Assembly (NCBI RefSeq): GCF_008329965.1
Contig: NZ_CP036150.1
Coordinates: forward strand, 2,232,001 to 2,296,000
DNA length: 64,000 nucleotides
Source of the DNA: Oceanispirochaeta crateris
GTDB lineage: Bacteria; Spirochaetota; Spirochaetia; DSM-2461
Direction of reading: 5' to 3'
In this document: positions 1 to 64,000 of the stretch, piece after piece
Position numbering within the stretch: the first letter of the stretch is position 1
Layout of the letters: every line of letters starts with the position of its first letter
The notes under the pieces: model-generated
Seen by the model: only the letters and a program-made list of their open reading frames with translations
Told to the model about the DNA's origin: nothing
The model's database searches: none
Translations under genes and position numbers: made by a program

Positions 1-684
1 ATCCGGATGATTACTCATGGCATAACGCATGGCCATATTTGGAGAACGGTATAAAAAGCCATCCCCCAGGGGTTTCATAGCAGTAATCCCAATGTTTCTT
101 TTCCGAGCAAATGGAAATATTTCATCTTTGATTTCAGGCAAATACATATCTTCAAGATAATTACACCATATTAAAATTAAATCGACGGGGAGAGCCGACA
201 TGCCCTTGATGTACATGGGCAAATTGTGACTACTAAGACCGATACCACCAATCAAGCCCTCTTCTTTTGCCTTTAACATTCCTTCCAGAGCCCCACCGGG
301 AGAAAGGATTCTTTCCAACTTGTCCTCATCAGGAACTCCATGGAAATAATAAAACTCGATATGATCGGTTTGAAGATTGGTAAGACTTGCTTCAATGTCC
401 CGCCGTATCTCCCTGGCCCCCTCAGCACCACTTTTGCTGCATAAGATAAACTGGTCTCTCCGCCCCTCTAAGACACGACCGAGTTTCTTTTCAGAAGCAC
501 CATCCCCATAGCTCCTTGCGGTTTCAATATAATTACCGCCGAACTGCTGATAGGCAGTCACAACCTTATCTATAATGTCCGAAGAAATTTCCACTTGATG
601 AAAGCCGCCGAGGGCTAGTTGGCTGACACTGTATCCAGTATTCCCCAACTGTACTTTTGGTAATACCATGTTCTGATTTTCCAT
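1..684 (-). CDS. Aldo/keto reductase, partial (C-terminus off the left edge)
   Basis: Open from an ATG at 684 to the window edge (228 codons, no stop). The protein begins with the usual AKR strand (LGNTGYSVSQLALGG). It has the catalytic Tyr in ETARSYGDGASE, the Lys in CSKSG and the His in FYYFHG, so the Asp/Tyr/Lys/His tetrad looks complete except that the usual Asp of DTA is Glu. Such enzymes are soluble NADPH-dependent carbonyl or sugar reductases. An AGAGAGGGGGA stretch just upstream supports the start. It is divergent from feoA. The substrate cannot be told. Confidence 0.85.
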   Translation of the reverse strand, partial: MENQNMVLPKVQLGNTGYSVSQLALGGFHQVEISSDIIDKVVTAYQQFGGNYIETARSYGDGASEKKLGRVLEGRRDQFILCSKSGAEGAREIRRDIEASLTNLQTDHIEFYYFHGVPDEDKLERILSPGGALEGMLKAKEEGLIGGIGLSSHNLPMYIKGMSALPVDLILIWCNYLEDMYLPEIKDEIFPFARKRNIGITAMKPLGDGFLYRSPNMAMRYAMSNHPD

Positions 685-832
685 CCATCCCCCTCTCTTA
701 AGACAACCCTTACATTATATCTTATAAAATACCGCCAATGAATATTTCTCTTGTTTTGTCCTTCATGCCCAAACCTCTTATCCATTTCAAGCCAAGAAAG
801 AAACAATTTATCGGATTTTTTTAAGAAGTTAA

Positions 833-861
833 TTGACATTAAAAAAATGGTTTGCTATTCT
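833..861 (+). promoter_or_regulatory. Sigma-70-type promoter for the feo block
   Basis: TTGACA at 833-838 and TATTCT at 856-861 are separated by 17 bp and lie upstream of feoA. The promoter is bracketed by an AATTGAC / GTCAATT inverted repeat (831-837 and 867-873) that could be a repressor site. This is seen in sequence only; no known metal box is matched with confidence. The rest of 685-983 holds nothing else I recognise. Confidence 0.5.
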
Positions 862-983
862 CATAGTCAATTATGGGTGCCTAACTATATTGAAACAACC
901 TACTTGCTGTTTTTTCAGGCAATTAAGAACACTGCAGGACAAAATTAGGCAATAGAAACTGGCAGCGAAATTCACAGGAGGTC

Positions 984-1283
984 ATGATGTTGTGTACAAC
1001 GGCAAATATTACTGAAAGTAGGGAAGTAAATCTGAATTTCGATAAAAATAAAACGCTCACCGATTCACCATCTAACTTAACAGAGGCGAAGATCAGCAAA
1101 GAATATATCATTAAAGATATTATCGCCGATGATCAGGATTTAAAAGATTTCCTGTTTACCCTCGGATGCTACAAGGGTGAAACAATTGCCCTTATATCCA
1201 TCCTCGCTGAAAATTATGTCATTACTGTTAAAGATGCCAGGTATAGCATTGATAGTGATTTAGCCAGGGCAATCAGGCTCTGA
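984..1283 (+). CDS. feoA: FeoA-domain ferrous iron transport protein A
   Basis: 99 residues. The C-terminal half (about 40-99) has the FeoA SH3-like pattern: a hydrophobic core, LGCYKGETIALIS, then a strand ending YSIDSDLARAIRL, as in family members that modulate FeoB. The N-terminal 35 residues are a polar extension not typical of FeoA. AGGAGG lies right before tandem ATGs at 984 and 987, and the second has better spacing. It is followed after about 90 bp by feoB, as in most feo operons. FeoA is a small cytosolic partner of FeoB in Fe(II) uptake. Confidence 0.85.
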   Translation: MMLCTTANITESREVNLNFDKNKTLTDSPSNLTEAKISKEYIIKDIIADDQDLKDFLFTLGCYKGETIALISILAENYVITVKDARYSIDSDLARAIRL

Positions 1284-1376
1284 ATCACTTAATACAGTAA
1301 TTTTCTAGAGAAATATAAATCAAAAATCTCAATAAAAAGATCTATGAGCCCGAGGTGGGCCATGAAGGAGAGTCGT

Positions 1377-3374
1377 ATGAACATAGCACTCACAGGGAAC
1401 CCCAATAGCGGAAAGACAACCCTGTTTAATGCCTTGACCGGTAAGAATGAACATGTTGGCAACTGGGCGGGGGTGACAATTGATCAAAAAGAGGGAAAGG
1501 TCAAAAAAAGTATCAGTAAATCTACAGACGAATTAACAGTCATCGATTTACCGGGAGCCTATTCTATGTCTCCTTTTACCTCTGAAGAGAGCATTACAAG
1601 TGATTTCGTTCTTCAAAAAAAACCGGATGTCATCATCAATATTGTGGACTCTACCAATTTGAGCAGAAGTTTATTTTTTACAAGCCAATTACTCGAATTA
1701 AAGATACCCGTTGTCATTGCGCTGAATAAGAGCGATTTGAGTAAAAAAAAGGGGACTGTCATAGATGTGCCTCTTCTGTCTCGGCTCCTCTCCTCTCCAG
1801 TCATTGAAACAACGTCTACCAAAGCCAATGATAACGGTCTGGAAGAACTGGTATCCAATGCCTTAACGGTCTTAGGAAGCACCCAGGCAGCACCTTTTAA
1901 GGGTATGTCTGAAAGCAATAATCGACAATCTGTTGAAGCTGATAATAAAGCGCGGTACAACTTTGTCAAAGAGATAATCAAGAAAGTCGAGATTCGTAAT
2001 ACAAAGAGTCATACTCAGACAAACCAGGATAGAGTCGATAGAATCATTGCGAACAAATGGCTTGGAATTCCAATTTTTGCCGCCGTGATGTGGGGCGTGT
2101 TCTCCATATCCCAAACTCTGTTAGGACCTTTACTGGCAGATATCCTGGTTGGCTGGATTGACGGCCTTTATGGCTTGATTGAAGGGCTGATGGGAAATGA
2201 GGTATCTCCTTTCCTAAAATCACTATTTCTGGATGGAATCATCGGAGGTGTCGGAGCAGTACTTGGTTTCCTCCCATTGATCATGATTCTTTTCTTCCTC
2301 CTAGCCCTTTTAGAAGATTGCGGTTATATGGCAAGAGTTGCCGTCGTGATGGACCGGTTTTTTAAACATGTAGGTCTATCCGGAAAATCAATCATTCCCA
2401 TGGTCATTGGTACCGGTTGTGCCATTCCGGGGATAATGGCCACAAGAACTATAAAAAACGAAAGACAGAGAAGAACAACAGCCATGCTCACCCCCTTTAT
2501 GCCCTGTGGTGCAAAGTTGCCTGTCATCGCACTCTTTGCCGGTGTATTTTTCAACGATGCTGCTTGGGTCGGCACTACCATGTACTTTATGGGCATAGGC
2601 ATTATAATCCTTGGAGCCATGATCATTGTCAGAATCACCGGTGAGAAAAATGCTCGGTCCTATTTCATAATGGAATTACCGGAATATCGAGTTCCCAGCC
2701 TAAAAAGAGCCACTGTTTCAATGTTTGCAAGAGCAAAAGCGTTCATAATAAAGGCCGGAACAATCATCCTTTTGTGTAATGCTGTAGTCCAGATAATGCA
2801 GACTTTCAACTGGCAATTTCAAATGATTCCAGAAGGTGCAGCAAGCACAAGTATCCTCGCCAGCATTTCATCCCCTTTTGCCTTCCTGCTCATCCCTCTT
2901 GGTTTTGGTGCCTGGCAGCTGGCAGCAGCAGCCATCACAGGTTTTATTGCCAAAGAAAATGTGGTTGGAACCTTGGCCGTTGTATATAGCATTACCAATT
3001 TTATTGATACGGAAGAACTGGCACTGATTTCCGGGAGTGCTGATATAGCCGGTATCATGGGCCTGACATCGGTTGCCGCCTTATCTTACCTGCTTTTTAA
3101 TCTGTTTACTCCTCCCTGTTTTGCAGCTATTGGTGCCATGAATGCAGAAATGGAAGACAACAAGTGGTTGTGGTCGGGGATTGGATTTCAGTTTGGTATG
3201 GGTTACGTAGTTGCATTTTTGACTTACCAGATAGGGACACTCCTGACGACTGGTTCTTTTGGACTGGGCTTTATTTATGGTCTCATTCCTACGGTTCTGC
3301 TCATAGGATACCTCATTTTCCTTATGAGAAGAGGTGATCAAAAAGCTGAATTAAAATTGAAAAAGAGCGCCTAA
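1377..3374 (+). CDS. feoB: Ferrous iron transporter FeoB
   Basis: 665 residues. The N-terminal G domain shows G1 GNPNSGKT (7-14), G3 DLPG (57-60) and G4 NKSD (117-120). A helical spacer follows, then a membrane part with two Gate regions, including the conserved Cys motif GTGCAIPGIMATRT and the paired PFMPCGAKLPV segment. FeoB imports Fe(II) across the inner membrane under GTP control. I chose the ATG at 1377 over an in-frame ATG at 1344 because GGAG sits 7 nt before it and the G domain then starts directly, as in the family. It is slightly short for FeoB (usually 700-770). The gene forms an operon with feoA and the Cys-rich peptide. Confidence 0.95.
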   Translation: MNIALTGNPNSGKTTLFNALTGKNEHVGNWAGVTIDQKEGKVKKSISKSTDELTVIDLPGAYSMSPFTSEESITSDFVLQKKPDVIINIVDSTNLSRSLFFTSQLLELKIPVVIALNKSDLSKKKGTVIDVPLLSRLLSSPVIETTSTKANDNGLEELVSNALTVLGSTQAAPFKGMSESNNRQSVEADNKARYNFVKEIIKKVEIRNTKSHTQTNQDRVDRIIANKWLGIPIFAAVMWGVFSISQTLLGPLLADILVGWIDGLYGLIEGLMGNEVSPFLKSLFLDGIIGGVGAVLGFLPLIMILFFLLALLEDCGYMARVAVVMDRFFKHVGLSGKSIIPMVIGTGCAIPGIMATRTIKNERQRRTTAMLTPFMPCGAKLPVIALFAGVFFNDAAWVGTTMYFMGIGIIILGAMIIVRITGEKNARSYFIMELPEYRVPSLKRATVSMFARAKAFIIKAGTIILLCNAVVQIMQTFNWQFQMIPEGAASTSILASISSPFAFLLIPLGFGAWQLAAAAITGFIAKENVVGTLAVVYSITNFIDTEELALISGSADIAGIMGLTSVAALSYLLFNLFTPPCFAAIGAMNAEMEDNKWLWSGIGFQFGMGYVVAFLTYQIGTLLTTGSFGLGFIYGLIPTVLLIGYLIFLMRRGDQKAELKLKKSA

Positions 3375-3447
3375 GCTCCAAAAATTCAAATAAGTGAATA
3401 CATCGGGGCTTTCGATAAGCCCTGGTTGTATTTTAAAGGAAAACAAA

Positions 3448-3597
3448 GTGGTCAATTTCATAGTCGCCCTGGTGATACTTATTATACTGTCTCTGGCAAT
3501 TACAAAGCTCGTCATAGAAAAACGGAGTGGTTCAAAGTGCGTAGGCTGCCCCTTAAGTAAGGGGAATGGGAAAAACGGTGGTTGCCACTGCGGGTAA
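3448..3597 (+). CDS. FeoB-associated Cys-rich membrane peptide
   Basis: 49 residues from a GTG at 3448 with AAAGGA 7 nt upstream. One N-terminal transmembrane helix (about 2-18) is followed by a basic stretch and a Cys-rich tail (KCVGCPLSKG...GGCHCG). This matches the small FeoB-associated Cys-rich membrane proteins found directly after feoB. An in-frame GTG at 3394 would add 18 residues, but that stretch contains a GGGCTT/AAGCCC hairpin (3406-3422), which argues for the shorter form. The tail probably handles Fe(II) or assists FeoB; the role is inferred. Confidence 0.8.
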   Translation: MVNFIVALVILIILSLAITKLVIEKRSGSKCVGCPLSKGNGKNGGCHCG

Positions 3598-3813
3598 AAC
3601 AGTTATCTTGATCTTTGAATGATGTGTAAAAATTCATATACAGTTCATTTTTAATTCATCCTTTTTGCACAAATCATATTACAATGGTTTTTGGCTTAGG
3701 ATAAAAACAAAGCAATTTTGGTATTAGACTCTCAGGTCTTGAGTTACAAAGATTCCAAGGCTATTGCTCGACTTTTTATATCTAGGTAACAGTTACAAAA
3801 GGAGAAACTGTTT

Positions 3814-4650
3814 ATGAAGAAAAAGAAAAGACGCTTGAGATCGGTTATTCAGATTCTTTTTTTTATCCTGATTGCCTTCATAGCCGTCAACCACACATTG
3901 TTGGAATCCGGAAAAGGGATTCCCCTCCTATCAGGAGCCTCTCTCCATGCGGTCTGTCCTTTTGGAGGAGTAGTCAGTCTATACCAACTGGCAACAAGCG
4001 GAACTTTTGTCAAAAAGGTACATGAATCAAATGTCATTCTCATGATCATCGTATTCAGTTCCGCCTTTTTATTGGGTCCACTGTTCTGTGGATGGATCTG
4101 TCCCTTTGGGTCTTTTCAGGAAATACTCGGCCGATTAGGAAAAAAACTATTCAAAAGAAGATTCAATCATTTCATCCCCTACAAATATGATAGGATACTC
4201 CGATATTTCCGCTATGTTGTTCTTATAATTGTCCTCATTCAGACGGCTCGTTCCGGACTGCTTATGTTTGCCAATATTGATCCATATTTTGCACTGTTTC
4301 AATTTTGGACCGGAGAAGTTACACGAATAGCCATCATAGCCCTTTTGGTGGTTATGGGACTGTCCCTGTTTGTTGAAAGGCCCTTCTGTAAATACGCCTG
4401 TCCCTATGGTGCCCTTCTCGGTCTCTTTAATCTGATCAGAATTGTCCCTCTAAAAAGAAATGTAAGCACATGCATCAACTGCAGTCGATGTGACAGGAGC
4501 TGCCCCATGAACATTTCCGTATCATCCCTGGAAGTCATAAGGAACCATCAATGCATCAGCTGTTTTCAATGCACTTCCGATGATGGAGTCTGTCCTATCC
4601 CTGGAACAGTAGAGTTCAGAACAGGAACCTTCAAGGAGAGTGATTCATGA
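3814..4650 (+). CDS. NapH/MauN-like polytopic 4Fe-4S membrane ferredoxin
   Basis: 278 residues with about five membrane segments. The conserved CP motifs are AVCPFGG, CGWICPFGS and CKYACPYGA, followed by a C-terminal cytosolic pair of clusters: CINCSRCDRSCP, and CISCFQC ending in a CP after a short insertion. This layout is that of NapH/MauN/CcoG-type quinol-linked electron carriers. Nap or Nos genes are absent; neighbours are the feo genes upstream and a partner gene overlapping by 4 bp. AGGAG sits upstream of the ATG. I infer a membrane redox module that reduces something in the envelope, possibly linked to iron; the acceptor is unknown. Confidence 0.8.
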   Translation: MKKKKRRLRSVIQILFFILIAFIAVNHTLLESGKGIPLLSGASLHAVCPFGGVVSLYQLATSGTFVKKVHESNVILMIIVFSSAFLLGPLFCGWICPFGSFQEILGRLGKKLFKRRFNHFIPYKYDRILRYFRYVVLIIVLIQTARSGLLMFANIDPYFALFQFWTGEVTRIAIIALLVVMGLSLFVERPFCKYACPYGALLGLFNLIRIVPLKRNVSTCINCSRCDRSCPMNISVSSLEVIRNHQCISCFQCTSDDGVCPIPGTVEFRTGTFKESDS

Positions 4651-5375
4651 GAGTGAAAGCTAAGATGGCGGCCATGATACTGCCACTGTTCTTCCTACTG
4701 GGAATCGGTTTGACCATTCTGACTGGCCAGTGGCAGACTGAGAGCTCAAAAGTCCCAGCCAAATTTAATGATGGAGAGTTGGCGGGAGAATATAATCCTG
4801 CAGATATTAGAGGTTCCTATACCCTGGGAGACCTTGAAAAGGCTTTTGGTATTCCCGTTGCCACACTGGCAAAAGCCTTTGGATTCTCCAACAGTGAGGA
4901 TCAGGCACAAGTAAAGGTGAAAGAATTTGAAGAGCTTTATGGACTGATTGACGGCAAAGAAGTTGGTACAGACAGCATGCGTTTTTTCATCGCTTTGTTC
5001 TTGGATAGACCCTATACAGCAGAGGAAGACACAGCCTTGCCTCAACCAGCCTTTAATATCCTGAAAAAAGAAACCAATTTAAGCGAAGAAGTCCTTTCCT
5101 CTATCGAAAAAAAAGTTGTATCACTTCTGGATACGCCCCATGCCTCTCCTGATTCACAGAATCAGGATGATAATGTTCTGCTGGAAATAAAAGGAAAGAC
5201 TCTGTTCTCAGAGCTGCTGGACCAGGGTTTGACAGAAGACCAGATAACAGCCGCTCTGGGAGGAATTCCCATGGGAGAGCCCAGTGTTTCAGTCAGAGAC
5301 TTCTGTGCCGATCAGGGAATCGAATTCTCAGCTGTCAAATCTGCCATACAAAAATTGCTGGATCAGCAGATGTAA
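4647..5375 (+). CDS. Membrane-anchored partner protein of the NapH-like ferredoxin
   Basis: 242 residues; the ATGA overlap with the ferredoxin gene implies translational coupling. There is an N-terminal signal anchor (about 6-24). Two related helical modules follow. The first begins EYNPADIRGSYTLGDLEKAF with an FGIPVATLAKAFG motif. The second begins KGKTLFSELLDQGLTEDQIT. The modules resemble segments fused to or encoded beside NapH-like ferredoxins in anaerobes; I recall no named function. No cofactor motif is seen. It is probably an extracytoplasmic scaffold or regulator for the redox protein (inference). Confidence 0.6.
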   Translation: MRVKAKMAAMILPLFFLLGIGLTILTGQWQTESSKVPAKFNDGELAGEYNPADIRGSYTLGDLEKAFGIPVATLAKAFGFSNSEDQAQVKVKEFEELYGLIDGKEVGTDSMRFFIALFLDRPYTAEEDTALPQPAFNILKKETNLSEEVLSSIEKKVVSLLDTPHASPDSQNQDDNVLLEIKGKTLFSELLDQGLTEDQITAALGGIPMGEPSVSVRDFCADQGIEFSAVKSAIQKLLDQQM

Positions 5376-5545
5376 TAGGCATCAAAAAGGACAATGATGA
5401 GAACCCGGAAAAATAGAATGTGAATAGAAATAACCACATGGTATGTCTAAATTTCACCTAGATTTATTGGAGGTCCTGAATCTAAGAGAGAGGATTCGGA
5501 CTCAAAGAGCCTAAAAAGCATTCAACACTACTCGGAGCTTTAAAA

Positions 5546-5860
5546 TCAGGAGAGTCTTTTTTCCAGCTCGGCTTTCAGTGACTCATAGGGATGGGCACCC
5601 TGAAGGCGCATCAACTGCTTTCCCTTATGAAACAACATGATTGTCGGGATGGATTGAATCGAATACTTAGAGGCTAAGGCTCCTCTTCTTTCTGTATTGA
5701 TTTTCACGGTGACAATGCGTCCCTTATACTCCTTTGCCAATTGAGCAATAACAGGACTAACCAGCTTGCAGGGTCCACACCAATCGGCATAAAAATCGAC
5801 CAGAACAGGCAGGTCGCTGGATTGTACCAAATCTTCAAAACTTGGTGGTAAAACGGCCAT
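5546..5860 (-). CDS. trxA: Thioredoxin
   Basis: 104 residues with the thioredoxin fold: VLVDFYADWCGPCK (active-site Cys28/Cys31), and cis-Pro in SIQSIPTIMLF. I chose the ATG at 5860, preceded by AGGAG, rather than the track-length ORF that starts 16 residues earlier, because the domain starts directly after it. It is a cytosolic disulfide reductase. The gene is monocistronic and lies opposite the small ORF at 6025. No thioredoxin reductase gene is in the window. Confidence 0.93.
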   Translation of the reverse strand: MAVLPPSFEDLVQSSDLPVLVDFYADWCGPCKLVSPVIAQLAKEYKGRIVTVKINTERRGALASKYSIQSIPTIMLFHKGKQLMRLQGAHPYESLKAELEKRLS

Positions 5861-6024
5861 AAACACTCCTATACATATAAAATACTTGCCCGGACCTGAT
5901 CCTGGCAAGTAAAGAATTTGAATTGTTCATGCTCTGGAACCTTCAGGGGACCTGGTGTACACTGATAAAGTAAATGTGGCACGACAGTGGCCCTGCGGAG
6001 AGTAGAAAAACAGAAGAGGTTGCC

Positions 6025-6309
6025 ATGACAGAAGAAGATTTGGAAAGAGTTAGCGGTGTTTCCCGCTACCATGAACGGATGTGGATACAACGGGATGAAT
6101 CTGGAAAAATCAAACAAGTTTTTGATGGTGATCTCAAACCCATCGAGACAATGATGCTCTACCGTTCCTTTGAATGTGAAACACAGGAAAACGGTTTCGT
6201 CTATAAAGGAGAATTTATTCCCCTTGAAGGTGCCAGAGAATATGCCAGGAAAAGGTCTCAGGGATATCAGAGGCGCAATTATGGACATACAATCGAAGAG
6301 GTACTGTAA
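6025..6309 (+). CDS. Small conserved-looking hypothetical protein
   Basis: 94 residues from the ATG at 6025 (AGAGGT upstream). Acidic N-terminus, rich in Tyr, Arg and Glu, with no signal peptide or membrane helix. I do not recognise the family. It reads like a compact cytosolic protein (MTEEDLERVSGVSRYHERMW, then a short beta-rich middle and a YARKRSQGYQRRNYGH basic stretch). An in-frame ATG at 5974 would lengthen it by 17 residues but has no good ribosome site. Neighbours (thioredoxin, GGDEF) give no clue. Confidence 0.55.
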   Translation: MTEEDLERVSGVSRYHERMWIQRDESGKIKQVFDGDLKPIETMMLYRSFECETQENGFVYKGEFIPLEGAREYARKRSQGYQRRNYGHTIEEVL

Positions 6310-6341
6310 GGCTTTTGATTCACACCTCCCATTTCATGAAT

Positions 6342-7424
6342 CTAGGATTCAACCCGGTTTCGCCCCTGCTGCTTACCAAATAAGAGGAGATCATCCGCTT
6401 GCTTAATGCTGTCTTCTATAGCCAGTAGTGGATCATAGGGGGCGACACCAAAAGTCATGGTAATGTGAGTACTGATATCTTGAGAACTGAAAGAGAAGGA
6501 TTCAATTCCCATCCTCAGCTTCTCCGCTGCGACCTTCCCTCCTGCAACGTCCGTATCAGGTAAAACAATCAGAAATTCCTCACCTCCCCATCGGCAAACA
6601 TGATCCTGTTTTCTTAAGGTCCGTTGCAAAATGGCAGCCACCTGCTTCAATGTATCATCCCCGTAGTTATGGCCATAACTATCATTTATCCGCTTAAAAA
6701 AGTCGATATCACCAAGAATGAAACAGCAGTGACTCTTATTCCTCAGCATTTTTTCTCTTTCACACTGTATCAGATCTATGATATCTCTTCGATTAGAAAG
6801 TGCCGTCAGGGGATCAATGCGGGAAGAATTTTCAAGTTCTTCATTTTTCAACCTCAACTGCCGTTCAAGATCCATGGCCGATAAACTGTAGGCCGAATAT
6901 AGAATAACAAATACTAAAAAAGTCAGGATCAGATTCATCAGAGTCAAATTTGAAAGAATAACAGTAGACAGGGGGTGTATAACAGGCCAGGTTCGAGAGG
7001 AAAAATACAAGATCAGCAGACATCCCAGCAAACTGCCCAGCAAACCCCTTCGATTCAGAGGAGAGATGATGCGATACACAAAAACCAGGGGAATCAAACA
7101 AAAGATATAGAGATAAAAACCGCTTTCCCACCCCAAATAGTAAGTAGCAAAATAAGCATGAGAAATAATTTCTATTAAGGTCAGGTTCAATACCAGCCTA
7201 TGAAACCGAAATCTATTGAAAAATATTGCAGAAACAAAGATCAGACAGCTTCCAATATTGACATATACCAGGGGAAGAACCTGCAGAAAAATAAAAAGTA
7301 CCAAGAAGCCCACATGGCCCAAAAGAGCCAGGAATACCGTATATCGCGAGGTCAAATATGCGGGATAAGACTGGTAATCTTTAATATTATCATCTGCCTT
7401 TATCATAGGCCTAAATAGTACCAT
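6342..7424 (-). CDS. Membrane diguanylate cyclase (GGDEF)
   Basis: 360 residues. The N-terminal half has about five to six hydrophobic helices (roughly 25-185), followed by a short linker and a GGDEF domain: DPLTALSNRR, GDIDFFKRINDSYGH and the active-site RWGGEEF at about 280. It makes c-di-GMP from two GTP. No clear RxxD inhibitory site is seen just before GGEEF. An alternative start is the ATG at 7406. It is divergent from the GGDEF-EAL gene at 7588; three c-di-GMP genes lie in a row here. Confidence 0.88.
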   Translation of the reverse strand: MVLFRPMIKADDNIKDYQSYPAYLTSRYTVFLALLGHVGFLVLFIFLQVLPLVYVNIGSCLIFVSAIFFNRFRFHRLVLNLTLIEIISHAYFATYYLGWESGFYLYIFCLIPLVFVYRIISPLNRRGLLGSLLGCLLILYFSSRTWPVIHPLSTVILSNLTLMNLILTFLVFVILYSAYSLSAMDLERQLRLKNEELENSSRIDPLTALSNRRDIIDLIQCEREKMLRNKSHCCFILGDIDFFKRINDSYGHNYGDDTLKQVAAILQRTLRKQDHVCRWGGEEFLIVLPDTDVAGGKVAAEKLRMGIESFSFSSQDISTHITMTFGVAPYDPLLAIEDSIKQADDLLLFGKQQGRNRVES

Positions 7425-7587
7425 GGGATTGATTTTTCAGGGCCACAAATTTTACAAACAGCAATTTAAAGAAATAAGACCCTCTAAAAAGAACTGTTCA
7501 CACTTCAAATTTATCTGTATGATTCTAATAGTGAGAGTATTATCGATTAGTTAGTATTATTTAAAAAAAAGAAGTAACCCACCACCA

Positions 7588-9348
7588 ATGAACACAGAAA
7601 AAGCAGAAAAGAGCATTTTCATTAAAATTGTCATCATCATGATGGCCGCCAGTGCCATTATGATGGTAAACACCGTCCTCAATTTCACAGTGAGAAGCCG
7701 GCCGACCATGGGTTATATCAGCTTATTATCCTCTGCCGCAATCTTATTATCCTGCCTGGATCTTATCATAAACAAAAAAAAGCAGAGAGCATTTCTCATA
7801 TCATTGATTTTTGTAACCCTCAATATTCTTGCATTCTACATTGATGGAAACATGAGGGAGGTGGCACTGGCATGGATACTGGTACTACCACTCATTGCGC
7901 ATTATACCCAAGGCCTAAAAAAAGGCCTGGTCTTCACTTACATCCTAATCCCGGGCAGCATCTCCTGTGTCTTAATCCGTAACTTTCTCACCGCCCATAC
8001 CATTTTCAAAACGGGGACTTATATTGAAGTGCTTGTCATCTATTCCATTGTAGCCTATATGACCTTTACTTATGAAAGAGCGGCTCAACAGAAAGAAAAG
8101 CTTATTCATACTCAATATTATTATGACAGCCTCACCTCTCTCCCCAATAGGAAAAAGCTGATTCAAGACATCAGCCTTTATGAACAAAAAACTTTGGTTT
8201 TAGTCAATATTGATGATTTTAAGGAAATCAATAACATCATAGGCATCACTGGAGGCGACATTGTTCTAAAGGAGATGGCTCAACGGCTGACAAGCCTGAA
8301 TCCTGATAATGAGTCGACCTTATACAAGCTACACGCCGACGAATTTGCTTTCCTGATACCCGGAGAACAGAGCAAAGAGGAAATGAAACTCCTTGCAGAA
8401 AAGATACAAACGATTATGGATATGGATATTGAGATTAAAGGAACTGCGATGATTGCCTCTATTTCCATCGGAATTTCCAACTATTCTGAAAGACTTTTCT
8501 CAACAGCAGACATAGCCCTCAGGACGGCCCGATTAAGAAAGCAGCCATTTACAATCTATAGCAACGAACTGGAAATGACCAAGAAATATGAGGAGAATAT
8601 CCACCAACTCTACCAAATTCAAAAAGGAATTCTAAATGACAGATTCCTTCCCTACTTTCAGCCTATTTATGATATCCACAGGAATAAGATACAGAAATTC
8701 GAATGCCTCATCCGTTTAGACGAGGAAGGGACTATCATTGAGCCAAAACACTTCCTGGATATCTCCAAGCGATCCAGAAAATATCCCTGGTTGACTAGAA
8801 TCATGGTGACAAAATCTTTTCAACACTTCGGTCCAACAGATCATGATTTCTCAATCAATCTGTGCCTTGAAGATATGATCAACCCTGAAACAACATCCCA
8901 TATTTACTCTGAACTGGAGTCCTTTGATATAGGGGAACGTGTCATATTCGAACTCCTTGAATCTGAAAGGATTGAGAGCCATCCTGAAGTATTTGATTTT
9001 ATTCAGAGGGTGAGAGAGTTTGGCTGTAAACTAGCCATTGATGATTTTGGTTCGGGTTACTCCAACTTTGAATATATTCTAAGAATGAAATTTGATTTTC
9101 TGAAAATTGATGCCTCTCTTGTCAAAAATGTTATCCAAGACGACAATGCCAGGATAATGATCAATACAATTGTAGAATTCTGCAAACAATTAAATATCAA
9201 AACCATCGCAGAATATGTATCAAGTAAAGAAATCTATGAAATGATCAGAGATCTAGGAGTTGACTTTGCCCAAGGCTATTTCGTTGGCATGCCTGAAGAA
9301 AATACAGAGAGAGACTACCCGATTTTTACCAGCGCGAGAGTTTTATAG
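7588..9348 (+). CDS. Membrane GGDEF-EAL protein, likely c-di-GMP phosphodiesterase
   Basis: 586 residues. About five to six N-terminal membrane helices (15-165) are followed by a GGDEF-like domain (YDSLTSLPNRKK, VNIDDFKEINN) whose catalytic loop is LHADEF instead of GGDEF, so cyclase activity is unlikely. The C-terminal EAL domain (about 345-580) keeps FECLIR (the EAL Glu), the Asn in FSINLCL, the Glu in FELLESE, DDFGSGYSN and the Lys in FLKIDASL, so it is probably active against c-di-GMP, with the GGDEF-like part as a GTP sensor. The ribosome site is weak (AGAAG). Convergent with the next GGDEF gene. Confidence 0.87.
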   Translation: MNTEKAEKSIFIKIVIIMMAASAIMMVNTVLNFTVRSRPTMGYISLLSSAAILLSCLDLIINKKKQRAFLISLIFVTLNILAFYIDGNMREVALAWILVLPLIAHYTQGLKKGLVFTYILIPGSISCVLIRNFLTAHTIFKTGTYIEVLVIYSIVAYMTFTYERAAQQKEKLIHTQYYYDSLTSLPNRKKLIQDISLYEQKTLVLVNIDDFKEINNIIGITGGDIVLKEMAQRLTSLNPDNESTLYKLHADEFAFLIPGEQSKEEMKLLAEKIQTIMDMDIEIKGTAMIASISIGISNYSERLFSTADIALRTARLRKQPFTIYSNELEMTKKYEENIHQLYQIQKGILNDRFLPYFQPIYDIHRNKIQKFECLIRLDEEGTIIEPKHFLDISKRSRKYPWLTRIMVTKSFQHFGPTDHDFSINLCLEDMINPETTSHIYSELESFDIGERVIFELLESERIESHPEVFDFIQRVREFGCKLAIDDFGSGYSNFEYILRMKFDFLKIDASLVKNVIQDDNARIMINTIVEFCKQLNIKTIAEYVSSKEIYEMIRDLGVDFAQGYFVGMPEENTERDYPIFTSARVL

Positions 9349-9356
9349 AATGCATA

Positions 9357-10541
9357 TCAGAAGGATGAGAAAATTTCGGATATGACAATGCGGTTTCTTC
9401 CCTTATTTTTTGCATCAAAAAGATTCTCATCAGCTCTTTTGATAATGCTTTGCATATCCATTTGTGGATAATTGGAATAACAAGCACCAAAACTCATGGT
9501 TATATGAAATGTGAATCCATTGAACTCAAATATATGGTTCTCTATTTCTTTGCGAATCCTTTCCAGGACGACCAGAGCCTGATCCATATCTGTTTCAGGA
9601 AATAGCATGACAAATTCTTCTCCACCCCATCTGGCGGTAGTATCTGCCCCTCTCATATTGTTCTGAAGGATTTGGCTTATAACTTTTAGAGCGAAGTCAC
9701 CCCCATCATGACCATATTGATCATTGATATTTTTAAAGAAATCCAAATCACAAAGAACGTGTGTAAATCCTTTATTCGTTCTTGTAAAACGATTTATTTC
9801 GTATTTCGTTATATCCTTAAAGCCTCTCCTATTCATAAGACCGGTGAGCTCATCGGTCAATGCCATGTCACGAAGGGAGGCTATCAGCTTATTTCTTTCA
9901 TGGAGGATTTTTTCAAACACAATAGAGAACAAAGTAAATATAATTACAATATTAGTTATAAAAAATAGAATAGAAATTGTGGATAGATTATTCCCTGAAT
10001 TCAATGGATTCCCACTTGGATCCCATCGCAAACCAAATAACATCCGTAAGATCATAACAAAGATGGCTACAGAATACAGATTTGGAATAAGTCGACTCTT
10101 TGTAATGAGAAGATTTTCATCTTTTCTAAAAATTAAAATTGTATCCAAAAAAATGAAAATGGAAAAAATGCACACCGTAATGATCCTTAAACGTGTGCTG
10201 GAATCATTTAAAACCAGGAACAAACTGAAAAAACCAAGAAATATAAAGTCAGTAGAGATTCTATTTCTTACTGCATAAAAATAACACAGCCCCCGTTTGA
10301 TTTCGACATAAGCCCAGAGAACCATCATATGGGGTAAGAGAATGACGAGCTGTAAAGGAAGAATACTTCTGAGTGATAGGATGAGAAAATTCAAGCTAAT
10401 GAGTAAAAAAGCAAAAATCCAGTTACGAACACCCTTAAACTGAGATTTCTTATTAATGGATGCTACGAAAAAAAAGAGTGTGACACAAAGCATGTAAATA
10501 AAATTATTAAAGATAACGGTTCTGGGGTCTAATTCAATCAA
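9357..10541 (-). CDS. Membrane diguanylate cyclase (GGDEF), TTG start
   Basis: 394 residues. About six to seven membrane helices occupy residues 10-215. The GGDEF domain has DELTGLMNRRGF, CDLDFFKNINDQYGH and ARWGGEEFVMLFPETD. The catalytic residues look intact, so it should synthesise c-di-GMP. The start is a TTG preceded by TAGGAG at good spacing. It ends 8 bp from the EAL gene's stop on the other strand. A stretch of unannotated DNA lies upstream to 11059. Confidence 0.87.
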   Translation of the reverse strand: MIELDPRTVIFNNFIYMLCVTLFFFVASINKKSQFKGVRNWIFAFLLISLNFLILSLRSILPLQLVILLPHMMVLWAYVEIKRGLCYFYAVRNRISTDFIFLGFFSLFLVLNDSSTRLRIITVCIFSIFIFLDTILIFRKDENLLITKSRLIPNLYSVAIFVMILRMLFGLRWDPSGNPLNSGNNLSTISILFFITNIVIIFTLFSIVFEKILHERNKLIASLRDMALTDELTGLMNRRGFKDITKYEINRFTRTNKGFTHVLCDLDFFKNINDQYGHDGGDFALKVISQILQNNMRGADTTARWGGEEFVMLFPETDMDQALVVLERIRKEIENHIFEFNGFTFHITMSFGACYSNYPQMDMQSIIKRADENLFDAKNKGRNRIVISEIFSSF

Positions 10542-11059
10542 AGACGACTCCTATAATTGATGCCGGGTTTGATCGATCCTCCTGATTTCTCAGTGATATC
10601 TGAACCATTCCACTTCAATTATTTCGACAAAGGATCTATTAAAATTCAATATTTATTATATATTCTACTATAAATATTCATTTTAGGCTTTTTTCACTGT
10701 GTTTGTTTCTGTTCTGAAGTTAAAATCAGACGATTTATTCTTTTTTTTATAGCAATATCAAGAGGTCTGGAAAGCCTCCCATCCTCCTAAAGTCCCCCTT
10801 TCAAGCTGTTATAAACACAACATTCCGCCCCGGGAATATGGAAGAAATTTAAAACCGGGGGCACATCGATTCACAAAAGAAACCAACGCCAAGAATCACT
10901 GTATATATTTCTATTCAGTATATACATTTAAAAAATCGAACACTCTTTAAATCAAAGATTCAGGACATCAAGCAGAAGTCCTACTTATATGACAGTTTTT
11001 CAAATATTTATCCATCAAAAAAGGGAGATTTTTTCACGCATTTCTACCTGTTTTGAATC
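10542..11059. other. Intergenic stretch without recognised genes
   Basis: About 520 bp with many in-frame stops on both strands. It contains an imperfect GTATATA / TATATAC inverted repeat (10901-10907 and 10919-10925) and a T-rich run near 10739-10750. I see no RNA gene or coding relic. It separates the c-di-GMP genes from the aminomutase cluster. Confidence 0.5.
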
Positions 11060-11089
11060 TTGACATCGGATGAATAAGAACAGTAGTCT
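11060..11089 (+). promoter_or_regulatory. Sigma-70-type promoter of the aminomutase/ATP-grasp cluster
   Basis: TTGACA at 11060-11065 and TAGTCT at 11084-11089 are separated by 18 bp. The ATG at 11098 lies only 8 nt after the -10 and no Shine-Dalgarno precedes it, so the transcript may be leaderless. Confidence 0.4.
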
Positions 11090-11097
11090 CCACTCAT

Positions 11098-12837
11098 ATG
11101 AGCTCATTCAAAATAAGAAAGGTAACAGATTCCTTTCACCCGTCCAATACTTATGCGATTGAACAGGTATTTGAGATTTTAAGGATTCATTTTCCCTCTG
11201 TGAAGGAGGATAAAATCAATGAAATCCTAGAACAAATGAAGGACCCTCTGAAGTATCAATTCTCCTCTACACTGTTTGTAGCAGAGGGGGGGCAGGCCAA
11301 TATAAAAGGATTTGCAATTCTCTTTTACATGCCTGACGCAAATTATTGCTTTTTAGATTATATCGCCGTAAAACCGGGAAGGATCTCCTCCGGTGTGGGT
11401 GGCGCAATCTATGAGAGGATCAGGGAAGAAGCTCAGCTGCTCAACACAGTTGGAATTTTTATGGAATGTCTACCTGATGATGAATCCCTTTGCAAAGATA
11501 AGAGCGAAATAAAGCAAAACAGAGCTCGGCTTGCCTTTTATGAACGTTACGGTGCACGTCCAATCATCAACACGAAATATGAAACCTGCGTCAACCCGGA
11601 GGATGACTGCCCGCCCTACCTTGTTTTTGATGATTTGGGTAACGACTATGATTTAACATCAAAGGTTGCTAAGAAAATTGTCAAAACGATATTGCAACGG
11701 AAATACCCGGTTTATTGTCCCGAAGAGTACATAAAAATGATTGTCTCCTCCATCAAGGATAATCCGGTCCAATTGCGGGAATACAAATACAGAATCAAGA
11801 ACAGATCCATAGAAAAGAATAAGGCTGTAAAAAATCATATTCCCCTCATCATTAATGATAAACATGAAATTCATCATATCAAGGAGAAAGGGTACATAGA
11901 ATCTCCAGTGAGGATCTCCAGTATCACCAAAGAAATCACCAAATTGGAAGCCTTTCAACTGCGACCATCAAGAGCCTATCCGGACAAATATATCTTGGAA
12001 GTGCACAATCCAAAATACTTCAACTACTTTAAAAGAGTATGCAGCACTTTTCCTGAAGGAAAATCTATCTATCCCTACGTATTTCCTGTCAGAAATGCGA
12101 CACGTCCTCCGGGTGACTTATCCGTTTTAGCAGGATACTATTGCATAGACACCTTTACCCCGCTGAATAAAAATGCATTTATTGCGGCACGTTCGGGGGT
12201 TAATTGCTCCTTAACCGGTGCAGAATTGCTACTGGAAGGATATCACACGGCCTATGCCTTAGTGAGACCTCCCGGTCATCATGCAGAACGGGATGTTTTC
12301 GGTGGGTTTTGTTATTTTAATAACTCCTCCATATCAGCCCATTTTTTATCTGAGTTCGGAAAAGTAGCCATACTCGATATCGATTATCATCATGGAAATG
12401 GGCACCAACAGATATTCTATTCACGAAAGGATGTTTTAACCGTTTCGATTCATGGCAATCCATCATTTGCATACCCCTATTTTACAGGCTTTACAGAAGA
12501 AACTGGTGAAGGCGAGGGTGAAGGATTTAACTTGAATCTTCCCCTAAAAGAAAACCTCACAGGTGCAGAATACCTGAAGGTCTTAATCAAAGCCCTGAAA
12601 AGGATAAAAGAGTACAAACCCGACTATCTGATTATCAGTCTGGGACTGGATATTGCCAAGGGAGATCCCACCGGGACATGGTCCCTGACCGCCAATGACT
12701 TCAAAAACAATGGCATAGAAATTGGAAAGCTAGCCTATCCTGTCCTGTTTGTGCAGGAAGGCGGATATTATAACAGAACACTAGGTATTAATGCCCGGAA
12801 CTTTTTTGAAGGCTTTTTATCTACAAGGGTAAAATAA
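11098..12837 (+). CDS. GNAT acetyltransferase-HDAC/acetylpolyamine amidohydrolase fusion
   Basis: 579 residues in two parts. Residues 1-165 form a GNAT domain (FLDYIAVKPGRISSGVGGAIYE as the acetyl-CoA loop). Residues 250-575 form a histone-deacetylase-family amidohydrolase of the acetylpolyamine type: PPGHHAE (His394, His395), DIDYHHGNG (zinc ligands Asp429 and His431), GLDIAKGDP (Asp518) and EGGYY (catalytic Tyr). All zinc and catalytic residues are present. The fusion of an acetyl-transferring and an acetyl-removing domain, and its place at the head of an ATP-grasp / aminomutase operon, suggest it processes an N-acetylated amine intermediate. Substrate unknown. Confidence 0.85.
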   Translation: MSSFKIRKVTDSFHPSNTYAIEQVFEILRIHFPSVKEDKINEILEQMKDPLKYQFSSTLFVAEGGQANIKGFAILFYMPDANYCFLDYIAVKPGRISSGVGGAIYERIREEAQLLNTVGIFMECLPDDESLCKDKSEIKQNRARLAFYERYGARPIINTKYETCVNPEDDCPPYLVFDDLGNDYDLTSKVAKKIVKTILQRKYPVYCPEEYIKMIVSSIKDNPVQLREYKYRIKNRSIEKNKAVKNHIPLIINDKHEIHHIKEKGYIESPVRISSITKEITKLEAFQLRPSRAYPDKYILEVHNPKYFNYFKRVCSTFPEGKSIYPYVFPVRNATRPPGDLSVLAGYYCIDTFTPLNKNAFIAARSGVNCSLTGAELLLEGYHTAYALVRPPGHHAERDVFGGFCYFNNSSISAHFLSEFGKVAILDIDYHHGNGHQQIFYSRKDVLTVSIHGNPSFAYPYFTGFTEETGEGEGEGFNLNLPLKENLTGAEYLKVLIKALKRIKEYKPDYLIISLGLDIAKGDPTGTWSLTANDFKNNGIEIGKLAYPVLFVQEGGYYNRTLGINARNFFEGFLSTRVK

Positions 12838-12838
12838 G

Positions 12839-13819
12839 ATGAAAATAGGACTCACTTATGATTCAAGGGCGGAATATCTCAAAGAGGGATATTCCATGGA
12901 AGAAACAGCAGAATTCGACAAAGAGAGTACCATTGAAGGGATAGAGCTGGCGATCCGAAATATCGGCTATGAAACTGAAAGGATTGGAAACTCGAACTCC
13001 CTGATGAGGCATTTGTTAACCGGCCGGCGCTGGGATTTAGTCTTCAACATTTCTGAAGGCCTCTACGGCGAAGGCCGGGAATCACTGGTACCTGCCCTGT
13101 TGGACAGCTTTAAAATTCCCTATGTATTTTCGGGCCCCGTAACACTGGGGATTTCCCTGAATAAAGCCTTTGCGAAACAAATCATCAGAGACAGCCATCT
13201 CAACACCCCCCCTTTCAGTGTTGTGACAAAGAGGGCAGATATTCCACTCGTAAAACTCGACTACCCCCTGTTTGTCAAACCGATTTCAGAGGGAACCGGC
13301 AAAGGAATTGATGCCAGATCCAAAATTAATAATGCCACAGAACTTGAGGACGTCTGCTCCTCTCTCCTCCCAAAATTCAATCAAGCAGTTCTGGTTGAGG
13401 AGTATCTGCCGGGAAGAGAATTTACTGTTGGTGTCCTTAAAACTGGGGACGATGCCTACGTACCAGGAGCGATGGAGATTGTCTATAAGAATAGTTCAAA
13501 CAACATTTATTCCTATGAGAATAAAGAGAACTATGAGGAGATAGTGGACTATACTTCCGTAGAGGGAGATCTCTTAAAAGAGTGTGAAGAACTGGCTCTC
13601 AAGGTGTGGAAGGCTTTAAACTGTTTTGACGGGGGGCGTGTTGATATGAAGATCGACAAATCGGGGAAAATGAGTTTTATAGAGGTGAACCCACTGGCCG
13701 GTCTGAATCCAGAAACTTCGGATCTACCTATTTTATGCAGACTCAACAACATGGACTACCAGAAAATCATTGAAGAGATTCTTGATTCAGCCATAAAAAG
13801 AAATTTTACTCATGATTAA
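12839..13819 (+). CDS. ATP-grasp ligase, D-Ala-D-Ala-ligase-like (first copy)
   Basis: 326 residues, starting one base after the stop of the fusion gene. Ddl-like layout: N-terminal domain with FNISEGLYGEGRES, the ATP-binding lysine in FVKPISEGTGKGI (about 145-157), VLVEEYLPGREFTVGV, and the metal-binding GGRVDMKID...FIEVNPLAGL near 260-285. Such enzymes form an amide or peptide bond through an acyl-phosphate. A true cell-wall Ddl is unlikely: two divergent copies sit side by side with an aminomutase. I infer ligation of an amino acid (perhaps beta-lysine) to an acceptor. Confidence 0.82.
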   Translation: MKIGLTYDSRAEYLKEGYSMEETAEFDKESTIEGIELAIRNIGYETERIGNSNSLMRHLLTGRRWDLVFNISEGLYGEGRESLVPALLDSFKIPYVFSGPVTLGISLNKAFAKQIIRDSHLNTPPFSVVTKRADIPLVKLDYPLFVKPISEGTGKGIDARSKINNATELEDVCSSLLPKFNQAVLVEEYLPGREFTVGVLKTGDDAYVPGAMEIVYKNSSNNIYSYENKENYEEIVDYTSVEGDLLKECEELALKVWKALNCFDGGRVDMKIDKSGKMSFIEVNPLAGLNPETSDLPILCRLNNMDYQKIIEEILDSAIKRNFTHD

Positions 13820-14774
13820 AGTCGTGATTCTTCATAACCAAATTGAGAACCATTCAATCGATGAGTTGGATGTGCTGGCACAACAAGATCTTGTCATGAA
13901 AGCCTGTATTAACTTAGGGTATGAAACGACAACAATGACCATCGGAGATGATCTGAAAAATGATCTAATCCGGGTAAAAAGTTCAGCCCCCGATATAGTT
14001 TTCAACCTCACAGAAGCCACCTGGGGATATGGTGAATTAATCTATATGGCTCCTGCTGTTCTGAATGCATTTAAAATATCCTACACAGGGGTTCCCCTGG
14101 ATGCTCTTTTCATAACGACCAATAAAGTTCTGGCAAAAGAATTGATGCTGCGGGAAGGGCTGCCAACGGCTCCCTTCTTTAAGATAAACGAGACCTCCTT
14201 ACTTGATCCCCTGAAGAAATATATTGTGAAACCCATATGGGAAGAAGCCTCTGTCGGAATTAAGGAGGACTTAATATTTACTCCTTCAGAAACAGAGAAA
14301 ATGATGAAAATACAGTCTTTATCTGATTCTCATTTTTTCATTGAAGAATTTATTGACGGCAGAGAGATCAATATTAGCATGCTTGCTGGATCCGACGGTC
14401 CGGAAATTCTGCCTCCCGCGGAAATCATCTTTTCTGACTATTTCAAAGACAAACCCAAAATAGTGGGTTATAAAGCCAAATGGGATGAGGACAGTGAAGA
14501 GTATAAACAAACCAACAGGAAATTTGGAACTCTTGAGGATGACCCCACCATAAAGGCCTCCCTGAATGAGATTTGTATGAAGTGTTGGAAAGTCTTTAAT
14601 CTGCATGGCTATATCCGCATTGATGTAAGACTGGATAATGGGGGAGATCCCTATATTTTAGAGATTAATGGGAACCCCTGCATATCTCCGGACAGCGGTT
14701 TTATGGCCGCTGCTGATCGAGCCTGTTATTCAAGAGAAACTGTAGTGGAAAGAATCCTAAAGGACGCAAATTAA
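13812..14774 (+). CDS. ATP-grasp ligase, D-Ala-D-Ala-ligase-like (second copy)
   Basis: 320 residues; overlaps the first ligase gene by 8 bp. It has FNLTEATWGYGEL, the ATP lysine in IVKPIWEEASVGI, FFIEEFIDGREINIS and YIRIDVRLD...ILEINGNPCISPDSG as the metal-binding end. It is only distantly similar to its neighbour, so substrates probably differ. Two tandem ligases suggest two successive condensations (inference). A WGYGE signature near residue 70, equivalent to LYGEG in copy one, marks both as one subfamily. Confidence 0.82.
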   Translation: MIKVVILHNQIENHSIDELDVLAQQDLVMKACINLGYETTTMTIGDDLKNDLIRVKSSAPDIVFNLTEATWGYGELIYMAPAVLNAFKISYTGVPLDALFITTNKVLAKELMLREGLPTAPFFKINETSLLDPLKKYIVKPIWEEASVGIKEDLIFTPSETEKMMKIQSLSDSHFFIEEFIDGREINISMLAGSDGPEILPPAEIIFSDYFKDKPKIVGYKAKWDEDSEEYKQTNRKFGTLEDDPTIKASLNEICMKCWKVFNLHGYIRIDVRLDNGGDPYILEINGNPCISPDSGFMAAADRACYSRETVVERILKDAN

Positions 14775-14777
14775 CAA

Positions 14778-15260
14778 GTGATGAAATACAGAACAAGTTT
14801 GAAAAAATCTGATATCCCCTCTATGAAGGAAATCCTCGTATCAAGCGGATTTTTCTATGAGACAGAAGTTGAAATAGCTCTGGAACTGGCCCTAGAGAAC
14901 CTTCAGAAGGGTGCAGAAAGAAGCGGATATTATTTTATTCTAGCAGAGGAATTAGAAAAGCCCTTAGGATTCGCTTGCTTCGGTCCCGTCCCTGGAACGC
15001 AAAGTAGCTATGACTTATATTGGATTGCTGTTCATAAATCGGAAAGAGGGAAAGGAATTGGCACGATTCTCATGAATAAGACACGAGAAACAATAAAGAA
15101 ACAGGGAGGACAGAATATCTGGATTGAAACTTCTTCCCGTCCCCTTTATGCGCCTACACGCCAATTTTATCGGAACTATGGCTGCAAACAAGTGGCTGAG
15201 ATTAATGAATTCTATGGAGAAAAAGATAATAAAATAATTTTTGGAATAAAAAGTTCTTAA
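14778..15260 (+). CDS. GNAT-family N-acetyltransferase
   Basis: 160 residues, 3 bp after the second ligase. The acetyl-CoA loop is clear (YWIAVHKSERGKGIGTILM), followed by IWIETSSRPLYAPTRQFYRNYGC, typical of small-molecule GNATs. Shorter than AblB, the beta-lysine N6-acetyltransferase, which it might functionally replace here. It probably acetylates the amine made or used by this operon. Weak ribosome site, so probably coupled to the upstream gene. Confidence 0.82.
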   Translation: MMKYRTSLKKSDIPSMKEILVSSGFFYETEVEIALELALENLQKGAERSGYYFILAEELEKPLGFACFGPVPGTQSSYDLYWIAVHKSERGKGIGTILMNKTRETIKKQGGQNIWIETSSRPLYAPTRQFYRNYGCKQVAEINEFYGEKDNKIIFGIKSS

Positions 15261-15366
15261 TTTTACTCTTATGATTCTCCTGAATCTATTATTGATTCCA
15301 GATATTGGCTTTAAGAGCAATGCATGAGAAATATTTTAATATTGTGTTCAGAATAAAGGATAAAAA

Positions 15367-16638
15367 ATGAAAAAGGAACTTAAAGAGAATCAGAATGACA
15401 GTGACCCTCCCTCTGCTATAGAGGAACACAAAGAGGAGACGATCCCCTTAACGACTGTGGCTGAAGAAAAACCCTTTGTTAAATCTGAAATTAAAACATC
15501 AGATTTTAATATTATTAGCAAAGAGACAGAAGATTTCAGGGCTAGGTTTTTCCCCCAGGCAAGTGAAAAACAGTGGAATAGCTGGAGATGGCAAATTCAA
15601 AATAGCTATACCCAATTTAACAAACTATCCGAGGTCATCGATGTAAAAAATATTGATGACCTTGCATTTTTATCCAAATCAAGAAAACTCCCCCTGCGGA
15701 TTACCCCCTATTATGCCAGTTTACTGGATAAACAGGGTTCTGATTCTCCCATTGCCAAGACGGTTGTGCCGTCAAAGCTGGAATTGATTGTTTCTGAAGG
15801 AGAAGAGTCAGACCCTCTCCATGAAGATAGTATGTGCCCCGTACCCAACCTTGTTCACCGCTATCCAGACAGAACCCTCCTGCTTTCAACAGGTTTTTGT
15901 TCCGTCTATTGCAGGTATTGTACCCGGTCTCACATGGTCCTGAAGGATAAAAAACATTTTGGAACCAAAGCCTGGTCTGATTCCATTGATTATATAAGAA
16001 ACAACCCCGAAGTTAGGGATGTCATAATCTCCGGGGGAGATCCTCTCACAATCAATGACAAACACCTTGAATTGCTTGTGTCCTCTATCAGGGCGATTCC
16101 TCATGTTGAAATTATCAGAATAGGGACAAAGGTCCCCATAGTTCTCCCCCAGCGTATCACAAAGAACCTGGTTAAGATGTTGAAAAAATACCATCCCTTA
16201 TATCTGAGTATTCATGTGACCCATCCGGATGAAATAACCCCGGAGGTAGCAGAAGCGGTGACACGTTTAGCCGATGCTGGAATTGTTCTTGGCAGCCAAA
16301 CTGTATTGCTCAAAGGTGTCAATGATAGTGTTGAAGTGATGAAGGAACTCATGCTGAAACTCTTGAAAATTCGTATAAGACCCTATTATATCTATCAATG
16401 CGATCCAATTCCGGGTTCTTCACACTTTAGAACCCCTGTCTCAAAAGGTTTGGAAATCATCCAGGGATTGAGAGGGTTTATCAGCGGTTATGCCATACCT
16501 CATTATGTCATTGATGCTCCCGGAGGCGGAGGAAAGATCCCACTCTTACCTGAGTATTATCAGGGACGAGAGGGAGATTATGTGCTGATTAAAAACTTTG
16601 AAGGCAAACAGTATAAGTATTATGATCCAATTTTATGA
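15367..16638 (+). CDS. Lysine 2,3-aminomutase-like radical SAM enzyme (KamA family)
   Basis: 423 residues. The radical SAM cluster motif is CSVYCRYC (Cys178, Cys182, Cys185). The PLP lysine is in DAPGGGGK (Lys390). The two lysine-recognising Asp residues known from clostridial LAM have counterparts in QCDPIPG (Asp346) and VIDAPG (Asp383), so L-lysine to L-beta-lysine is the likely reaction. It carries an acidic, probably disordered N-terminus (1-50). Length matches KamA/AblA, not the short EpmB, and no EpmA or EF-P gene is adjacent. It is 106 bp downstream of the GNAT in the same direction and likely part of that operon. Confidence 0.88.
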   Translation: MKKELKENQNDSDPPSAIEEHKEETIPLTTVAEEKPFVKSEIKTSDFNIISKETEDFRARFFPQASEKQWNSWRWQIQNSYTQFNKLSEVIDVKNIDDLAFLSKSRKLPLRITPYYASLLDKQGSDSPIAKTVVPSKLELIVSEGEESDPLHEDSMCPVPNLVHRYPDRTLLLSTGFCSVYCRYCTRSHMVLKDKKHFGTKAWSDSIDYIRNNPEVRDVIISGGDPLTINDKHLELLVSSIRAIPHVEIIRIGTKVPIVLPQRITKNLVKMLKKYHPLYLSIHVTHPDEITPEVAEAVTRLADAGIVLGSQTVLLKGVNDSVEVMKELMLKLLKIRIRPYYIYQCDPIPGSSHFRTPVSKGLEIIQGLRGFISGYAIPHYVIDAPGGGGKIPLLPEYYQGREGDYVLIKNFEGKQYKYYDPIL

Positions 16639-16681
16639 TCTATTTTGACTGAAAGCCAACAGCTCTTTCGAGCAAATATTC

Positions 16682-18061
16682 TTACCATTTGAGCCTGAAG
16701 TTCCTGTCATCGGGATAGCTATCCAGGGGCAGACTTCGGGCAAAACCGCTCATACGGTTCCCCGAGGCCATCAGAAGTTCCAACCCTCCGGATTGAAGTA
16801 TGGATGAGGGGAGATAGGCCTCCAGTCCCTGCTGCGCATAGAGGTTCACAAGAAAAAAATACTCTGCCATCAGGCGGGCGTCCTCCTCGGAGGCATCCTC
16901 CAGCAGGCGTTCATACCGGCCTGTGTAGGACCGGGCTATTCCAATATCTCTATTGTAATTCAGAATAGCTTGTTGGCCGTCACGGAGCATATTGTCTCTT
17001 AAATCGGCTGTGGAGATATAGAGTTCTTCATCATCCCAGCCAATGAGACGATAGGAGTGGGGATATATCTGGAGAGACCCTGTGGTCAACCCGTAAAAAG
17101 AGTTGTCTCCTCTCAGATACTCCTTAATATCACTCTTGTGTATATGACCCGATAAACCGATTTTCACTCCATGATCCATCAGGAGATTCAGCATCCTGTT
17201 CTCATCATTGACCATAAAGTTGCTCAAATCGAGACCAATTTCATAGTGCCTCAGCAGGTTATGATGAGACATCATGATGACACGTTTCCCCTCTGCCCTC
17301 TTGAGAGCCTCAAGAACAAAGTCATACTGTTCAGGATTAAAGCCGCCCCGGGCAACACTGTAACCCCAGTGATAGTTGTCCTGATAATAGGAGCTGTCCA
17401 GAGACAGGAGTAATACATCGTCCTCCAGAGCCACCAAATATGAAAGACTCGTAGGATCATTCAGAAGGGCTTCATTAAACCCGAAGTCTTCGTAAATCTC
17501 CCTGAATTCCTCAGGGGTCACACTAGGGACACTCTCGGTGCCCGAACCAACGATGCGAAAGGCTCTGGGATTATTGATGTCATGGTTTCCTGTGGTAATG
17601 AAGACATGAATTCCATCGTCTTCAAATCCTCCTAGAATGTCAGCCATCTCTTCATGTGTGGCTCTTGTTCCCAAAACAGAGAGGTCTCCTGAAAGAAGAA
17701 GAGTACTGACCCCTCGGCTGAGTAGATCAGCCTTAAGAATCTCCATCATTTCCGTAGTGTAGAGGACAGTCCTGCCCTCGTTATTCCGTGAGAACTCTTC
17801 AAAACCCGCAGAAGCTGGATCGTAGAGAGACCTTGCATAATGATGAACGTCTGAAACATGGGCGATCTTGGAGCGCCCTTTCAAAAACAGATCTTTTTCA
17901 CTGAGAGAAGAATACAGCTCATTATCTATATCCAACTCGGGATATTTCACAGGACTCTGTGCCTTTCCCAATGAGAATGGCCGGACCTCAGAAGATTGTC
18001 CGCAAGAGAGAAATATTAAAGGAAATCCCAGAAGAGCTGCAATTGTTATTTTTTTGATCAT
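16682..18061 (-). CDS. Lipoprotein calcineurin-like metallophosphoesterase
   Basis: 459 residues from the ATG at 18061. A signal peptide with lipobox LIFLSC (Cys about 20) means it is anchored at the cell surface or in the periplasm. The phosphoesterase motifs are complete: HVSDVHH, LLSGDLS, TTGNHDIN, MSHHN and GLSGHIH. The C-terminal 110 residues are helical and unassigned. The open frame continues 70 codons further upstream, but the signal peptide fixes the start. It is divergent from the pentapeptide-repeat gene. Substrate unknown. Confidence 0.85.
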   Translation of the reverse strand: MIKKITIAALLGFPLIFLSCGQSSEVRPFSLGKAQSPVKYPELDIDNELYSSLSEKDLFLKGRSKIAHVSDVHHYARSLYDPASAGFEEFSRNNEGRTVLYTTEMMEILKADLLSRGVSTLLLSGDLSVLGTRATHEEMADILGGFEDDGIHVFITTGNHDINNPRAFRIVGSGTESVPSVTPEEFREIYEDFGFNEALLNDPTSLSYLVALEDDVLLLSLDSSYYQDNYHWGYSVARGGFNPEQYDFVLEALKRAEGKRVIMMSHHNLLRHYEIGLDLSNFMVNDENRMLNLLMDHGVKIGLSGHIHKSDIKEYLRGDNSFYGLTTGSLQIYPHSYRLIGWDDEELYISTADLRDNMLRDGQQAILNYNRDIGIARSYTGRYERLLEDASEEDARLMAEYFFLVNLYAQQGLEAYLPSSILQSGGLELLMASGNRMSGFARSLPLDSYPDDRNFRLKW

Positions 18062-18209
18062 ATATGAAGGAAGTTTACCATGATTGGACAGATCATTAAA
18101 AGCAGTCGAACTGTTGTGCAGGAATCCTAACCGGCCACAGCCCATCAGTAACCCCTTTCCAACCACTATATTGAACAATACAAATCGCGTGTATACAATC
18201 CTGAGAACG

Positions 18210-18803
18210 ATGCAGAACCTCAATGACCCTGACATGGAAGACTGGGAGGATGAATTCTTTGAGAATATCATCCTGACCCATAGTGATCTCTCCGGAAAGA
18301 CCTTCCAGGACTGTCAGTTTAAATCCTGCCGCATCAGCGACAGTCTCCTCAGGGGGAGCAGTTTTAGAAACTGCCTGTTTGAAGAGTGCGAACTGACTCT
18401 TCTAAAAGTAGACAATGCCGGATTCAGCAATTGCCAGTTTACGGAGTCTATGCTGCAGGGAATCAACTTTTCGGAGTGTAACACCCCCCTATTCTACCCG
18501 GATTTTGAGAAGTGCGAGATCCGTCACTGCTTTTTCAGCAACATGGATCTTAAAAAGAAAGTCTTTAGGGATTCCAAATTCCAGGACTGTGAGTTTTTCA
18601 GAATTGATTTCAGAGAGGCTGATTTTTCGAGAACGGCATTCAGCGAGACTCCCTTCAGTGAATGCGACCTGAGAAAAGCCAACTTTACCGAAGCCAGAGG
18701 TTACACCATCCAACCAGAGCAAAACAAACTCAGGGGGGCCGTCTTCAGCTACCCCGATGTGACCGCACTATTGGCCCCCCTGGGGATTGTGATCAAGGAT
18801 TAA
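18210..18803 (+). CDS. Pentapeptide-repeat protein
   Basis: 197 residues from the ATG at 18210 (a longer frame from 18084 overlaps the divergent gene's upstream region). The body is a series of A(D/N)Lxx/xFxxC repeats such as FQDCQFKSC, SFRNCLFEEC, FSNCQFTES and ADFSRTAFSE, forming a right-handed quadrilateral beta helix. It is rich in Cys at the repeat centre. Some of these proteins mimic DNA and bind gyrase, but nothing here shows that. Confidence 0.8.
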   Translation: MQNLNDPDMEDWEDEFFENIILTHSDLSGKTFQDCQFKSCRISDSLLRGSSFRNCLFEECELTLLKVDNAGFSNCQFTESMLQGINFSECNTPLFYPDFEKCEIRHCFFSNMDLKKKVFRDSKFQDCEFFRIDFREADFSRTAFSETPFSECDLRKANFTEARGYTIQPEQNKLRGAVFSYPDVTALLAPLGIVIKD

Positions 18804-18815
18804 TGGGCATAGACA

Positions 18816-19808
18816 TCAGGATGTCACCGCATCGAGGATGGCCATGCACTTCATTCCTTCTTCGAGAGAACAGGGATTGGGACCAAGCCCCTGGAAGTAG
18901 TCTACTGTTTTCTGAATCATAGGCTGCTGAATATTCACAGGGTTATCAAAAGAAAAAATATGTTCATCTGATCCGCGCACCAGGGAAACCTTGTCCCCAA
19001 AGAACGAGAAACGAATAACCCCTTCAGAGCCATAAATCTCGCAGAGATCACTTCCCTGATTCATGTCATCAATACAGAAAGACCAAAGGCCCTCCAAAGG
19101 AATTCCAGAATCAAAAAGGATATGGGCCGCAACAAAGTCATCCGCAGGATTCTTAGCAGACCGATTGGTGGAATATCCACGAACCTCACGGACTTCTCCA
19201 AAGTAATAGAGCATCAAGTCTATCTGATGGGGTCCAATATCATGAAACAAGCCTCCTCCTGAGACTTCGGGATTCACCCGCCAATGATCTTCGGTCACGG
19301 TCATGATCTCCGATTCCTCTTTTTGAAACACTCTTATATTGACAAACTGGACAGTTCCGATGGCTCCGGAATCCAGCAATTCCTTCACCTTTAAAAAAGC
19401 ACCAAGCCCCCTGCGGTAGTGAGCCACAACGAGTTTTCTCCCGCTGGACTCCAGCACGGGCTGAATTTCACGACATTCGGCTTCTGTAAGGCATACAGGC
19501 TTCTCTAAATAAACATCTTTACCTGCCTCAAGAGCCCGTATGGCCAAGTCTTTGTGGGATGAGGGAGGAGTCGCGATATAAATACTGTTTATATCCTCCC
19601 GGCTAAGAACGTCCTCCACCGTGGAGTACCAGGAAGGCACTCCATGCCTGCGGGCAAAATCCTCCGCCTTGGCAGGATTTCGTCTCATCACCGCTTTCAG
19701 TTCTGATCTATCGGCTTTTTGAAATGCCGGTCCGCTCTTTATTTCTGCCACATCTCCGGCTCCAATGATGGCCCAGGTTGTCATTTTGGTATTAATGCTT
19801 TTGTTCAT
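18816..19808 (-). CDS. Gfo/Idh/MocA-family NAD(P)-dependent oxidoreductase
   Basis: 330 residues. The N-terminal Rossmann motif is AIIGAGDVAE; the family motif is EAGKDVYLEKPVCLT with the active-site Lys in EKP. The C-terminal domain has GGGLFHDIGPHQIDLM (catalytic Asp and His). It probably oxidises or epimerises a sugar or polyol. Convergent with the pentapeptide gene (12 bp). It has no operon partner and the substrate is unknown. Confidence 0.87.
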   Translation of the reverse strand: MNKSINTKMTTWAIIGAGDVAEIKSGPAFQKADRSELKAVMRRNPAKAEDFARRHGVPSWYSTVEDVLSREDINSIYIATPPSSHKDLAIRALEAGKDVYLEKPVCLTEAECREIQPVLESSGRKLVVAHYRRGLGAFLKVKELLDSGAIGTVQFVNIRVFQKEESEIMTVTEDHWRVNPEVSGGGLFHDIGPHQIDLMLYYFGEVREVRGYSTNRSAKNPADDFVAAHILFDSGIPLEGLWSFCIDDMNQGSDLCEIYGSEGVIRFSFFGDKVSLVRGSDEHIFSFDNPVNIQQPMIQKTVDYFQGLGPNPCSLEEGMKCMAILDAVTS

Positions 19809-19943
19809 ACTGTTATTCTATAAGGAAAATAGGTTAGAATCATGCCGGAATGAATAAAATCCCGTATTTTGTGTGCTTAAAACATCACTCCCAGGATCAT
19901 TATTAGACAAAATAGTGCCGAAACCGGCGACAAGGATATTCTA

Positions 19944-20513
19944 TTGAACTTTATAACATTGATATTCACAGCCTTAGCCCTCTCCATGGATGCCTTTGCT
20001 GCGTCCCTAAGCTGCGGATGCACCATGGATAATTTCAAACACAATCACTGCCTTCTCACTGCATCCCTGTTTGGCCTGTTTCAGGGAGCCATGCCTCTAG
20101 CCGGCTGGTGGGGAGCATCCCTGTTTTCGGGGTCATGGCTTGATGCCTATGGTCACTGGATATCTTTTGCCTTATTGGCTTTCATTGGTGGTAAAATGAT
20201 ATGGGAGAGCCTTCATCCTGAAGGCGTATGCCCCGATCCAGAGGACTCTTTTAAACTGACCAATCTTCTGACTTTGTCAGTGGCTACCAGCATCGATGCT
20301 CTGGCCGTCGGCATCAGTCTCTCATTCCTTGGATCAGGGATTTACTTTGAAGCAGCTGTTATCGCGGCGGTAACCTTTGGTATCTCCTATTTGGGAGTAC
20401 ATGCCGGTCATCGGCTGAGCCATCTCTTTGGCGAAAGGATGGAAACAGTAGGAGGTATCATCCTCATACTGATCGGAACCACTATTGTTCTAGATCATTC
20501 ACCCTTACTATAG
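19944..20513 (+). CDS. mntP: Manganese efflux pump MntP
   Basis: 189 residues with six membrane segments. The two conserved Asp motifs of the family are present: ALSMDAFAASLSCG in helix 1 and VATSIDALAVGISL in helix 4. It exports Mn(II) from the cytosol. It starts at TTG 19944 with AAGGA upstream. I looked for a yybP-ykoY Mn riboswitch in the 135-bp leader and did not find one. Confidence 0.93.
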   Translation: MNFITLIFTALALSMDAFAASLSCGCTMDNFKHNHCLLTASLFGLFQGAMPLAGWWGASLFSGSWLDAYGHWISFALLAFIGGKMIWESLHPEGVCPDPEDSFKLTNLLTLSVATSIDALAVGISLSFLGSGIYFEAAVIAAVTFGISYLGVHAGHRLSHLFGERMETVGGIILILIGTTIVLDHSPLL

Positions 20514-20534
20514 CGGATCATCATTGTCCCAGCC

Positions 20535-21704
20535 CTAATCACTTCCCTTACGAATCAAAAAGGGATGAGAAAGAATGAATTGCCAGCCCCGCTCGGTTCT
20601 CTCTTCGAGATCGGGAAGCCCGAATAGCTGTTCCAAAAAGAAGGCTGTGGCTCCATGGGCAACTGTACTCTCACCCAAATCAGAAAATTCAATCTGGCAT
20701 TCGACCTGGTTAGAATAGGGCCATGACTCATTGATGCAAGTTCTTAAGGCCTCTTTGACAAGGGAGTCGGTATCACAAAGAACACCACCCACAACGACCC
20801 GGGTCAAATTTAAAATATTAACAAGAAATGAAATTGTCCGGCTAATTTCCTGCACGATTAATCTAAGCTGGACAGGATTACTCCAGAGATTACTCAATTC
20901 AGAAGGTTCAATGGAAAACTGACCGGACCCGTCCCTGTTTTTAAAAACACTTGTATACTCCCCTGCAGAATAGTCTCTTCCGGTATGAACCTGCCCTCTT
21001 AAAACAAGACCGACACCCACGGCCAGACTTTGAAGCCCCGGAGACCGAACATCCACATCACGGAATTCCGTAAGAAGGAACAGGCTGTTTTCTTCCCTGC
21101 TTGCTTTTTGATCGGCCAGATCTCCCCAGCAGCAGCAGTTAGCATCATTTTCTATCAAAACAGGAATACCGGCGGCTCTAGAAGCGGCTTCAACAAAAGG
21201 TAGAGGAGAGTCGATGCCAAAGGCCATGGAATAACAGACAGTCCCCTCTTTTGTATCCACAACGCCCGGCAGGCCCAAGGCGATTCCGGCAACCTTGTAT
21301 TCAGCCAAAGCGGGTTTCAACTCATCCAAAACACACAGAAAATATTCAAGAAGAGAAGAATCTGAGTCCGCAAGTTTTCCTGATTGAGTAAACACAACTT
21401 GTCCCCAGGCATTGCTGATAACCCCATGGTAATACTCCGTCTGGAATTCGATCCCCAGAACATAGCAGAAATCCTGACGGATACCCAACGCCACAGGAGG
21501 TCTGCCTCCCAAGGGAGAGGATTCCCCTTCTTCAATTTCTTCTGCAATTCCCTTATCGAGGAGAATTTGGACATTTTTGGTGACAGTTGACTTATTAAGA
21601 CCCAATTCACGGCACATCAGAGCACGGGAGGAACCACGATTCATCCAGAGAAATCGGAGGATTCTGGACATATTGATATTATTGATTTGATTCTGTGTGG
21701 CCAT
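20535..21704 (-). CDS. ROK-family transcriptional regulator (XylR/NagC-like)
   Basis: 389 residues from the ATG at 21704 (AAGGGA upstream). The N-terminal winged HTH (about 10-70, SRALMCRELGLNKSTVTKNV) is followed by a ROK sugar-kinase-like domain with GIALGLPGVVD, IENDANCCCWG and VVVGGVL. The Cys cluster expected after the ExGH motif is not evident, so this is a regulator and not a kinase. It is divergent from the cellobiose phosphorylase gene, with a perfect palindrome between them, so it most likely represses that gene and itself in response to a glucoside. Confidence 0.88.
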   Translation of the reverse strand: MATQNQINNINMSRILRFLWMNRGSSRALMCRELGLNKSTVTKNVQILLDKGIAEEIEEGESSPLGGRPPVALGIRQDFCYVLGIEFQTEYYHGVISNAWGQVVFTQSGKLADSDSSLLEYFLCVLDELKPALAEYKVAGIALGLPGVVDTKEGTVCYSMAFGIDSPLPFVEAASRAAGIPVLIENDANCCCWGDLADQKASREENSLFLLTEFRDVDVRSPGLQSLAVGVGLVLRGQVHTGRDYSAGEYTSVFKNRDGSGQFSIEPSELSNLWSNPVQLRLIVQEISRTISFLVNILNLTRVVVGGVLCDTDSLVKEALRTCINESWPYSNQVECQIEFSDLGESTVAHGATAFFLEQLFGLPDLEERTERGWQFILSHPFLIRKGSD

Positions 21705-21737
21705 TTTCCCTTGACTCCAAGTCATTCTCATGACACA

Positions 21738-21774
21738 ATTATAGGTATGTTTGAATCTCAAACATACCTATAAT
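21738..21774. promoter_or_regulatory. Perfect palindromic operator between ROK regulator and cellobiose phosphorylase
   Basis: Two perfect 17-bp arms (21738-21754 and 21758-21774, core AGGTATGTTTGA / TCAAACATACCT) are separated by 3 bp. It lies midway in the divergent intergenic region and is almost certainly the ROK binding site. Confidence 0.75.
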
Positions 21775-21841
21775 ATAATTTGTTCCTCCCCATTTAGCAA
21801 GTCATTTTCCTCCTGGTTGGAACAAAGCAGAGGAGCCCTCA

Positions 21842-24280
21842 ATGAAGTATGGTTTTTTTGATGACCACAACCGCGAATATGTTATTACCAGTCCTGCCAC
21901 CCCCTACCCCTGGATCAACTATCTGGGTAGCCATGATTTCTTTTCCCTCCTGTCTAATACTGCCGGAGGATACAGTTTTTTCAGAGATGCCAGACTGAGG
22001 AGACTCACCCGCTACCGTTACAATAATGTCCCCATCGATACAGGAGGCCGCTACTTCTATATCAAGGAAGGAGAGACTCTCTGGAATCCGGGATGGAAAC
22101 CTGTTAAAACAGAACTTGATAGTTACGAATGCCGTCACGGAATGGGATACTCCCGTATCACAGGGATGAAGAATCAACTGGAAGCGGAAACAACCTTCCT
22201 AGTGCCCTCAGATGGCAGCACAGTAGAAATGCAGAAATTGATGCTCCGCAACACCGCTAGTGAGACAAAGACATTCCAGCTCTACTCCTTTATGGAGTTT
22301 TGCCTTTGGAACGCCTGGGATGATCAAACCAACTTTCAAAGGAATTTCAGCACAGGAGAAGTGGAGGTCCATGGGCCTACCATCTATCATAAGACAGAAT
22401 TCAGAGAGAGACGAAACCATTATGCCTGGTATCATGCCAGTGAAACACCCCAGGGATTCGATACAGACAGAGAAACCTTTACAGGGCTCTATAGCAGCTA
22501 TGAAAATCCCGACCAGGTCATAAAGGGTACCAGCGGCAACAGCCTTGCCTCAGGATGGTCTCCTATAGCCTCCCATCGTTTTGATATTACCCTGAAGGCA
22601 GGAGAAGAAAAAGCACTCGTTTTTCTCTTAGGTTACACCGAGGTTGATCCTGCAGAGAAATGGGAGAGTCCTGGAAAAATCAACAGGACTCCCGCCGAGA
22701 AGTTGCAGGAAGACTATGGCAACGTGGCCGCCTTTGATAAGGCTCTGGAGGAACTGCAGATCCATTGGCAGAACCTTCTGTCCCGGTTCAGCGTGTCTAC
22801 ACCGGATGAAAAAGTCAACCGCATGGTCAACACATGGAACCAGTACCAGTGTACTGTGACCTACAATATGGCCCGAAGCGCCTCATACTTTGAGTCTGGA
22901 ATCGGTCGGGGAATCGGCTTTAGAGACACCAGCCAGGACATGCTGGGATGCGTTCATCAGTTTCCGGAAAGGGTGAAGACCAGACTCCTGGATGTAGCCT
23001 CAACACAGTTTTCTGACGGGAGTGCCTACCACCAATTCCAACCCCTGACCAAGAAGGGAAATGCCGATGTGGGGGGAGATTTCAACGATGACCCTCTGTG
23101 GCTCATCATGGGTATCTGTCGTTACATCAAGGAAACGGGAGATTTTTCCATCCTGGACGAAAAGGTAGCTTTTGATGATGTCCCCGGGGTTCCCGAAACA
23201 ATAGCCACCCATCTGGAACGGTCTTTCTCCTTCACTCAGAACAACCTGGGGCCCCATGGATTGCCTCTGATTGGCAGGGCCGACTGGAATGACTGTTTGA
23301 ATCTCAACTGCTTTTCAGAAAATCCGGATGACTCCTTTCAAACCACCACAAACAAGAAAGGAGATACTGCCGAATCTTTGATGATTGCCGGAATGTTCTC
23401 CTATATTGGCGAAGAGTATGCCCAACTTCTGGAACAGATAGGACAATCCGAAGCGGCTCTCAAGGCAAGACAGGCTGTACTCAAAATGAACACCGCTGTT
23501 GAAAACGCAGGCTGGGACGGTGAATGGTTCCTTAGGGCCTATGATGCCCTGGGTGCTAAGGTCGGCAGTAAAGAGAATAAAGACGGCCAGATCTTCATTG
23601 AGAGCCAGGGATTCTGCTCCATGGCCCGCATTGGTGAAAGCAAGGGGTGGCCCCGTAAAGCCTTGGACTCGGTGGAGAAAAAGTTGGCTACAGATCACGG
23701 TATTATGATCCTCCAGCCGGCTTACCAGGAGTATCATTTGGAATTGGGAGAAGTCTCATCCTATCCGCCGGGATACAAAGAAAATGCGGGAATTTTCTGC
23801 CACAACAATCCCTGGGTCATGATTGGGGAAGCCATGGAAAAACAGGGGGACAAAGTCTTTGATTATTACAGCCGAATCTGCCCGGCCTTCCGGGAAGATA
23901 TCAGCGATATTCATAGAACAGAACCCTATGTCTATTCTCAGATGATTGCCGGGAAGGATGCCGCAAACCATGGAGAGGCCAAAAACTCATGGCTCACAGG
24001 AACAGCCTCCTGGAATTTTGTAGTCATCAGTCAGTGGATACTGGGGCTCCGACCTCACTGGCAGGGGCTGGAAATTGATCCCTGCATCCCCAGCAACTGG
24101 CCCGAGTTTAGAGCCTCCAGGGTTTTCAGAAACAATCGTTACAATGTCATTGTAAGAAATCCAGAGGGGGTAAACTCTGGGATAAAAACAATATTGGTAA
24201 ACGGTGAAGAATTCAAATCCGGTATTCTACCCCTCAAGGAATCTTTTACCCAATGGGAAGTTGTAGTAACTCTGGGATGA
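21842..24280 (+). CDS. Cellobiose phosphorylase (GH94)
   Basis: 812 residues, the usual length of GH94. The N-terminal beta-sandwich domain begins MKYGFFDDHNREYVI; the catalytic (alpha/alpha)6 barrel has ESGIGRGIGFRDTSQD and the general-acid Asp in GRADWNDCLN (about 480). It phosphorolyses cellobiose to glucose 1-phosphate and glucose in the cytosol, saving ATP. AGAGGAG precedes the ATG. It is controlled by the divergent ROK gene. Its stop codon abuts the terminal repeat of an IS relic. No cellobiose transporter is next to it. Confidence 0.92.
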   Translation: MKYGFFDDHNREYVITSPATPYPWINYLGSHDFFSLLSNTAGGYSFFRDARLRRLTRYRYNNVPIDTGGRYFYIKEGETLWNPGWKPVKTELDSYECRHGMGYSRITGMKNQLEAETTFLVPSDGSTVEMQKLMLRNTASETKTFQLYSFMEFCLWNAWDDQTNFQRNFSTGEVEVHGPTIYHKTEFRERRNHYAWYHASETPQGFDTDRETFTGLYSSYENPDQVIKGTSGNSLASGWSPIASHRFDITLKAGEEKALVFLLGYTEVDPAEKWESPGKINRTPAEKLQEDYGNVAAFDKALEELQIHWQNLLSRFSVSTPDEKVNRMVNTWNQYQCTVTYNMARSASYFESGIGRGIGFRDTSQDMLGCVHQFPERVKTRLLDVASTQFSDGSAYHQFQPLTKKGNADVGGDFNDDPLWLIMGICRYIKETGDFSILDEKVAFDDVPGVPETIATHLERSFSFTQNNLGPHGLPLIGRADWNDCLNLNCFSENPDDSFQTTTNKKGDTAESLMIAGMFSYIGEEYAQLLEQIGQSEAALKARQAVLKMNTAVENAGWDGEWFLRAYDALGAKVGSKENKDGQIFIESQGFCSMARIGESKGWPRKALDSVEKKLATDHGIMILQPAYQEYHLELGEVSSYPPGYKENAGIFCHNNPWVMIGEAMEKQGDKVFDYYSRICPAFREDISDIHRTEPYVYSQMIAGKDAANHGEAKNSWLTGTASWNFVVISQWILGLRPHWQGLEIDPCIPSNWPEFRASRVFRNNRYNVIVRNPEGVNSGIKTILVNGEEFKSGILPLKESFTQWEVVVTLG

Positions 24281-24763
24281 TATAGTGCCCCCTTCAGTCA
24301 ATACAACCTCAAGCCATTTTAAGTTAGGTTCTCCGGAATAAATCTCATCCGGAGAATTTTCATTCAGATTCTGATGTGGTCTGACCGAATTATAGAAATT
24401 AAAATACTTCAATAAAAACTTTACGAAAATTTTTCAATGTAAATATTATCCAAAGCACGACTTTTCCATCCATGCTGATACGAACCATTTCTCCTTCCAG
24501 GAGGGATGTGAATTCATTACTAGTGAATTGGCAACCTTGATCTGTATTAAATATCTTAGGCAATCCATATCCCATTATGGCCTGCATCAAAGCGTCCATT
24601 CCAAATACTGTATCCATCGTGTTGCTGACATTCAAGGATAATATCTTCCGGCTATACAAGTCTATGATTGCAACGACATAGACTATTCCACCGGGAATAT
24701 TTACATAGGTGATGTCTGAAGTCTACACATGATTCGGATGCGTTATATTCAAGTTTATGCAAA
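24281..24763 (-). mobile_element. Decayed IS3-family relic (3' half of orfB plus terminal repeat)
   Basis: The relic starts with TATAGTGCCCCC at 24281, matching the end of the element at 37183-38419. Minus-strand pieces match that transposase (IFNTDQGCQFTSNEF, KYFNFYNSVRPHQNLN, VYVVAIIDLYSR) but are separated by frameshifts, and a Trp codon has become TAG. The 5' end of the element is missing. Confidence 0.82.
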
Positions 24764-24963
24764 CCTGGAACTTTATTCTAGATTGGTCAGCTGTGATACC
24801 AGATTATATTATATAGACCTGTATCTCTTTTGTTATTTAACAACTAGAACTTCTTCATCAGAACCTATTTATAGACTCATTCCTCATCCAAAAGATTTCT
24901 AATTGATGAGCAATTGATTGAACGAGAATCAAACAGATGCTAATCTTATTGTTATAGGCTTTT

Positions 24964-26151
24964 TTAATGCGCTTCGATCCTCTTGAGTTCATCTAAGATT
25001 TTTTTATAAACAGCCGGTGAAAAATCACCTACACAGGATTTATCTGTATAAACAGCTTCTAAACCTTCTTCTTTATAGATAGTAAAGATTTTATAATCTT
25101 CACTATCCTGATTAACTTGCTCAAATGATAGTGCCGCCAGATAAACACGACAGATATTTTTAATTGGAAGGTTTCTTTGAACAGCCTCAGCCATAGCGCC
25201 CACAATACGATCATTCCCGGAAAGTTTCCTGGATAAATCTCTACCAACTCTCTGAACAGTATCACCAAGCGAGGTATTTGAAAAACGAGTTAGCAAATCG
25301 TCAATATGATCTGTAAGATCCTTAATAGTGAAAACTTCCGGATACTCACTGAGTAAAATATTTGCCCCTTCTGTCATAACATTTCGAATTTCTTCAACAA
25401 AGTCCTTATCTTTCATAAGAGGTGCTAGATAAGTCTCGTTAGGAAAATACTGTCTCCCAAGGTAGGCTGCCGCTGCATGCCCCAAATTGTGAATAAACAA
25501 CTTTCGATCAACCCAAGGCTTTATAGGTGAAACTAGTTGAATGCAGGGAGATTGCGGTATAGGCCCGATAAATCCATCTTTATCCAAGATTAATGTATTA
25601 TATGGCTCAGCCTTCATACCCAAAGAGTCCTGTATTATATCTTGTTCTGTCCGTAGGGGAACCATCTTTCCAATACTGGTTTCTACAAGACCTAAATGAC
25701 TCTCAACAGGAAAAGATCCACTAAGAGATTCAAGGATCTTTCCATGACAAAAAGAGGATGCATTCCTAAGATTTTCTGCAAGAATAATATCTAGCGGTAT
25801 ATATTCTTTCTCATTATTGATTCGTCCAGAGAGGGTCTCTGCAATAAGCTTAGACACGGCTTCAAGGCCAGCTAATCCTACTGATGTAACCATTAGAGGG
25901 ATTCTCATTAACAGGGGAAAAAGAGCCTCTTTATTAGATAATGCAACAGGATGAAATCCTTGAACAATTCGGATAGTTTCTTCCTCATTGGAACATATTC
26001 TAATATTGTATTGCCCAGCTTTTTTCAGGGACGTAATTAATTTAGTATTAATATCGGCTAAATAAACTGTATAACCTGCATCAAGGAAGATTGGGGTGAT
26101 GAATGAACGGCCAATATTACCCGCCCCAAAAATCAATACTTCTTTACTCAT
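24964..26151 (-). CDS. Mannitol-1-phosphate 5-dehydrogenase-like polyol dehydrogenase
   Basis: 395 residues. The N-terminal NAD-binding motif is IFGAGNIGRSF, and the long-chain polyol dehydrogenase active site is RKLFIHNLGHAAAAYLG (Lys...Asn..His). Closest in style to MtlD, which interconverts mannitol 1-phosphate and fructose 6-phosphate; a related altronate-type substrate is possible. Last gene of a three-gene operon, overlapping the kinase by 4 bp. Confidence 0.82.
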   Translation of the reverse strand: MSKEVLIFGAGNIGRSFITPIFLDAGYTVYLADINTKLITSLKKAGQYNIRICSNEEETIRIVQGFHPVALSNKEALFPLLMRIPLMVTSVGLAGLEAVSKLIAETLSGRINNEKEYIPLDIILAENLRNASSFCHGKILESLSGSFPVESHLGLVETSIGKMVPLRTEQDIIQDSLGMKAEPYNTLILDKDGFIGPIPQSPCIQLVSPIKPWVDRKLFIHNLGHAAAAYLGRQYFPNETYLAPLMKDKDFVEEIRNVMTEGANILLSEYPEVFTIKDLTDHIDDLLTRFSNTSLGDTVQRVGRDLSRKLSGNDRIVGAMAEAVQRNLPIKNICRVYLAALSFEQVNQDSEDYKIFTIYKEEGLEAVYTDKSCVGDFSPAVYKKILDELKRIEAH

Positions 26152-27329
26152 GAAATCTGCTCCCTATAATGACTCTTTATCTCATTAATTCTTGTCTTTT
26201 TATAGCCTTGTTCTGTTTCTGTATAGACACCACCCATCTGATATAAAGCAAAGCCTCCAGCACTGACTCCCTCAATGATTGAATCTTCAAGATCAATTAA
26301 TTCAGATGTTTTTTTAGAGATCTGCCTGGCAATAGAAACAATAATACCTCCCATAAAGTTATCACCACAGCCTGTTGTATCGCCTCTTTTTTCAGGATGG
26401 AGTCTAAGGTCTTCGTTAACCCATTGACTCACTGGAAATTTTTTTCCATTTATGGGAATAAATTTATCCGATCCAGTTTTAACATAAATTCTATCATTAC
26501 CCTGAGTTATAATACAGGCTCCACAACCCTGACCTAGAAAGTAATCAGCAGCATCAGCAACACTGTCTGTCATAGAAAGCCGATGAGCTTCTTCTTTATC
26601 CGTAATAAGGATGTCAATCCAAGGATAGGCAGACTCTTCATGAGTCCCCAATGGCCAAGGACCTTCAGGATCTGTAGCCTGATTACGAAAATCATAAACA
26701 GTTCCAACGATGTTGAATCCGTTACGTTCTCTTGCTTTTCTTGTCAGTGTGCCCAGACTGTCATGTAAGGGAGGGACAAGGGCAGTTCCCCCCCAGACAA
26801 AGATATCACTGTTGAAAAAATTATCATCAATCATATCAGGAGAAAATGCCATTGCACTTCCTAATGTGTTAATAAAAGTTCGCTCACCTGAACCTTCATT
26901 CCATTCTGGATCAGATAGTACTATGGTAGATGGAACTGGCAGTCCTATCGCAATATTTGAATGAAAATGCAAAGAGAACCCTGACATATCTTTTTGAAGC
27001 CTTTTTGATTCCGCATCATCTCCCAGACAGGAATAAAGAATGATCTCCCATTCAGAGGGGAGCATCTGGGCACTGTGAACCAACGAAACTAATGCAGGAC
27101 CACCCAAATTTACAGTATCAGGATCCTGACCATTTGTTATTTGTTCTATACAGGACTCAACAGAAGAGTTCTTATATTCTGATAAATTTTCAGCAAAAAC
27201 AAGTTCACCAGGAGTGACCCCTCCATCCCCTGGAGTTATTGACAGAAAATCACGGAAACTCTGAGCATTGAATGAAATGTGCTTATATAAGTAATCATAG
27301 AGACAACAACCAGCTCCACTAATTCTCAT
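26148..27329 (-). CDS. PfkB-family carbohydrate kinase
   Basis: 393 residues from the ATG at 27329, which overlaps the isomerase stop as ATGA with GGAG 8 nt upstream (another ATG lies at 27335). PfkB signatures: GGPALVSLV near residue 75 and the C-terminal GDTTGCGDNFMGG with the catalytic Asp. It is longer than ribokinases (about 300), with an insert around 290-320. It phosphorylates a sugar made by the isomerase, probably fructose or a ketopentose (inference). Confidence 0.82.
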   Translation of the reverse strand: MRISGAGCCLYDYLYKHISFNAQSFRDFLSITPGDGGVTPGELVFAENLSEYKNSSVESCIEQITNGQDPDTVNLGGPALVSLVHSAQMLPSEWEIILYSCLGDDAESKRLQKDMSGFSLHFHSNIAIGLPVPSTIVLSDPEWNEGSGERTFINTLGSAMAFSPDMIDDNFFNSDIFVWGGTALVPPLHDSLGTLTRKARERNGFNIVGTVYDFRNQATDPEGPWPLGTHEESAYPWIDILITDKEEAHRLSMTDSVADAADYFLGQGCGACIITQGNDRIYVKTGSDKFIPINGKKFPVSQWVNEDLRLHPEKRGDTTGCGDNFMGGIIVSIARQISKKTSELIDLEDSIIEGVSAGGFALYQMGGVYTETEQGYKKTRINEIKSHYREQIS

Positions 27330-28024
27330 GACCATGACTCCATCGCAAGTATATGACTATAATCTGACCCGATTAAACGATATGGCTGTTCATTTTCTTC
27401 AATTTTAGGAAATCGACCGACAGCTTTAAAAAAATTATTATCACTACTATCGTCATTGACCATTGAAACCTCTCCAACTAGTACAGGACCTTTGCCTTCT
27501 TCACCCCAGAATGTATGAAATACTTTCCGGGGAATGGTAACACTCTCTCCAGGTTTAAGACTTACTGTTTCTCCAGCTGTAATGACTGTCTCAGAACCAT
27601 CAATACTCAAGACAATATTCTCAGGAGAAAATTGATCATTTTCGTCAGCCATATAAAATTTAATAAGTAGATTTCCCCCTCCCCTGTTTATAATATCTTC
27701 CATTTTAACCCAGTGGTAATGCATAGGAGTATATTGATTTTCCTGAACAATCATAATTTTTTCAGCATAAGATTTACTATAGACTGAATCACCAAGTCTA
27801 CCATTTCTCAAAGTAAAAAGAAGCAATCCCTCTTCCTCAAAATTGTCATGACCAAAGTCTGTAATATCCCAACCCAGCTGTAGGTCCAGTATTTCTTTGT
27901 ACCTGCTAATATTTTCTACCCAATCATTCTTAGAAAAATGGGCAAAAGGTGGTAACATAAAGTTCATTTTTTCAAAAAACTGTATGGATTCTTTTATTAT
28001 TTGATTTATTTTTGAGCGTGTCAC
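27326..28024 (-). CDS. D-lyxose/D-mannose isomerase-like cupin enzyme
   Basis: 232 residues. It matches the D-lyxose ketol-isomerase family: a cupin with metal ligands in PMHYHWVKMEDIINRGGG (two His and a Glu) and the distal His in PRKVFHTFWGEEG. These enzymes interconvert D-lyxose/D-xylulose and D-mannose/D-fructose in the cytosol. First gene of the minus-strand operon, with a paired operator 55-85 bp upstream and a divergent AraC regulator. Confidence 0.85.
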   Translation of the reverse strand: MTRSKINQIIKESIQFFEKMNFMLPPFAHFSKNDWVENISRYKEILDLQLGWDITDFGHDNFEEEGLLLFTLRNGRLGDSVYSKSYAEKIMIVQENQYTPMHYHWVKMEDIINRGGGNLLIKFYMADENDQFSPENIVLSIDGSETVITAGETVSLKPGESVTIPRKVFHTFWGEEGKGPVLVGEVSMVNDDSSDNNFFKAVGRFPKIEENEQPYRLIGSDYSHILAMESWS

Positions 28025-28079
28025 AATTCCCTCCTAAAAATATCATTTTATCACCTAGAAAGATAACTTATATTATAAT

Positions 28080-28110
28080 TTATTGCTTATAAATGTTGCT
28101 TTATTGCTAT
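28080..28110. promoter_or_regulatory. AraC-type paired operator (TTATTGCTTA / TTATTGCTAT)
   Basis: TTATTGCTTA (28080-28089) and TTATTGCTAT (28101-28110) are direct repeats spaced 21 bp, two helical turns. They lie between the isomerase operon and the AraC gene. The same pair with the same spacing occurs at 56943-56973. A TATAAT lies beside it on the minus strand. Confidence 0.65.
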
Positions 28111-28133
28111 TTTGACATCATAATTGTTTCTTT

Positions 28134-28994
28134 ATGAAGTACGAAGATAAGTATCATCCCTCTGACCAACTGATTTTCAGATCTCTTGAAGAGGACGAAT
28201 TTGAATTAACATCCGATTATCTTATTAATCTCAGGGCTAGACAATTTTCAAGGGATCACAAATCCCAGCTTCACTACCATAATACTCTTGAAATAGATAT
28301 AAACCATGGAGTATGTGGGTCAGCATGGATTGATGGAGACAATATGGATCTGGAAGAATTAGATGTAATAGTGACTCCCCCTGGGACATTGCACTCTTTT
28401 GATTTTATTGCTGGAAATGGAACATTTGATGTTCTGCATATATCACTGACAACTCTGGGAAAATATCTTAATATAAAACAGATTTTTGGATCAGATTATA
28501 CTACCATGAAAAGAATCACTTATATTAATCCAGCATATCGTGAATTGGCTTCAATAATTGAAGAAATTAAGAAAATAGAAGAAAAAGATTTTTTCTCTCA
28601 ACTTAAATTAATACTAGATATTTTTGGAATATTATTCAAAGAATTAAGATACTATCCTGATGATTCCAAAGAGTCCAATATACTAAAGAAGGTGATTGAC
28701 TTTACAGAATTAAACTACCACAAAAATATTGATTTGAATACGATATCTTCTTTTGCAGGTTTATCAAGATCCTATTTCAGTCGTTATTTTAAAAGTCTGA
28801 CTGGAACTGGATACTTCACATATCTAACATTAATGAGATTAGATAAAGCAAAAGAGAAAATCCGTGAGGGTCAAAGTATTACTGAAAGCTGTTACAATTC
28901 TGGGTTTGAAAATGTATCATATTTTATCCAATTATTTAAAAAACATAATGATGGACTATCTCCCGGAAAATATAGAACCAAACTATATGAATGA
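28134..28994 (+). CDS. AraC-family transcriptional regulator with cupin sensor
   Basis: 286 residues. An N-terminal cupin sugar-sensing domain (SQLHYHNTLEIDINHG) is followed by a C-terminal AraC double HTH (about 190-283: LNTISSFAGLSRSYFSRYFK, GFENVSYFIQLFKKHNDGLSPGKYR). It is divergent from the lyxose-isomerase operon and probably activates it and autoregulates through the 28080-28110 repeats. Ribosome site is weak. Confidence 0.88.
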   Translation: MKYEDKYHPSDQLIFRSLEEDEFELTSDYLINLRARQFSRDHKSQLHYHNTLEIDINHGVCGSAWIDGDNMDLEELDVIVTPPGTLHSFDFIAGNGTFDVLHISLTTLGKYLNIKQIFGSDYTTMKRITYINPAYRELASIIEEIKKIEEKDFFSQLKLILDIFGILFKELRYYPDDSKESNILKKVIDFTELNYHKNIDLNTISSFAGLSRSYFSRYFKSLTGTGYFTYLTLMRLDKAKEKIREGQSITESCYNSGFENVSYFIQLFKKHNDGLSPGKYRTKLYE

Positions 28995-29074
28995 ATGGCG
29001 AGTCTCCCTGATCATTTTAAGAATAAAAAAGGAAATTATTATACAAGTAGCAAATGAATCACATTTAGTTCTAT

Positions 29075-29172
29075 TGACCTCTACCCCAATAATTCGTACC
29101 ACAATCTAGATTAGTTTTCAGTAAGCTGAAAACAAAACCTGTTACTGGACGAATATTGGGGGGAGATCAATT
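29075..29172. mobile_element. 98-bp MITE-like miniature element with IS407-type ends
   Basis: It begins TGACCTCTACCCCAATAATT and ends in its imperfect inverse (ATATTGGGGGGAGATCA). Both ends match those of the degenerate IS407-like element at 40609-41927, including internal CTAGATTAGTTTTCAG on the left and ACAGGTTT on the right. The centre folds as GTTTTCAG/CTGAAAAC. It has no coding capacity. No clear target duplication is seen. Confidence 0.65.
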
Positions 29173-29375
29173 GTTCTCATAGATTTCACATCTGTTCCGA
29201 CATATTCACCATTGGAACATACCCATTTTCCATGAGGTCTATTATTTGGCTAAATGCTTAAACACAGGTTTTCAACGCCATAGAATTTATACTGATCAAA
29301 TTTAATATCATTATAAACATTTCAGGGACCAACTGAATTTACATATCTAATCAGATTATGAACAAGGATGTCCAT
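29173..29375 (-). pseudogene. Decayed coding fragment, family not recognised
   Basis: One minus-strand frame from an ATG at 29375 reads as protein-like sequence (FDQYKFYGVENLCL, PHGKWVCSNGEYVGTDVKS) but carries two stop codons and is cut by the miniature element at 29172. I cannot assign a family. It appears to be the remnant of an ancestral gene in this sugar region. Confidence 0.4.
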
Positions 29376-29466
29376 TTATTTTTACTTTCATAGAGAATCC
29401 TCTAAAAAACGTTAAAAATCAATAGCTATATATTATTATTTGTTTGAATCAAGAAGAATTCTATGT

Positions 29467-29490
29467 GGACAGAAGCAAAAACTTCTGTCC
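29467..29490 (-). terminator. Hairpin after the sugar-binding protein gene
   Basis: Perfect 9-bp stem GGACAGAAG/CTTCTGTCC with a 6-nt loop, 19 bp past the stop of the gene at 29509. No strong U-tract follows on the minus strand, so it may be a weak terminator or a 3'-end stabiliser. Confidence 0.45.
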
Positions 29491-29508
29491 TCTAATAATC
29501 CAAGAAGT

Positions 29509-30492
29509 CTATTCCGGAAATTCTTCTTTATAGTTATCAGGTGTGACGATTTTCCCTCCTGTATCAATGAACAAACCGGGGAATCCTTCTTTCTTCAGTC
29601 CGCCATTTATAGAGCCACCTGTTATAAGATTATGGAGATTCTCAACACTCAAATATCCCATGGAATAAAAATCCTGTCCGACAGCCACATCAATCAAATC
29701 TTTGTCAAAGAATGCTTTAGAGCTTGGAAAGACATCCATAGTAACAACTTTATGGTTTTCAGGATCAGACAGTTTCCACTTTGTCATTTCCGGCAGAGCT
29801 CCGGGCTGTACAATATAAGGCCAGCCACCGGCCATGAACCAAGCATCAATTTCTGGATTTGCTCTTGTATAGTCTTCAACAATCGTTACTGATTTATCCA
29901 CATCATCGTCACAGGCTCCTGTGTATACTACCTCAAGATTTGAATCTGCAATTGTATCAAGGAATCCACTTTTTCTGGATTCAATATCAAATGCTCCTGG
30001 AATCCCTTCCAGGATGGCTACTTTGACTGTATTACTGGTGCCTGAGAAAAGCTTCAGCATTTCTTCTCCACAAGTAACACCAGCCTGGTAGTTTTCGGTT
30101 CCTGCATAGAACTCTCGACCGCTTTCAGGGGAATCTGCATCGAAAGTTGATACAATGATGCCTTTGCTGATGGCTAATTTTAAAACATCTTTCAGTGCAT
30201 CAGGATGATTGCAGCTTATCGCAATTCCATCAACGTTTCTGGCAATAAGCCCTTCAATAACCTCTGCCTGTAGCTGTGCTTCTGCTCTTACGGGCGCTTG
30301 CCATTCCATTGTGATACCCAGATCTTTCCCTGCCTGCTCCGCTCCTTCCTTGGCAGGGAGAAAGACAACATTTCCCAATTGCTGTGGTACAACAGCGATA
30401 ATTACTTTCTTCTCTTTTGTATCCTGCGAACCTGCGGCGTACAGAATGGTTGAAAGACATACAAACAATAGAAATAGAAATTGTTTCTTCAT
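29509..30492 (-). CDS. Sugar ABC transporter substrate-binding protein (RhaS/LsrB-like)
   Basis: 327 residues from the ATG at 30492 with AAGGAG upstream. A signal peptide ends near LYAAGSQ. The periplasmic binding protein type 1 fold follows (IIAVVPQQLGNVVFLPAKEG..., GIIVSTFDADSP, AILEGIPGAFD, AVGQDFYSMGYL). Closer in style to rhamnose/AI-2 binders than to ribose binders. Last gene of the operon NagB-like / ATPase / permease / binding protein. Ligand unknown. Confidence 0.87.
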   Translation of the reverse strand: MKKQFLFLLFVCLSTILYAAGSQDTKEKKVIIAVVPQQLGNVVFLPAKEGAEQAGKDLGITMEWQAPVRAEAQLQAEVIEGLIARNVDGIAISCNHPDALKDVLKLAISKGIIVSTFDADSPESGREFYAGTENYQAGVTCGEEMLKLFSGTSNTVKVAILEGIPGAFDIESRKSGFLDTIADSNLEVVYTGACDDDVDKSVTIVEDYTRANPEIDAWFMAGGWPYIVQPGALPEMTKWKLSDPENHKVVTMDVFPSSKAFFDKDLIDVAVGQDFYSMGYLSVENLHNLITGGSINGGLKKEGFPGLFIDTGGKIVTPDNYKEEFPE

Positions 30493-30589
30493 AGAGACAC
30501 TCCTTTTAATAGAAACAGCGTTGAATGCCGCTGAATGCATCCGTCCAATTTTTAAATGAACCGGGATTCCATGTAATTTTGGTTCATTC

Positions 30590-31579
30590 TCATGAGCTTT
30601 TTCTGGATCGTCTCAACTGGTCTAAGGTAACCGCGAGAATAATGACAAATCCGATGATAAATTGCTGCCAATGTGATTTTATAGATAATAAGACCAGTGC
30701 GTTTCTAAGGATTCCCATTATTGCAGCACCGATAATTGTTCCTGATATGGTTCCGGCTCCCCCAATAAGTGACGCACCGCCTATAATAACAGCTGCTATG
30801 GCATCCAGCTCGTATCCCTGCCCTGCGGTGGGTTGTCCGATCCCCAATTTGGAAGCGGTGATAATTCCTGCAATTCCATAGAGACAACCACCAAGTGAAT
30901 AAACGAGGAGTTTTAACTTATCTGTATTTATTCCGGAGATTCTGGTTGCTTCCTCATTCCCTCCGAGGGCGTAAATATGACGCCCGATAACTGTCTTATT
31001 CAGGAATATTGAAAATATTATTGCAAGAAATACCATAACCCATATGGGTGCTGGAATTGAAAGGTAGAATCCTTGTCCTAAGAACAGAAAATCTTCTGTG
31101 ATTCCAGTAACTGGATATCCCTCAGTGAGGATATAACAAAGGCTTCTTACTATACTCAGCATTCCCAGTGTAGCGATAAACGGAGGAAGTTTCACTTTTA
31201 CGATAAGTAGTCCGTTTGTCAATCCCAGAACAGTTCCAATAAGCATCCCCAGCAGGATTGAGGGTATTACAGGCAACCCCAGATCAACCATGCCCATGCT
31301 CGCAATAACACCTGCAAGACCAAAAATAGATCCGATAGATAGGTCGATCCCACCGGTGATGATCACCATTAATACTCCGATTCCTGCAATAGCATAGGCT
31401 GAGGAATTCTTGGCAACAGCAAGGAGATTATTCATGGATCTGAAAGGGGGACTGACGATATACATGGCGATGCACATACCCATCATCACAACAAAGATAC
31501 TGAATGACGAGTTCTTCAAAATTCTCTTAATTATACTCGTAAATCCAATTGGATTTACTTCAACATTAGTAATTTTCAT
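30590..31579 (-). CDS. Sugar ABC transporter permease (RbsC family)
   Basis: 329 residues with about nine to ten membrane helices. The RbsC signatures are GVLMVIITGGIDLSIGSIFGL, LPPFIATLGMLSIVRSL and GYELDAIAAVIIGGASLIGG. It forms the inner-membrane channel with the ATPase at 31598-33097. AAAGGATAG-type ribosome site upstream. Separated from the ATPase gene by 18 bp. Confidence 0.92.
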   Translation of the reverse strand: MKITNVEVNPIGFTSIIKRILKNSSFSIFVVMMGMCIAMYIVSPPFRSMNNLLAVAKNSSAYAIAGIGVLMVIITGGIDLSIGSIFGLAGVIASMGMVDLGLPVIPSILLGMLIGTVLGLTNGLLIVKVKLPPFIATLGMLSIVRSLCYILTEGYPVTGITEDFLFLGQGFYLSIPAPIWVMVFLAIIFSIFLNKTVIGRHIYALGGNEEATRISGINTDKLKLLVYSLGGCLYGIAGIITASKLGIGQPTAGQGYELDAIAAVIIGGASLIGGAGTISGTIIGAAIMGILRNALVLLSIKSHWQQFIIGFVIILAVTLDQLRRSRKSS

Positions 31580-31597
31580 TATTCTATCCTTTTTTAT

Positions 31598-33097
31598 TTA
31601 TGAGATTGCCAGACTCATAATACTTTCCTGATTTGCTTCTTCACGGAGGAGTTCTCCACAGATCCTACCTTCCTGCATCACTACAATTCTGTCGGACATC
31701 CCAAGAATCTCCGGAAGTTCTGATGAGATCATAATTATGGCAACTCCATCTCTGGCTAGTTTTGACATCAGAGCGTGGATCTCCTTTTTACTGCCCACAT
31801 CAATTCCCCGGGTCGGTTCATCTAGAATCAAAATTTTGGGCGTGATCGCTAGCCATTTTCCAATGACGACTTTCTGCTGATTACCTCCAGAAAGATTCTT
31901 AATAATTTGTTCAACTCCGGGAGTTTTTACTCTCAGTAAATCCACATAATGTTTACTTAAAGACATTTCCTTTTTAAAAAGAATAAAATGAAAGCGAGAC
32001 AAGGTATTCAAGCAAGCCAAAGTAAGATTTTCTCTTAAAGTCATTCCTAATACAAGAGCCTGTTCCTTTCTATCTTCCGGAAGAAAGCCTATTCCCTGAT
32101 TCAAAGCATCTACAGTGGACTTTATATTTACCTCTTTACCGTTTATCCTGACTATGCCACTTTCTTTTTTATCTATTCCAAAAATAGCTCGCATGACTTC
32201 AGATCTTCCTGCACCAACCAGACCGGCAAATCCAAGGATTTCGCCCTTTCTGATATTGAAACTGATATCTTTAAGAAATCCTTTTGTTGAAAGGTTTTCC
32301 ACTTCCATGATGACATCAGAGATTTCTGCCTGTTCTTTAGCAAATATGTCATCAATCTCTCGTCCTACCATATGCCGGATTACCTCATTTTTATTTGTTG
32401 AGGCGATATCCAGTGTACAGATCATTTCTCCATCCCGCATGATGGCGACCTTATCGGCAACTCTGAAAATTTCATTCATTCGATGAGTGATGAAAATAAC
32501 GGATACATTTTTCTTCTTCAAATTATCAATGATTTCAAATAGAGTATTAGTTTCAGATTCGGTCAGTGATGAGGTCGGTTCATCCATAATGATAAGTTTT
32601 GCATCCAGAGATAGAGCCCTGGCGACCTCAATCATCTGCTTCTGAGCTGTCGAAAGCTGGCTGACTAGAATATTTGAATCAAAATCCATGCCGACAGTTT
32701 TGATGAATGCCCTGGCTTCTTCATGCATCGCATTCTTATCAATGAAACCCTTGTTGTTTTGTTCCTGGCCTAGGAAGATATTTTCAGCAATGTTCAAATT
32801 GGGTACCAGATTAAGTTCCTGATAAATCATACTAATGCCAAGATGGATTGCACTGAGAGTATTGTGAATGTCTACCTTCTCTCCCTGAATTATTATATCT
32901 CCACCATCCTTGGCATACACACCCATAAGGATTTTCATCAATGTTGATTTTCCGGCGCCGTTTTCCCCCATGAGGGCCACAACTTCTCCCTGGTTCATTA
33001 CAAAATCAATGCCTTTTAGAGCCAGAACACCAGGAAACTGTTTTACAATTTTATTCATCTGAAGATAAGGAACATTAACATTCTCTTCTTTATTCAT
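31598..33097 (-). CDS. Sugar ABC transporter ATP-binding protein (RbsA family)
   Basis: 499 residues with two ATPase halves. The first has GENGAGKSTLMKIL, LSTAQKQMIEVARAL and LIIMDEPTSSL. The second has a degenerate Walker A (GLVGAGRSEVMRA) with LSGGNQQKVVIGKWL and LILDEPTRGIDVG, as usual for RbsA/MglA. It energises uptake with the neighbouring permease and binding protein. Confidence 0.93.
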   Translation of the reverse strand: MNKEENVNVPYLQMNKIVKQFPGVLALKGIDFVMNQGEVVALMGENGAGKSTLMKILMGVYAKDGGDIIIQGEKVDIHNTLSAIHLGISMIYQELNLVPNLNIAENIFLGQEQNNKGFIDKNAMHEEARAFIKTVGMDFDSNILVSQLSTAQKQMIEVARALSLDAKLIIMDEPTSSLTESETNTLFEIIDNLKKKNVSVIFITHRMNEIFRVADKVAIMRDGEMICTLDIASTNKNEVIRHMVGREIDDIFAKEQAEISDVIMEVENLSTKGFLKDISFNIRKGEILGFAGLVGAGRSEVMRAIFGIDKKESGIVRINGKEVNIKSTVDALNQGIGFLPEDRKEQALVLGMTLRENLTLACLNTLSRFHFILFKKEMSLSKHYVDLLRVKTPGVEQIIKNLSGGNQQKVVIGKWLAITPKILILDEPTRGIDVGSKKEIHALMSKLARDGVAIIMISSELPEILGMSDRIVVMQEGRICGELLREEANQESIMSLAIS

Positions 33098-33172
33098 TTA
33101 GCAATCCATTTTATTGAAGTTGATTCACTGTTCAAACACATTGTTTGTCAGGTCCTAGCTCTATATCTCTGA

Positions 33173-34102
33173 TCAGTGTATTTCTACTCTACAGTCCCCT
33201 ATTTTTGGTCTGTAATAGTTGAATTTCACAGATGGATGATCAGCAAGAATTGACATAGGTACAGCAGTATCAATGATTTTTTTGGAGATCATAAACGCTG
33301 TAAGTCTCATTCCGAAAGGATTATCATGTGTGCCTGAATGCCATATTGATACTTCTCCGGATTTCCATGTTTCTATCGGGCCGACTGTTATTGCCTTAAC
33401 TGGAACTCCGGTAACCACTCCGCCTCCGGATGTTCTTGCGTTCTGCATCAGGGTGACAGGATGAAGGTCTATTACTCTGGCAGATAATTGACGATATACT
33501 TCGGGGCTGGGTGGTGCTTTATCATAAGGAGCTTCTCTTTTAAATGGATCATTGAATGCCCAATGTTTGACATCACCCTGTCCTCCCTGCATAATTTCGC
33601 ATTTTATGCTGTCGTATGATGCCGTATACTTCTCGATATTGTCCGCTTTCAGAAAATGGATATTTTCATCCGGCATCCTCAAAGATGGATCTATTCTGTT
33701 AAAGCACAATTCCAGGTTAGCCCGTGCAAAGCTAAGGGGATGAGTAACGGGAACTTCTTTTCCGTTTTCAACCCATTCATCCATTGCCCAGAAATGCCCT
33801 TCCTTTACGTTCAATTTCAAATCATTGATAATCCTGGCGACCAGCGGGAGCTGTTCGGTGGGACCTATTGGTCCACAAAGTCCTTTGGGATTATCAGCAG
33901 TAGATTTCATCCATGTGTTGATATATTCGAGTGCTTCTGCCAGATAGAATTCCTCCAACGTATCATACATGACAATTTGAAATCCCTCCCTGTTTAGCTG
34001 TTCCAGATCTTTGACTGACATGGATGCCGCAGCATCTAGTATTTCTTTATCTAGGGTCGTATAGTCCCACCAACTATTAGCTACAAGACTGTTATTACGC
34101 AT
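33173..34102 (-). CDS. NagB-like sugar-phosphate isomerase/deaminase (glucosamine-6-P deaminase family)
   Basis: 309 residues from the ATG at 34102 (AGGAG 7 nt upstream; the open frame continues 30 codons further). NagB landmarks are present: FWAMDEW for the catalytic MDE(Y) and [14 protein letters not shown] for the GxGPDGHIAFNEP loop. In that loop the His is kept, but the Asp is Val and the final Glu is Asp, so the reaction may differ from GlcN6P deamination. First gene of the ABC operon and divergent from a ROK regulator, suggesting an amino-sugar or related phosphate as substrate. Confidence 0.72.
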
Positions 34103-34313
34103 AAAGTAACTCCTGTTTAAATATTTTATGACACAATTAAGATAACTCAATGTTAGCATAGCGGTTCTAAACCTGTCAATAAATATATTCATTATCTAAA
34201 TACAATTGATTTAGTCCTTTTTAACTAATTTAATGTTACATCATTATTGTTTTATATTACTATTTCATGTATTTTAAATAAGTTAATTGTTGTAATACCG
34301 AATGGGAGTATCT

Positions 34314-35561
34314 ATGAAGAGAATGAAAATCAGTAATGCCATGAATGCCTCGAAGCAAAGTCAGGTGAATATTTCTCTTGTATTTAATTATCTAAGGGAA
34401 AATCTTTCTGCAAACCGCTCCAGAATTGCAGAAGATCTCGGGTTGAGTATTCCGGCTGTTTCCAGAGCTGTAGATTTTTTGGAGGAGACCAATCGGATCA
34501 CTCCCTTAAAGGATTCAAACAGTTCAGCCAGAAGAGGAACTCCTGTCTATGCCATTAATGAAGGTTTTGGTTATATCATTGCAATAGATCTCTTTCAAAA
34601 CTTTAGCACAGCAGTTATCGTAGATTATTCAGTACATATCAAATCACGTTTAAAAGGATTTCACTCCAATTCATCACAAGATATCAAACGGGATCTTTTT
34701 AAAATGATTGACAGCAGTATTGATCAGTATAAATCAGAGTCCCCCTCATCAGAGGGAGGGCTAAAAGCAATTGGAATAGGAGTTCCCGCAGTAGTTAACC
34801 AAACAACAGATAAACTTCAAATGGTCTATTATGAAAGTATGAAGGAGGTGCAGTTACGGGAAGTCATAGAAAATCGATATGGAGTTCCTGTGTTTGTCGA
34901 GAACATATGTTCCCTCTCCGCTTTTGCAGAGAAAAAAAAGATGAAGGAAGCGTCCCCACAAACACTCATCTTTGTTGAAATTGGAAACTGCATCGGATCT
35001 GGAATACTCCTGGATGGTAAAGTGTACCGGGGAAATGGTTTTGCCGGGGAAATTGGTTATTCTCTGATAGGATTGGAGCATACCGGTTATCTAGGACGAA
35101 AAAAAGACTACCTGGAAAATAATGCCTCACTTTCCGCTCTTCGACAAAATATTTTAAGAGAGCTAGCTTGTGGTGTTGATTCATCCCTTGCCGGCATATA
35201 TAAGGAAGACAAGGAGAGCATTACCCCTGAACTGATATTCAGGGATGCTGCTAAAGGAGATTCTCTCTGCAGAAATGAGATTGCAGAAATATTGAATTTT
35301 TTTATTCCAGCACTCCATAATATGATTGTTATGCTAAATCCAGAAGTCATCATATTGGGAGGAGACATCTGCTTTCTGCCAGAAATTGACAACCTTTTTG
35401 TGAAACCAATAAAGGAGAGTCTATCCCGCTCACTTCCTTTCCCGATCCCTGAAATTGGAATCTCCACATTAGGTTCGGAAGCGGGTATTCTAGGTGCGGC
35501 GGCCCTTGCTGTCGATTCTTTATTACTTGAAGAGTTCCCCTATTTGAGTACAACGGTCTGA
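34314..35561 (+). CDS. ROK-family transcriptional regulator
   Basis: 415 residues from the ATG at 34314 (GGGAG upstream; an ATG at 34302 is possible). The winged HTH is at about 25-75 (NRSRIAEDLGLSIPAVSRAV). The ROK domain has GIGVPAVVN, VFVENICSLSAF, FVEIGNCIGSGILLDG and EIGYSLIG, and ends with VIILGGDICFL. The HTH and lack of the Cys zinc cluster make it a repressor. It is divergent from the NagB-like/ABC operon, which it probably controls. The 210-bp intergenic region is AT-rich without a perfect palindrome. Confidence 0.87.
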   Translation: MKRMKISNAMNASKQSQVNISLVFNYLRENLSANRSRIAEDLGLSIPAVSRAVDFLEETNRITPLKDSNSSARRGTPVYAINEGFGYIIAIDLFQNFSTAVIVDYSVHIKSRLKGFHSNSSQDIKRDLFKMIDSSIDQYKSESPSSEGGLKAIGIGVPAVVNQTTDKLQMVYYESMKEVQLREVIENRYGVPVFVENICSLSAFAEKKKMKEASPQTLIFVEIGNCIGSGILLDGKVYRGNGFAGEIGYSLIGLEHTGYLGRKKDYLENNASLSALRQNILRELACGVDSSLAGIYKEDKESITPELIFRDAAKGDSLCRNEIAEILNFFIPALHNMIVMLNPEVIILGGDICFLPEIDNLFVKPIKESLSRSLPFPIPEIGISTLGSEAGILGAAALAVDSLLLEEFPYLSTTV

Positions 35562-35721
35562 AAGAATAATAATAAAAGTATTCTATGGAAAATTAATTGA
35601 AAAGGTAGTTTCAGAACTACTGTACAAGTGAAATTAGTATTTAAATAAATTGTAAAAAAAAATCATCCCATCAGTTGAGTCTTTTTTCTAAAGAAAACAA
35701 ATAACTTCGAGGAGTAATGAG

Positions 35722-36942
35722 ATGTTAAAAAATGAAAAAATAAAATCAGCAGGAAATCGAGATTCTGTGATTCTTGGTCATGATACCTTGCAGGTTGTTA
35801 TTGATGCAGAAAAGAGTATGATTCCAGAACTCAATACCCGATTTCGGGATGGGTGGATTAATGCTCATTGGCAACCATGGTTCAGAGCGAATAGCGGATT
35901 GCCCTGGAATAATGAAGAGAACTCCCCTTTCTGGAAGGTTCCTCTATTATATGATATAGCAGGTAATTTCCCATGTGCCCCTAATTTCGGCCCTGGTCAT
36001 CAGCTTGATGAATATGATTTACCTCCCCATGGATTTTCAGCCTTTGAAACCTGGGAACAGGAAAAACCTTTCAGCCTACCCGATTCCAGGGGATATTCTT
36101 CTATCAGTACCCTTAAAGAAAAAACCCATCCCTTTCGATACAAAAAGACAGATATGATTTTGAATGGACAGAATGTTCACTATACAGATCTTGAAATTAC
36201 AAACACAGGTAGTAAAGAGGAGCCTTATAATTGTGCTTGGCACAACACTGTAGGCCCTCCTTTTTTTGAAAGTGGATGTCTTATTGATAATAATGCGGAA
36301 AAGTTTAAGGTCATACCTGAGGGAGGAGAATTTGATACTACTGCCCGGCTAGCGTTTGGAGCCGAAACAGACTCACTTGAAGCTGTACCTCTTAAAAAGG
36401 GGGGAACTGCCAACTTGAGAATTGTACCGGGCGTAATTGGTCATTCTGATTTTATTACAGGAGCAGTTCCTGAGAACTGCAAGCTTGGATGGAGTTCTGT
36501 TGTTAATCCCCGATTGAAACTTATTTATCTGTCATTTTTTACTGGGCCAGCCGCTATAAAAGAGAATGAAATACCTCTTTATTTTTATGATCTTTGGATG
36601 AATTATGGGGGAAGGTCCTACACTCCCTGGGCAGTTCGGGATGGTCTTACGGATCAGACCTTCTGCCTGGGAGCTGAAAATGCAACAGGATATTATGCAA
36701 ATGGCCTGAAACAGTCTATTGCGAATGATAGACTGCTGGGGAATCCAACTCACCTCATGCTTCCTCCAGGTGAAACACGAACACTTCATTATGGAGTCCT
36801 TTTCCAGGAATATACGAATGGTGTATTGGATGAGGGCGTTTCATCAATTACAACGAGTGAAAATGAATTAATATTAACTGGCTATAATGGTAAGTATATT
36901 ACTGTTCAGGCTGAGTGGGATTTTCAGAGATTACTAAATTGA
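35722..36942 (+). CDS. Mutarotase-like (aldose-1-epimerase superfamily) protein, copy 1
   Basis: 406 residues, no signal peptide. Dominated by beta-strands with conserved His and aromatic patches: APNFGPGHQLDEYDLPPHGF, AWHNTVGPPFFESGCLIDNN and LYFYDLWMNYGGRSYTPW. The length and PPHGF-type motif suggest a galactose-mutarotase-like fold (DUF4432-like); this is a fold guess. A close paralog lies at 41990-43207. GAGGAG precedes the ATG. The gene is followed by an IS3 element. Confidence 0.55.
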   Translation: MLKNEKIKSAGNRDSVILGHDTLQVVIDAEKSMIPELNTRFRDGWINAHWQPWFRANSGLPWNNEENSPFWKVPLLYDIAGNFPCAPNFGPGHQLDEYDLPPHGFSAFETWEQEKPFSLPDSRGYSSISTLKEKTHPFRYKKTDMILNGQNVHYTDLEITNTGSKEEPYNCAWHNTVGPPFFESGCLIDNNAEKFKVIPEGGEFDTTARLAFGAETDSLEAVPLKKGGTANLRIVPGVIGHSDFITGAVPENCKLGWSSVVNPRLKLIYLSFFTGPAAIKENEIPLYFYDLWMNYGGRSYTPWAVRDGLTDQTFCLGAENATGYYANGLKQSIANDRLLGNPTHLMLPPGETRTLHYGVLFQEYTNGVLDEGVSSITTSENELILTGYNGKYITVQAEWDFQRLLN

Positions 36943-37258
36943 GTTTGCCCTCTTCTAGATCAACAACAAGAAATAAATCATTCCGAAAATTGCTCTGATC
37001 TGGCAAGAGAACCAATGACACAAGCAGCGTAGGTTATTTTTTATATCCCTAGGCACTTGAGTGGTAATAATGACGCCAGAATTGACACCATTACTATATG
37101 AACCCAGAGCCATTCATTATATGGAAGACTTACTACATAAACTCTGAAATATGGCACTATACAGCCCTATATGTATAACATGTATAGTGCTCCCATGAAG
37201 CTGTACAGCTCCTAAATTAGATTGATGCAGTATAATCTGTGTCTGAAGGAGTAGAAAG

Positions 37259-37441
37259 ATGCGCAGGAAGTGGAGCGATTCAGAGAAAGCCAGAATAGCG
37301 CTCATGGTGATTTGTGAAGAGAAAACAGTTAGTGAAATAGCCCAGGAAACAGGAGCTCATCCCGCCATGATTTCAAAGTGGAAAAGAGAGCTGCTGGACA
37401 ATGCGGATTCTGTCTTCCGTAATGGGAAATCACAAACGTAA
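37259..37441 (+). pseudogene. IS3 orfA, truncated by a TAA
   Basis: 60 residues with an HTH_Tnp_1 domain (VSEIAQETGAHPAMISKWKRE). A TAA at 37439-37441 cuts it short. The same frame continues in register (KELEDEKEELYKQIGKLHAANDFLKKN) to a nine-A slippery run (37513-37521), where a -1 shift would enter orfB. The stop should prevent an OrfAB fusion, so this copy is probably transposition-defective. Confidence 0.75.
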
Positions 37442-37551
37442 AAAGAGCTGGAAGATGAGAAGGAAGAACTGTACAAGCAGATCGGAAAGCTTCATGCCGC
37501 GAATGATTTCCTAAAAAAAAACTTGAAGATACAGGGACTCCTGTAAAATCC

Positions 37552-38391
37552 ATGATTGATACTGATTCCAAGAAACTCAGTATCACTGAGCAATGCGACC
37601 TCTTTGGAAAAAGTCGTAGCTGGTTTCACTACAAGGAGCAAAAAGATCCATTTCGGGAGTATCAGGATAATCTTGAGAAAAGGATAATTAAGAAACTGTG
37701 GAAACAGCATATCTTCTATGGATATAGGCAGATCTATAATCATCTGGATAAGAACATGGGGCATGAGACCTCTCCGAAACGGGTTTACAGGCTGATGAAA
37801 GAGATGGAAATCAAAGCAGTTATTCCCAAGAGATGCCTTTCAAAACCTGGAAAGAAGCATAAGAAGTACCCATATCTGCTTCGTAACTTGGATATAACTC
37901 ATCCGAATCACGTGTGGGCTTCTGATATTACTTACGTCCATATTCCCGGTGGAATCGTCTATGTGGTGGCCATAATCGATCTATACAGCCGGAAAATCTT
38001 GTCCTGGAATGTCAGCAACACGATGGATACTACGTTTGTTATGGAAGCGTTGATGCAGGCCATGATGAGATATGGCTTGCCTGAGATCTTCAATACGGAT
38101 CAGGGATGTGAATTCACTAGTAATGAATTCACATCCCTCCTAGAGGGAGAAATGGTTCGTATCAGCATGGATGGAAAAGGTCGTGATTTGGATAATATTT
38201 ACATTGAAAGATTCTGGAAAACGTTGATGTATGAAGACATTTATCTGTATCGGTATGACACTCTGAAAAATCTTCGAAAGGGTTTATTGAAGTATTTTAA
38301 TTTCTATAATTCGGTCAGACCACATCAGAGTCTGAATGGGAATTCACCGGATCAGATTTATTCCAGAGAATCTAACTTAAAAGTGGCATAA
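37552..38391 (+). CDS. IS3-family transposase OrfB (DDE integrase core)
   Basis: 279 residues from an internal ATG; its frame is open back to the A-run, so it would naturally be made by frameshift. The integrase core has WASDITYVHIPGGIVYVV (first Asp), IFNTDQGCEFTSNEF (second Asp) and YIERFWKTLMYED (Glu). Upstream HTH region has the KYPYLLRNL linker. It is intact, unlike orfA. Confidence 0.88.
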   Translation: MIDTDSKKLSITEQCDLFGKSRSWFHYKEQKDPFREYQDNLEKRIIKKLWKQHIFYGYRQIYNHLDKNMGHETSPKRVYRLMKEMEIKAVIPKRCLSKPGKKHKKYPYLLRNLDITHPNHVWASDITYVHIPGGIVYVVAIIDLYSRKILSWNVSNTMDTTFVMEALMQAMMRYGLPEIFNTDQGCEFTSNEFTSLLEGEMVRISMDGKGRDLDNIYIERFWKTLMYEDIYLYRYDTLKNLRKGLLKYFNFYNSVRPHQSLNGNSPDQIYSRESNLKVA

Positions 38392-38419
38392 AGCTGTATT
38401 GACTGAAAGGAGCACTATA

Positions 38420-38643
38420 GCAAGAATTTCCTGTTCGCCGGAAGTACCGAAGACGCTGATGCTATGTGCTTTTATTACTCTCTCATAGAAACGGCAAAAC
38501 TTAACGGTTTAAATCCGTATGCTTATCTAAAATGGTTATTTGAAAAGGCCCCATTATTAAAAAATGAAGATAGTCTTGAATCGTTAACTCCTTGGAAATG
38601 TAATCCAGAGGATGTAAACAAGAGCATGCTACCAGGGGCCTAG
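38420..38643 (+). pseudogene. IS66 transposase C-terminal fragment
   Basis: One frame reads NFLFAGSTEDADAM...YSLIETAKLNGLNPYAYLKWLFEKAP to a TAG at 38641. This is the typical C-terminal end of IS66 TnpC. It begins exactly at the end of the IS3 element and nothing of IS66 is visible on its other side. An IS66-type end (GAGCGGCTTAT) follows near 38662-38672. Confidence 0.78.
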
Positions 38644-38737
38644 AGAAAAAACGGTTACTTTTGAGCGGCTTATACCATACATATTATCGTAGCAGTGCCT
38701 GAAAGTTGATTAAACTATAGGACAGGATACTCAATTT

Positions 38738-38768
38738 CTTCATTACTCCTATTTATTGAGTAATGAAG
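38738..38768. terminator. Hairpin downstream of the alcohol dehydrogenase gene
   Basis: Perfect 11-bp stem CTTCATTACTC/GAGTAATGAAG with a 9-nt loop, 62 bp beyond the stop of the minus-strand dehydrogenase. No U-tract on either side, so termination is only likely. Confidence 0.4.
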
Positions 38769-38829
38769 CGTCATAATCGAAGAGATATTCACAAGCGATT
38801 TCCACCGACTGTTGAAGATTATTTATTTT

Positions 38830-39858
38830 CTAGATCTCTACTACTACTTTGATAACAGCACGATCATTCTTTTGGGCTTCACGAAGTGCCTCTTCTAATT
38901 GAATAAATGGAATACGTGCAGAAACCAAAACAGAAGGATCAATATCGCCATTTCTAAGCAAATCCAGTGCAATAGGAAAACCCCAGTTAGGAATAGCATG
39001 TGATGTTTTCAGGTTTTTTTTCTGAAAATGAAGATCATTAGCACTAAGACTTATAGAATCGGAGGAAAAACTAATTCCATTGTAGATGATATCTGCACCA
39101 AAACCAGCAAGTTCTATAGCATCAGCTATGGTATTGGGTGGAGAAGTCACGATGACTCTGTCAAAACCATTTGGAAAGTTTTCTTTTAGCTTCATTTTCC
39201 AATCAGTAATTGATGTATCCACAGTATGAGTCGCACCAAGGGACTCGGCAGCCTTCTTCCGGCCAGAACCTCTTTCAGTATTAAAATTGCGCCCGGCGAG
39301 AACAATATTGCGAGCCCCTCTCTTTTGAGCAAGCTTAATGCAGCTTAAACCAATGATTCCCGGCCCCATAATCAGAACATCACAGTTTAATGGAATATCA
39401 GCCTGTTTGCACAAATCAAGAGCAACAGTTATCGGTTCAGCAACCGTTGCTTCCCAGGGTTCAAGCCCCTCATACCGAAGAACCATTTTCTCAGGAACTG
39501 TAAGATATTCACCCATTCCCGACTGATCATTCATATAAGTAAATATATCTGTACAGGCCTGTGGTTTCTGATTCAAACATGAAGTACACCTACCACAAGC
39601 AACATGATTCTGAATAACGACCTTATCACCGACTCTGAGACCAGTAGTTTCGGAACCTAGCTCTTCAACAACACCAGCAACCTCGTGCCCCAGGGGAATA
39701 GTCTTGCCTCCAGGATTCTCATTGTAGAAATGAATATCCGTTCCACAAACACCACAGGCTTGAATCTTAACTCTAACATCATGACTCTTCATAACGTGAT
39801 GAGCTTTTTCAATTATTTTAATCTCTTTTTTTTTGCTTACCCAGGCAGATTTATACAT
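38830..39858 (-). CDS. Zinc-dependent medium-chain dehydrogenase (sorbitol/threonine dehydrogenase type)
   Basis: 342 residues. Catalytic zinc site: CGVCGTDIHF and GHEVAGVVEELG. Structural zinc cysteines lie in CGRCTSCLNQKPQAC. Rossmann motif GPGIIGLSCIKLAQ. It most likely oxidises a polyol or sugar with NAD(P). No direct operon partner now; a decayed gene lies upstream on the same strand. The AT-rich 5' region contains an ATTTTATTGTGAG stretch without a clear operator. Confidence 0.88.
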   Translation of the reverse strand: MYKSAWVSKKKEIKIIEKAHHVMKSHDVRVKIQACGVCGTDIHFYNENPGGKTIPLGHEVAGVVEELGSETTGLRVGDKVVIQNHVACGRCTSCLNQKPQACTDIFTYMNDQSGMGEYLTVPEKMVLRYEGLEPWEATVAEPITVALDLCKQADIPLNCDVLIMGPGIIGLSCIKLAQKRGARNIVLAGRNFNTERGSGRKKAAESLGATHTVDTSITDWKMKLKENFPNGFDRVIVTSPPNTIADAIELAGFGADIIYNGISFSSDSISLSANDLHFQKKNLKTSHAIPNWGFPIALDLLRNGDIDPSVLVSARIPFIQLEEALREAQKNDRAVIKVVVEI

Positions 39859-39975
39859 GTCTTAACTCCATCTTTATCTAAAATTATATTTTATTGTGAG
39901 AGATGCCAAATACATCATTGAAAGATCTCCAGTATTGTTGAGCCTTGTAATGACGGAAGACTTATATTTCATTGT

Positions 39976-40358
39976 CTACCTTCTAAGCAGTTTTTTAAGA
40001 TCCGGACCTTCAACAACATACGAAACCTCACCAAAACTGTGTGCCGGATATATATTATCTTTGGCTGGACGATAAAAACTTCATCATAATGAGTTGATTT
40101 GTAAAGGGTAATTATATGATGGTGCACTTCATCATTGTTTATATACCATTCTTCCCCGAACAATGTATTCTACAAATTCTCATCAGGAATAGCATTTACA
40201 ACAGTAAATCCACCACGTTTGTGAAGTTCCCAGTTGTGATTATTGTATGGATTATTTGGAATTGTATGGCTATGAAAAAGCTCACTAAACATAAGTTTCA
40301 TTTCGTCACAGTAGTTCTCAACTCCGTTAGAAATTGAGTATTAAACAAATTGTCCCAT
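39976..40358 (-). pseudogene. Decayed gene of unknown family with a strong ribosome site
   Basis: AGGAGG lies 6 nt before an ATG at 40358. The frame reads MGQFV, then a TAA, then protein-like sequence (NHNWELHKRGGFTVVNAIPDE, then EEWYINNDEVHHHIITLYKS) with a further TAG and a frameshift near 40064 that restores NIYPAHSFGEVSYVVEGPD. About 125 codons. Family not recognised. It probably formed an operon with the dehydrogenase downstream. Confidence 0.5.
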
Positions 40359-40608
40359 TTTTATCCTCCTCCTGATTTTTTGATCTTAAACAAAAAAAGT
40401 TCTATTTCTAATGCCTTTCTTCTTACACAACATTTACTTATAAGGAATGTATTAAAAATCCATATACAATCATAATTGTGGTTGTAAAAATTGCAACTGT
40501 AAATTCTAATTTTTTATTTAAAATGACTTATTCCAATTTACTTTGAGTATTTTATTTATGCTTAATAATTATTTTTTAATATAGTATATTCATTTATTGT
40601 GAACCACA

Positions 40609-41927
40609 TGGACCTCTCTCCAATATTTTATACCAGAACCTAGATTAGTTTTCAGCACTGATCTGATCGCCTCCCCGGAAACTGGGCACTCAAAATGTTA
40701 GAAATCGGAAAATATCCGATACTGATATTAGGGGGAGAATATGAAGAAATTTTCATTCACAGAGGGGCAAATTTCATTTGCTCTTAAGCAAGCAGAAACA
40801 GGCACTCCAGTTGCTGAAGTTGTCAGAAAAAATGGGTGTAACAGAGCAAACATTTTACAGAAGGAAAAGAAAATATGATGGTCTTTTGCCAAGTGATTTA
40901 AAGAGACTCAGGCAGCTTGAAGATGAAATAAACGACTAAAGACAAAAGTTGCAGATCTTAGCCTGGATAAGCACATGTAGCAGGAGGTGCTTTAAAAAAA
41001 GCTCTAAGCATCTCTCATAGAAGAGAATTAACAAGACATTTGATAGATGATTATAGGGTTGATACAAGAAGGGCCTGTCGGGCGATTCAGATCCTAAGGT
41101 CAACATTCTATTACAAGCCTCACAGAGGTGATCAAATGATGTTACGGATAAAGATTCGAAATTATGCTGAAAGCCGAGTTCACTATGTTTATCAGAGAAT
41201 CCAGATCCTTCTGAAAAGAGAAGGTTTTTAAATCAATTATAAGAGAGTCTATCGTCTTTATTATCTTGAAAATCTTCATTTAAGGTGTAAAAAAAGTAAA
41301 AAACGGGTGGGTATGCCTCGTGCAGAGATAGAAAATATTAGTAGAATTAACGAATCTTGGGCAATGGATTTTGTTTCAGACCAATTGTTTAATGGAAAGA
41401 GATTCAGAGCGCTTACTTTGGTTGATATTTATAGCCGGGAATGTTTAGCCATTTACCCTGCTCAATCAATAAAGGCCCAGGAAGTAGTATCAAATCTTGA
41501 AATGGTTACACGAAGCAGAGAGTTCCCTGATTCGATACGAGTTGATAATGGTCTAGAGTTTATTTCCAAAGCTCTTGATTTCTGGGCTTATCAAAATGGG
41601 GTAACGCTCCAATTTTCTAGACCTGGAAAACCGACGGATAATGCTTTTATTGAATCGTTTAATGGGAGTTTTAGAAAAAAGTTTTTGCACGCTCACTGGT
41701 TTCTCTCTCTGGATGATGCAGAAAGAAAGATTGGAGAAATGACTATAATGAGTACAGACCACATAGTTCTTTGGGATACAAAACTCCTATTGAATTCGCT
41801 GAACAAGAAAAGATTTCCTGCAGTCTCTTAGACTGCAAATATTATCTTTTTGAGAGTCCAATGAATGGGTGGGGATCAACACGTAAATTGGGTAAACCTG
41901 TGCTGGTCTAATATTTGAGAGATGTCA
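40609..41927 (+). mobile_element. Degenerate IS3-family element, IS407-like
   Basis: About 1319 bp, with TG...CA ends. Left TGGACCTCTCTCCAATATTT; the inverted right end reads TGACATCTCTCAAATATT. The interior encodes a broken orfA/orfB. The right end lies 62 bp before the mutarotase-like gene at 41990. Confidence 0.78.
40741..41880 (+). pseudogene. Broken IS407-like transposase (orfA and orfB)
   Basis: orfA starts MKKFSFTEGQISFALKQAET, shifts frame, then reads MGVTEQTFYRRKRKYDGL and ADLSLDKHM with stops. orfB pieces include YRVDTRRACRAIQILRSTFYY, WAMDFVSDQLFNGKRFRALT, SIRVDNGLEFISKAL and DNAFIESFNGSFRKKFL, separated by a TAA near 41229 and a frameshift near 41745. The DDE residues are still readable but no full protein can be made. 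Confidence 0.78.
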
Positions 41928-41989
41928 CTATAATAAGTGTGAGTCGTACTGTTGGTTCGGTCCGGTTTATATATTTAAGAGGAGAAAAA

Positions 41990-43207
41990 ATGGATTGCAG
42001 AAAGATAAAAGAAGCTGGGAATAGAGAGGCGGTCTATATGAACAACGGTAAAATCCGTGTTGTTATAGATGCGAATAAGGGGATGATTCCCGAGTTAAGT
42101 ACTCAGTATAAAAAAGGGTGGATAAACTCACATTGGCAACCATGGTTTAGAGCAAACAGCCCAGAGCCATGGAATGGAACTAAACACTCTTCTTTCTGGA
42201 AGATCCCACTTTTGTATGATATATCCGGAAATTTTCCCTGTGCACCTAACTTTGGTCCAGACAATGTTGTCAATGAATACAATATCCCTCCCCATGGTTT
42301 CACTGCATTTGAACAATGGGATCAGGGTGATCCGTATAAAAGTGAAAAATCAATAACTTTTACTAGTACTCTAAAAGAAGGATTACATCCTTTCAGATAC
42401 AAGAAAACAGACCTACTGCTGAAGAACCATTCTATACTCTATACAAGACTGGACATTCAAAATACAGGTAAAAATAATGAACCCTATAACTGTGGTTGGC
42501 ATAATACAGTTGGACCTCCCTTTTTGGAAAGTGCTTGTCTTATTGATAACAATGCTCAAAAATACTCTGTACCAGCTGCGGGTACAGAATTCGATAATAC
42601 AGGGCATCTGAAATTTGGAGCAGAAACAGATAGTCTGAAAGAAGTACCCCTTCGGGAAGGTGGGACTATAGATATAAGAAAAGTACCGGGAATTAATGGA
42701 TATACAGACTTCATATGTGGTGCCGTTCCTCCTGAATGTGAGCTCGGTTGGGCTTCAATAATCAATCCACGTTTAAAACTTATTTACCTCTCATTTTTCA
42801 AGGGACCAGCGGTTGTTAAAAAGGATGAAATTCCTCTTTATTTCTATGACCTTTGGATGAATTATGGAGGCCGCCCTTATACCCCTTGGGCGGCAGTTGA
42901 CGGTTTAACAGATCAGACATTCTGCCTCGGGTCTGAAAATGTCACAGGCTATTATGCAAATGGATTAAACGAGGCCATAAAACACCCTAAACTATTAGGC
43001 TACCCCACATATCTTGACCTCAAACCATCTGAAAAGAAGTCTCTGTATTATGGAACCCTCTTTCAGGAATATGAAGGAGATATATTTGATGATGGTATTT
43101 TCTCGGTCAAAGGAGAAATAGATTGTCTTGCGTTGGAAAGCTACTCAGGGATTAAAATGAATATACCCTGTGATTTCCATTTCGCCAGTCTTAGAAATGA
43201 TGACTAG
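41990..43207 (+). CDS. Mutarotase-like (aldose-1-epimerase superfamily) protein, copy 2
   Basis: 405 residues from the ATG at 41990 (AGGAG upstream). It is strongly similar over its whole length to the protein at 35722: APNFGPDNVVNEYNIPPHGF, GWHNTVGPPFLESACLIDNN and YFYDLWMNYGGRPYTPW. It overlaps the AraC gene by 11 bp, so both may be one operon. Its native promoter may have been replaced by the IS end 62 bp upstream. Function as for copy 1: probably a sugar epimerase or sugar-acting enzyme, unproven. Confidence 0.55.
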   Translation: MDCRKIKEAGNREAVYMNNGKIRVVIDANKGMIPELSTQYKKGWINSHWQPWFRANSPEPWNGTKHSSFWKIPLLYDISGNFPCAPNFGPDNVVNEYNIPPHGFTAFEQWDQGDPYKSEKSITFTSTLKEGLHPFRYKKTDLLLKNHSILYTRLDIQNTGKNNEPYNCGWHNTVGPPFLESACLIDNNAQKYSVPAAGTEFDNTGHLKFGAETDSLKEVPLREGGTIDIRKVPGINGYTDFICGAVPPECELGWASIINPRLKLIYLSFFKGPAVVKKDEIPLYFYDLWMNYGGRPYTPWAAVDGLTDQTFCLGSENVTGYYANGLNEAIKHPKLLGYPTYLDLKPSEKKSLYYGTLFQEYEGDIFDDGIFSVKGEIDCLALESYSGIKMNIPCDFHFASLRNDD

Positions 43208-44081
43208 AGAACAATTTGAATATCCCTTATCAGAACGGCCCAGACTTAGCCACTTTGGGTTTTCTGAAAATGTTACAACATATAATTTTGCCCCTCACTA
43301 TCACTATGGTTATGAATTAATTTTTGTAACAAAGGGGGAAGCAAAAATAGAATTATTTAAAGGGAGGAATCCAATACATTTAAAAGAGGATGATCTTTGT
43401 ATTATTTCCCCAAAAACTACTCACGATTTTATCTTTAACAAACAATTTATTTCATTCTATTGGATGGGGTTTCAAACTGGGAGTGAAGTAGCTCTATCCA
43501 AGGAGCATATGCAGCCCCCAACCATGTTACTTCAAAAGAAAAAACCCCATGATGTGGAGTATTTCACCATTTTTGACAGAGAAATTGACGAGATTACTGA
43601 AAATTTTTCTATTGAAGACTATGCCATATTTGAAAAACGCCCCTATTTTAATCAATCATTTTCAGATATCTATGATGAATTACATATTAGAGATCAGTAT
43701 TCTGGTAAAATCATATACCAAAAGATACTTGAGATTTTTACAAGAATAGCTCGTCTATTCTCAGAGGAGAAATCATTCGACAAACTTCCACTCCATTATT
43801 TTAAAACTTACCTTGATTCACATTGTATGGAAAAGATAGATTTCCACGATTTATCTGAGAAAACTGGTTATACACAGGAACATATATCTAGACTTTTCAA
43901 ATCAACTTATGGACGCTCTCCTAAAAAATACCATGATGAAAAGCGTCTCAATAAAGCTTGCGTTTTACTTTCCAGGGGAGCCTCTGTTGATGAGACAGCA
44001 GGCCACTGTGGATTTAGTTCTGCTTCTTATTTTAGCATTTGGTTTAAAAAATTAACTGGAATTTCACCTCAAAAGTACTGA
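43197..44081 (+). CDS. AraC-family transcriptional regulator
   Basis: 294 residues from the ATG at 43197 (a second ATG follows at once). N-terminal cupin sensor (FAPHYHYGYELIFVTKGEAKIELF), C-terminal AraC HTH pair (FHDLSEKTGYTQEHISRLFKSTYGRSPKKY and GFSSASYFSIWFKKLTGISPQKY). It overlaps the mutarotase-like gene and is convergent with the UroD-family gene. It may regulate the nearby sugar operons; targets unknown. Confidence 0.87.
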   Translation: MMTREQFEYPLSERPRLSHFGFSENVTTYNFAPHYHYGYELIFVTKGEAKIELFKGRNPIHLKEDDLCIISPKTTHDFIFNKQFISFYWMGFQTGSEVALSKEHMQPPTMLLQKKKPHDVEYFTIFDREIDEITENFSIEDYAIFEKRPYFNQSFSDIYDELHIRDQYSGKIIYQKILEIFTRIARLFSEEKSFDKLPLHYFKTYLDSHCMEKIDFHDLSEKTGYTQEHISRLFKSTYGRSPKKYHDEKRLNKACVLLSRGASVDETAGHCGFSSASYFSIWFKKLTGISPQKY

Positions 44082-44146
44082 TAGAAAAAGAGCGAGAATA
44101 ATTAAATATAGAAGCCTTCCCGATCCAAAGAAAGGCTCTGATAATT

Positions 44147-45187
44147 TTAATTACTATATTTTTTTGCAGCGTTAATCATTGCTCGCATATTTGCCTCCGG
44201 AGTGTGCCGTCCCATAGCACAGCCACTGGAAAGGAAAAGATTTTTCCCCTCTGTAGCTTCAATGATCTGTTTTGCCTTCAAGTCTACCCCTTCTGGAGTC
44301 CCGTACACCAAAGGATCACTTGGATCAATATTCCCCATTAGAACTGCTCTTCCAGCAACAATGTCACTGGCTTTTTTCATATCGACCTGCCAATCGACCT
44401 CTAAGATTTTTGCTCCAGTACTTGCCATATCCCCTAGAATTTCATTTGTATTTCCACAAATATGAAGACTCCAGGGTATCCCATAATCCTGTACCTGCTT
44501 ACATAGAGTCAGCTCATGTTCCCAGGCAAACTGTCTATACATATCGGGGCTGATTAGGTTAGGACCAGCATATGAATCACCAATAGAGGTAGCATGAGCT
44601 CCTGCATCTTTTTGCGCTTTAGCAAAACGGAGGTTAGCTTCGCGGCACCAATCAAGAGCATCCCAGATAATCTTGGGATCTTCGGTAATTAATTCCATCA
44701 TAAAGTTTTGAGTTCCTCTAAGAAGACATAAAAGATCAAAGGGTCCTTGATCTGACCGTCCCATGATGAAAACTCTATTTCCAATTTCAGAAACTAATCG
44801 ATCAGTAGCTTCAAGCCAGGCTGGAAGTCTTCCATCTTTTAGAGGATCAGGAAGTTCCATATCTTTAAATTGCCTCAAATCATTTACCAGAGGATTGTGT
44901 TCATCTACTAAAGCAGGTTCATTTGGGTTATCAAATATGACCTTAGCACCGCAAGCTTCTGCCAATGAAGCATCATCAACATCAATAACACATCCATCAT
45001 AACCATATTTATCCTGACTGATGATATGGCTATCAGCCATCATCTTTCCATTCTTATTCATATCCCCAATGCGAAACCCTGCTGTTTCGGCAGCAAACAT
45101 AAAAGTCTGAGGTACGACAGGAACACGATCGGGTAAATCATTATTTAACACAGCTCGACAACGTTCAAGCCCTGTCATTTCTTTCAT
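44147..45187 (-). CDS. UroD/MtaA-family protein with intact zinc motif
   Basis: 346 residues from the ATG at 45187 (AAAGGAG 9 nt before). It belongs to the uroporphyrinogen decarboxylase superfamily but lies in a sugar operon and carries the His-x-Cys...Cys zinc motif of methylcobamide:thiol methyltransferases (LHICGNTNEI and FLSSGCAMGRHTPEAN). True UroD signatures for porphyrin binding are not evident. I infer transfer of a methyl group, perhaps from a methoxylated sugar. Last gene of the sigma-54 operon; 26 bp after the desaturase. A broken paralog lies at 54757-55801. Confidence 0.75.
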   Translation of the reverse strand: MKEMTGLERCRAVLNNDLPDRVPVVPQTFMFAAETAGFRIGDMNKNGKMMADSHIISQDKYGYDGCVIDVDDASLAEACGAKVIFDNPNEPALVDEHNPLVNDLRQFKDMELPDPLKDGRLPAWLEATDRLVSEIGNRVFIMGRSDQGPFDLLCLLRGTQNFMMELITEDPKIIWDALDWCREANLRFAKAQKDAGAHATSIGDSYAGPNLISPDMYRQFAWEHELTLCKQVQDYGIPWSLHICGNTNEILGDMASTGAKILEVDWQVDMKKASDIVAGRAVLMGNIDPSDPLVYGTPEGVDLKAKQIIEATEGKNLFLSSGCAMGRHTPEANMRAMINAAKKYSN

Positions 45188-45213
45188 ATATGTCTCTCCT
45201 TTCATTATTTAAT

Positions 45214-46191
45214 TTATTTATCCATATCCTTTATTTGAATCCAGGTACGGATGAGTCCTTTTGGTGATTCAGGTAAATCATGTTCTATCAGTCGGTGTAA
45301 TTTACCTAGGTTGTAAAATGGAACAGCCGCATACATATGATGCTCGATATGATAATTCATATTCCAGTAAAGAAACCTCAGAAAAGGATTTAATAGAATT
45401 GTACGAGAATTCAACCTATAATCATCGACATTGTCTTTCTTACCAATATGCTGTGTTGGATTTAAAAGATACAGAAATCCAGAGCCATAAAAAGGAGCTA
45501 GAGTTATCAAGAGGGGAATCTGCCACAGTCCAAAAGCTAAACTCAAACAAATTATAAAGATATGACCAATAAGAGTAAATCTAGCCCAATTAATAAGCTG
45601 CTTACGGACTACCATATTTTCTTTGGGAAATAATAATTCTTTCCATTCAGCACTAGCGAAACCTAAGCCGGTATACATCTTGCCTTTTACAATTCCCAAA
45701 GATAATAATATTGTGCCATAAACGGTCTCAACAAATCCTATAGGATTTATAAACCCTCTAAGAAAAAATTCTTTAGCTGTAACCATAACTGGAAGAATAA
45801 CTTCCATATCATATGACCGTTGTAAAGTATAATGATGGTGAACTCTATGGCTTTCACTGAAAAAGACATGATTATTCCAGCTGAGAAAGCCGAAGAGGCG
45901 ATAAAAGAAACGACTCAACCCTTTTGACTGAAAGACTGTATTATGACTCATTTCATGGAATCCATTTAATATAAATGAATAAAAAATACCGTAGATTAAA
46001 AAAAATATTATGTTATAAAAGAGCTTTAAATTCAAAGTACTCCAATAGGCAAGCACTGCAAAAAGCATTAGAAATAAAAGGTGCCCAAGAGTTTGGACAA
46101 GACCTTTCCAATTACTTCTCTTTGAGACTAATTTTAAATCCTCTTTAGAGAGGGGGGTTTTATACCATTTAACTTTTATATTTTCTGTCAT
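45214..46191 (-). CDS. Membrane-bound fatty-acid-desaturase-superfamily oxygenase
   Basis: 325 residues (ATG at 46191; a GTG at 46203 is possible). The three diiron His boxes are present: HEMSHNT (about 85), ESHRVHHHYT (about 118) and NYHIEHHMY (about 270), with four membrane helices. The superfamily includes lipid desaturases, alkane hydroxylases and MocD of rhizopine catabolism. Its position between sugar permease and UroD/MtaA genes fits a sugar-modifying oxygenase better than lipid synthesis, but no ferredoxin partner is adjacent. It needs O2, notable if the host is anaerobic. Confidence 0.8.
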   Translation of the reverse strand: MTENIKVKWYKTPLSKEDLKLVSKRSNWKGLVQTLGHLLFLMLFAVLAYWSTLNLKLFYNIIFFLIYGIFYSFILNGFHEMSHNTVFQSKGLSRFFYRLFGFLSWNNHVFFSESHRVHHHYTLQRSYDMEVILPVMVTAKEFFLRGFINPIGFVETVYGTILLSLGIVKGKMYTGLGFASAEWKELLFPKENMVVRKQLINWARFTLIGHIFIICLSLAFGLWQIPLLITLAPFYGSGFLYLLNPTQHIGKKDNVDDYRLNSRTILLNPFLRFLYWNMNYHIEHHMYAAVPFYNLGKLHRLIEHDLPESPKGLIRTWIQIKDMDK

Positions 46192-46388
46192 TACATATCT
46201 CACTTTAATTATACATGAGCTAAACAGGTTCAGATATTTATTTTATTGATATATTTATGCATTTTTTTGATATTTCAGAGAAGAGGTACTTAGAGATGAT
46301 TATTATAACTAAGATACCACGGCATAATTTATCCATAGCATCTTAGTTATTATAAATTTAAAAATTAAGCGATTATTAGGTTTTTTAA

Positions 46389-47372
46389 CTAATCTTTTCT
46401 TTCTGATTGAATTGTATTCATCAAAACAGCAGCGATAATAATGACACCGCGAACTACATACTGCCAAAATTGATCAACACCAAGAAGTGTCATTGCATTT
46501 ATTATAACATATAAGAAGATCAATCCGACAAATGTACCCCAGACCTTTCCACGACCACCATTCAAACTGGCCCCACCAATAATTACAGCTGAGATAACGT
46601 TCAGTTCCCATCCACGTCCAAAAGAGAATGTACCCGACATAACCTGGGATGAAGTTAGGATACCAGCAAGTACAGCTGTTAACTGTACTGTGACCATGCT
46701 TATTATTTTAACTTTTGTTACATTGATTCCTGATAATCTAGCTGATTCAGGATTACCCCCAACAGCATAAACTGACCGTCCAAATTTAGTTAATTCCATT
46801 ATCATAAACATTATTACAAATAATATTAACAATATAATTGCAGGAACAGGTATGAGCCCAAAAACTCTTCCGGCACCAAAGACATTGAACCATTCTGGAA
46901 AAGTAGTGATAGGGAATCCTTTACTTAAAACTGCAGCAAAACCAAGGGATATGTTCATCATTCCAAGAGATATGATAAATGTTGGCATATTAAATCTTGT
47001 ACGTAACCATCCGATAAAGAAACCGATTCCCCCACCAGCAATTAAGGCTACAATCATACCAACCCATACTGCACTTTCCAGAGACATGATTCCCAATCTT
47101 GATAGTTTTCCAGCAACCAACCCGGTAATAACACCAGACAAGGCAACTGTAGAACCAATTGACAAGTCTATTTCACCCGCGATAATAACCATTGTCATAC
47201 CAAAAGCGATGACTCCCTGCAAGGACATATTCCGCAATATATTTAAAAAGTTAGCAGATGAAAAAAATCCAGCCGTCGTAAATGACATTATAAGAATAAT
47301 GATCAGAAGTATTATTTCCAGTACGAATGTATTCAGTAATTTTTTTACTTTTTTTTGTGTTGTAATCAGCAT
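46389..47372 (-). CDS. Sugar ABC transporter permease (RbsC family)
   Basis: 327 residues. The ATG at 47372 overlaps the ATPase stop (TGATG) with GGGGGAG upstream. Nine to ten membrane helices; GMTMVIIAGEIDLSIGSTVAL, MPTFIISLGMMNISLG and GWELNVISAVIIGGASLNGG match RbsC. Third gene of the binding-protein / ATPase / permease operon under the sigma-54 promoter. Confidence 0.92.
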   Translation of the reverse strand: MLITTQKKVKKLLNTFVLEIILLIIILIMSFTTAGFFSSANFLNILRNMSLQGVIAFGMTMVIIAGEIDLSIGSTVALSGVITGLVAGKLSRLGIMSLESAVWVGMIVALIAGGGIGFFIGWLRTRFNMPTFIISLGMMNISLGFAAVLSKGFPITTFPEWFNVFGAGRVFGLIPVPAIILLILFVIMFMIMELTKFGRSVYAVGGNPESARLSGINVTKVKIISMVTVQLTAVLAGILTSSQVMSGTFSFGRGWELNVISAVIIGGASLNGGRGKVWGTFVGLIFLYVIINAMTLLGVDQFWQYVVRGVIIIAAVLMNTIQSERKD

Positions 47373-48856
47373 CACTCTCCCCCCATGCACAGTGCATATA
47401 AATCTTCAATACTAATATCTTCAGGAGAGACTTCCTGAACAATAGAACCTTCACGCATAATCAATATTCGATGACAAACTTCCAATAACTCTTCCAGTTC
47501 AGAAGAAACCATTATACTGGAAATTCCCTTGCGGGATTGTTCCCACATTATTTGAAAGATTTGCTGTTTAGCATTAACATCAATTCCTCTGGAGGGTTCA
47601 TCAAAAAGCATAATTTTAGGATACGTATTCAACCAGTTTCCAACAACAACTTTCTGCTGATTTCCACCACTAAGTGAATACATATCATTCTCTACATCAC
47701 TTATTTTAATTTCCAGACCATCAATTTGGCGCTGAACAAATTCTTCTTCAATTTTTTTATCTATAAAGATGCCTTTGGAAAAGACTTTATCAAGACTGGC
47801 ATAACATAGATTGTGTTTGATAGAAGCAATTAGGTTTAGCCCTTCGATCTTTCTATCTTCAGGTGTTAGTGCAATACCATTTTTTTTCATTTTTTCAGGA
47901 GTCGGTGACATTATTCGGTTACCAAAACAGTAAATTTCTCCACTATCAAAATTGTCGGCTCCAAATATAGATTTTAATAGTTCTGTCCTACCGGCACCCA
48001 GCATCCCAGCAATACCCAGAATTTCACCTTTTTTAAGTCTAAATGAAACATCTTTGTATTTAGGTGACTGTGTCAAACCCTTCACTTCAAATACAACTTC
48101 ATCGGAAACCACTAGGTCTTCGGGTCTGGTATTGATCTTAACATCCCCAAACATCATATGTACTATTTCTTTTTGAGAAATACCTTCCATATCAACAGAA
48201 CCAATGAATTTTCCATCCCGTAAAACAGTGCATGTATCAGCAATCTGCCATAGTTCATGTAATTTATGAGATACATAAATAATGATGACACCCTTCTCTT
48301 TAAGCCTTTTTATCATTTTGAACAAAGACTCAATTTCGTGTTTTGCCAGAGCCGATGTTGGTTCATCGAGTTGCAATACCTTAGGATTAAAACTCATCGC
48401 TTTGGCTATTTCTATCATTTGGCATTGCCACATACTCAAATTAGAAATATGTTTATCAATATCGATATCAATTTCAAGCTCTTTTAATAAGTCCCTTGCC
48501 ATTGATTTTGTTTTCTTCCAATCAATAAGTTTCCCTTTCATAGGTAACCTACCTATGAAAATATTTTCAGCAACTGACAATCCGGGAATCAGACTCATTT
48601 CTTGATAAACAGTAACGATTCCTTTAGCAAAAGACTCTCTTGGATCTTTAAACTTTAACTGCTTGCCATCAAGGTAAAATTCTCCACCCGTTTGATGTTC
48701 TGCTCCTGAAAATACTTTTATCAGCGTAGACTTCCCTGAACCATTTTTTCCAATAAGGGCATTTACCTTTCCACTTTCAAAGGAAACACTTACATTATCT
48801 AGAGCTAAAGTACCAGGATATGCCTTGGAAATCTTTTTAGTCTCCAACTTACTCAT
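47372..48856 (-). CDS. Sugar ABC transporter ATP-binding protein (RbsA/MglA family)
   Basis: 494 residues in two halves: GKNGSGKSTLIKVF, LSMWQCQMIEIAKAM (signature with Trp instead of Gly), LQLDEPTSAL; then GMLGAGRTELLKS, LSGGNQQKVVVGNWL and IMLFDEPSRGIDVN. Good match to RbsA. A stem-loop at 48899-48926 between the binding-protein gene and this gene should lower its expression relative to the binding protein. Confidence 0.93.
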   Translation of the reverse strand: MSKLETKKISKAYPGTLALDNVSVSFESGKVNALIGKNGSGKSTLIKVFSGAEHQTGGEFYLDGKQLKFKDPRESFAKGIVTVYQEMSLIPGLSVAENIFIGRLPMKGKLIDWKKTKSMARDLLKELEIDIDIDKHISNLSMWQCQMIEIAKAMSFNPKVLQLDEPTSALAKHEIESLFKMIKRLKEKGVIIIYVSHKLHELWQIADTCTVLRDGKFIGSVDMEGISQKEIVHMMFGDVKINTRPEDLVVSDEVVFEVKGLTQSPKYKDVSFRLKKGEILGIAGMLGAGRTELLKSIFGADNFDSGEIYCFGNRIMSPTPEKMKKNGIALTPEDRKIEGLNLIASIKHNLCYASLDKVFSKGIFIDKKIEEEFVQRQIDGLEIKISDVENDMYSLSGGNQQKVVVGNWLNTYPKIMLFDEPSRGIDVNAKQQIFQIMWEQSRKGISSIMVSSELEELLEVCHRILIMREGSIVQEVSPEDISIEDLYALCMGGE

Positions 48857-48898
48857 TACTACTCCCTAATTATTCTAAAATCCCGAAGGCAAATGAAA

Positions 48899-48926
48899 AC
48901 GGCTGCTAAATAATTATAGCAGCCGT
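48899..48926 (-). terminator. Attenuator hairpin between binding protein and ATPase genes
   Basis: Perfect 9-bp stem ACGGCTGCT/AGCAGCCGT with a 10-nt loop, 21 bp after the binding-protein stop on the minus strand, followed by TTTC ATTT. A partial terminator or RNA-stabilising stem that would keep binding-protein mRNA in excess. Confidence 0.6.
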
Positions 48927-48946
48927 GTAAATTATTATAGAATTAT

Positions 48947-49948
48947 TTATTTAAGCTTTGAAGCCATATCCGCTTCAAAAGCTGCAATCCCAGCTGGATC
49001 GGCTGCATTTAATACTGCCCCAGGTACGATTTCAGTTTTTCCTTTTGTCGCACTATAATCTTCACCATTGATTGCATTGATTAGAGCTTCCATGGCCATA
49101 TAACCCATGTTATAAGGGTCCTGTCCACAAACAGCCTGAAGAATATTATCACTGGATTTTAACATTGTAATCTGCTGGTCACCTGTATCAATACCAAAGA
49201 CAAAAGCTTTCCCTGTAAGTCCTGCATTTTTAACTGCTAATACCGCACCTAAAGTTCCACCATCATTTGCACCGAAGAATATATCGATATCTGGATTAGC
49301 TGTTAACATATCACCTGCTGTTGAAAAAGCAGCATCCTGTAACCATGCATCCTGATCAGAAACAATTGTTATATCGCTTCCAAGTTTTTGAACCTCATCA
49401 AGAAATCCATTTACACGAGCTGTACTAGCTTCAGGAATTAATGATTTGAATTGAAGAATTGCAATATTTGCCTTTCCATCAAGATTTTCTTTAATAAATT
49501 TAACAGCTTCAACACCAACACTTTTTCCGAGATAATAATTGTCAGAAGTAAAACCACCAACAATATAAGGAGCATTACTCAGATCCATATTTGTCACAGA
49601 GATTAAAACTCCTGCATCATTTGCCTGCTTAAGGACAGTAACTGATGATTCTGAGTTTAAGGGAGCTACAGCAATACCAGCAACATTCTGTGCAACATAA
49701 GTATTAATTAGCTCTGATTCTTTGGTTTGGTCATTCGCTGTATTACCAGTAAGTATTTTAACACCAGCATCTTTTGCAGCATCCTGATATCCAATAGAAA
49801 GAAGTCTCATAAACTGATCTTCCTGAAATACAATACCACCTACAACGATTTTCTTTTCTCCATCTTCAGCCTGACCATTTGAAAACACAGGCATTACACA
49901 GGCAGCTATTAGAAATAATCCTAATACTCCACGTAACATTTTGTTCAT
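48947..49948 (-). CDS. Sugar ABC transporter substrate-binding protein (RbsB family)
   Basis: 333 residues. Signal peptide MNKMLRGVLGLFLIAACVMP with processing near VFSNGQAEDG. RbsB-like core: GVKILTGNTANDQ, GVLISVTNMDLS, NIAILQFKSLIPEASTARVNGF, DIDIFFGANDGGTLG and CGQDPYNMGYMAMEAL. First gene of the operon, directly behind the sigma-54 promoter at 49985-49999. Ligand unknown; context suggests a modified sugar or polyol. Confidence 0.9.
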   Translation of the reverse strand: MNKMLRGVLGLFLIAACVMPVFSNGQAEDGEKKIVVGGIVFQEDQFMRLLSIGYQDAAKDAGVKILTGNTANDQTKESELINTYVAQNVAGIAVAPLNSESSVTVLKQANDAGVLISVTNMDLSNAPYIVGGFTSDNYYLGKSVGVEAVKFIKENLDGKANIAILQFKSLIPEASTARVNGFLDEVQKLGSDITIVSDQDAWLQDAAFSTAGDMLTANPDIDIFFGANDGGTLGAVLAVKNAGLTGKAFVFGIDTGDQQITMLKSSDNILQAVCGQDPYNMGYMAMEALINAINGEDYSATKGKTEIVPGAVLNAADPAGIAAFEADMASKLK

Positions 49949-49984
49949 ACATTTCTCCTTTTTTTTAGTATTTCTTTTTAATAT

Positions 49985-49999
49985 GCAATAAGAGTGCCA
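49985..49999 (-). promoter_or_regulatory. Sigma-54 (-24/-12) promoter of the ABC operon
   Basis: On the minus strand the sequence reads TGGCAC-TCTTA-TTGC, an exact match to the -24/-12 consensus with N5 spacing, 37-51 bp upstream of the binding-protein ATG. It is directly downstream of an NtrC-type activator gene. Confidence 0.82.
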
Positions 50000-50081
50000 A
50001 ATTAGTAAAAAATCTCTATATATCTTCTGTGAAAGGATTTAATAAAAGAAATGAAATATTAGAAAGATCACACGAGAGAGG

Positions 50082-50107
50082 AGAATGAGTAAACCTCTAC
50101 TCATTCT
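50082..50107. promoter_or_regulatory. Palindrome upstream of the sigma-54 promoter (candidate enhancer site)
   Basis: Perfect inverted repeat AGAATGAGTA-N6-TACTCATTCT, about 83-108 bp upstream of the -24 element, the place where NtrC-type activators usually bind. It also follows the regulator's stop codon (50135), so a terminator role is possible, but there is no U-tract. A second shorter palindrome (GTGTACAC) lies near 50117-50124. Confidence 0.55.
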
Positions 50108-50134
50108 GGGAATTAGTGTACACATTACAGATAA

Positions 50135-51523
50135 TTATAATTTATATTTTTCAATCTTATTGGAAAGAGTTTTTCTGTTTATATTTAGTTGATCCGCTGT
50201 TTTAGTCTTGCTAAATTGATTTGCAATGAGGGCTTCTTTGATTATTTTCTTTTCATAATATTCAATTATACTATCCATTTTCCCTTTTAAAGTTTCTTCA
50301 GACTGGACAGATGATATAAGGTCATCGTCCTCGCATTTATTTAGTGATTCTGTTTGAAAATTAAATTTAATTGTTTGAGAATCTTCTGTTAATAAAACAG
50401 CATTATCTACTACATTTCTTAATTCACGTATATTTCCAGGCCAGAGATGTGCCTTCAATTGAGCGAAAGAATTTTCATTAATAATTATATTTTTATTATA
50501 TTTTAAATTAAACTTTTTAATAAAGTTTTCTACTAAAACTTCAATATCCTCGACCCTCTTTCTTAAAGGCAAAAGATTAAATGACATAACGTTTATTCTA
50601 TAATACAGATCTTTTCTGAATTTCCCTTCATTAATCAGTGAAACTAAATCCTTATTAGTTGCTGTTATCAAACGAACGTTTACATTTATTTTTTTTGTTC
50701 CACCAACCCTTTCAAAACTGTTTGCCTCAAGTACACGCAATAATTTTGCTTGAACATCTAGAGACATATCCCCAATTTCATCTAAAAACAAAGTACCATT
50801 ATTGGCAAGTTCAAATTTCCCTATCTTATCTGAAACAGCCCCTGTAAAGGCTCCTTTTTCATGTCCAAACAATTCACTCAATAATAGTGATTCTGATAGA
50901 GCAGCACTATTGATTCCAACAAAGTTTCCATTTTTTCTATTACTTGTAAAATGAGCATATCGTGCCATGACTTCTTTTCCTGTTCCACTTTCCCCAGTTA
51001 AAAGTATGGTAGTGGAACTGTTTTTTACTTTATCAATTGTTTGAAGGATATGAGTAGTCTCGGGGTTTCTAGTAATAAAATTATATGTATAAACATTTTC
51101 CAATAATTCAGTTTTCAGAAATTGATTGTCATTTCTAAGTTCTTTTAATTCACAGTTTTTTTTAATAACATCAAGAAGTTTGTTGCGGTCTATTGGTTTC
51201 AATAAATAATCTGAAGCGCCCCATTTCATTGACTCGATAGCTGTCTCAATGCAACCATATCCAGTAATCATCAGGATTGACATTTGTGGTACTATTTTTT
51301 TAAATTCTTTTAATAAATCGATTCCAGATTTTTTATCTTTAAGATTAATATCCATAATAGCAATATCAATAGTCTCATTTGTAACAATGTCACTAGCATC
51401 AAGGGCATTTCCCGTAGTAAATACTTTATAATTTTCATTAGTGAGCATGACTTGTAAACCCTTCCGAATCCCTTCCTCATCATCAATAATCAGTATATTT
51501 TTTTTATTTATTTTAACTTTCAT
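50135..51523 (-). CDS. NtrC-family sigma-54-dependent response regulator
   Basis: 462 residues. Receiver domain (LIIDDEEG acidic pocket, phospho-Asp in IAIMDINLKDK, Lys in LLKPID); central AAA+ domain with GESGTGKE, the sigma-54-contact loop GAFTGA and LFLDEIGDM; C-terminal Fis-type HTH (SKTKTADQLNINRKTLSNKIEKYKL). All key residues are intact. It lies 5 bp after the sensor kinase gene and immediately upstream of the sigma-54 promoter at 49985, its likely target. Confidence 0.93.
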   Translation of the reverse strand: MKVKINKKNILIIDDEEGIRKGLQVMLTNENYKVFTTGNALDASDIVTNETIDIAIMDINLKDKKSGIDLLKEFKKIVPQMSILMITGYGCIETAIESMKWGASDYLLKPIDRNKLLDVIKKNCELKELRNDNQFLKTELLENVYTYNFITRNPETTHILQTIDKVKNSSTTILLTGESGTGKEVMARYAHFTSNRKNGNFVGINSAALSESLLLSELFGHEKGAFTGAVSDKIGKFELANNGTLFLDEIGDMSLDVQAKLLRVLEANSFERVGGTKKINVNVRLITATNKDLVSLINEGKFRKDLYYRINVMSFNLLPLRKRVEDIEVLVENFIKKFNLKYNKNIIINENSFAQLKAHLWPGNIRELRNVVDNAVLLTEDSQTIKFNFQTESLNKCEDDDLISSVQSEETLKGKMDSIIEYYEKKIIKEALIANQFSKTKTADQLNINRKTLSNKIEKYKL

Positions 51524-51528
51524 TTACA

Positions 51529-53619
51529 TTATTCCTTAAAATCAGCAGGAAGAATAACAAGAAATGTACTTCCCTGTCCCGGTTTACTTGAGACTTCAAT
51601 TGTCCCATTATATTTATTAACAATCCCATATACTACAGACAACCCAAGGCCAGTGCCACTTCCTTCGTGATCTGTAGTAAAAAATGGATTGAAAATTTTA
51701 TTGAGGAGCTGTTCTTCCATTCCACAGCCCGTATCAATAATTTCTATATATATATTTTCATTTTCTGATTTATATCCTGTATGGATTGTGATATGCCCTT
51801 TTTTACCTATAGAGCGTATTGAGTTTGAAAAAAGATTAATGAGTATCTGTTTGAGCTCATCTTTACTAATCTTAGAACCTAAACCAATCTTATTGACTTT
51901 CGAATGAAACCTAATATCTTTCTCTTTTGCTATAGAATACTGAATTAAAGAAATAGTTTGGTCAATGACAGTATTAACATCGCAATATTCATTTTCTACA
52001 GAGCGTGAAGAAGCAAAACTTAAAAGTTCATTTACAATAATTGCAATCCTTCTGGTTTCCTGTTCTATCCATTTTAATGATTCAAATTTAGAAGAATCAG
52101 TTTCCTTTGCCAGTTCGTTCTGAACATTTATCATAATAGTACTTAATGGATTATTAATTTCATGGGCAACTCCAGCTGAGAGCATACTGAGAGATGAAAG
52201 CTTTTCTGCCTGCATAATTTTTTCTTCAAACTGATGTTTACTAGTAATATCTTCAATTATTAAAATGCACTGATGTTCTGCGTCTATGTCAAACTTATTT
52301 ATAACAAGAGGATATATTTTAACATCTAAAATAAGACTGGAACCGACACGTTTGACGCAAGTGAAAGAATCCTTTCTCTTTGACAAAACTAAATTAACAT
52401 TCAATATTATCTGTTCATCAATAAAATTCACTTCTTGAATGTCCCCATTTGATAAAGCCATAAAGTTCTGAAAGAAGTCATTTACCTTCACTACTTTTAA
52501 ATTACTATCAATAATAGCAATTCCTGCACGAATTGAATGGATAATTGTTTCATTATAATCTTTTAAAAATTCAATTTCCTTAACATAGTCTTCCATAGCG
52601 ATTTTCCCATTATAGAGATTATAGGCCATACTATTAAAACCTTCATATAACTGATTGATTTCACTTTTTGCATTGTATTCTATTGAAACAGGAAAATCAT
52701 CTTCTCTTACTCTTTGCATATTTGCAATTACCCTTTTTATAGGTGTTGTGATGCTGGATGAGATTATAAAACTCAGAACAGCTGCGATTAAAATAGAAAG
52801 AAGAGAGACAAATAAAACAGTTCCATTTATATCCAGTGATCTTTTAATATATGGCAATTGAGAAAGAACAGTTATCAGAACAAAATCACTAATATCCCCA
52901 TCTTTTATTAGCTGCCCACCTTTTCTAAATACAAGACTTTTTAATGTTTCATCCATATCTAGGCTTTCAAATTGTTTTGTAGCAGTCAGCAAATTAATAT
53001 GTGGTAGCTTTTTTTCTATAATTTTTGAATCTATTGATCCATTATAATACTGTTCATTTGAATAATACAAAAGATCTGATTGGGTTTGATATACCAATTG
53101 TTGCGAAAACTCCGCATCAATTTTTTTAACTAAAAAGAAATCATATTCAAAACGATCTCTACCATAAATTCTAAGATTTCCAACAAAGTATAAACTTCCA
53201 TTGACTTCTCTAATCTCAATATAAGGATATTCCTTTGTAATAAAAAAATTTGATAATTCTGGAAATGATAAATTTCTACCGAGGTTTAATAAAAATGATT
53301 TTTTATCGTTTCGAACATATAGGAAGTCCATCCCCGATGAGTCCAAAATTATAGAAAGCTCTTCCTGAGCCAACTTCAAATTCTGATCTAATAAATCTCT
53401 AATACTTTCATTATCCTTAATTCGGATAAGAAATCTCCACATTCCATGTTTCCATGAGTTAAAGCTATTGAAGAGCAAATCAGACTCAGATTGAAGATCC
53501 AGATTAAGGTCTTCTTGATTATAATTATTCACAAGTTTCGATATCACACTAACAGTGAATATGCCCTGAAATAGAATAACAAATAAAATAAGTAAAAGAG
53601 TCTTTGTAAATAATTTCAT
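51529..53619 (-). CDS. Membrane sensor histidine kinase
   Basis: 696 residues from the ATG at 53619, which overlaps the upstream stop as ATGA. Helix 1 at about 6-28; periplasmic domain 30-270; helix 2 at about 275-297; HAMP (SITTPIKRVIANMQRVRED); a PAS-like region (AGIAIIDSNLKVVKVNDFF); HisKA with HEINNPLS and HATPase with NLFSNSIRSIG and GTGLGLSVV. The cognate regulator follows at once. The binding protein encoded upstream likely docks on its periplasmic domain, as in LuxPQ. Confidence 0.92.
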   Translation of the reverse strand: MKLFTKTLLLILFVILFQGIFTVSVISKLVNNYNQEDLNLDLQSESDLLFNSFNSWKHGMWRFLIRIKDNESIRDLLDQNLKLAQEELSIILDSSGMDFLYVRNDKKSFLLNLGRNLSFPELSNFFITKEYPYIEIREVNGSLYFVGNLRIYGRDRFEYDFFLVKKIDAEFSQQLVYQTQSDLLYYSNEQYYNGSIDSKIIEKKLPHINLLTATKQFESLDMDETLKSLVFRKGGQLIKDGDISDFVLITVLSQLPYIKRSLDINGTVLFVSLLSILIAAVLSFIISSSITTPIKRVIANMQRVREDDFPVSIEYNAKSEINQLYEGFNSMAYNLYNGKIAMEDYVKEIEFLKDYNETIIHSIRAGIAIIDSNLKVVKVNDFFQNFMALSNGDIQEVNFIDEQIILNVNLVLSKRKDSFTCVKRVGSSLILDVKIYPLVINKFDIDAEHQCILIIEDITSKHQFEEKIMQAEKLSSLSMLSAGVAHEINNPLSTIMINVQNELAKETDSSKFESLKWIEQETRRIAIIVNELLSFASSRSVENEYCDVNTVIDQTISLIQYSIAKEKDIRFHSKVNKIGLGSKISKDELKQILINLFSNSIRSIGKKGHITIHTGYKSENENIYIEIIDTGCGMEEQLLNKIFNPFFTTDHEGSGTGLGLSVVYGIVNKYNGTIEVSSKPGQGSTFLVILPADFKE

Positions 53620-54614
53620 TCCCAATATATATACTTTTGTATGTTTGGATCATCTACATTTTCAGCTGTAAAAAATTCAAAACCTGAAAGAACCTTTTTA
53701 GGAATATCAACATTACTATAAAAATATTTGGAAGCCCACTCAATTGCTAGCTCAGCCATTTCGACTGGTTTCTGAGCTAGAACCAGATCTATTTGCCCAT
53801 CTTTAATAGCTTTAATAAGGGATTCTGTTGCATCCCAGGATGCAATCCTAATTGTTCCTGTTAAACCTACATTTACAACTGCTTCATATGACCCCTGAGC
53901 ACAGAATACATTGACTCCGAAAATACCCGAAATATCAGGATTTTCTTGCAATGCAGCTAAGGTCATTTCCCTGGCTAGTTCCTGATTATTTTGACAGTAT
54001 TCAACAATCAATTCGATATTTGGATAATGAGACATCCCTGCTCTAAAACCTGACTCTCTAGCCATAACTGAAGAGGTATCACCAATTGTATTAATCACAT
54101 AAATGATACCTTTTTCATCAAGCATTAGAGCCATTTCCTCTGCGATATTAAATCCTCCAAGAAAATTATCAGTTCCTATATGTGTAAGTGGAAATGAAAA
54201 TTCACTTGGCACTGAGTAATCTCCATCACCAATAAAGGTATCTAATGTCATTATTTCTATTCCATTATTATGAATTTCTCTTAGAGATGAAATTATTGAT
54301 TCTGTAAATGTTGGTGATATTATCAACAAATCATATTTATTCAGAGAAAGAGTTTTTTTTAAAATTGCGATTTGTTCTTCATCACTCCAAACTTGTGGGT
54401 ATTCAGAGATTGTAATATTTACATTATATTTTTCTGCCGCGGTGCGAAGACCTCGTTCCATTGTTGTATAAAAAGAGTCATTTATACCCGGAACAAAAAG
54501 AATATTTGGTTTATTATCAGTCTTAACTTCTTCAATATCGCTCTGAGCTTTAGAATAAATAGAAGAAGAAAGAGTCAATGTCAGGATTAAAATTAGGAAC
54601 TGTACCTTAGTCAT
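53616..54614 (-). CDS. Periplasmic sugar-binding protein acting as sensor
   Basis: 332 residues from the ATG at 54614 (a start at 54653 is possible). Signal peptide (MTKVQFLILILTLTLSSSIY), then a type 1 periplasmic binding fold (ILFVPGINDSFYTTMERGLR, YDLLIISPTFTESII, YVINTIGDTSSVMARESGFR, GIFGVNVFCAQGSYEA). It is coupled to the kinase gene by an ATGA overlap and has no transporter of its own, so it most likely presents ligand to the kinase. Confidence 0.85.
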   Translation of the reverse strand: MTKVQFLILILTLTLSSSIYSKAQSDIEEVKTDNKPNILFVPGINDSFYTTMERGLRTAAEKYNVNITISEYPQVWSDEEQIAILKKTLSLNKYDLLIISPTFTESIISSLREIHNNGIEIMTLDTFIGDGDYSVPSEFSFPLTHIGTDNFLGGFNIAEEMALMLDEKGIIYVINTIGDTSSVMARESGFRAGMSHYPNIELIVEYCQNNQELAREMTLAALQENPDISGIFGVNVFCAQGSYEAVVNVGLTGTIRIASWDATESLIKAIKDGQIDLVLAQKPVEMAELAIEWASKYFYSNVDIPKKVLSGFEFFTAENVDDPNIQKYIYWE

Positions 54615-54756
54615 GATGTTTATTATTATGCCATAAAATCCAATAATGTACATTTGAATTCTTTGGAGCTTAGATTTTTTTATTCGTGAAAAAATATAAA
54701 GCAGAGGGAATTATTAAGCTATGTAATAAGATATCCACCAGATCCGTACAGCGCTA

Positions 54757-55801
54757 CTAAAAAGAACCATATTTTTTTGCTGAATTGACCAAGGCTCTCA
54801 TATTAGCTTCGGGGGTATGCCTACCCATGGCACAACCACTTGATAAAAAGAGATCTTGTCCTCCTGTTAATTCTATGACCTCTTTGGCTTTCATTTCAAC
54901 AGACTCAGGCGATCCAAAAACCAGTGGATCACTTGGATCAATATTACCAATTAAAATAGTACGTCCCGCTGCTATCTCACTGGTTCTTTCCATATCGACC
55001 TGCCAGTCTATTTCTAGGATTTTAGCTCCTGTGTTAACCATATCTTCAAGAATAGCATTGGTATTACAACTGATATGTAAACTCCAGGGAATCCCATAAT
55101 CCTGAACCTGCTTACAAAGAGTGACTTAATGCTACCAGGTAAAGGTTCTATACATGTCTGGGCTTATCAGATTTGGACCTGCAAAGGCATCACAAATGGA
55201 TGTTAAATGAGCCCCTGAATCTTTATGGGCTTTGGGAAAACGAAGGCTCACCTTTCGACACCAGTCCATTGCTTCCCAGAGAACATTGGGTTCTTCTGTA
55301 ATCAATTCCATCATCAGATTCTATGTGCTTCTTAAAAAACCCAGAAGTGAAAAAGAGCCTGGATCGGACCGTCCCATAATAAAGATATGATCTCCAATAG
55401 CACTGACAAGTCTTTCTGTTGTCCCCAGCCATGACGGTAAACGACCATCTTTTAGTGGATTTGGTAATAGCATATCCTTTAGCTGCCTTAAATCAGTTAT
55501 TAATGGATTGTGTTCATCAACTAATGCAGGCTCATTTGGATTATCAAAAATGACCTTAGCACCACAAACTTCTGCAAGGGATGCATCATAAATATCAATA
55601 ACACAACCATCATATATCCATATTTATCCTGGCTGATTATATGACTCTCGACGATCTTTTTCCATTATGATTAATATCACCAATTTTAAAACCTACTGTC
55701 TATGCAGCAAACATAAATGTTTGAGAAACAACAGGAACTCAATCGGGTACTTCATGATTTAGTACGGCGAGACATCTCTCTAAACTTGTCATCTCTTTCA
55801 T
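54757..55801 (-). pseudogene. Broken paralog of the UroD/MtaA-family gene at 44147
   Basis: Full-length match to the protein at 44147-45187, from the start codon at 55801 to the C-terminal SSGCAMGRHTPEANMRALVN. Lesions: frameshift near 55615, TAG at 55321-55323, TAG at 55132-55134 and TAA at 55126-55128. It sits between the sensor gene and another UroD-family gene. Confidence 0.85.
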
Positions 55802-55832
55802 AAATCTTTCCAGCATTTTTAATACTTTAAAA

Positions 55833-56888
55833 TCAGAATCCCCTTATGAGTCGTACTTCCTCCACCATTGCCTGAAAGTTCTCAGGAGGAACATAGTTGG
55901 CAATTTGATTTCCAGAACCAAAGGCTAGACCTTTTTTGCCAAGAAGGGGAACAACGATATCATGTACATATTTTCTAATATTTTCAGGACTTTCTCTGCA
56001 AATAACATCCATATCAAAGCCTCCAAAATTACCAATTTTATCTCCGTACTCATCGACCCAACGTGAAAATGGAGCTATAGCATCTTCATTGGAATGTTTG
56101 GCATCAATTCCAGTAATTTGTATAATGTCATCCATGACATCAAAAATACAGCCACAGCTATGTAATAAAAAGGGAATACCCCTTGACTGGACTAGAGATA
56201 CTATATTTTTATATTGTGGAAGGATGTGCTCTTTAATTGTCTGAGGATTAAGAAGTGGTGCACTCTTAAATCCAAGATCGTCTCCAAATCTACCAATGGC
56301 AAGAATATCGCTATAAGATGAAAGGAATCTATCCCATATTGTGTATAGAGTTTCTCCAACTTTCATCCATAATGTGGCAAATAATTCAGGATCATCGATT
56401 TCAAGATAAGCAAGATTTGTAAAAGGAACAAAATCCTGAATTGATTCGAAAATCCCATTTCCTACTCCACCTACGATCTTCATTCCCTCGGGCAAAGTAG
56501 CCCTAATCGCTTTAAAATAAATATCAAAATGTTTAAAGTAGTCATCAACAATCTGATCCCAGGGATATTCTCTGAAATCGTTCATATTATTAATTATAGA
56601 TCCGGCTTGTCCAGTTAATCCCTTACCTCCCTGAACGAGTTCAGTAAGGCAGCCTTCGAAGGAGTAACAGTCATATCCATGATCGATATGAAACTGAGCA
56701 ATAAGACCAAACATTTCTTCAAGTTTCCCAGAATCCTGGCTATTATACATTTGACCCAGATCTCTGCTGAGGATACTAGCTATTACTTTTAAATTAATGT
56801 GGTGTTCGTATAGAGGGATGCCTTCTGTCTGCTCATTTCTAGCAGCCTGGACCAAGCGTGTATAATCTGGTTTAAAATCTTTAAGCAT
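55833..56888 (-). CDS. UroD/MtaA-family protein, zinc motif incomplete
   Basis: 351 residues. UroD-superfamily barrel with GVGNGIFESIQDFV, FGDDLGFKSAPLLNP and the His-x-Cys element FLLHSCGC. The second Cys of the methyltransferase zinc motif is missing (LAFGSGNQIANYVPPENF), so the chemistry may differ from MtaA-type enzymes. GGAGGAT-type ribosome site. An AraC-type operator lies 55-85 bp upstream, identical in layout to the one before the lyxose-isomerase operon. Now monocistronic; the next gene downstream is a pseudogene. Confidence 0.72.
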   Translation of the reverse strand: MLKDFKPDYTRLVQAARNEQTEGIPLYEHHINLKVIASILSRDLGQMYNSQDSGKLEEMFGLIAQFHIDHGYDCYSFEGCLTELVQGGKGLTGQAGSIINNMNDFREYPWDQIVDDYFKHFDIYFKAIRATLPEGMKIVGGVGNGIFESIQDFVPFTNLAYLEIDDPELFATLWMKVGETLYTIWDRFLSSYSDILAIGRFGDDLGFKSAPLLNPQTIKEHILPQYKNIVSLVQSRGIPFLLHSCGCIFDVMDDIIQITGIDAKHSNEDAIAPFSRWVDEYGDKIGNFGGFDMDVICRESPENIRKYVHDIVVPLLGKKGLAFGSGNQIANYVPPENFQAMVEEVRLIRGF

Positions 56889-56942
56889 TCTGAATCCTCC
56901 AATAAATATTATATTGCTTTTCCATTCTTAATAATTAGAAAT

Positions 56943-56973
56943 TTATTGCTTAATAATATCACTATATTGCTAT
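56943..56973. promoter_or_regulatory. AraC-type paired operator, second copy
   Basis: TTATTGCTTA (56943-56952) and ATATTGCTAT (56964-56973) with the same 21-bp phasing as at 28080-28110, followed by the same TTT. A third TATTGCTT half-site lies at 56912-56919 and overlaps a minus-strand TATAAT -10. Confidence 0.65.
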
Positions 56974-57080
56974 TTTTATTATAAATTCAATTATAAACTG
57001 AAGGGAGTAAAGCTTCTTTTGTTTCCCACCAGGAGTAATCCATTCCTACATGATTTAAAAAAATAACGAGTCGATTAAGG

Positions 57081-57500
57081 TGACCTCAGCCTAAAATTAG
57101 ACCACTTTATAAATTACTTTCAAATGACATTCATTTTAATCTTATCTGCGGCCATTTATTGTTACAATCATTCCACCAAACATGGATTATTTGCTCAGCA
57201 TCTTTCAATGATCTAAAATAATTTGTATTTAAGCATTCATTTCAAAATATACCATTAAAGCTTTCAATATTTCTATTAACTGTTGGTGTCCCTGGCCTAG
57301 AGAATAAGATTTCAACATTATTATTAAAAGACCATTTATGAAGTTCTTTTCTTTTGACTTCAGGTCCAACGTCACACTTCAGATATTTCAAAAGAAACTC
57401 TCCTCTACAATTAAGTTCTAATAAATCAGCTAACTTACTTCCAGTAATTGAATGATCGATATAAATCAGGTGATTGCTTCTCTTCGAAAATGCTCTGTGT
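57081..57500 (-). mobile_element. Relic of an IS3-family element
   Basis: Starts with an IS407-type end (TGACCTCAGCCTAAAATTAG at 57081). The minus strand then reads HKWSFNNNVEILFSRPGTPT, NRNIESFNGIF, ECLNTNYFRSLKDAEQIIHVWWND with stops, the end of an integrase core. The 5' half and other end are gone. Confidence 0.75.
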
Positions 57501-57612
57501 AAGCTTAAGTTTTTTTCTACCCATTTGAACTATAATGAGCCCAGATATTAAGACACAGGTTTAAGGTGGGTTTCTCCTTGTAACAATTATCTGGGAGGAA
57601 TAAATTATTATT

Positions 57613-57930
57613 ATGAAACGAAAGAGTTACGACAAGAAATTTAAGGTAAAGGTAGCACTTGAGGCTATCCGTGGTGAAAAGAGCTTACAGGAGTTAGCTC
57701 AGCTCTATGGTATTCATGCAAACCAGATCAGCCTATGGAAAAAGCATCTCTTGGATGGTGTTGAGGATATATTTGAACGGCCAAATAAAAAGAAGACAGA
57801 TGTTTCTGAATCAGAATTGAAAGAGTCCGAACTCTATAAGAATATTGGTCAATTACAGGTAGAGAATCAATTTCTAAAAAAAAGTACAAGGAACTGTACG
57901 GGCACGATCCGGATTGATAGAACCGGATAA
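57613..57930 (+). CDS. IS3 OrfA with frameshift site
   Basis: 105 residues. HTH (LQELAQLYGIHANQISLWKKH) followed by a leucine-zipper-like helix (LYKNIGQLQVENQFLKK). An A8G run at 57876-57883 allows -1 frameshifting into the orfB frame, which is open from there, giving OrfAB transposase as in other IS3 elements. No lesion seen. Confidence 0.87.
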   Translation: MKRKSYDKKFKVKVALEAIRGEKSLQELAQLYGIHANQISLWKKHLLDGVEDIFERPNKKKTDVSESELKESELYKNIGQLQVENQFLKKSTRNCTGTIRIDRTG

Positions 57931-58753
57931 TTTGAATCTTTCAATCAAGAAACAGTGCAAGTTGCTTGATATCTCTCGTTCAAGCTTCTATTACAAGCCT
58001 ACAAATTCAAATGAGGCATGGGAACTGGATATGATTATTCTAATTATAGAGGAGTTAGGAAAAACCCCATTCTATGGGTATAGAAAGATCGCGGTCGCAT
58101 TGAATGATAAAGGTTATAAGATTACTAGAAAACAGGTACGGCGTCTTATGAAGAGGATGGGTTTGAGTGCTATTTACCCAAAGAGGAACCTTTCTAAAGC
58201 CAGAAAGGAGCATAAGAAGTATCCCTATTTGCTGAAAGGAAAAAGAATACTGTTTCCAAACCAAGTTTGGGCTACAGATATGACTTATCTAAAAATAAAC
58301 AATAACTTTGTGTATTTGGTAGCTGTTCTAGACCTATATAGCCGGAAGGTCTTATCCTGGAGAATTTCAAATACAATGGATGTGAGTTTTTGTGTCGATG
58401 CACTAGAAGAGGCTCTTATGCAGTATGGGATTCCTGCAATATTTAACACAGATCAAGGGAGCCAGTTTACTTCCGACGCATTTGTGGGTGTTCTAAAAGG
58501 GCATGGAATACAAATTAGCATGGATGGTAAAGGTCGTGCTCTGGATAATATTTACGTAGAACGATTGTGGAGGACTCTCAAGTATGAAGAAATTTACCTC
58601 CATAGTTATGACAGCATCATTGAACTGAGGACAGCTGTTAACAGATACTTCAACTTTTACAATAAGGAAAGATTTCATCAGTCCCTGGATTATGAAACAC
58701 CGGACGAAATCTACTATAGAACATTTATGTCAGCTGGTATGAGAGCTGCTTAA
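57914..58753 (+). CDS. IS3 OrfB transposase
   Basis: 279 residues, overlapping orfA by 17 bp. HTH_21 region (TPFYGYRKIAVALNDKGYKI), then the DDE core: WATDMTYLKINNNFVYLV, IFNTDQGSQFTSDAF and YVERLWRTLKYEEIYL. Intact, so this copy may still be active. Confidence 0.9.
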   Translation: MIEPDNLNLSIKKQCKLLDISRSSFYYKPTNSNEAWELDMIILIIEELGKTPFYGYRKIAVALNDKGYKITRKQVRRLMKRMGLSAIYPKRNLSKARKEHKKYPYLLKGKRILFPNQVWATDMTYLKINNNFVYLVAVLDLYSRKVLSWRISNTMDVSFCVDALEEALMQYGIPAIFNTDQGSQFTSDAFVGVLKGHGIQISMDGKGRALDNIYVERLWRTLKYEEIYLHSYDSIIELRTAVNRYFNFYNKERFHQSLDYETPDEIYYRTFMSAGMRAA

Positions 58754-58906
58754 TAAAGGGAAGGAATACACCTTAAAACTATCTGTTGTTGTGTTGACGA
58801 AAGGGCTCACTATAGAACCTCCCTCATTTAAGTTTAATCTAAATTATAAATGTATCCAAATTTCGTGGGGGCAGTCTGATCCTGCCCCGAAAAAACGGAG
58901 TATCAG

Positions 58907-59791
58907 TTAAGCCACATTTCCCGTTTCATAATACTTACTTTCTTTCTCATCAGGAGTCAACCAATTATTTGCTGAGTGCTTCCTGATCCTGTTGTAGTAA
59001 ATTTCAATATACCAATAAAGATCCTTATTCAATTCTTCCATCGTTCGGTATTTCCGGTGATAAATCAATCGTGTTTTCAGTGTATGAAAGAATGATTCTG
59101 CAACGGCATTGTCCCAACAATTTCCTTTTCGGCTCATACTTTGGACAGCATCCACTGACTCTAAAAGGGATCTGAATTGTTCTGATGCATACTGGATACC
59201 TCGATCGCTATGAACAAGCATTCCCTTTGGATTATTATTCCGATATAGATATTTTTTAAAGGCATTACAGGTAGAGTCCGCAGAGAGACTTTTGTTAAGA
59301 TCCCAGCCAACAACTTTACGAGAATAAAGGTCTATAAATACAGATAAATACATCCACTTGGATGCAACCTTGATATATGTGATATCCCCAACTACGGCTA
59401 CATTGGGCATTTCTGGATTAAAATGACGATTCAAAATGTTGTCAGGAATCCATTCTTTATGATCTGAATCTGTTGTAACGACAAACTGCTTCTGTATCTT
59501 GCATCTAAGCCCCATTTCCTTCATAAGAGCTGCTACACGGCTTCTATAGACAGTTTTATACTGAGGATCATCATGCAAATCCTCTGTGATCAAAGGACTT
59601 CCTGCCATTTGTTTGTGCTTAATATAAAAAAGCTCACTGATCTTGGTCATCAGTTTTTCTTTGGCTATCCTTCTGGAAGATTTTGATCGTCCTTGCCAGT
59701 CATAAAATCCGCTCTCAGAGACATTAAGATTATGGCACATTCTCACCACCGGAAATTCAGAGCGACACTCTTGTATAAAGAAGTATTTCAT
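58907..59791 (-). CDS. IS3 OrfB transposase (second type)
   Basis: 294 residues. HTH_21 part (LFYIKHKQMAGSPLITEDLH) and DDE core: VVGDITYIKVASKWMYLSVF, LVHSDRGIQYASEQF and AVAESFFHTLKTRLIY. Intact. Only distantly related to the other two transposases here. Confidence 0.9.
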   Translation of the reverse strand: MKYFFIQECRSEFPVVRMCHNLNVSESGFYDWQGRSKSSRRIAKEKLMTKISELFYIKHKQMAGSPLITEDLHDDPQYKTVYRSRVAALMKEMGLRCKIQKQFVVTTDSDHKEWIPDNILNRHFNPEMPNVAVVGDITYIKVASKWMYLSVFIDLYSRKVVGWDLNKSLSADSTCNAFKKYLYRNNNPKGMLVHSDRGIQYASEQFRSLLESVDAVQSMSRKGNCWDNAVAESFFHTLKTRLIYHRKYRTMEELNKDLYWYIEIYYNRIRKHSANNWLTPDEKESKYYETGNVA

Positions 59792-60093
59792 TTCGGTGTT
59801 TTGCTGAAAATGGCCAATGCTTTTTTTAATATATCGCGGTCCATCTCTGCATCATAAAGCTGCTTTTCAAGATCTCGAATCTTTCTTTGATCAGGAGTCA
59901 AAGCCTCGATTCCATTACCAGGAAATGCCAAGTTACCATTTGTTGAAAGTTGACGCTTCCAGTTCCCAATCAAACCATTAGCAATTCCCAAGGATTGCTC
60001 TACGCTGTGAGCTGTCCGACCTGGTTCTTCTGAAAGTGCTATCGCGTTTCTTTTGAATTCTGCATCATAGCGACGTCTTTTTTTCTCATTCAT
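59788..60093 (-). CDS. IS3 OrfA (second type)
   Basis: 101 residues. HTH_Tnp_1 (RRRYDAEFKRNAIALSEEPG, SVEQSLGIANGLIGNWKRQ) and a coiled C-terminus (IRDLEKQLYDAEMDRDILKKA). Ends 4 bp inside orfB. GAGGTAAT-type ribosome site upstream. Confidence 0.88.
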   Translation of the reverse strand: MNEKKRRRYDAEFKRNAIALSEEPGRTAHSVEQSLGIANGLIGNWKRQLSTNGNLAFPGNGIEALTPDQRKIRDLEKQLYDAEMDRDILKKALAIFSKTPK

Positions 60094-60158
60094 AGTTATT
60101 ACCTCATTTTATTAAAAATCGGTCTTAACTACTACTCCGGGAAATCAAGGCAGGATCA

Positions 60159-60374
60159 ATACGGATTTCATTTTTAGACGTATCTCCATACTTCCGCTTC
60201 CAATTATAGACAGTATTTGTTGTAATTCCTTATTCTAGAGCTATATCCTTAGTACTCTTACCATTTCTAAGTTCATCTAAAATATGATACGGATTCTAGG
60301 AATGAGGTCAATTCTTCCCTCCCAGATAAATGTGAACCCTTTTTCTTAAATCTATTAATTTTAGAGTGTCCCAT
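60159..60374 (-). pseudogene. Relic of a transposase HTH (orfA) gene
   Basis: Minus strand, AGGAG before an ATG at 60374 (MGHSKINRFKKKGS), then a shift into ILDELRNGKSTKDIAL, stop, GITTNTVYNWKRKYGDTS. It is an IS3-type OrfA helix-turn-helix with a stop and a frameshift, cut by the element at 58877-60158. Confidence 0.6.
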
Positions 60375-60438
60375 AGTTTCTCCTGTTATTCGTTTTTATG
60401 GTTAAAAACTTTTTAACAGAATGCTATGGGACTTTTTT
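60368..60438 (+). terminator. Long hairpin with U-tract
   Basis: GTCCCATAG (60368-60376) pairs with CTATGGGAC (60424-60432), with an inner CTGTTA/TAACAG stem, then six T. Terminator-like in the plus direction, isolating the ABC operon from the mobile-element zone, or an end structure of the relic. Confidence 0.5.
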
Positions 60439-60462
60439 ATTTTAATCCCCTAGGGTGATACT

Positions 60463-60486
60463 TAATATAAACACTAATATAAACAC
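60463..60486 (+). repeat. Tandem 12-bp repeat (TAATATAAACAC twice) upstream of a promoter
   Basis: Two perfect adjacent copies ending 33 bp before the -35 of the promoter at 60519. A possible regulator site. Confidence 0.4.
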
Positions 60487-60518
60487 TTAATTTCGACATT
60501 GGTATTGATAATATTTTG

Positions 60519-60546
60519 TTGACAAATACAGGATCTATTTTACAAT
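60519..60546 (+). promoter_or_regulatory. Sigma-70-type promoter of the third ABC operon
   Basis: TTGACA (60519-60524), 16-bp spacer, TACAAT (60541-60546), 33 bp before the GTG start of the binding-protein gene. Confidence 0.6.
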
Positions 60547-60579
60547 TACTTTACAAATCAAATAAACAAGGAGGTTCAG

Positions 60580-61542
60580 GTGAAAAAAATATTAATAGTT
60601 CTCCTGATCACAATGGTAGCGTTCAGCGCTGTCGCAAACGGACAAAAAGATGCAGCTGAAGGACCCCTACAATTAAAGGCAGTGGGCGTCACATTAGGTG
60701 ACATAGGGAATCCATTTTTCTTCCAGATGGGAGAAGGTGCCAAAGCAGCGGCTATGGAAATTGGCGGAGCGAATGTGCGTGTTGCTGTTGAATCTGCTCA
60801 ATATGACCTGAACAAACAGGTCAGCCAGATTGAAAATTTTATCGCATCAGGTGTTCAGATCATTGTACTCAATGCTGTTGACTCAAAAGGAATTGCACCT
60901 GCTGTTCGTAGAGCCGTAGAAGCTGGTGTTATTGTCATCGCAGCAGACGTCGGTGCAGAAGGTGGTGTTAATGCCACAGTAACTTCCAACAACTACCAGG
61001 CTGGAGTTCAGGCTGGAGAGTATATTGTCAAAAAACTCGGTGGAAAAGGAAAGGTTGTTATTGCTAACGGACCTCCTGTAACTGCAGTTATTGACCGTGT
61101 AAACGGTGCCAAAGAAGTATTTGCCAAGAATCCCGGAATTGAAATTCTTTCAGACAACCAGAATGCCGGTGGAAGCCGTGATGGTGGATTGAATGTTATG
61201 CAGGACCTTCTGACAGCATTTCCTGTTATTGATGCTGTTTTTGCCATCAATGACCCCACCGGAATTGGCTGTGAGTTGGCTATCAAACAGGCAAAAAGAG
61301 AGTCTGAAATGTTTGTAGTCGGTGTTGACGGATCTCCTGATGGTGAAGTTGCGATTACTCAGAAAGGATCAATTTTTGAAGCCACACCTGCACAGGACCC
61401 CTACACAATGGCTAAAACTGCTGTAGAAATAGGATGGGAAATCATGCAGGGTAACAAACCTGCCGAAGAAACTATTCTGATTCCTGTAGAACTGATCACT
61501 GCAGACAATGTTGCCTCCTATAAGGGCTGGACAAGTAAATAA
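60580..61542 (+). CDS. Sugar ABC transporter substrate-binding protein (RbsB family)
   Basis: 320 residues from a GTG at 60580 (AAGGAGG upstream). Signal peptide MKKILIVLLITMVAFSAVA, then ANGQKD. RbsB core: GDIGNPFFFQMGEGA, GVQIIVLNAVDSKGI, NGPPVTAVIDRVNGAKEVF, DAVFAINDPTGIGCELA and TPAQDPYTMAKTAV. It probably binds ribose or a related monosaccharide. First gene of the binding protein / ATPase / permease operon. Confidence 0.92.
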   Translation: MKKILIVLLITMVAFSAVANGQKDAAEGPLQLKAVGVTLGDIGNPFFFQMGEGAKAAAMEIGGANVRVAVESAQYDLNKQVSQIENFIASGVQIIVLNAVDSKGIAPAVRRAVEAGVIVIAADVGAEGGVNATVTSNNYQAGVQAGEYIVKKLGGKGKVVIANGPPVTAVIDRVNGAKEVFAKNPGIEILSDNQNAGGSRDGGLNVMQDLLTAFPVIDAVFAINDPTGIGCELAIKQAKRESEMFVVGVDGSPDGEVAITQKGSIFEATPAQDPYTMAKTAVEIGWEIMQGNKPAEETILIPVELITADNVASYKGWTSK

Positions 61543-61560
61543 GTCCGATCAAACCATATT

Positions 61561-61599
61561 GAACTGCTTTTCCGTTAATGGAAGAGCAGTTCTTTTTTT
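61561..61599 (+). terminator. Attenuator between binding protein and ATPase genes
   Basis: 13-bp stem (GAACTGCTTTTCC with GGAAGAGCAGTTC, one G-U pair), 6-nt loop, then seven T. It should terminate part of the transcripts so that binding protein is made in excess. Confidence 0.82.
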
Positions 61600-61611
61600 A
61601 GGGAATACAAA

Positions 61612-63141
61612 ATGAAAGACGAGAACCTAACCCTACGTGTAAAGGGGCTCAGCAAGTCTTTTCCAGGAGTGAAGGCTCTGGATAAGGCAGAACTGGAAAT
61701 ACATCCTGGAGAAGTCCATGTTGTCATGGGTGAGAATGGTGCCGGAAAAAGCACGCTAATGAAGATTCTTGCCGGAGTGTATACCGCCGATGAAGGTGAG
61801 ATATATCTGTCAGGTGAATTGACTCAAATAAATGGGACCCTCGATGCCATCAGCAAAGGTATCAATCTTATTTATCAGGAACTCAGTGTGGCGCCCAATC
61901 TGACAGTGGCAGAAAATATTTTTATGGGCAGCGAGATATCACGGTTTCAATTGGTGCAACGGGACAAAATGATAGAAAAATCCAGAGTGGTCCTGAAACG
62001 CTTGGGAGCAGAATTTGATCCGACAATGCTGGCTGGAAAACTATCCATTGCCGAGCAGCAGCAGATTGAAATTGCCAGAGCTTTGATTCATGAAAGCAAG
62101 GTCCTGATCATGGATGAACCAACGGCCGCCTTGAGTGATAGAGAAACAGAGAAACTCTTTGAAGTCGTTATGTCTCTCAAGAACCAGGGAATTTCCATTA
62201 TATATATCAGTCACCGTCTGAATGAAGTGACCCGCATCGCCGATAGAGTCACCGTACTACGAGACGGTAAATACATTGGGACTCTAGCTAAAGAAGAGAT
62301 TGTTTCATCCAAAGTAGTGTCCATGATGGTGGGCCGGTCTCTGGATGATTTCTATAAACATGAAATTAATACAGATATCAGAAGAGGCACATTTGTTGTC
62401 GAAAATTTCTCCGACGGTAAAACAATCAAGAATGTCAGTTTTGATGTTGGTTCAGGAGAGATCCTTGGTTTGTCAGGACTCGTCGGTGCTGGACGGACTG
62501 AAATGGCCAGGATGATCTTCGGTATTGACCGTAAAGTCTCTGGTCAGGTTTATCTGGATGGAGAACAAATTACGATAAAGAACCCCGGCGATGCCATATA
62601 TCATGGCCTCGGCTATGTTCCGGAAGACCGAAAGTTGCAGGGTCTTTTTTTAGATATGAGCGTAGGTGACAACATTGGTATGAACGTCCTGGGTAAACTG
62701 GCCAAGGGGGGGATTCTTTCAAAGGGGAGTAATAATCGTTTTTCAGGCTCCTCCATAGCAGAATTGAATATTAAGGTAACCTCTCCAAATGTCAGAGTAC
62801 AGAAGCTTTCAGGAGGGAACCAGCAAAAGGTTCTTCTCGCCCGCTGGCTGGCCATAAAACCTAAAGTTCTCATCCTGGATGAGCCGACCAGAGGAGTGGA
62901 TGTTGGAGCCAAAAGCGAAATATACAGGATTATCGGAGAACTGGCTTCCAGTGGTGTTGCCGTCATCTTCATATCCAGTGAACTCCCCGAAATTGTGGGA
63001 ATCTGTCAGAGAATTCTGATTATGCGCGAAGGAAGTCTTATTGGTGAGATTTCAGATCGCTCAGAGATTACTCAGGAAAATATAATGTCCTATGCCACGG
63101 GTGTCCGTGAAGCAGATTACAGCTATACAAAGGAGGGTTGA
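61612..63141 (+). CDS. Sugar ABC transporter ATP-binding protein (RbsA family)
   Basis: 509 residues, two halves: GENGAGKSTLMKIL, LSIAEQQQIEIARAL, LIMDEPTAAL; then GLVGAGRTEMARM, LSGGNQQKVLLARWL and LILDEPTRGVDVG. All RbsA signatures present, degenerate second Walker A as usual. Followed after 1 bp by the permease. Confidence 0.93.
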   Translation: MKDENLTLRVKGLSKSFPGVKALDKAELEIHPGEVHVVMGENGAGKSTLMKILAGVYTADEGEIYLSGELTQINGTLDAISKGINLIYQELSVAPNLTVAENIFMGSEISRFQLVQRDKMIEKSRVVLKRLGAEFDPTMLAGKLSIAEQQQIEIARALIHESKVLIMDEPTAALSDRETEKLFEVVMSLKNQGISIIYISHRLNEVTRIADRVTVLRDGKYIGTLAKEEIVSSKVVSMMVGRSLDDFYKHEINTDIRRGTFVVENFSDGKTIKNVSFDVGSGEILGLSGLVGAGRTEMARMIFGIDRKVSGQVYLDGEQITIKNPGDAIYHGLGYVPEDRKLQGLFLDMSVGDNIGMNVLGKLAKGGILSKGSNNRFSGSSIAELNIKVTSPNVRVQKLSGGNQQKVLLARWLAIKPKVLILDEPTRGVDVGAKSEIYRIIGELASSGVAVIFISSELPEIVGICQRILIMREGSLIGEISDRSEITQENIMSYATGVREADYSYTKEG

Positions 63142-63142
63142 A

Positions 63143-64000
63143 GTGAAAAAGCCCCAATTTTTAACGAATACATCTTTTATGAAGAATCTGGGAATCTTTC
63201 CCATACTGGTACTGATCCTTATTTTGTTCTCATTTCTTAATCCCTACTTTATGACAAATCATAATATGACAAATGTACTGCGCCAAGCCTCCATCAATAT
63301 TGTTTTGGCTGCAGGGATGACAATGGTCATTCTCACAGGTGGTATAGACCTGTCCGTCGGATCAATTCTAGCCTCAGGAGCAGTTATTTCAGTGTCTGTA
63401 TCCCTGATGCCTACACTTGCCCCCCTGGCAGTGCCCATCGGTCTGCTCTTCGGTCTTCTGATCGGACTGATTAATGGAGCTTTGATTTCCTTTGTCGGTT
63501 TGCCGCCCTTTATTGTCACTTTGGGCAGCATGACAGTCTTCAGAGGAGCAGCCTACTTGTTGGCTAATGGCACAACGGTCATAAACAACGACCTTGGATT
63601 TGCCTGGATAGGAAATGAATACATCGGTCCTCTCCCCTGGCTTTCGGCCATTGCTCTGATTGTGATTCTGGCTATCTGGTTTCTCCTGAAGAGAACTGTC
63701 ACGGGTATCCGAATTTATGCCGTGGGAGGAAACGAGGAAGCAGCCAAACTGACGGGAATTAAAACCTGGAAAATACTGCTGATTGTCTATGGATTAAGCG
63801 GTTTGCTTTCAGGTTTGGCCGGAGTCATGCTGGCCAGCCGGCTTTACAGCGGGAACGGGCTACTCGGTCAAGGTTACGAACTGGATGCCATTGCTGCGGT
63901 TATCCTGGGAGGAACCAGTATGACCGGAGGTATTGGAGGAATATTCGGAACCCTTATAGGGGCGCTGATAATTGCGGTACTGAATAATGGTCTAACCATC
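63143..64000 (+). CDS. Sugar ABC transporter permease (RbsC family), partial at the right edge
   Basis: 286 codons from a GTG at 63143 (AGGAGGG upstream) to the window end, without a stop. RbsC motifs: GMTMVILTGGIDLSVGSILAS, LPPFIVTLGSMTVFRGAAYL, GVMLASRLYSGNGLLG and GYELDAIAAVILGGTSMTGG. About nine helices visible; only the last part is missing. Confidence 0.9.
   Translation, partial: MKKPQFLTNTSFMKNLGIFPILVLILILFSFLNPYFMTNHNMTNVLRQASINIVLAAGMTMVILTGGIDLSVGSILASGAVISVSVSLMPTLAPLAVPIGLLFGLLIGLINGALISFVGLPPFIVTLGSMTVFRGAAYLLANGTTVINNDLGFAWIGNEYIGPLPWLSAIALIVILAIWFLLKRTVTGIRIYAVGGNEEAAKLTGIKTWKILLIVYGLSGLLSGLAGVMLASRLYSGNGLLGQGYELDAIAAVILGGTSMTGGIGGIFGTLIGALIIAVLNNGLTI

Follow-up and report, generated by a model that had tools for sequence, protein, structure and literature searches.

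A gene for a KamA-family lysine 2,3-aminomutase stands here beside genes for two ATP-grasp ligases, a GNAT N-acetyltransferase and a fusion of a GNAT-like domain with an HDAC-family deacetylase, which raises the question of what these five proteins make together. The cluster lies in the window, a 64,000-nucleotide stretch of the Oceanispirochaeta crateris genome, and its five open reading frames are all on the plus strand and span positions 11098–16638 (Table 1). It is a conserved combination of known enzyme families for which we found no described product. We consider it reasonably probable that the five genes specify cytosolic enzymes that build a small peptide or amide containing beta-lysine and carrying an N-acetyl group.

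The intergenic spacings along the cluster are 1, −8, 3 and 106 bp, and the ORF positions agree in this respect, as in the number of genes, with an earlier reading of the window made from its letters only (the sequence-only reading). We found no significant promoter or terminator signal in the gap before kamA. Matches in the promoter scan were no commoner than in shuffled sequences, while those in the terminator scan were slightly above the shuffled level (11 matches versus 6.8, standard deviation 3.2). Additionally, the cluster had no match among the defence systems searched with PADLOC.

Table 1. Features of the cluster, with positions in the window.
Feature	Position	Strand	Evidence
GNAT-like N-terminal domain fused to HDAC-family deacetylase (acetylpolyamine-amidohydrolase-like)	11098–12837	+	Pfam Hist_deacetyl, 246 bits
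LIG1, Ddl-type ATP-grasp ligase, likely KamA partner	12839–13819	+	PF07478, 102.7 bits
LIG2, second Ddl-type ATP-grasp ligase, likely GNAT partner	13812–14774	+	PF07478, 69.6 bits
GNAT N-acetyltransferase	14778–15260	+	Pfam Acetyltransf_1, 50 bits
Gap before kamA, 106 bp	15261–15366	.	Promoter/terminator scan
KamA-family radical SAM, putative lysine 2,3-aminomutase, clade separate from AblA	15367–16638	+	TIGR03820, 450.7 bits; 2A5H alignment

Active sites and family placement of the five proteins

KamA aligned to the lysine 2,3-aminomutase 2A5H over 365 residues. Kept in this alignment are the CxxxCxxC motif, the arginine of CTR, D293, D330 and the PLP lysine K337, and the radical-SAM, PLP and lysine-binding residues are invariant across 40 relatives. 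Thus, the earlier description of an intact KamA with both lysine-binding aspartates holds. Only 57 of the 127 positions of the LAM_C profile are covered by the protein, and its N-terminal tail looks disordered. The broad KamA-family cut-off is the only one of this kind that KamA passes; its scores lie below the cut-offs for AblA (TIGR03820, 450.7 versus 525.4 bits), for arginine and glutamate aminomutases, and for EpmB (TIGR03821, 263 versus 369.3 bits). In a quick tree, some rows of which have long branches, the KamAs of the cluster formed a clade of their own apart from AblA and 2A5H, with support of 98–99. Based on the TIGR03820 score, the separate clade and the finding that neither the cluster GNAT nor the rest of the genome matches AblB (TIGR03827), we rejected membership of the AblA/AblB system. 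Both systems join a lysine 2,3-aminomutase with a GNAT, but the cluster differs in the clade of its KamA, in having a GNAT other than AblB and in the presence of two ATP-grasp ligases.

Structure models of LIG1 and LIG2 (mean pLDDT of 92 and 94, respectively) have Ddl structures as their best fold matches. Both ligases also retain the Arg, Asp, Glu and Asn whose counterparts in Ddl hold metal and phosphate, and R267, D269, E282 and N284 of LIG1 are invariant among its relatives. Despite this likeness to the Ddl family, both proteins score far below all Ddl cut-offs: LIG1 reached at best 149.6 bits (cut-off 243) and 123.1 bits (cut-off 245.65), and LIG2 scored lower than LIG1. The N-terminal Ddl signature GGxSxEHxVS, which occurs in the genome's own Ddl, is absent from the alignments of LIG1 and LIG2. 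Because of these scores, and because a canonical Ddl scoring above the Ddl cut-off is encoded outside the cluster, a D-Ala-D-Ala role for the two ligases was rejected.

Three acidic residues of LIG1 are invariant. E25 and D27 stand just ahead of the first long helix, and D295, placed by sequence and secondary structure rather than by coordinates, replaces Leu282 of Ddl, a residue beside the acceptor carboxylate site. These acidic residues would suit a diamine substrate. The pocket changes, Leu282 to Asp and the lost GGxSxEHxVS, name no substrate, and the substrates of Ddl-type ligases are varied.

The stand-alone GNAT matched PDB 2R7H with 108 bits, a structure labelled by its depositors as a putative D-alanine N-acetyltransferase. 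In the fusion protein, the HDAC domain has acetylpolyamine amidohydrolases as its nearest solved proteins, and 15 fusions share without exception the zinc or catalytic site residues HH, DxH, D and Y. The N-terminal part scored just below the Pfam cut-offs of two GNAT profiles (23.6 bits, cut-off 27, and 19.9 bits, cut-off 20.7), and a search of solved structures returned no relative of this half. The fusion named by the sequence-only reading is therefore firm in its HDAC domain, with the zinc site kept, and weakly supported by profile in its GNAT half. Acetylpolyamine amidohydrolases resemble this protein in the sequence and zinc site of the HDAC domain, but differ in that here a GNAT-like domain is fused and ligases are clustered alongside.

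The synthesis of small peptides by an ATP-grasp peptide bond and GNAT acetylation is known from L-amino acid ligases and from N-acetylglutaminylglutamine amide synthesis. The cluster likewise combines ATP-grasp enzymes with a GNAT, but its proteins gave no NCBIfam match for the N-acetylglutaminylglutamine amide system, and a supply of beta-lysine would be new here.

Conservation of the neighbourhood across phyla

In order to examine related loci, we scanned genomes with a LIG1 profile, took the best 80 loci, chosen by their LIG1 similarity, and tallied the neighbouring genes by tblastn. The loci belong to Bacteroidota, Desulfobacterota and other delta-type lineages, Acidobacteriota, Aminicenantes and others. 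LIG1 and LIG2 lie side by side in 76 of the 80 LIG1-selected loci, and LIG1 adjoins KamA in most relatives. KamA, LIG1, LIG2 and GNAT occur together in 53 of the 80, and all five families in eight. Gene order in these eight is either KamA-fusion-LIG1-LIG2-GNAT or KamA-LIG1-LIG2-fusion-GNAT, and differs from that of the window, in which KamA is last. Functional linkage is expected to give such a pattern of changed gene order with kept membership.

Co-occurrence was also assessed over 198 genomes of the window's class, Spirochaetia. LIG1 was found in 27 genomes, LIG2 in 24 and both in 21 (Fisher test, 5e-20), while six of the 27 LIG1 genomes had no detected LIG2. A KamA in the intermediate score band of the window's KamA accompanied LIG1 in 24 of 27 class genomes (Fisher test, 2e-18). 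Both tests ignore shared ancestry, so these co-occurrence figures are descriptive. A full-length fusion was present in seven of the 198 genomes, all seven of which have LIG2 and six of which have LIG1. In many lineages no fusion gene lies near the cluster, indicating that the pathway can do without acetyl turnover. The grouping of the families is far beyond chance, and the neighbourhood picked out by the sequence-only reading is one that other genomes conserve.

Several class genomes carry KamA-LIG1 without an adjacent LIG2 and have a LIG2-GNAT pair elsewhere in the same genome. In ten of the 80 loci, tblastn detected no KamA beside LIG1; in eight of these ten genomes, KamA is found elsewhere. 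In three of those eight (G198–G200), it adjoins KamC and KamD, genes of lysine fermentation, so that beta-lysine would still be supplied there. Additionally, one class genome encodes a protein of 702 residues (L062) in which KamA is fused to an ATP-grasp ligase. Taken together, the unlinked modules, the KamA genes located elsewhere and the L062 fusion point to beta-lysine as the probable substrate of LIG1 and to the GNAT as the probable partner of LIG2. The functional coupling proposed earlier for these genes is thus well supported by the conserved neighbourhood, by co-occurrence when unlinked and by the fusion of KamA with a ligase.

Among relatives, we also found a LIG1-like ligase fused to an S58 peptidase and lying beside an HDAC gene. 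S58 peptidases include beta-aminopeptidases, and this arrangement would be compatible with a compound that cells both build and break down.

The copy in the window was probably acquired by horizontal transfer. In the quick tree, its KamA nests among Bacteroidota copies and is 81% identical to that of a Saccharicrinis record. Its LIG1 is 76% identical to the LIG1 of the same record and at most 54% identical to those of the sampled class genomes. In base composition the cluster does not stand out from the window, so the argument for transfer is one of tree position and identities.

Proposed pathway and competing roles

In the pathway that we propose, KamA would isomerise L-lysine to beta-lysine, and LIG1 would activate a carboxylate as the acyl phosphate and then link a partner amino acid with beta-lysine. 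A second amide bond, or the partner itself, would come from LIG2, and the GNAT would acetylate an amine of the product or of an intermediate. As an accessory, the GNAT-HDAC fusion would add and remove acetyl groups, making the compound recyclable. The residues and gene linkages described above strongly suggest that KamA makes beta-lysine and that LIG1 acts on it; the order of the steps, the ligation partners and the site of acetylation are put forward with less assurance. The parts of the cluster would fit the scheme of the sequence-only reading, in which beta-lysine is ligated twice in succession, acetylation is reversible and the product is an osmolyte or peptide-like compound. As to its role, our first guess is that the product protects the cell or is stored inside it as a solute.

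A more specific version of this pathway would yield a compatible solute in the strict sense, formed in response to salt or another stress and of greater complexity than the osmolyte N-epsilon-acetyl-beta-lysine; we regard this as possible but rather unlikely. AblA and AblB together produce N-epsilon-acetyl-beta-lysine, a known osmolyte, and ablA can be under the control of a Na+ riboswitch (PMC9337991). By analogy, the aminomutase and acetyltransferase of the cluster, although it lacks AblB, speak for an osmolyte. However, searches of the window and of 18 related loci returned no Rfam riboswitch (Na+, c-di-AMP or other), which leaves the analogy with acetyl-beta-lysine as the backing for an osmolyte. 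Many of the hosts, judging by their record titles, were also sampled in freshwater, groundwater or fens, which argues against this role.

Less likely again is an exported product, such as a peptide-like natural product, a signal or a metallophore. In its favour, an MFS transporter with HEAT repeats lies 3' of KamA-LIG1 in six loci of one family of the class. Across phyla, however, the cluster has no transporter as a recurrent neighbour. Further, most secondary-metabolite clusters are neither as small nor as conserved as this gene set.

We also regard as doubtful, and a little more so than export, a role in amine or lysine turnover, in which the ligases would help to dispose of polyamines or lysine derivatives by conjugating them and the HDAC domain would act as an acetylpolyamine amidohydrolase. 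The acetylpolyamine amidohydrolases nearest to the HDAC domain among solved proteins, the lysine-fermentation supply of beta-lysine in three genomes and the ligase fused to an S58 peptidase are all consistent with turnover. Against it, the dedicated KamA clade and its linkage to LIG1 suggest synthesis, and no further amine-catabolic gene recurs beside the cluster.

Finally, it is highly improbable that KamA serves EF-P beta-lysylation and the ligases peptidoglycan: the KamA and Ddl families do contain EpmB and Ddl, but the EpmB score is below its cut-off and EF-P adjoins an EpmA-like gene elsewhere in the genome, and a second KamA and the canonical Ddl likewise stand outside the cluster. On these grounds an EF-P role for KamA was rejected. 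The EpmB/EpmA system also relies on a KamA-type enzyme to supply beta-lysine for attachment, but there a lysyl-tRNA-synthetase-like enzyme attaches it to EF-P. EF-P and D-Ala, the substrates that the sequence-only reading had named as speaking against its pathway, are thus each served by separate genes.

In the open-access papers searched, we found no paper describing this gene set and none relevantly combining an aminomutase with ATP-grasp enzymes, in agreement with the earlier remark that no pathway with these genes was known. A 2009 amidoligase survey by Iyer and colleagues may mention such neighbourhoods. At least 523 genome stretches were confirmed to carry the ligase family, which thus apparently occupies hundreds of loci, yet no described product was found. 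We tentatively suggest, at somewhat less than even confidence, that a clade of aminomutases and two ATP-grasp ligases, all dedicated to this task, give rise to an undescribed and widespread group of N-acetylated beta-lysine peptides, which bacteria of several phyla would keep as a solute inside the cell and recycle. The set comprises four to five enzymes open to production and to assay with lysine, ATP and acetyl-CoA, so that a metabolite common to several phyla could be directly identified. The chemistry of beta-lysine would then extend past acetyl-beta-lysine, EF-P and NRPS antibiotics.

The KamA tail and the second KamA

An [ED]PP motif was found in the N-terminal tail, ahead of the catalytic core, in 43 of the 53 cluster KamAs (lysine 2,3-aminomutase family) versus none of the 29 AblA-type proteins. 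The second KamA of the window's genome adjoins a NUDIX gene (locus L069:7275-8887), and EF-P and an EpmA-like gene lie side by side in this genome, away from that KamA.

Features in the window
Feature	Position	Strand	Remark
KamA N-terminal tail region	15367-15560		[ED]PP motif of cluster KamAs
Calcineurin-like phosphoesterase	16682-18271	-	Matches a model of an anti-phage phosphoesterase weakly, at 47 bits against a cut-off of 420

Neighbours of KamA and LIG1

At six loci, all from one family within the window's class, an MFS transporter with HEAT repeats adjoins KamA and the Ddl-type ligase gene LIG1 (for example, L036:6991-9216). Downstream of KamA-LIG1 in L051:10210-12090, L055:5452-7298 and L048:6999-7595 is a Cys-rich gene of ~200 aa followed by a LIG1 paralogue; L051 and L055 carry an additional gene of ~400 aa between KamA-LIG1 and the paralogue, and in L055 neither the ~400-aa nor the ~200-aa gene matched a family in Pfam or NCBIfam. 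In L059:1266-4911, where families were tested, the genes upstream of a LIG1 paralogue encode a PLP enzyme resembling threonine synthase and a protein with weak similarity to MurL; gene order resembles this in L058, L060 and L061.

Ligase fusions and HDAC genes

A single 702-aa protein (L062:7716-9824) combines a KamA domain with a Ddl-type ATP-grasp domain. An HDAC (deacetylase family) gene lies immediately downstream of a LIG1-like ATP-grasp gene in L063:6757-8913, L064 and L066. The L063 ligase is fused with an S58 (DmpA/BapA-type) peptidase, and its L064 and L066 counterparts are the same length as this fused protein.

Follow-up and report, generated by a model that had tools for sequence, protein, structure and literature searches.

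Corrinoid-dependent enzymes are known to demethylate aromatics, amines, methanol, and methyl-sulfur or selenium compounds. In the literature searched, which covered few subscription papers and no bioRxiv preprints, we found no system in which such demethylation was linked to a sugar importer and accompanied by an oxygenase. Three articles assign MocD, encoded in mocDEF, to rhizopine catabolism (PMC10107442, PMC5789663, PMC5132102). In Kountz and Balskus (PMC10418091), UroD-family S- and Se-methyltransferases are described as having His-Cys-Cys zinc sites, and O-methyltransferases and O-demethylases as having one or both Cys residues replaced. According to PMC13222342, the UroD-family O-demethylases MtvB, OdmB, and VdmB use methoxylated aromatics as substrates.

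The window, a stretch of 64,000 nucleotides from the Oceanispirochaeta crateris genome (4.01 Mb, single contig, 95.85% complete), contains a gene for a desaturase-superfamily integral membrane diiron-type protein of 329 amino acids (DESAT; 45214-46203), followed after 8 bases by a gene for an MtaA-like UroD-superfamily protein of 352 amino acids (UroD1; 44147-45205), both on the minus strand. Both open reading frames were intact, and the family identities given in the original prediction were confirmed by Pfam (DESAT, PF00487, E 3.9e-32; UroD1, PF01208, E 1.1e-62), the histidine boxes, and the zinc site; chance open reading frames were ruled out by cross-genome conservation and by the adjacency counts given below. 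The DESAT frame starts at a GTG codon at 46203, with an in-frame ATG at 46191, the end coordinate originally assigned. Orthologues of UroD1 start at its internal Met 7, which probably places its real start close to 45187. On the minus strand, the transcription order leading to these genes comprises a second periplasmic sugar-binding-type protein (53616-54653), a sensor histidine kinase (51529-53625), and a sigma-54 response regulator (50135-51523), all assigned by Pfam, followed by an importer. The importer consists of a Peripla_BP_4 binding protein (PF13407; 48947-49948), for which the nearest NCBIfam model, a D-allose binder, scored far below its cut-off, and of an ATPase with a double ABC_tran match (47372-48856) and a BPD_transp_2 permease of the ribose/arabinose type (46389-47390), both assigned by Pfam and NCBIfam. 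The position of the response regulator in this order was kept in genomes G041 (L187), G005 (L189), and G004 (L023), and the sugar-binding-type protein is likely to be the sensor partner of the histidine kinase.

The original prediction placed DESAT and UroD1 at the end of a sugar import operon. This placement is likely, with the importer lying upstream on the same strand, but two features weaken it. First, the 185-bp gap between the permease and DESAT contains a strong, near-perfect RNA hairpin on the minus strand without a U tract (46296-46360; -24.9 kcal/mol, z -7.6), located upstream of DESAT, of which no exact copy was found in the loci fetched from other genomes. Second, DESAT and UroD1 form a unit separate from the importer unit in G004 and in G003, a relative within the same genus (Spirochaetales MAG JAQQAM01). 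A terminator-like stem (44138-44112) lies 3' of UroD1. Convergent with UroD1 on the plus strand is a gene for an AraC regulator (43170-44081; Pfam), which stays near UroD1 and the importer in G003, G004, and G005. Upstream of the sensor genes, the minus strand carries a decayed second copy of UroD1 (54766-55617; 73% identical by sequence comparison, three stops) and a distant UroD-family protein, UroD2 (55833-56888; PF01208, E 1.4e-15), in which the ligand read-out gave H-C-N in place of H-C-C; UroD2 also adjoins UroD1 in G048 (L188).

We tentatively favor a reading, with a chance somewhat short of even, in which UroD1 would be a corrinoid methyltransferase for an imported methylated sugar and DESAT would provide an O2-dependent attack on the same compound. 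The locus would import a sugar-like compound bearing a methyl group that could be removed by two chemistries. UroD1 would act as a substrate-specific zinc methyltransferase with a corrinoid protein, encoded elsewhere, as its methyl acceptor; a RACE activase would hold this protein in the Co(I) state, and DESAT, as a MocD-related membrane diiron oxygenase, would attack the compound under O2 to yield formaldehyde or an oxidized product. At the level of sequence, this reading draws on the two families with their metal sites, the recurrent pairing of the genes, the link of UroD1 with the importer, and the corrinoid and RACE genes. It further presumes that the imported compound carries a methyl group, that this compound and not a thiol acceptor is what UroD1 works on, and that DESAT shares it as a substrate.

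Next, we focused on DESAT. The protein has the boxes HxxxH (83, 87), HxxHH (119, 122, 123), and HxxHH (285, 288, 289), and all eight box histidines were invariant in 48/48 aligned sequences. The predicted model (pLDDT 87.8) matched the 8xks_K chain, part of a chloroplast FtsH motor complex (Z 19.1), alkane monooxygenase AlkB (Z 11.7), and stearoyl-CoA desaturase SCD1 (Z 5.9). The model thus suggests a membrane diiron fold like that of AlkB and SCD1, although these two enzymes have other substrates and showed 14-18% identity to DESAT in structural alignment. Searching PDB sequences with an 11-sequence DESAT profile gave no match at E 0.1, and a 48-sequence profile gave weak partial matches only. 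The NCBIfam models of the lipid desaturases DesA and DesB scored 21 and 27 bits against cut-offs of 500. With these scores and the genomic context, a lipid desaturase was ruled out as the leading idea, and action on lipids, which the original prediction had named as the finding that would speak against it, was disfavored.

The proposed resemblance to MocD held in part. Like MocD, DESAT belongs to the desaturase superfamily and has three His boxes, and the best plasmid matches to DESAT (best 25 of 280 records) showed 31-34% identity across more than 90% of its length. Three of these 280 MocD-like plasmid loci were read: a MocE-type or non-haem-oxygenase ferredoxin was encoded in 3/3, an FAD reductase in 2/3, and a sugar-binding protein, as at the window locus, in 1/3. 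In contrast, neither a MocE ferredoxin nor a MocF reductase is encoded alongside DESAT. In the phylogenetic tree, the eight DESATs fused to a MocE-type Rieske domain or encoded next to one all fell into a single branch (support 100/99), and the window DESAT was placed outside it; by sequence, DESAT is a member of a sister clade of MocD without the MocE ferredoxin. The ferredoxin check proposed with the original prediction gave a negative result: a search for Rieske proteins, the sole donor class searched, found no match in the host genome. Fusions of desaturase and Rieske domains, corresponding to MocD and MocE in one chain, were observed within the MocE branch in three spirochaete genomes (L172, 9217-10563; L173, 5082-6443; L174, 3912-5339).

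The host genome also bears on the use of O2. Cytochrome bd was found in 0/7 genomes searched, the host included, and a haem-copper oxidase in 1/7, namely G034; because both terminal oxidase families are missing from its genome, the host looks unable to respire O2. With neither oxidase family and no Rieske protein, an O2-using DESAT would lack a known donor and evident O2 respiration, which counts against the preferred reading. Any oxygenase in this host would depend on O2 present in traces or for short times, unless the family has another function.

The solved structure most similar to UroD1 was that of MtaA (4ay7; E 7.6e-33). The H248-x-C250...C329 site of UroD1 aligned with 4ay7, the last Cys included, at His-Cys-Cys residues that we take to be the MtaA zinc ligands, and His-Cys-Cys was kept in 7/7 UroD1 orthologues (counting the window copy and one fragment), so that the zinc site of a methyl-moving UroD was intact as predicted. 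The MtaA ligand assignment agrees with PMC10418091. UroD1 resembles MtaA, the soluble CoM methyltransferases, and the Mlps described by Kountz and Balskus in its full-length similarity and intact His-Cys-Cys, but it differs in scoring below the NCBIfam cut-offs (TIGR01463 for MtaA/CmuA, 185.2 bits vs 235.4) and in adjoining an importer rather than lying in a multi-Mlp cluster with a corrinoid protein and RACE. A Type 1 mlp gene cluster, in which Mlp2 and Mlp3 accompany a corrinoid protein and RACE, was rejected, as the RACE cluster L166 contained no UroD. HemE was likewise rejected (NCBIfam hemE, 73.5 bits vs a cut-off of 302.95). With MtvB, OdmB, and VdmB, UroD1 shares the superfamily and the logic of corrinoid protein and activase; their aromatic substrates set them apart from UroD1 by description, as does their zinc site, which is said in PMC10418091 to be of another kind.

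The His-Cys-Cys site of UroD1 leans to sulfur: it points to either a methylthio substrate or a thiol acceptor and makes an O-methyl group less likely. It could mark a thiol methyl acceptor instead of the imported substrate, which counts against the preferred reading, or it could mark an imported methylthio sugar such as 5-methylthioribose, with UroD1 as an S-demethylase and DESAT either oxidizing the methylthio group or being unrelated. We consider this methylthio route rather unlikely. The ribose type of the importer and the description of His-Cys-Cys for S/Se UroD methyltransferases (PMC10418091) are in line with it, as is the retention of His-Cys-Cys in all UroD1 orthologues compared with 2/23 UroDs in 20 sampled G004 regions. 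In contrast, the partner UroDs of other DESATs carry HCH, HDH, HCD, or HCN, and a literature search combining methylthioribose, corrinoid, and UroD found no such system. The original prediction that an imported O-methylated sugar is demethylated thus kept its link between a methyl-moving UroD and a sugar importer but was weakened with respect to O-methyl; a methylated sugar is more certain than an O-methyl sugar, since His-Cys-Cys has been described for S/Se methyltransferases. In the sampled G004 regions, H-C-H replaced H-C-C in 10/23 UroDs.

To describe how often the two genes occur together, we counted UroD-family genes within 600 bp of DESAT. Among nine spirochaete genomes, 8/30 DESAT genes had such a neighbor against 0.14 expected, a value that assumes evenly spread UroDs, although both kinds of gene favor sugar loci; three of the eight pairs (G000, G003, and G004) were orthologous. 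Short DESAT fragments in G034, a fragment in G002, and a second match in G361 were dropped from these counts, the broken DESAT of G004:C6 entered as a single gene, and the genes of G003:C38 and G021:C317, cut by contig ends, were retained. The loci outside this set were the best 80 of 318 matches and were therefore biased to close relatives; after L043, from the same record as G003, was dropped, 6/79 had a UroD within 600 bp, in 6/6 cases downstream on the same strand (four in Verrucomicrobiota and two in Planctomycetota). Only two further UroDs occurred anywhere in the flanks of these loci (p 4e-6 within flanks). On the DESAT tree of 107 rows, the 13 rows carrying the pairing required nine changes, indicating that the pairing is not one inherited block. 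The closest named relative of the window DESAT group was from Opitutales and was itself paired with a UroD (support 91/92). H-C-C was the ligand set of the partner UroDs of the window's group, two Verrucomicrobiota, and one further G003 locus; other partners had H-D-H, H-C-H, H-C-D, or H-C-N. The original prediction described the two chemistries as rarely seen together, which is contradicted for this gene pair by its repeated occurrence in Spirochaetota, Verrucomicrobiota, and Planctomycetota.

The spread of partner UroDs over several zinc-ligand classes and the lack of a UroD at most outside DESATs both count against the preferred reading. The latter observation bears on a second explanation, in which DESAT hydroxylates or desaturates a different carbon of the sugar-derived compound and UroD1 deals with a methyl group at a separate step of the same pathway, so that the two would not be alternatives. 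Most DESAT relatives had no UroD neighbor (73/79 outside loci) and lay beside other oxidoreductase or sugar genes, suggesting a job of its own for DESAT. The Chloroflexota neighbors (fucosidase, 6PGD, PhyH, chaperonin, and DNA methylase) had no single theme and were left out of this argument. We nonetheless regard separate steps as improbable, since tight pairs were seen repeatedly and with UroDs of several classes, which suggests that a substrate feature rather than one fixed pathway is shared. It is very unlikely that DESAT serves as an oxygenase in lipid or other housekeeping metabolism and adjoins UroD1 by chance. Its GC content (0.333, vs 0.415 for UroD1), its absence from most relatives, and the hairpin preceding it would fit such an arrival, whereas the adjacency counts and the lipid desaturase scores speak against it, and low GC is shared by the importer genes (0.36-0.37). 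The distribution of DESAT is patchy, with homologues in 8/61 relatives and in 3/392 phylum-wide genomes at E 1e-20.

Orthologues of UroD1 with 72-87% identity were found in G003, G004 (two copies), G041, G048, and G005 (cut by the contig end), and the same importer and regulators accompanied them in G003, G004, G041, and G005. In G041, the sensor-importer unit ended in UroD1, located 4 bp behind the permease with no DESAT between, and a DESAT of another clade lay approximately 8 kb beyond UroD1. The importer, the AraC regulator, and UroD1 occurred together in G005, in whose genome no DESAT was matched. UroD1 is thus the more constant partner of the importer, and DESAT accompanies UroD1 where present. 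A CobW GTPase gene lay directly 3' of UroD1 in G003, in the order DESAT, UroD1, and CobW, and in G048, where UroD1 was also near a UroD2 homologue and a set of lyxose isomerase, PfkB, and mannitol dehydrogenase genes. In G004, ribose-type permeases occurred near UroDs in 6/20 UroD regions compared with 1/20 control regions (p 0.046), a weak difference, as the UroD regions were hand-chosen from 38 matches, five contigs of known length supplied the controls, and the sole positive control region itself contained a UroD. The 77 proteins neighboring the sampled G004 UroDs included 11 AraC regulators, six ABC permeases of other types, four GntR regulators, and three sugar binders.

The corrinoid machinery sought by the original prediction was present elsewhere in the host genome. 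A cluster remote from UroD1 encodes a 211-aa corrinoid protein, RACE, a PocR-type AraC regulator, and an aldose epimerase, and was kept in G003 and G004. A gene for a 449-aa UroD lies with CobW elsewhere in the host genome, and in G048 the corrinoid protein, the 449-aa UroD, CobW, and RACE were encoded in one unit. RACE was found in 28/32 genomes searched, comprising 26/30 DESAT carriers together with G005 and G048, which had no DESAT match; G041, G361, G442 (L119), and G452 (L108) lacked a match. RACE occurred in 1/14 named control genomes, and since these controls were unmatched, the enrichment in DESAT-carrying genomes is suggestive only. G041 (81% complete) had a UroD1 orthologue, no RACE match, and only a MetH-type corrinoid match, which counts against the preferred reading, as does the distance between UroD1 and the host's corrinoid cluster.

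A broader extension of the preferred reading, which we regard as doubtful, is a recurrent dual-mode cassette in which a diiron oxygenase and a corrinoid methyltransferase would serve as alternatives for the same methyl group of an imported sugar in bacteria exposed to fluctuating O2, and in which the dozens of spirochaete UroD paralogues would form a sugar demethylase family sharing one corrinoid/RACE core. If the preferred reading is true, importer-linked corrinoid demethylation would account for some of the many unassigned UroD-family proteins and provide a route for methylated sugars from plant, algal, or microbial glycans in low-oxygen habitats, and the function of MocD relatives lacking MocE would become testable.

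Several further observations were made on the window and its relatives. UroD-family matches numbered 32 in G003, 38 in G004, and 38 in G295, and G004 had two intact UroD1 copies, one behind DESAT and one without DESAT. G034, from the same class, gave twelve matches to desaturases and seven to Rieske proteins and has a haem-copper oxidase; 0/9 of its full-length DESATs adjoined a UroD. A lyxose isomerase-PfkB-mannitol dehydrogenase set is also encoded at 24964-28024 of the window, similar to that near UroD1 in G048 (L188), and such a set adjoined a corrinoid protein in G021 (L177), which hints at one pathway. Transposase-like genes surround the region (37552-38391, 41307-41831, 57914-58753, and 58907-59791), with the rve integrase core matched in the last three and the first recognized by eye. 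The plus-strand gene at 41990-43207 encodes a 405-aa protein without a Pfam or NCBIfam match and with a predicted structure too poor for use (pLDDT 34.9); it has a homologue in the G003 importer unit and is 60% identical to a second protein of approximately 405 aa without a Pfam match, encoded at 35722-36942.
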